The notes beneath the pieces are model-generated. The model searched no databases, had not been told where the DNA came from, and was given only the letters and a program-made list of their open reading frames with translations. Of a stretch of 18,627 bases of DNA, positions 1-18,627 are shown piece after piece. Position numbers and translations under genes: made by a program. Positions within the stretch are counted from its first letter, which is position 1. Every line of letters begins with the position of its first letter. The DNA comes from Planctomycetota bacterium. Lineage in GTDB: Bacteria > Planctomycetota > Brocadiia > JAJRTI01. The stretch covers positions 1 to 18,627 of the forward strand of contig JAJRTI010000094.1 of NCBI GenBank assembly GCA_024278415.1, written 5' to 3'.

Positions 1-28
1 AATCGTGTTCACGAGACAAGGAGGAAAC

Positions 29-223
29 ATGGCACGAAGGCCTATCAATGACTGGGATCGCAACGAAGTGATGGCGCTCTTTCGGCAGGCTGCTCTGGGA
101 AAGGGCGTTATGAGTCGTGATGCGCTACTGAAAGAGGTGTCTTGCTTCTGCCTTCGGGCGATCACTGCTCCATCCCGAACTCGTTCCTCCGCTCTTGTGG
201 AACGACCGCATCAAGGGCGCTGA
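29..223 (+). CDS. Short ORF with strong RBS, probably a truncated gene start
   Basis: The ATG at 29 is preceded at good spacing by AAGGAGG (18-24), so this is a convincing translation start. The first 38 residues (MARRPINDWDRNEVMALFRQ and following, up to LLKEVS) look like genuine protein: a basic N-terminus followed by a helical segment. After about position 140 the sequence loses protein character (Cys/Ser/Arg-rich), and it runs into the 3' end of the convergent gene that stops at 162. I read this as the 5' end of a gene cut by a rearrangement near 140-160. The helical piece resembles the small helical tail found at the C-terminus of some large helicase-like defence proteins, but that resemblance is weak and I do not assign a function. 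An in-frame ATG at 5 exists but lacks a ribosome binding site. Confidence 0.45.
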   Translation: MARRPINDWDRNEVMALFRQAALGKGVMSRDALLKEVSCFCLRAITAPSRTRSSALVERPHQGR

Positions 224-938
224 TATAGCCGCGCAGATCGTGTTCCAAGTTAGCCATGAGTTGTTCCTCAATGCCTGCAAGCATGGGATCCGTGTCAAAG
301 GACCAATCCTTGCGCTTGGCCTCGATGGCCTTGAGACCTTCTTCTGCTCTTAGGAGCGCCTCTGCGGCTCCGATCTGAACCAGACAACGGGCCGCTCTGT
401 CGCCAAGAGGGCCGTCCAACTGCATGTCTTCCCAGTGCGCTACAGCTTCATCCCATTCACCACACCGGGCGTTCAGATCTGCAAGTACGCAGTGGAACAC
501 GTTCGCCTCTGCCTCAGACATGTCTTGAAGGTCAAATCCCTCCACTTGTTCACCAAGCGACTTGGCCTCATCGAGCCGACCGCACGCTAAAAGCGTCTCG
601 ATGGTGAAGAATGCGTCCTCTACGCTCTGGGGTTCTTCGGCCAGGTAGCTCTGTGCCTTTTCGAGATCGTCGGCCGTAAAGCTAAGCCGCAGCATGTCCA
701 GTCTCGCCGCCTCTTGGTCGTTTTGGGGAAGTCTCTCGTAAGCCGTGTCGATGGCTTTAAGCCAGCTCTGAACATTGTCGCTTCCTATGAGGATGGCTTC
801 AACGCAGGCATGAAAAACCTCTGCGCATATCCGTTCGTCTTGGAGCATGCTCCGAGCCTTCACCAGAGCCTGGTCATGCATGGCAAGCTCAATGGCGCCA
901 GAGAGTTCGCCGAGTTCCCTTCTGAGTTCATCGTTCAT
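162..938 (-). CDS. Soluble TPR-like helical protein, function unknown
   Basis: This is an acidic, almost entirely helical protein of about 258 residues with no signal peptide or membrane segment. Repeated helix pairs carrying small residues at TPR-like positions (for example the stretches around CGRLDEAKSLGEQ and RCGEWDEAVAHWED) suggest three or four degenerate tetratricopeptide repeats, the usual role of which is protein-protein binding. I chose the second of two adjacent ATGs (938; the other is 941) because GAGG then sits five bases upstream. The open frame extends further to a GTG at 1073, but that stretch is Trp/Cys/Arg-rich and unlike the rest. Codon use is visibly less GC-biased than in the large operon to its right, which suggests a different origin. 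It converges with the small ORF at the window start. No partner or pathway can be named. Confidence 0.75.
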   Translation of the reverse strand: MNDELRRELGELSGAIELAMHDQALVKARSMLQDERICAEVFHACVEAILIGSDNVQSWLKAIDTAYERLPQNDQEAARLDMLRLSFTADDLEKAQSYLAEEPQSVEDAFFTIETLLACGRLDEAKSLGEQVEGFDLQDMSEAEANVFHCVLADLNARCGEWDEAVAHWEDMQLDGPLGDRAARCLVQIGAAEALLRAEEGLKAIEAKRKDWSFDTDPMLAGIEEQLMANLEHDLRGYISALDAVVPQERRNEFGMEQ

Positions 939-941
939 CAT

Positions 942-1193
942 GTCCTCGTTTCTTGGGTGGCGGAAGGATTTGGCCAACGGGAGCAACCACCATCTAACCA
1001 CATCTGTCTGACAATTCCTTCCGCCAGAGACACACAAGCGAGAACATTCCGGCTTGCCCTGGCGCCATCGCACGAGCAGAGCCGGACCCTATCGTTCAAG
1101 GAGGTTAGGCGAAGATACGGACGCAGCAGGCGCATTGACAAGAATGGTCAATCGTTCATAGCGGATAACCGCCGCGCGGTCCGCCATCAACCA
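942..1193. other. Intergenic region between the TPR-like gene and the HEAT genes
   Basis: This is about 250 bp without a credible gene. A 67-codon minus-strand frame overlaps it, but its start has no ribosome binding site and its residue composition is not protein-like. The stretch should hold the promoter of the leftward TPR-like gene, but I found no clear -35/-10 pair. It should also hold the 3' end of the large leftward transcript. The GC-rich stretch 1160-1186 could fold weakly, but there is no T-run, so I do not call a terminator. Base composition changes within this region, marking the boundary between the GC-rich operon and the less GC-rich left end. Confidence 0.4.
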
Positions 1194-1847
1194 TCAGCCA
1201 TTCCCCTTCTCCTGCTCCAGCTTCTCCAGCGCCTCTTTGATCGCCTTCTGCACGTCCTCGTTCTCCTCCGCGGCAAGAGCCTTTTCGAGCATGGGCTTGG
1301 CCTCCGGCCACTTCAGCGCGGCCGCGGTCTTGGCCGCGTGGGAGCGCACCTTGGCGTGGTCGGCCAGCTCCGCGTCGGTCGCTTCCTCGTCCACGGGCTT
1401 GCTCGACAGCGCGCTCGCAATCGCCTTCAAGATGGCCGGCTTGTACTCGCCCACGTCTTCCATGCGGCCCGCGATCGAGAGGATCGCGTCCAGAGCGGAC
1501 AGCCTGAGTTGCGCGTCACGGATGGGGTCGGCGATCGCGGCGCACAGCGGCTCGACCGACGTCTCATTGCCGACCGCGGTGAGCACTTCCGCGACCCGAT
1601 ACACGTTCGCCTCGGCAAGCTGCGCGGTCACGCGCGTGACCTTGCGCGATTCGAGCGGGTCGCGCATGAAGTTCACGAGCAGGCCCACGTGCTTGCCCGT
1701 TTTGACTCCTTCGAGCCGGTCGAGGTAGGCACGCACGGCCGCGTCGTGAGCGGAGGTCAACTGGCCCACGCTTCGGATCACGACCACCACCGTGTCGTTT
1801 ACCACCAAGTCCGCCGAGACCTTGCCCACGGCCTTGCCTTCGAACAT
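1194..1847 (-). CDS. HEAT-repeat protein, C-terminal segment of a broken gene
   Basis: This is a 217-residue frame with HEAT-like helix pairs (for example TSVEPLCAAIADP with its following helix, and the C-terminal stretch KWPEAKPMLEKALAAEENED). HEAT repeats form scaffolds for protein binding. The first ATG is at 1847, but the same frame continues upstream without interruption for 46 further codons of fully coding-like sequence (AYRLQRELGAGL...KEWKVARAPAEDV) until the TAA at 1986-1988. That 46-codon stretch contains no ATG, GTG or TTG, and there is no ribosome binding site in front of the ATG. The segment therefore looks like the C-terminal third of the protein encoded by 1986-2897 and 2895-3506, all in one frame, rather than a separate gene. 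It ends with TGA. Confidence 0.6.
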   Translation of the reverse strand: MFEGKAVGKVSADLVVNDTVVVVIRSVGQLTSAHDAAVRAYLDRLEGVKTGKHVGLLVNFMRDPLESRKVTRVTAQLAEANVYRVAEVLTAVGNETSVEPLCAAIADPIRDAQLRLSALDAILSIAGRMEDVGEYKPAILKAIASALSSKPVDEEATDAELADHAKVRSHAAKTAAALKWPEAKPMLEKALAAEENEDVQKAIKEALEKLEQEKGNG

Positions 1848-1985
1848 TACGTCCTCGGCCGGGGCGCGGGCGACCTTCCACTCCTTTAGGCCTTCCGGCT
1901 TCAGCGCGGCCAGCTTGGCTGCGAACGCGCGCTTGTAGATCGGCTCCGCCAGGCCCGCGCCCAGTTCACGCTGGAGACGATACGC

Positions 1986-2876
1986 TTAGTCGGTGATGAC
2001 ATTGATCGTCTCCGTGGTCACGTTCGACGCGCCGTCGCCTTCCTGCGCCGAGCGGCGCAGCGCTCCGTTCAGGCTGTGCAATGTCGACGCGGCGGTCTTC
2101 TTGTTCTGGGCGAGCTGCCGCAACGCCCACTTGGCGATGGACCGGACTTGCTCGTCGTCGTCCTCCAGCATGGCGATCAGCGGACGCACCGCGCGGCGGT
2201 CGCCGTTTTTGCCCAACCAGAGCGCCGCGGTCACGGTGATATCGGCAAGTTCGTCTTCGCTGACGAGCGCGGTAATCAGCGCGCCCATGGCCACCTCGCC
2301 GCCGATGCGGCCGAGCGCGTTCACCGCGGCCCAGCGCACGTTCTTGTTGTCCGCGAGCGCCTGGTCGGTGAGTTGGTCTACGACCGTGCCGCCCACGTCG
2401 CCGAGGGCTTCCGTGGCGAGGAGGCGCACCTGGTTGCTCTTGACGCGCTCGTCTCGCTCGTAGGTCTTCTGCTTTTCCGCGAGTTCTTCTTCGGACAGCC
2501 CCTCCAGGTCCTCGACGTACCCGCTCTTGGTCAGGTTCAGCAGCCGGGTCACGGCATCCATGTCTCCCGTCTTGGCGAGTGCGCGGGCTGCGTAGACGGC
2601 GACGAGCGCGTTTTTGTCGGCCATGGCCTGGCGCAACGCGTCCCGGTTCTGCGGCCGGCGGATGTCGCGCACGGGCCGGTCGCCGATGGCCTTGCAGATG
2701 GCGGCGCGCATCTCTGCGTTCTCGCCGGGGCTCTTGAGCGTGGCAAGCAGGCGGTCGATGTGCTTGGGCTTGGTGATGCCGAGCAGGGCCAGCGCCTTAG
2801 CGGACTCGACGCGCACCTCCTCCCACTTTTCATCCTTGCACAGCAACAGGAACCCGCCGCGCTTTTTCTGGCCCAC
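1986..2876 (-). CDS. HEAT-repeat protein, middle segment of a broken gene
   Basis: This frame of 296 residues from a GTG at 2876 consists of HEAT-like repeats, each a helix pair with the typical VR..AA.ALG.IG pattern. The clearest are VRVESAKALALLG, VRLLATEALGDVG, VRWAAVNALGRIG and VRSIAKWALRQLA. There is no signal peptide. A charged linker (LEGLSEEELAEKQKTYERDE) divides two repeat blocks. Upstream, only six codons separate the GTG from a TAG at 2895-2897, which is in the same frame and is the stop of the lipoprotein gene. No ribosome binding site precedes the GTG. The C-terminus ends at a TAA, and the frame then continues as HEAT-type sequence. The whole is best read as the middle part of one long HEAT lipoprotein, or less likely as a separate cistron translated by reinitiation. 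Confidence 0.65.
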   Translation of the reverse strand: MGQKKRGGFLLLCKDEKWEEVRVESAKALALLGITKPKHIDRLLATLKSPGENAEMRAAICKAIGDRPVRDIRRPQNRDALRQAMADKNALVAVYAARALAKTGDMDAVTRLLNLTKSGYVEDLEGLSEEELAEKQKTYERDERVKSNQVRLLATEALGDVGGTVVDQLTDQALADNKNVRWAAVNALGRIGGEVAMGALITALVSEDELADITVTAALWLGKNGDRRAVRPLIAMLEDDDEQVRSIAKWALRQLAQNKKTAASTLHSLNGALRRSAQEGDGASNVTTETINVITD

Positions 2877-2894
2877 TTGCTGGGACAGCTTGGC

Positions 2895-3506
2895 CTAGAG
2901 TTGGTTCACAATCTCCTTCACGCCCTTGTCGAGCAGCGTGCCCGGTTTGGCCTTCTTGCGATATCGGTCGATGGTCGCGGCCGCTCGGTATTGGAGAGCT
3001 TTGAGCGCATCCCGCACTTGGGCCCGCACCGCGGGATCCTCGATTTCGGCATACATCATCATGAGGGGGTCGGCCACGCGCTCGTCGTCGTATGAGCCAA
3101 GCGCTTTGGCGATGTCCTTCAAGTAGGCCAGGTCGTCCTTGGGCCCCACGCTGCGCCGGTCGTCGGAGAGTGCAACCTTGATGAGCGACTCGACGGCTGC
3201 GTTGCGCGCTTGGGTCAGGAGAATGTCCTCCTTGCGGTCGCGTTCGCCGATGAGCCCGAGGATGCGCACGACGGACTTCTTGATCGCGCTGTCTGGCCGC
3301 GCCAGCTCTTTCGTGAGCGGCTCGACCGCGCTGAGCCCGGCCTTCACGAGCGCGTCTTGCGCCTCCTGGCGCTCTTTCTGCGTGCCGGTGCGGAGCACGT
3401 CGATCTGGTCCTCGACGTCGACGACTTTGGCGCACCCCGCCAGCAGGCCCGAGAGAGCCAGCAGCGGGAGCCACCGTCGGATGGCGATGTTTGCATGTTG
3501 CATCAT
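2895..3506 (-). CDS. HEAT-repeat lipoprotein
   Basis: The 203-residue product begins with a textbook lipoprotein signal: a basic N-terminus (IAIRRW), a hydrophobic core (LPLLALSGL) and the lipobox LAGC with the lipidated Cys at residue 25. The mature part contains HEAT-like repeats (KERQEAQDALVKAG, AIKKSVVRILGLIG, AAVESLIKVAL, VRAQVRDALKAL). The protein is expected to be anchored in a membrane facing the periplasm and to act as a binding scaffold; its partner is unknown. Its ATG overlaps the TGA of the SecD-like gene as ATGA (3503-3506), which implies translational coupling. The reading frame ends in TAG at 2895-2897, but HEAT coding sequence carries on in the same frame, so this may be the N-terminal third of a roughly 770-residue protein. 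Confidence 0.8.
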   Translation of the reverse strand: MMQHANIAIRRWLPLLALSGLLAGCAKVVDVEDQIDVLRTGTQKERQEAQDALVKAGLSAVEPLTKELARPDSAIKKSVVRILGLIGERDRKEDILLTQARNAAVESLIKVALSDDRRSVGPKDDLAYLKDIAKALGSYDDERVADPLMMMYAEIEDPAVRAQVRDALKALQYRAAATIDRYRKKAKPGTLLDKGVKEIVNQL

Positions 3507-4366
3507 TTCAAGGTTGCCTCATTGTTCGCGGCAGAGGGATCGTTCGTCGGTTTCAGCGCAACGGCCGCGGGCGGAGCGATACTCGCTCGGCAGGGCAGCG
3601 CGCCCATGCCCAGAAACGCGGCGATGTCGCGCGCCTGTTGCTTGAAGACAATGCCTTGGATCCAGACGCGGCCGCCAGTGATGGGTTTCTCCACGAGTGG
3701 CGCGGTGCGGATCTCGCCGTCCATGACCACCGCCAGATGCTTGCCCTGGCTGCGCTGCGTCAACTCGGCGAAGCGCTTCGCGTCGTCGGGGAGCATCTGC
3801 ACCTCGATAATCGGGTCGCGGCGCAACGTGCGGGTGGTGAACTTCACCGACTCGAAGCGCTCGATGGCCATGGCCGGCGTCTTGCTCACCAGGCGCGGCG
3901 TGTGCTTCTTCTCGATACGGCCGATGTGCTGCGTGCTGTAGAGCCACTGCACTTCGTCCAGCACTTCGGCGCCATCGGGCACGGGTTGCCCGGCCTTGGG
4001 CTGGTAATCGTAATCGAGCACGAGCCGCAGTTCGACCGCGGACCGGGCGAGGAGCGTCTTGATCAGGGGGTCGAGGTTCACGTGCGAGAGCAGGCGCATC
4101 TCCAACTTGTCCGGGCCCAGGACGGCCACGGAGTATTTTGCGACCGAATGGCGATCGCGCAGATACGCGATGCGTTCGCGAAGGATCGCCGCGCCCTGTT
4201 CGGCCGCGCCGGCGGGCAGCGGGCGATCCCCCACGGACGAGAGCTGCACCGGCACGACCCGCTCGACTTGCCGCATCCGCACCACCATGCGCATGCCAAG
4301 GGAGCCCAGCACTGTGGCGACGAGGCTGCCGATGAACAAGAACTTGAGCAGCTTGAGCATGCTCAT
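3503..4366 (-). CDS. SecD-P1-like periplasmic protein with a single membrane anchor
   Basis: This 287-residue protein has one N-terminal membrane segment (about residues 7-28) and then a soluble region. Residues about 58-92 (ILRERIAYLRD...KLEMRL) match the SecD pattern in which a Gly/Arg-rich helix precedes a strand. Residues about 188-258 match the SecD/SecF P1 head subdomain: a helix ending in FAELT, then GKHLAVVMDGEIRTAPLVE, GGRVWIQG and a helix ending in GALP. In SecD this domain grips substrates emerging from SecYEG. Real SecD is much longer and has six membrane segments; here all membrane segments except the first are absent, so it is a stand-alone P1-type module. The start at 4366 overlaps the upstream TGA as ATGA, and its own TGA overlaps the lipoprotein ATG in the same way. 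It presumably works with those two neighbours at the membrane. Its substrate is unknown. Confidence 0.8.
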   Translation of the reverse strand: MSMLKLLKFLFIGSLVATVLGSLGMRMVVRMRQVERVVPVQLSSVGDRPLPAGAAEQGAAILRERIAYLRDRHSVAKYSVAVLGPDKLEMRLLSHVNLDPLIKTLLARSAVELRLVLDYDYQPKAGQPVPDGAEVLDEVQWLYSTQHIGRIEKKHTPRLVSKTPAMAIERFESVKFTTRTLRRDPIIEVQMLPDDAKRFAELTQRSQGKHLAVVMDGEIRTAPLVEKPITGGRVWIQGIVFKQQARDIAAFLGMGALPCRASIAPPAAVALKPTNDPSAANNEATLK

Positions 4367-6513
4367 GGCTTGGCCTCCTCGCCGGCGGACTCCTCGCCCA
4401 GCAGGCCGAGCTTGGTCAGGTCCGCCCGGAACTGCAGGTTCGCGGCCTTCAGTTCCTCCAGGCCGCTGCGTGCGTCGCCGAGCGCGCTGTGCAGCGCCCG
4501 GCGCACGCGGAGCACGTCGGGGTCTTCGTCGGGGTCGCTGCCAGACTTGTCGTTTTCGGCGACCAAGTTCGCGCCGATCGCGGCGAGGCACAGGCCCGCT
4601 TCCGCTCGGCCGGTGCGCAACTGGCTCTCGAGCAGCTTCGTGTGGTCGTCCTTGGACAACTCCGCGGTCTCGACCGCCATGATCTGGTTGATCTCGCGGC
4701 GAGTCACCAGTTCCTCGATCGGCGGAATCGCGGCTCGGCCGATGTACACGAGCGCGCGGCGCACCGGGGTGCGCACCTCAGCAAACTCGTTGGACAGCAG
4801 CCGCACCAGATCGCCGGCGAGCATCTCCTCGTCACGCTGCTTCCAGATCAACGCGATCGCGCGCAAGTTGTTCACCTCTTCGCCCTGGGTGCGCCGGCCG
4901 AACTTGCCCCCTGCGAGGTCGACGACCTTTTTCGTGAACAACTCGGCCGCCTTCGCCACGTGGTCGCGAGAGCGTCGATACCGGCTCTGGAGGTGAAGGC
5001 ACTTGAGGGCCATGAACTCCCGCTGCGCCGACGTGATTGTTGCGAGCGGCTTGGTCTCGCCGTCCACAATCTCCGCGAGGATTTCGGGCAGCTTGGCGAC
5101 TTGGCTCCAGGTTTGGGCTTGGGCGTTCAGGTAGGCCGCTTGCCCGGCGGTGAGCGGTGCGCCGGCGGCCAGGGCTGCGCGCAGGGCGGACGCTTGCGCG
5201 AGCGACGCCCTCGCGCTCTGGCAGACCTCCTCGACGACTGAGGGCGACTCGGCCAACTCGGCCGGCAGCCACTCGGTGTCGCCCCATAGGAAGTCTTGGA
5301 GTTTTGTGAGCGCCGTATCCTCGGAAGCGCCTTCGAGCCCATTGCGCGGCTCCCAGCCGGCCACGCAGAATAGCGCGGCTTGCCGGGTCACGCCGGTGAG
5401 CTTCGCCTTGCCGGCCCGAAGCGCTTCGAGCGCGGCGCACAGCGACTCGATCTGCTCGCCGCGCAGGGCCTCGGCCTCGCGCCATGCTTTGAGAGCCGCG
5501 GCCGGCGCGGCGAACGAATTGCCGGCCGCGGCCGCGGCGAACGGATCCAGCAGCTCGCGCTGCCACGGTTCGAGGATGCCGTCACGCTCGACCTGGCTCA
5601 CATAGCGCTCGAGTTGCTCCATGCTGGTGGGTTCGAAGCGCAGGGTGGAGGACATGACCCCGCGCTTCTGGTGCCACTTGGCCTCGCGGCTTTGGAGGTG
5701 CTTGAGCGTGTTGCCAAGGATCTTCTGGTCGTTGCCGCCGACGATGAACGACGACTGGGGGCCATTCTTGGCGACCTTGTCCGCCAGGATCTGCGCGGCC
5801 TCCTCCTCCACGCCGGCCAGGCCCCGGACCTTGGCCGCGGCCAGGGTGAGGCCGCGCCACGTGCGGAAGGTCTGCGGCAGCGGCTCATCCTCCTGGGTTC
5901 GCGCCAAGAGCGCGCGCAATTCGGCGGCGAGCGCCTTGTCCTCCTCGCTGGCTTCGTCATCCGCCAGCACCGCGGCCGCACCCCGGTCGAGCCGTTGGCG
6001 CTGGTTGGCGCTGAAGTCGACCTCGCGCTGGAGGCACAGCCCCCGCAATCGTTTCACCAAGTCATCGACTCGCTTGCGGAACACCGGCTGTTCGATCACC
6101 GGCTTCTTCAGTTGGACAACCAGGTCGGGGATATACCGCACGTGGGGCCACATGAACGTGGCATCGAGCAGCCGGCCCGCCGCATCCCCGGCCGCGTGCT
6201 CCTGCCGCCGGGCGAGCAATTGGCTCAGGCCGCGGCAGAGCCGCATGTTGGCGTAGCGATGCTCCTCTTGGTTCAGCTCCTGCACCAAGTACAGCAGTGA
6301 GATGTATGGATCGCCGCGGTCGAGCAGGAGCTGGGTCTCCTCCTGGATCTTTTGAGGCGCCGCGTCGGGATCGCGATAAACCTCCAACACCTCGCCAATC
6401 AGGCGCTGCCGCTTCATGCCGCGCACCATGTACCAGCCGCCAATGGGCAGCCACACCGCGGACACGGCCACGACGATGCGGATAAAGATGCCGATGTGGA
6501 GGAAGCGTTTCAC
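4363..6513 (-). CDS. Membrane-anchored helical protein with HEAT-like repeat
   Basis: This is a 716-residue product of unknown function. An N-terminal membrane segment (about residues 6-28, IGIFIRIVVAVSAVWLP onward) is followed by a positively charged cluster (MKRQR) and then a long alanine- and glutamate-rich, mainly helical region. It probably crosses the membrane once. A recognisable HEAT-type repeat lies near residues 595-630 (LSNEFAEVRTPVRRALVYIG), linking it to the HEAT proteins downstream. The C-terminus is charged (GEESAGEEAKP). The start is a GTG at 6513, which keeps the membrane segment whole; no strong ribosome binding site is visible. Its TGA overlaps the ATG of the SecD-like gene. 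A 7-bp repeat array separates it from the transporter gene upstream, so it is the first gene of the left half of the string. Confidence 0.75.
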   Translation of the reverse strand: MKRFLHIGIFIRIVVAVSAVWLPIGGWYMVRGMKRQRLIGEVLEVYRDPDAAPQKIQEETQLLLDRGDPYISLLYLVQELNQEEHRYANMRLCRGLSQLLARRQEHAAGDAAGRLLDATFMWPHVRYIPDLVVQLKKPVIEQPVFRKRVDDLVKRLRGLCLQREVDFSANQRQRLDRGAAAVLADDEASEEDKALAAELRALLARTQEDEPLPQTFRTWRGLTLAAAKVRGLAGVEEEAAQILADKVAKNGPQSSFIVGGNDQKILGNTLKHLQSREAKWHQKRGVMSSTLRFEPTSMEQLERYVSQVERDGILEPWQRELLDPFAAAAAGNSFAAPAAALKAWREAEALRGEQIESLCAALEALRAGKAKLTGVTRQAALFCVAGWEPRNGLEGASEDTALTKLQDFLWGDTEWLPAELAESPSVVEEVCQSARASLAQASALRAALAAGAPLTAGQAAYLNAQAQTWSQVAKLPEILAEIVDGETKPLATITSAQREFMALKCLHLQSRYRRSRDHVAKAAELFTKKVVDLAGGKFGRRTQGEEVNNLRAIALIWKQRDEEMLAGDLVRLLSNEFAEVRTPVRRALVYIGRAAIPPIEELVTRREINQIMAVETAELSKDDHTKLLESQLRTGRAEAGLCLAAIGANLVAENDKSGSDPDEDPDVLRVRRALHSALGDARSGLEELKAANLQFRADLTKLGLLGEESAGEEAKP

Positions 6514-6540
6514 GGCAGAGGTTAGAGGTCAGAAGTCACT

Positions 6541-6680
6541 GGTCACTGGTCACTGGTCACTGGTCACTGGTCACTGGTCACTGGTCACTGGTCACTGGTC
6601 ATTGGTCATTGGTCATTGGTCATTGGTCATTGGTCATTGGTCATTGGTCATTGGTCATTGGTCATTGGTCATTGGTCATT
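6541..6680. repeat. Heptanucleotide tandem repeat, 20 units in two blocks
   Basis: This is a perfect array of 7-bp units: eight copies of GGTCACT (6541-6596) followed directly by twelve copies of GGTCATT (6597-6680). A degenerate half-unit precedes it and GGCCGCTGGTCAG follows. It fills nearly the whole gap between two genes of the leftward string. The two variants differ at one base and are segregated into separate blocks, which suggests two rounds of slippage amplification. A similar heptamer family (a TTGGTCA-type STRR) is known from heterocystous cyanobacteria. The unit is not a multiple of three, so frames read through it are artefacts. Confidence 0.97.
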
Positions 6681-6689
6681 GGCCGCTGG

Positions 6690-8660
6690 TCAGTATGGCA
6701 ATTGCGAAACCGCGGTTGCGATGAGTTTGATGGCGATGCAGACCATGCTCACGAGGCCAATGCCGCAGCCGTAGCCGGCCGCGAGAATGGGGGTGTACTT
6801 GCGCCAGTTCTCCGGGCCAAACTTTTTGGCGAAGTAGTAGCGCCCGACCAGCGCGGCGGTCAGCTCGGGGATCGCGTCGAAGGGGCTCCCAGCCAGGCCG
6901 CGAATCGTGCCATACACGAGCAGCGTGGGCCAACCGATGGACGCGAGCACCGCGTACGCGACGACGCCGTACGTGAGCCCCATGAACATGAACTTCGGTT
7001 TCATCGCCTCCAGGAAGAAGGCGTTGCCGGAGGTGGTTGCGGTCATCCAGAAGCAGCGGTTCACCGCCTGCAACGGCCAGAACCGCATGGCGTACGGGTA
7101 CGCGGCGGACGGTATCTCGCCCATGCGCCAGATGAACGACCAGAAGAAGATCGAGCAGAAAATAGCGAGCGGGATGTAGAAGAACTGGGCCTTGAAGATG
7201 CTCGTGAACTTCGTGCCGGTGAGTTCGAGTTGGCGGAATCCCTGGGCGCTGCCGCCCACGTCGTGCAACGGCATGGGCGCGTACCACACGTCGACGCCTT
7301 TGTAGCCGGTGAGGATGAAGCAAGTTTCCTTCACGTAGGGAAAGCCCACGCCGTGCCCGGTGAGCCCGACCATGCGCGCGGAGATGTAGGAGATGAAGGG
7401 CGTGTACACGTACCCGAAGACGAGCATGATCCAGATGGGGAATTTCGGCACGAGATAGTGCGCGAGCGCGATGACCCAGCTTGTTTGCACGACATAGACG
7501 AGCAGCGCGACCCAGATGGGAATGTCGCCCCGGCCCTTGGGCGGGTCGAGGATGCTGCGCTTCGAGCCCTCGCCCTTCTCCGCGGCCTCGCGTCTGGCCT
7601 TGACCACCGCCTTGGTCGCGGCATAGATGCCGATGAACGCGACGGCGAACGCGGTGCCCACGCCGAAGCTCATCCAGAAGTCCAGCCGATTGGCCATCAT
7701 GGTTTCGATCACGTCCATGCCGGGCTGCCAGCGCTGGAGCACGCCCGCGTGATACAGGATGGGGTTGAGGATCAACTGGCCTAGCACTCCGGCGACGAAC
7801 GACCCGACAATCATCCAGAACGGCAGCACCATGCCCGCGAAGACCTGCCCCAGGCTCGTGCTGCACGCGATGGGCACGGCCGGGAGCACGTCCCGGAAGT
7901 TGCGCGTCCAGTCCACGAACGGGATGGGGATGATGTAGAGCGGCTTGCCAAATACGACGTCGCTGAGCGTGGGCACGCCCACGTAGACCGCGCCGAACGC
8001 GATGCCGATGGTGGCGGCGATGCTGAAGCAGCGCCAGCGCCAGGTCTCCTTCTCGGCTTCTGCAAGCGCGGTCACACCGCGAGCGGCGATCGGCGCGAGG
8101 GGGAACGGGAGGCGCTCCACGTCGGACGTGACGCGGAAGAGCGCGTACCCCAGCGAGTAGAAAGTGAGCCGGCCCCACACCAGGCCCACGGCCATGATCG
8201 CGATGTGCGGCCACCAGTCCCGGTGCAGCAGGTCGCGCAGCTTGTACGCCTCGGAATCCGGCGGCGGCGCGACCCAGATGGGGATGCGCTGTGCAATGTC
8301 GAACGACCGAGCGGCCTCGGACTGCACGAGGTACTGCATGTGCACGAAGCCGCCGAACAATCCGCCAGCCGACATGCCAAGCACCCCGCTGGCCACGGAG
8401 AAGATGAGGATCATCTCCTGCTTCGTCGGGTAGCGGCGGCAGCGCTTCGCGATCTCGATGATCAGGATGAGCGTGACCCAGTCGGCGACCGCGCCCAGGC
8501 CTTGCCCCAGCATGAGGCTGATGTACATGGCCCCCGGCACGATGAAGAAGCCCACGAAGAGTCCGCCCAGCACGGCCATCCAGCCGAAGCCGTCCTTGAA
8601 CTCCTTCGGGACGTCATCGTCCTCACGTAGCGCTCGATATTCTTCTTCGGCTCCGCTCAT
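6690..8660 (-). CDS. OPT-like multi-pass membrane transporter
   Basis: This 656-residue integral membrane protein has a short charged cytoplasmic N-terminus (MSGAEEEYRALREDDDVPKE) and more than ten hydrophobic segments. It has the overall look of the oligopeptide transporter (OPT) superfamily and its uncharacterised relatives in Planctomycetes and similar bacteria (proteins labelled peptide transporter or DUF6784/DUF6785). Suggestive parts are the first segments with GGLFVGFFIVPGAMYISLML, the loop with VERLPFPLAPIAARG, and the C-terminal pair. The substrate cannot be deduced; peptides or metal chelates are typical for OPT. It lies 165 bp downstream of the 1777-residue fusion gene in the same direction and has its own candidate operator 22 bp upstream of the ATG. 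No strong ribosome binding site is seen. It ends in TGA directly beside the heptamer array. Confidence 0.8.
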   Translation of the reverse strand: MSGAEEEYRALREDDDVPKEFKDGFGWMAVLGGLFVGFFIVPGAMYISLMLGQGLGAVADWVTLILIIEIAKRCRRYPTKQEMILIFSVASGVLGMSAGGLFGGFVHMQYLVQSEAARSFDIAQRIPIWVAPPPDSEAYKLRDLLHRDWWPHIAIMAVGLVWGRLTFYSLGYALFRVTSDVERLPFPLAPIAARGVTALAEAEKETWRWRCFSIAATIGIAFGAVYVGVPTLSDVVFGKPLYIIPIPFVDWTRNFRDVLPAVPIACSTSLGQVFAGMVLPFWMIVGSFVAGVLGQLILNPILYHAGVLQRWQPGMDVIETMMANRLDFWMSFGVGTAFAVAFIGIYAATKAVVKARREAAEKGEGSKRSILDPPKGRGDIPIWVALLVYVVQTSWVIALAHYLVPKFPIWIMLVFGYVYTPFISYISARMVGLTGHGVGFPYVKETCFILTGYKGVDVWYAPMPLHDVGGSAQGFRQLELTGTKFTSIFKAQFFYIPLAIFCSIFFWSFIWRMGEIPSAAYPYAMRFWPLQAVNRCFWMTATTSGNAFFLEAMKPKFMFMGLTYGVVAYAVLASIGWPTLLVYGTIRGLAGSPFDAIPELTAALVGRYYFAKKFGPENWRKYTPILAAGYGCGIGLVSMVCIAIKLIATAVSQLPY

Positions 8661-8682
8661 GTGATCCGGGGGTTAGGCGTTA

Positions 8683-8700
8683 TCGACAACATGTTGTCGA
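8683..8700. promoter_or_regulatory. 18-bp perfect palindrome, candidate operator
   Basis: TCGACAACATGTTGTCGA is a perfect inverted repeat lying 22 bp upstream of the ATG of the OPT-like gene at 8660. The length, perfect dyad symmetry and position are what is expected of a site bound by a dimeric repressor or activator. I do not see the regulator gene in the window and cannot name its family; GntR- and LexA-type dimers use sites of comparable form. Confidence 0.5.
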
Positions 8701-8711
8701 TGTCGTGTCCG

Positions 8712-8796
8712 ACTCTTACTCTTAGCCTTACTCCTCCTCCGTGTCGTGCGATTAAGGAGGAAAGAGTAAGACTAAGAGTAGGACTAAGAGTAAGAG
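8712..8796. repeat. Long imperfect inverted repeat in the intergenic gap
   Basis: The left arm (about 8712-8740, C/T-rich) and the right arm (about 8757-8796, A/G-rich) are near-complementary around a loop of roughly 16 bases. Within them, 8713-8725 (CTCTTACTCTTAG) is perfectly complementary to 8784-8796. The right arm also contains direct copies of CTAAGAGTA. A transcript across it in either direction could fold into a long stem. It may be a mobile palindromic element; it has no T-run and is not a typical terminator. Confidence 0.7.
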
Positions 8797-8808
8797 AAGG
8801 AGGACAGC

Positions 8809-8821
8809 GGGGACAGTCCCC
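8809..8821. repeat. Short REP-like palindrome
   Basis: GGGGACAGTCCCC has a perfect 6-bp stem around a single A. It lies five bases beyond the stop codon of the 1777-residue gene. Short GC palindromes of this kind are typical of REP sequences moved by Y1 (RAYT-like) transposases, one of which is encoded at 17601-18056. It could also stabilise the 3' end of the upstream reading frame in the mRNA. Confidence 0.6.
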
Positions 8822-8825
8822 TTGG

Positions 8826-11800
8826 CTAGGCCGTCGCGGCCTGTGCGAGGCGCTCCTCGCCTTTCGCCGCCAGCTCCTTCTTGTGCTCGGAGGGCACTAG
8901 GCGCCACACGAGCAACTGTTTGCGAACCGCCCGCAGGAAGCCGGCGTTCATGCGCTGCCACATGTCTTGCTCGCCGCTCTCGCGGTGGATGTGGAATCGC
9001 ATGATGTGCAGGCGTTCGTCCGTGGGCGATGGGATGGTGTCGATGCGCACGCTCTGGCTGATGCCGGCGTCCAAGGGCGAGACCCACACGAGGGCTTCGA
9101 GCTTGTACGCACGATCGCCATCTGCCGGCTGGCCGGAGAGCCGCGTGTCTGCGGAGATGAACCGGCCAATCGAATCCTCGTCGTGCGCTTCGAAGTACTC
9201 CACGAGGAACATGTTCACCGCGAGCGCCTCTGCGGAACTCACCGTGAACGGGAAGTCGAAGTCCCAGTTGTCCCCCACAGCCTTGGGCAAGCGCATCTTG
9301 CGCGTTTCGTCGGGCACGGACAACTGGCCGGCTTTGCGCGCCGGGTAGATCGTGGACAGCAGCACGATGGACACGACGATCATGGTCGTCCACACCGCGG
9401 CGGTGGACGAGTAGTTCAGGTTCAAGCCCGTCATGATGCCGTGCATCGTGACGACCTTCGCGACGATTTGGCCCAGGAGGTAGCCCACAATCGCTCCGAC
9501 CACCGCAAACACCGACGACTCCGCGAAGAAGAGCGCGCCAATGTGCCCCGGCGCGAGGCCGACGGACGCGTAGATGAAGATCTCGCGAATCCGCTCGTAC
9601 ACGCTGCCCAGCATGGTGTTGAACACGATCAGCGCGGCGATGGCCATGGGCACGAGCAGCGCGCCCAGTCCTTTCACCGACAGCGCTCCGCGGGAACTGT
9701 AGAGATACGTCTCGCCCGCAACGCCCGCGAAGATGAGCAGGTTGATTTGCTCGACGTAGCGCTCCAGCACCCCCTTGATCTGCTCTTCCGTGCCTTCCAT
9801 GCGGACCGCGACCGAGCGTATCGTCGCGCCAATGCGCAGTGCGAAGTCGTTGGGCACAAGCAAGCACCAATCGGGCGGCATGTGGATGTAGAGGTCGGGC
9901 TTGAGTTCTTCCGCGAGCGACGCGGCGTCGCCCCCCTCCTTCGTCAGGTCAACCTGCGTGTCTTCGTCTTCCTCCTTACGCTGCTGCATTTGGATGTAGT
10001 CGACGGGTGTGATGGGCTCCTCGTCGAGGTCTTGGAGGCTGTAGAGGCCGCCGGTCTTGATCGCCGCGCCCGCGCGGAAACGGTTGTCTATTTCTTCCAC
10101 GGTGATGTGTGGCGGCGGGACGTCGGCAGTGGGATCGTTGACCTTCACCACCCGCGCCGTCTGCCAGCGCGCGCCCTCGACGATGCGAATCCAACTGCCC
10201 TCGACAACGCCTTGGTCCGCCACGTCGGACACAAGCGGCACGACCACGTTCTCCCCCGGCTTCAGGTTCTCCTTGGTCTTCGTGACAGTGTGGCCCTCCG
10301 TGTCGATGATGCCAATGACGGCCAGGTCGTTGCCCAGGACGCGAACCGTGTCGCCGACCTTCGCGTCCAAATCCGCGGCCATGGTCTGCGGCAGGATGCA
10401 GACGAAGGGGTAGTTCGCCATGCTCTTGTCGAACCACACCTTCTTCTCGCCCTGGATCATGTCGGCAATGGACCAGATATTGTTTTCGACCGGGTCGAGG
10501 CCGATAAGCCCGCGTGCGACGTACGTCTTGTCCGGGTTGCGCACGTTTTGCACGTCCAGGTGCAGGTATTCACTGCCGCTGGTGGAGCTGTACCAAGAGC
10601 GCAGCGCCACGACGCCGCCTTCCTCCTGGAAATGATTCCGTATGCTGTAGTAGGCATGCTCCTCAAACGGCGCCCAATTCTCCCGGCGCAGGAGGATGCC
10701 CTGGTACGGCGGCCGCCGCTCCATGGGCACTTCGTTGTAGCGCGTGGCGCTATCGAAGGACGTGAGCGAGAGGAGGCTGAAGGTGAGCAGCACGAGGGTG
10801 ACGCAGGTGAGCGTGGTGCGCACCTTGCGCTTGCGCATGTTCGAGATGCCGAGCATGAACGCGGCCACGGCCGCGCTCGCCCGGGCCACGTCCGCGCCGT
10901 GGATCGTCGCGGCCTGCCGCAGCGTGGCCATCTGGCTGTTGAACTTGTTCAGGATCAGCACGACCACGATGAGGCCGAGCGAGAACATGAAGAAGCCAAT
11001 GAGGATGATGATCGGCGTGGGCGAGATCTTGAACGCTGGGTGTACGTATCGCAGGATCATGTACACGAGGATGAAGATCGCGCCGATGGCCACCAGCCGC
11101 TTGCGAATGTCGGCCAAGCCCAGCAGCAGGCGCTCGGCGAAGATCACAAAGGGCAGCAGGATGGCGAAGTAGAAGATGACGCCCTTGACCACGTCGTTCT
11201 CGGTCGCGCGCACGGCCGGGTAGGCTTTGGCTTCGAGCGCCCACGCGGCGCGGGCGGACTTGAAGAACGTGTCGTAGTCCTCCTCCCACAGCGCTTGGTC
11301 CGCGCGCTCGATCATCTGCCGCGACTTGCGGTGGAGCTGCTCGACGCGCTTGTTCGTCACCCCGGTGGCCGCAAGCTGCTTGATCCGCGCATCGTCGAGG
11401 CGCCACATGTCCTTGGCGACCTTGAAGGAGGTGTGGAAGATGCTGAACTCCTTGCGCGTGCCGCCCGCGGACGGGTCGAAACCCCGGCCCAGCGGGTTGT
11501 CCTTGCCCCGCCACTCGATCGTCTCGAAGCTCCGCTGCACGCGCTCGTCCAGGCCCTCGAAGGTCGCCGCGGTCATCAGGCGCCGGCCGGCCTTGTCCGC
11601 GACCTCGACCACCTCCTGCTCCATCAGGTTCACGCGCTTGGGTTTGAATTCCTTGGCCGACTTGTGGCCGTATGCCGCGGGCCGGCTCTGCATGGACTCC
11701 AACATCTCTCGGGTCGCCAACTCGGGCCCGCGGTCGGTCTGCACCTCCAACAACTGGCTCGTTTCGAGCACGGGCCGGCGCATGAGCACCGCGCGGCGCT

Positions 11801-14159
11801 CCTGGAGGCTGAGCGAGTCGAAGGTCTCGGCGGACATGATCTGCACGCGGCCCGTATCGAGCACGACTTCATACAGCTCCATCGCGTTCAGCAGCGTCAG
11901 GCGCCGGCCCATGAGCCCCCCGGACATGGTCAGCTTGATGGGGATGCCCTTCTCGGTGTAGATGACCGCGCAGGGCTCCGAGTACGATCCGCCCGTCTTG
12001 CCCAGGAAGTAGGCGAAGTTCCGCGGTGCGGAATCCCGGCCGGCCTCCATCACGTTGATGCTCGACAGGCTCGTGTAGTTGAGTTGGTCGAGCAGGTCGT
12101 AAATCGTGGTGGACACGCAGGGGAACATGGACAGCCGCGCGTCGGTGCGCCGGTCGAGCCAGTTGCCGGGCCGATTCACGCGCAGGCCGCGGAGGCTCAC
12201 CCCCCCCACGCCCACCGTGCGTTTCATCTGCGGCGCGTATTCGACCGACCCGTCTTCTCGGTTCAAGAGGAACCCGTTCGCGCTCACGGGCCGGCCCGGC
12301 GGCTGCGACAGCCCCTGCACCTCGAACAGCGCGTTGCTGTCGCTCTTGACGTACACCGTCCCCCGCACTCCAAGGAGCGACTTGCTGGGGCTGAACTGCA
12401 CCGCGACCAGCGCGTCCGGGATCGCGGTCGCGGGCAGATAGGCGATGAGGTTGTCCTGCTGCGTCTTGCAGAAGGAGTCGCCCCACAGATCCTCCAAGTT
12501 TGCGGTCATGGGCATGGCCGGGTCGTTGCAGATGCCCGGCGCGTCTCGGTTCACGCCCATGAAGATCGCGATGAGCGTCTTGATCTGGTTCGTGAGGTTG
12601 CCCAGGTTCACCTGCCGGTCATCGTGGGGGTCGAACCGATCCATGGGCGTATCGACCACGTTGCGCGCGTCGTTGGTCGTCACAAACGCCACGCCGGGCA
12701 GGCCGCACAGGGTCACCACTTCGTTGTTGAGCGCGATGGGCGCCGGCAGGAGCGAGCGCCACTGCTTGCCCTTGCGCGGCACCACGCCGCTCAGCACCTC
12801 CGTGCGCGTCTCCTCGCCGATGGCCTGCGCCGCGTAGTCCGCGTAGGCCATGACCTTGTCGCCGATGAACCGAAACTCGCGCTGGAGCTTGATGTCGCCG
12901 TTGCCGTACTGGTCGTAGAAGTGGCCCTTGTAGAAGATGCCCAGTTGGTTCTGCCGGCTCGACAGATCGAGCGAGATGTAGAGGTGGCTCACGTCCTCCT
13001 CGCCGACTTGCTTCGCGGCGAGCCGGCTGCGCCGGGCCTTGACGATGGGCTGCATGTACGCGCGCATGCCAGCCAAGCTCTGGTGGTGGCCGGCGCTGGC
13101 GATGAACGTGACCGTGCGCCGCGGCAGGCTCTTGGTGAGCGCTTTAGCCAACTCGATGAGCGCGGTGATGCCGCACGCGGACTCCGCGCCGGGGGCCAAC
13201 GCCGGCACCACGGACATGGAGTCGTAGTACGCCTCGATGAAGACGGTCTCTTGCTTCAGCTCCGGATCCACGCCGTGGATCGTGCCCACGATGTTCCGCG
13301 CGTCGCACTCCTCCCACACCATGTCGGCTTCGAGCCGCACCGGGGGCAACGCCTCGCTCGCCGAGCGGTCGAGCTTGCCCAGGCGGGCCCGCACGTCTGC
13401 AACGCTGGCCCTGGCCGGGAGGTCGGGGAACAGTTTCCGGCCAAGCGCGACGAACTCCCGCTTCCCGATCCAGAAGCGCGGCATGTTGAGCGGCAGGAGG
13501 AGGAACTTCTCCTCCGCATCGCTGCGGAACGCGTAGTCCGGCTCGATGAAGATGACCGCGCTCGCACCCAGCATGGCCGCGTTGAGCCAGCGGGTCGAGC
13601 AGTCGAAGTCCATGAGCACAATGTTGCCTTCGACCGCCTGCTTACGGAACGCGGCCAGGTAGCCCGACCGGCCGTATACGAGTTTGCCCTTGAGGCCCCC
13701 CTCGGGCAGCTTGGGCGTGCGCACGAGGTTCGGCCACACACAATGGAGCGTGATCGACGCCGCGCTCCCCCCTTCGCCCACGGTCAGGTAGGCGGCCTTC
13801 TCCACGGGCACCACCACCTTGAACTCGCCCTCCGCGCTCGTGCCCACGTCCTCTAGGCCGATCTCGCGGAACCGCTGCTCGATGTAGTCCGCCGCGGCCA
13901 CGCATCCGGGGTAGCCGGTGACGCGGCTACCCATGTTCGTGAGCCGCTCCAGCGTCTCGGCCGGGTTGATCCCTGCAAAGACGCGCTCCAGTTCCGCGGT
14001 GTAGCGGTTCTGGGCGCTGGCGCGGGGCGCGAGGCAGGCCAGACCGATCGCCGCCAGCAGGGCGACCACCGGCCACGGACAGCCGGACACCTCCCGGCTC
14101 GCGCCGGATCGAGGCGCAGGCAAGCCCACGTGCGTCAGGATGTGCTTAGGCGATACCAT
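8826..14159 (-). CDS. Degenerate M28-like peptidase domain fused to FtsX/MacB-like permease
   Basis: This is a 1777-residue envelope protein. A signal-peptide-like stretch lies at residues 29-49, ending in RASA before Gln50. Residues about 55-540 have the M28 aminopeptidase layout with a PA-like insertion (about 140-270). The zinc site is lost: the AHxDS motif reads AYYDS (310-314), the GAxDNxSG motif reads GAESACG (324-330), and the catalytic Glu-Glu pair is His358-His359. It should therefore bind rather than cleave, at least by the M28 mechanism. Residues about 540-990 are unrecognised. Three membrane segments follow (about 993-1076), then an FtsX-type permease: first segment after KRKVRTTLT (about 1110-1133), a large extracytoplasmic domain, and three terminal segments (about 1493-1611) with YERIREIFIYASVGL typical of FtsX. 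FtsX-type permeases normally need an ABC ATPase; none is in the window. It lies between two OPT-like genes in the same direction and ends in TAG. The true start could be a little downstream of 14159. Confidence 0.85.
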   Translation of the reverse strand: MVSPKHILTHVGLPAPRSGASREVSGCPWPVVALLAAIGLACLAPRASAQNRYTAELERVFAGINPAETLERLTNMGSRVTGYPGCVAAADYIEQRFREIGLEDVGTSAEGEFKVVVPVEKAAYLTVGEGGSAASITLHCVWPNLVRTPKLPEGGLKGKLVYGRSGYLAAFRKQAVEGNIVLMDFDCSTRWLNAAMLGASAVIFIEPDYAFRSDAEEKFLLLPLNMPRFWIGKREFVALGRKLFPDLPARASVADVRARLGKLDRSASEALPPVRLEADMVWEECDARNIVGTIHGVDPELKQETVFIEAYYDSMSVVPALAPGAESACGITALIELAKALTKSLPRRTVTFIASAGHHQSLAGMRAYMQPIVKARRSRLAAKQVGEEDVSHLYISLDLSSRQNQLGIFYKGHFYDQYGNGDIKLQREFRFIGDKVMAYADYAAQAIGEETRTEVLSGVVPRKGKQWRSLLPAPIALNNEVVTLCGLPGVAFVTTNDARNVVDTPMDRFDPHDDRQVNLGNLTNQIKTLIAIFMGVNRDAPGICNDPAMPMTANLEDLWGDSFCKTQQDNLIAYLPATAIPDALVAVQFSPSKSLLGVRGTVYVKSDSNALFEVQGLSQPPGRPVSANGFLLNREDGSVEYAPQMKRTVGVGGVSLRGLRVNRPGNWLDRRTDARLSMFPCVSTTIYDLLDQLNYTSLSSINVMEAGRDSAPRNFAYFLGKTGGSYSEPCAVIYTEKGIPIKLTMSGGLMGRRLTLLNAMELYEVVLDTGRVQIMSAETFDSLSLQERRAVLMRRPVLETSQLLEVQTDRGPELATREMLESMQSRPAAYGHKSAKEFKPKRVNLMEQEVVEVADKAGRRLMTAATFEGLDERVQRSFETIEWRGKDNPLGRGFDPSAGGTRKEFSIFHTSFKVAKDMWRLDDARIKQLAATGVTNKRVEQLHRKSRQMIERADQALWEEDYDTFFKSARAAWALEAKAYPAVRATENDVVKGVIFYFAILLPFVIFAERLLLGLADIRKRLVAIGAIFILVYMILRYVHPAFKISPTPIIILIGFFMFSLGLIVVVLILNKFNSQMATLRQAATIHGADVARASAAVAAFMLGISNMRKRKVRTTLTCVTLVLLTFSLLSLTSFDSATRYNEVPMERRPPYQGILLRRENWAPFEEHAYYSIRNHFQEEGGVVALRSWYSSTSGSEYLHLDVQNVRNPDKTYVARGLIGLDPVENNIWSIADMIQGEKKVWFDKSMANYPFVCILPQTMAADLDAKVGDTVRVLGNDLAVIGIIDTEGHTVTKTKENLKPGENVVVPLVSDVADQGVVEGSWIRIVEGARWQTARVVKVNDPTADVPPPHITVEEIDNRFRAGAAIKTGGLYSLQDLDEEPITPVDYIQMQQRKEEDEDTQVDLTKEGGDAASLAEELKPDLYIHMPPDWCLLVPNDFALRIGATIRSVAVRMEGTEEQIKGVLERYVEQINLLIFAGVAGETYLYSSRGALSVKGLGALLVPMAIAALIVFNTMLGSVYERIREIFIYASVGLAPGHIGALFFAESSVFAVVGAIVGYLLGQIVAKVVTMHGIMTGLNLNYSSTAAVWTTMIVVSIVLLSTIYPARKAGQLSVPDETRKMRLPKAVGDNWDFDFPFTVSSAEALAVNMFLVEYFEAHDEDSIGRFISADTRLSGQPADGDRAYKLEALVWVSPLDAGISQSVRIDTIPSPTDERLHIMRFHIHRESGEQDMWQRMNAGFLRAVRKQLLVWRLVPSEHKKELAAKGEERLAQAATA

Positions 14160-14171
14160 AATGGGAGGAAA

Positions 14172-16160
14172 CTACTCCGGCATGATTCGCACGGCCGCGC
14201 CGGTCTTGCCGGCGATGAGGCCCACGATGATCCAGAACGCGCCCATGCACAGATCGCCCAACACGCCGCCCATGAAGAAACCGCGCATGCGCTTGTAAGC
14301 GCCGCCGCCGCCGTACTTGAGGATGCACGCCTTGATCATCCAGCCCAGCATGATGCTGAACCAGAAGTGTTCCATCGCAAAGCTGTTCGCCATGAGCAGC
14401 CCAAGGGGGTGCAGCGGCCACCAGTAGTAGCGCCCGGCCATGCCGAAGAGGAACGCCATGAGCGACGCGCCCCACGCCATGTAGCCCACGTTCGTCCAGA
14501 TCGTGCCTTGCGGGTTGCGCAGCATGTTCGCGACCGGCCCCATCTTGAACGGGAACACCGTGCGCATGCCGAACCCGTTGCCGGCCAAGTTGAGGCCGCC
14601 GTACTTGTAGGTGAGTGCGAGAGACGCGTAACCCGACAGCAGCACCGTCACCACGATGCTCAGAACCATCGCGTAGAACAGAGACTTGCGCCGCACGTTC
14701 GGCCCGTCGGTGATCTTCATCGAGTTCATGATGCTGGGCATCATGGTCTCGCGCGCATCGTGAATGAAGATGATGTTCTGGATCGTCAGCAGAGCGACGG
14801 TGCCCGTGCCCACCGCGCCGGGGCCGAGCGTGGTGGTCATGATGTCGTACGGGGTGAAGTTCTGGTAGATGAACAGCAGCCCGCCTTGGGCGATGAGCCG
14901 CGTGAGGCACAGGAGAATCATGAGCATCAGCAGCGTGGCGATGAAGCTCATGAAGAAGTTCATGCCGATGATCGTGCACCACACCGTCATGCCCAGCACG
15001 GCGCCCGCGAGCCCGAACACCGCGGTGCGGTAGCTGAAGCACTCGGACGAATCGTCCACGTTCGGGTCGCCATGCCAGGCCTTGCGCCACACGTCGGCCA
15101 GGTGCCGACGCCCGCGCCAGAGCAGCAGTGCGGCGAACACCAGAAACGCACCCGCCTGCTGGTGGATCGCGAACTTGCCCCAATACCCGCCCGCGTTCCA
15201 CGTGCGGCCCAGCAGATTGCCGGTGATAAACTCGCCCTGGAGGAACAGGAAGAAGAACCAGAAGCTGAACGACACCTCCAGCGTCAGCAGGTAGCAAAAG
15301 CCGATGACGGCCGGGTAGAACCGCAGCGCGATGCGGCCCACCGCATTCCACGGCGGATCGTGGAAGAGCTGCTGGACCGGGATCGTCATGGGGATCGTCG
15401 GCACCCAGTTGTGGTAGCTGTGCAGGCCGTTGAGGCCGTGGATCACCACGGGGATCGCAAAGCCGATCCAGAGGAGTCGGTCACGGAAGAACGCATTGAC
15501 CAGCCGGCCGGGCTCAGGCTGCCGGGCCATGTCGAGGGGCACGATGGTGAGCGGGAAGTTGAGCCGCTCCTGATCCACCCACTGCTTGCGCAGAATCACG
15601 CAGAGGCAGAACATGCTCCAGTAGAGCAGCCCCACGAACACACTCCAGATGAGCATGGGCACGCGCCACGCGCTCCAGGGGATGCTCATGCCCTCAGGCA
15701 AGCCCTCGAAGAAGTACTTGATTACCTTGCTATTGGGATCGGTGCTCGGCACCAGCCACTTGGGGATGTGCTGGAGGAACAGCGCCTCCCACTGGTTCTC
15801 CTGCGTGGCGTAATAGTAAGGCCCCACTTGGAGCGAAAACCAGTAGCGCATGAGCCCCGACGACGGAATGCCCGATGCCACGATCATCATGCACCAGATG
15901 ACGATCAGCTCCCCAGGCGACAGCTCTCGCCCCGGCGCAAGCCAGCGCAACAGCACGTTGACCCCCAATATCAACACCACGAAGATGAAGACCGCACCGA
16001 GCGGGAAGTGGTTGCCCGTGATGAACGTGCCGTTGAGGTAGTAATCGTTGTAAGGAATTGCGAACGCAAAGAGCGCCATGATGGCGACGCCAATCACGAC
16101 GGAGCGCACCGTGACCGGGCTGTGTGTGCGTTCCGTGTTGAGATCGTGGCCTTCGGGCAT
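14172..16160 (-). CDS. OPT-like multi-pass membrane protein (DUF6785 type)
   Basis: This membrane protein of about 662 residues has more than ten hydrophobic segments. The first carries AFAIPYNDYYLNGTFITGNH, a PYND plus GNHxPLGA arrangement that I associate with the DUF6785 family, distant relatives of OPT transporters found in Planctomycetes, Armatimonadetes and related groups. The substrate is unknown. It is the first gene after the promoter at 16249-16277 and is followed after 12 bp by the M28/FtsX fusion, so the two are surely co-transcribed. I chose the ATG at 16160 because the family usually starts close to the first membrane segment. An ATG at 16214 adds 18 Arg-rich residues but has a GAAGG three bases upstream and lies about 28 bases from the predicted transcription start, so it remains possible. 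The gene ends in TAG. Confidence 0.82.
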   Translation of the reverse strand: MPEGHDLNTERTHSPVTVRSVVIGVAIMALFAFAIPYNDYYLNGTFITGNHFPLGAVFIFVVLILGVNVLLRWLAPGRELSPGELIVIWCMMIVASGIPSSGLMRYWFSLQVGPYYYATQENQWEALFLQHIPKWLVPSTDPNSKVIKYFFEGLPEGMSIPWSAWRVPMLIWSVFVGLLYWSMFCLCVILRKQWVDQERLNFPLTIVPLDMARQPEPGRLVNAFFRDRLLWIGFAIPVVIHGLNGLHSYHNWVPTIPMTIPVQQLFHDPPWNAVGRIALRFYPAVIGFCYLLTLEVSFSFWFFFLFLQGEFITGNLLGRTWNAGGYWGKFAIHQQAGAFLVFAALLLWRGRRHLADVWRKAWHGDPNVDDSSECFSYRTAVFGLAGAVLGMTVWCTIIGMNFFMSFIATLLMLMILLCLTRLIAQGGLLFIYQNFTPYDIMTTTLGPGAVGTGTVALLTIQNIIFIHDARETMMPSIMNSMKITDGPNVRRKSLFYAMVLSIVVTVLLSGYASLALTYKYGGLNLAGNGFGMRTVFPFKMGPVANMLRNPQGTIWTNVGYMAWGASLMAFLFGMAGRYYWWPLHPLGLLMANSFAMEHFWFSIMLGWMIKACILKYGGGGAYKRMRGFFMGGVLGDLCMGAFWIIVGLIAGKTGAAVRIMPE

Positions 16161-16248
16161 GTGCTCGGGTGCGCTCCGGATACTCCTACAATGACGTCCC
16201 GCCCGCTTCGGCATTCGCCTTCACAGAATCTGCGAGCAAAGGCGCGGC

Positions 16249-16277
16249 ATTGTAGGGGAGGGTGCGAATCAAGTCAA
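16249..16277 (-). promoter_or_regulatory. Sigma-70-type promoter of the large leftward gene string
   Basis: On the minus strand, TTGACT (16277-16272) and TACAAT (16254-16249) are separated by exactly 17 bases. Each hexamer is one base from consensus. Transcription should start near 16242, leaving a leader of about 80 bases to the ATG at 16160, or about 28 bases to the alternative ATG at 16214. It is the only strong match seen upstream of the operon. Confidence 0.7.
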
Positions 16278-16364
16278 GGAGCGCAGGCCGGCAGCAATAC
16301 TGTTCGGCACGTGCTATACGATCGGCAGGCGATGACGGTTGGAGCGCGATTCTTCTATCGTGGC

Positions 16365-16441
16365 TGGTTGTCGGTTGTGGGTTTTCGGTGTTCGAGCAGC
16401 GCCATTCTCGTCGAAAACCGAAAACCCACAACCGATAACCA
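16365..16441. repeat. 24-bp near-perfect inverted repeat (77-base hairpin)
   Basis: Arms 16365-16388 and 16418-16441 match in 23 of 24 positions, the exception being a G-T type difference, around a 29-base loop. The left arm reads GGTTGTCGGTTGTGGG and then TTTTCGG. It lies between the operon promoter and the truncated hsdS gene, about where the missing hsdS 5' part would be expected. It may be a small non-autonomous mobile palindrome. It is not followed by a T-run in either direction, so a terminator role is doubtful. Confidence 0.8.
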
Positions 16442-16497
16442 ATCCATTGACTCAGTGACCTCACGGAAGTCGTGGCGGCCACGGGGAGGCAGATACT

Positions 16498-17148
16498 GTG
16501 CCGAACACTATTGGCCGGCAGCCCCGTATTGCGCCCCGGCGGGAGGGCGCCGCCATCGGTTTTGATCTCTCAGACCTGGCGGAGATGCGCGTTACGGACA
16601 ATGAGTTCGCTGACGTTTCAGTGAAGGAGGGGGATCTGGTTGTCTGCGAGGGGGGCGAACCGGGCAGGTGCGCTGTATGGCAAGACAGCCGCATGTCTAC
16701 TGCAATCCAGAAGGCCCTACATCGAGTCCGACCCTGGGGTAGCATTTCCCCCTGGTATCTGGCCTTCCACCTAGGGGCTGACGCGAACTCAGGCAGGCTG
16801 GCCGCCGCGTTTACGGGCTCAACCATCAGGCACTTCACCGGCCAATCGCTGAAACGCCATGCAGTTGCACTCCCGCCACTGGCGGAGCAAGACAGCATTG
16901 TCAGCGAGGTCCAACGACTGCTCTCCTTGGGGGAGTTCGCCGACCAGCAGACGGAAGGCGCCCTCCTGCGCAGTGAACGCCTCCGCCAGTCCATCCTCAA
17001 ACGCGCGTTCGAGGGCAAGCTCGTGCCGCAGGATCCGAACGACGAGCCAGCGAGCAAGCTGCTGGAGCGGATCAAGGCGGAGAGGGAAGCCGCCGAGGCG
17101 AAGCCGAAGAAGACCAAACGCCGCAAGACTAAATCTTCATCCCGGTAG
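16498..17148 (+). CDS. hsdS: 5'-truncated type I restriction specificity subunit (HsdS)
   Basis: HsdS chooses the DNA site for type I restriction-modification. The 216 residues correspond to the C-terminal half of a normal HsdS (usually 400 residues or more). They include part of one target recognition domain (DLSDLAEMRVTD, then GDLVVCEGGEPGRCAVW at 45-61), the conserved LPPLAEQ motif (125-131) leading into a coiled helix, and the usual tail SILKRAFEGKLVPQDP with a Lys-rich end. A GTG at 16498 has GGGGAGG eight bases upstream, so the fragment may be translated. Homology appears to continue upstream in another frame: 16524-16562 reads P-Y-x3-A-x5-R-F before a TGA at 16563, and removing one T from the run 16560-16563 would join it to FDLS. 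The first recognition domain is missing. It is probably a remnant that could not give normal specificity alone, though half-length HsdS proteins can dimerise. Confidence 0.75.
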   Translation: MPNTIGRQPRIAPRREGAAIGFDLSDLAEMRVTDNEFADVSVKEGDLVVCEGGEPGRCAVWQDSRMSTAIQKALHRVRPWGSISPWYLAFHLGADANSGRLAAAFTGSTIRHFTGQSLKRHAVALPPLAEQDSIVSEVQRLLSLGEFADQQTEGALLRSERLRQSILKRAFEGKLVPQDPNDEPASKLLERIKAEREAAEAKPKKTKRRKTKSSSR

Positions 17149-17167
17149 ATCGCGCGGCTTTGTCCCT

Positions 17168-17321
17168 ACCCCGAAGGGGTTCCACAACAATGCCGTCGCC
17201 ACCATGCAATCGTCCGCGTTTGTGGAACGCCTTCAGCGTTCCCCGACGCGACGCACGCGGACCCCGGGTTGCGGCGCGGAACGCCGCAACCCGGGGCTCT
17301 GGGGTGCAACCCCTTCGGGGT
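17168..17321. repeat. Compound palindrome unit 1 (A-B-C-A')
   Basis: Four hairpins stand in succession. A is ACCCCGAAGGGGT (17168-17180). B is GGAACGCCTTCAGCGTTCC (17224-17242). C has a perfect 15-bp stem (arms 17262-17276 and 17282-17296, five-base loop). A' is ACCCCTTCGGGGT (17309-17321), the reverse complement of A. The same order recurs at 17452-17582. Plus- and minus-strand frames across the array are artefacts of the repeats. Confidence 0.85.
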
Positions 17322-17373
17322 AAGCAGACGAGACGCGCATCCCGGCAACAAACCGCCCCCGCCCGACACCAAC

Positions 17374-17428
17374 GAACCCCGAAGGGGTTCCACTCCAAAG
17401 CCCAGGGTAAGCGTAGCGCCACCCTGGG
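17374..17428. repeat. Isolated copies of palindromes A and C-like
   Basis: Between the two full units lie GAACCCCGAAGGGGTTC (17374-17390) and a hairpin with arms CCCAGGGT (17401-17408) and ACCCTGGG (17421-17428). These are the A module and a shortened relative of the C module, so they look like a decayed third unit that has lost B and A'. Confidence 0.75.
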
Positions 17429-17451
17429 GAAACCGCGCCCCCACCCCACAC

Positions 17452-17582
17452 GAACCCCAACGGGGTTCCACAGGCGATTGTGGAACGCTTTCAGCGTTCC
17501 CCTATCCGACGCACACGCGCCCCAGGGTTGCGACGTGAAACGCCGCAACCCTGGGCTTTGGGGTCGAACCCCTTCGGGGTTC
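17452..17582. repeat. Compound palindrome unit 2 (A-B-C-A')
   Basis: GAACCCCAACGGGGTTC (17452-17468), GGAACGCTTTCAGCGTTCC (17482-17500), a C hairpin with 12-bp arms (17521-17532 and 17544-17555), and GAACCCCTTCGGGGTTC (17566-17582) repeat the order of unit 1. Stems are kept while bases differ between units. The last hairpin lies 18 bp beyond the stop codon of the minus-strand transposase gene. Confidence 0.85.
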
Positions 17583-17600
17583 GGGGCGGATCGTTTCGCG

Positions 17601-18056
17601 TCAATCCCACACATACCGCTCATCGATCTCAACACCGTACTTCCGGCAGAGGCGTCGGAACTCGTCCTGAAACGATTCTTGCCGGTGATGTTCCTCCTGG
17701 TTCCTTATGTAGCCCTGCAAGCCCTCGACATGAGACGGGCTGACCGAAAACGCGCCGTACCCGCTCTGCCAATGGAATGCCGAGAGGTCCGGTCCTTCGC
17801 GCTTGACCCATTTCGAAGAGTCCCGCTTGAGTTCCCGCACCAACTCCGATATGGCCATCGTTTTCGATAGGCGACAGAGAATGTGAATGTGGTCCTCCAC
17901 ACCGCCGACGATGAGGGACGGCGAGTCGAGGTTCCTGCATGCACCAGCAAAGTACCCGTGAGCGCGGTCGCGGAAGCCCTTCTCACCGAGGAACGGCCTG
18001 CGGTCTTTGGTGCTGAAGACAAGGTGAAGGTAGACTTGGGCCGGCGGCTGAGGCAT
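17601..18056 (-). CDS. tnpA: IS200-like / REP-associated Y1 transposase
   Basis: This complete 151-residue Y1 HUH transposase has the metal-binding HIH (His56-Ile57-His58, in VEDHIHIL) and the nucleophile Tyr116 in GYIRNQEEHH, with Gln120 in the position that completes the metal site. Such enzymes cut and join single-stranded DNA at hairpins. The N-terminus (QVYLHLVFSTKDRRPFL) and the tail (DERYVWD) are typical of the IS200-like group abundant in Planctomycetes and Verrucomicrobia. The ATG at 18056 has AAGGAG eight bases upstream, which rules out the longer frame to 18419 running back over hsdM. It lies antisense between the hsdS fragment and hsdM, beside an array of palindromes that are probably its substrates. 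No accessory tnpB is present, so it may be a domesticated RAYT-like gene or a minimal IS200 element. All key residues are intact. Confidence 0.9.
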   Translation of the reverse strand: MPQPPAQVYLHLVFSTKDRRPFLGEKGFRDRAHGYFAGACRNLDSPSLIVGGVEDHIHILCRLSKTMAISELVRELKRDSSKWVKREGPDLSAFHWQSGYGAFSVSPSHVEGLQGYIRNQEEHHRQESFQDEFRRLCRKYGVEIDERYVWD

Positions 18057-18080
18057 GGTGAGCGCTCCTTCTGTCAAACA

Positions 18081-18107
18081 TCTTCGGGGTTCGGGTCGAT
18101 TCGTTCG
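18081..18107. repeat. Partial copy of the A' repeat flanking the transposase
   Basis: Just upstream of the transposase start, CTTCGGGGTTCGGG followed by TCGATTCGTTCGG closely resembles the sequence beyond its stop codon, CTTCGGGGTTCGGG followed by GCGGATCGTTTCG (17573-17599). The gene is therefore bracketed by imperfect direct repeats, which may be the ends of the mobile unit. Confidence 0.55.
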
Positions 18108-18133
18108 GCCTAACCGTCTCCGTGTAAGAAGAA

Positions 18134-18154
18134 ACGCCCCGCGAGGCGGGGCGT
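18134..18154 (-). terminator. Hairpin with T-rich tail on the minus strand
   Basis: ACGCCCCGC and GCGGGGCGT form a perfect 9-bp stem with a three-base loop. Read on the minus strand it is followed by TTCTTCTTAC, as in a rho-independent terminator. It would stop leftward transcription entering from the hsdM side before the transposase gene. Alternatively it is the end hairpin of the transposon. Confidence 0.5.
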
Positions 18155-18188
18155 CAGGCCTACGAGCGACATCGCCGAGGGGAGCAGC

Positions 18189-18215
18189 TTGCTCTTGCCG
18201 GAGGAATGATACAAT
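18189..18215 (+). promoter_or_regulatory. Candidate extended -10 promoter for hsdM
   Basis: TACAAT at 18210-18215 is preceded by TGA, giving the TGN extended -10 pattern. A weak -35 (TTGCTC, 18189-18194) has a short spacing of 15 bases, which an extended -10 can tolerate. Transcription would start near 18222, about 34 bases before the hsdM start. Confidence 0.45.
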
Positions 18216-18255
18216 ACGACCAGCAGAAAGCCAGTTGCGTCCGCACGGAGAACCG

Positions 18256-18627
18256 ATGAGCAACGACACGCAACAAATCGTCAACAAGGCCTGGAACTTC
18301 GCGCACGTGCTGCGCGACGACGGGCTGTCATACATGGCGTACACGGAGCAGATCACGTTCCTGCTGTTCCTCAAGATGGCCCACGAGCAAACGCAGCCGC
18401 CATACAACCGCAAGCCCATCGTGCCGGCGAAGCTGGGCTGGCAGAGCCTGCTGACCCGGGATGGCGACGAACTGGAGGTGCACTATCGGCACGTGCTCGA
18501 AGAGCTGGGCAAGAAGCCGGGCATGCTGGGCGAGATCTTCAAGAAGGCCCGACAGGAGATCCAGAACCCCGCGACACTGAAACGGCTCATCGTGGATCTC
18601 ATCGACGCGGAGCAGTGGTCGTCGATG
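18256..18627 (+). CDS. hsdM: Type I restriction-modification methyltransferase subunit HsdM, N-terminal part
   Basis: HsdM is the adenine-N6 methyltransferase of type I systems and forms the modification complex with HsdS. The 124 codons present encode the N-terminal helical domain. They show the usual opening (QQIVNKAWNFAHVLRDDGLSYMAY), the conserved TEQITFLLFLKMAHE, the GW.SL stretch, and GEIFKKARQEIQNPATLKRLI followed by LIDAEQW. The catalytic NPPF motif and S-adenosylmethionine site lie beyond the window end, where the gene is cut. The ATG at 18256 has CGGAG five bases upstream. The gene runs in the same direction as the hsdS fragment at 16498-17148 but is separated from it by the palindrome array and the transposase. 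A functional hsdS may lie downstream, outside the window. Confidence 0.92.
   Translation, partial: MSNDTQQIVNKAWNFAHVLRDDGLSYMAYTEQITFLLFLKMAHEQTQPPYNRKPIVPAKLGWQSLLTRDGDELEVHYRHVLEELGKKPGMLGEIFKKARQEIQNPATLKRLIVDLIDAEQWSSM

Follow-up and report, generated by a model that had tools for sequence, protein, structure and literature searches.

A gene for an exported lipoprotein made of HEAT repeats, with a GxxExxY domain set among them, is the last of three overlapping genes and appears to have recently gained two nonsense codons by point changes in a Planctomycetota bacterium; we give this reading a probability of slightly less than 60%. The gene lies on the minus strand of an 18,627-nucleotide stretch of DNA, the whole of which was analysed and is hereafter called the window. 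Its translation is colinear with five uninterrupted proteins, and the sequence past each stop still has the properties of coding DNA.

The interrupted frame and its surroundings

Read from 3506 to 1194 on the minus strand, the frame continues in phase through a TAG and a TAA to a TGA, with zero frameshifts. Translated, this segment comprises 771 positions; the TAG and the TAA are its only internal stops, and the final TGA is at 1194-1196. The former gene therefore counts 770 codons, the two internal stops included, followed by TGA. These results confirm two claims of an earlier note on this DNA: a single in-phase frame crosses both stops without a frameshift, and the first 46 codons after the TAA hold no ATG, GTG or TTG. 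The features of the locus are as follows.

3503..4366, minus strand: upstream gene, SecDF P1-head protein of about 287 residues (PF22599, 64.7 bits); its stop codon and the start codon of the HEAT gene share bases (ATGA)
1194..3506, minus strand: originally one gene, for a HEAT-repeat lipoprotein that includes a GxxExxY/PDDEXK_3 domain (translation; five uninterrupted relatives of 764-769 amino acids)
2898..3506, minus strand: piece 1, 203 codons, with the signal peptide of a lipoprotein followed by HEAT repeats (PF13646, 30.4 bits, cut-off 27.7)
3432..3443, minus strand: lipobox L-A-G-C at codons 22-25, identified by eye; its A, G and C are the same in all six sequences
2895..2897, minus strand: internal stop 1, TAG, codon 204; Ser in all five relatives (translation, alignment)
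1989..2894, minus strand: piece 2, 302 codons, HEAT repeats (PF13646, 86.3 bits, and PF03130, 55.5 bits, each exceeding its cut-off)
1638..2006, minus strand: GxxExxY/PDDEXK_3 domain, interrupted by the TAA close to its N-terminal end (TIGR04256, PF13366; the boundary ahead of the TAA taken from the alignment with P0001, the closest relative)
1986..1988, minus strand: internal stop 2, TAA, codon 507, within the GxxExxY domain (translation, alignment)
1197..1985, minus strand: piece 3, 263 codons, remainder of the GxxExxY domain, then HEAT-like sequence up to the C-terminus (HEAT_2 at 26.1 bits, slightly below the cut-off of 27.7)

The in-phase openness beyond each stop exceeds chance, as a frame open over piece 2, or over piece 3, was obtained in only 22 of 5,000 order-1 Markov sequences in each case. 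The GC3 of pieces 1, 2 and 3 (0.84, 0.89 and 0.88) is near the 0.87-0.91 of the four large genes at 4363-16214, lower values being found in the SecD-like gene (0.78), the transposase gene (0.70) and a frame at 162-1073 (0.62). The sequence is thus coding-like throughout, as the earlier note had proposed; its description of HEAT sequence on both sides of each stop needs correction, since what follows the TAA begins in the GxxExxY/PDDEXK_3 domain and becomes HEAT-like only later. A GTG occurs in phase at codon 7 after the TAG (2876), and the first ATG, GTG or TTG after the TAA is the ATG at 1847, codon 47 after the stop.

Upstream, the order is a gene for a 716-residue protein, the SecDF-P1-head gene and the HEAT gene, with ATGA overlaps at 4363-4366 and 3503-3506. 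Because of these overlaps, the three genes look like one transcription unit in which the HEAT gene would be read last. For the 3503-4366 protein, the Pfam scan found no other SecD domain and the NCBIfam SecD/SecDF matches were far below cut-off. Promoter and terminator scans of positions 800-4000 gave counts near those of shuffled sequences (1 versus 0.4 and 4 versus 3.3, respectively). No tRNA genes, and hence no suppressor tRNAs, were found in the window, nor did it contain any Rfam match at the gathering threshold.

Elsewhere in the window, about 21 head-to-tail copies of the 7-base unit GTCATTG, with 99% matches, occupy positions 6535-6682, between the genes at 4363-6513 (716 residues) and 6690-8660. 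At 17129-17635, several frames are open on both strands, with recurring NPEGVRPQSPGLRR-like and TLKAFHNR-like peptides (by eye); this stretch looks like an intergenic repeat and adjoins an IS200-type transposase gene at 17601-18419 (Y1_Tnp). The plus-strand open reading frame at 16498-17148 resembles, by eye, the C-terminal region of a specificity subunit of type I restriction systems, with no Pfam match at 0.001.

Slippage works through frameshift. Phase variation by this route, in line with the phase-variable loss that had been suggested for the HEAT gene, was rejected: the frame contains no frameshift, and none of the three tandem-repeat rows in the window (default score, at least 50) falls within 1194-3506.

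Domains of the uninterrupted protein

The protein carries what reads as a lipoprotein signal peptide, with the lipobox Cys in place. Piece 3 matches TIGR04256 with 57.4 bits (cut-off 35) over profile positions 10-115 of 116, starting from the first residue past the TAA, and PF13366 with 57.4 bits (cut-off 22). In the intact relatives, the PF13366 match begins at profile position 3-4; piece 3 therefore begins inside the profile and the TAA cuts a conserved domain. The window domain is thus above both curated cut-offs of GxxExxY proteins (TIGR04256 / PF13366 PDDEXK_3); unlike these profiles, which are 116-117 positions long, it sits within a HEAT-repeat lipoprotein. GxxExxY domains are mostly stand-alone, and an embedded position in an exported HEAT-repeat lipoprotein, as observed in the window and in the relatives P0001-P0005, is an unusual setting.

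The Asp of the 'AD' motif in the GxxExxY part is invariant in the six sequences. The catalytic Lys of the family belongs to an ExK motif, and none of the six shows a Lys at the presumed place of this motif. With no Lys at that presumed place, the GxxExxY part probably lacks DNA-cutting activity. The whole protein is likely a membrane-anchored scaffold outside the cytoplasm, to judge only by its HEAT repeats and lipobox.

A structure model of P0001, built from five sequences, reached a mean pLDDT of 67 and a pTM of 0.43; the segments in which pLDDT fell below 50 include 488-522 and 568-643. Helices run throughout the HEAT parts. A Foldseek search with the model returned HEAT/ARM-type and designed alphaRep proteins as the 50 matches listed, and a sequence profile of the relatives gave 24 matches, mostly designed alphaRep HEAT proteins. 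The model supports a predicted helical repeat protein and is too weak for the GxxExxY part. P0001 residues 201 and 504, which align with the two stops, lie in predicted helices (188-209 and 494-512, respectively), pLDDT being below 50 around the second.

One protein or three

To what extent the three pieces represent one protein was assessed with the read-through translation as query, which retrieved 11 proteins at E<=0.001 among 7,994 candidates scored. Five of these are full-length relatives of 764-769 amino acids, with BLASTP identities of 67-74% over 96-99% of the query; the remaining six are other HEAT-type proteins covering 9-53% of it. In the alignment, P0001-P0005 are 66-73% identical to the window sequence, share with it their length, the HEAT-GxxExxY-HEAT domain order and the lipobox Cys, and differ from it in being free of internal stops, all five being continuous across both sites. 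The TAG column holds Ser in every relative, whereas the residues at the TAA column are Glu, Ala, Glu, Asp and Glu in P0001 to P0005, respectively. Either stop is a single base substitution away from codons for residues found in relatives at that site, and the 13 residues directly past the TAA (AYRLQRELGAGLA) match the closest relative at 13 of 13 positions.

When pieces 1 and 3 were each searched alone, only the window's own pieces were matched and no piece-sized relatives were found (for piece 3, the best 8,000 of a larger number of candidates were scored, a depth at which weak relatives may be missed). No DNA encoding a relative was present among the genome-contig pattern matches (15, then 62) or the viral-contig matches (193). 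Homologues existing as three separate proteins were thus not encountered with the full frame or with pieces 1 and 3. These data indicate that the locus is one gene with two nonsense codons and not three genes, in agreement with the earlier note, which had proposed one former protein: aligned with its homologues, the conceptual translation finds five single proteins running through both sites. A disabling change where orthologues are intact, which defines a pseudogene or nonsense allele, is therefore present here, the five close relatives all being intact.

It is very improbable that the gene has instead been split into three separate working proteins. An SD-like GAGG does precede the ATG at 1847, but a third piece starting there would begin in the middle of the GxxExxY domain, no clear SD-like sequence is seen by eye before the GTG at 2876, the close relatives are single proteins in five of five cases, and the searches with pieces 1 and 3 returned no relative of matching size.

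Age and origin of the two stops

The pattern of substitution was compared at the 465 columns that are fixed in P0002-P0005. The window has 20 unique changes at these columns and P0001 has 32 (4 versus 7, 12 versus 11 and 4 versus 14 in pieces 1, 2 and 3, respectively), i.e., there is no excess of change in the window sequence after the stops. The mean BLOSUM62 score is -0.05 for the 20 changes of the window versus 1.06 for the 32 changes of P0001 (Mann-Whitney p 0.009), and the 13 leave-one-out changes of P0002 average about 0.15, close to the window's value. The less conservative changes of the window are a hint of lifted constraint and speak for a nonsense allele, as they are expected where constraint has just been lifted. 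Against a nonsense allele stand the unique changes, which are not raised (20/465 versus 32/465), the undisturbed GC3 and the lack of any frame-shifting indel in the gene. Stop-creating substitutions make up 221 of the 6,912 single substitutions in the frame (about 3.2%), so that two stops gained by neutral decay would be accompanied by some sixty substitutions, and an indel would probably have arisen as well. These observations fit both base errors and a very recent loss in which the second stop may have followed the first. Of the causes named in the earlier note, very recent decay or sequence error is the likely one.

A base-calling or assembly error, or a mixed-strain consensus, the gene being intact in the living cell, is a possible but unlikely origin of the stops. 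The same three observations (no frame-shifting change, unique changes not raised, normal GC3) agree with it, as does the presence of two odd codons side by side at the first site, where the TAG is adjacent to an Ala codon at which the five relatives have Asp. On the other hand, two nonsense errors about 900 bases apart would have occurred in this gene, yet the seven other genes examined show no internal stop in 4,648 codons. By length, both stops would land in the HEAT gene 2.0% of the time; this argument is weak, as the chance that two random stops fall together in one of the eight genes, whichever it is, is about 18%. A real nonsense allele is favoured over base error, though not firmly. Neither stop looks like a natural end, as the TAA cuts the GxxExxY domain and both aligned P0001 sites are in predicted helices.

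If the nonsense codons are real, two point changes would have placed them in a single lipoprotein gene; translation would stop at the TAG and leave a 203-residue lipoprotein fragment with the first HEAT repeats only. Full function would then be lost, so recently that the sequence past the stops still appears coding.

The downstream pieces look constrained, as would be expected if ribosomes passed the stops with low efficiency, so that less full-length protein is made, and if the stops were short-lived nonsense alleles under continued selection, as PMC7918605 proposes for bacteria. We regard such readthrough as quite unlikely: the losses at two successive, different stops would multiply, all five relatives lack both stops, and constraint remaining from before a recent mutation would look identical. 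The suggestion of readthrough made previously thus finds no support beyond the intact-looking downstream sequence. Still more doubtful is a version with two genuine, leaky stops, in which the short lipoprotein fragment together with a trace of full-length HEAT-GxxExxY protein would represent a dosage setting still under selection.

Reassignment of TAG and TAA to amino acids in the source organism was set aside as scarcely credible, because (i) TAG is the stop codon of two of the seven other genes and (ii) internal TAG or TAA codons are absent from these seven genes. In the DUF6785/DUF6784 gene, the TAG comes 10 residues after the Pfam match, whose last residue is 670 of 680, which argues that TAG acts as a terminator at the natural C-terminus of that protein. 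The residues of the relatives also differ between the two sites (Ser versus Glu/Ala/Asp). It is true that the in-frame stops of the HEAT gene are TAA and TAG, that the HEAT gene and five of the seven others end in TGA and that, with none of the seven ending in TAA, the evidence from terminator use covers TAG only. False calls of stop reassignment arise from in-frame stops and contamination, according to PMC8629427, and nothing in the window calls for reassignment.

The preferred reading, a recent nonsense allele, has counterparts in other bacteria. In PMC7918605, in-frame stops in bacterial genes are described as widespread and mostly short-lived, frequent readthrough is proposed, and in-frame stops with dN/dS below 1 are reported. 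The HEAT gene resembles the nonsense-interrupted genes, or young pseudogenes, presented there in having stops in an otherwise intact frame that is coding-like on both sides. It differs from that set in carrying two stops and in having no relative that shares them; the filter described there retains stops common to two or more species, and those of the HEAT gene are not among such stops.

A single search of the open-access literature for 'HEAT repeat', 'lipoprotein' and 'PDDEXK' together found no paper, and the intact family, in which a GxxExxY domain is embedded in an exported HEAT protein, may be an uncharacterised one. A nonsense-interrupted gene is ordinary as such; here, the five intact relatives show what was lost, and interrupted and intact forms would make a clean test pair.
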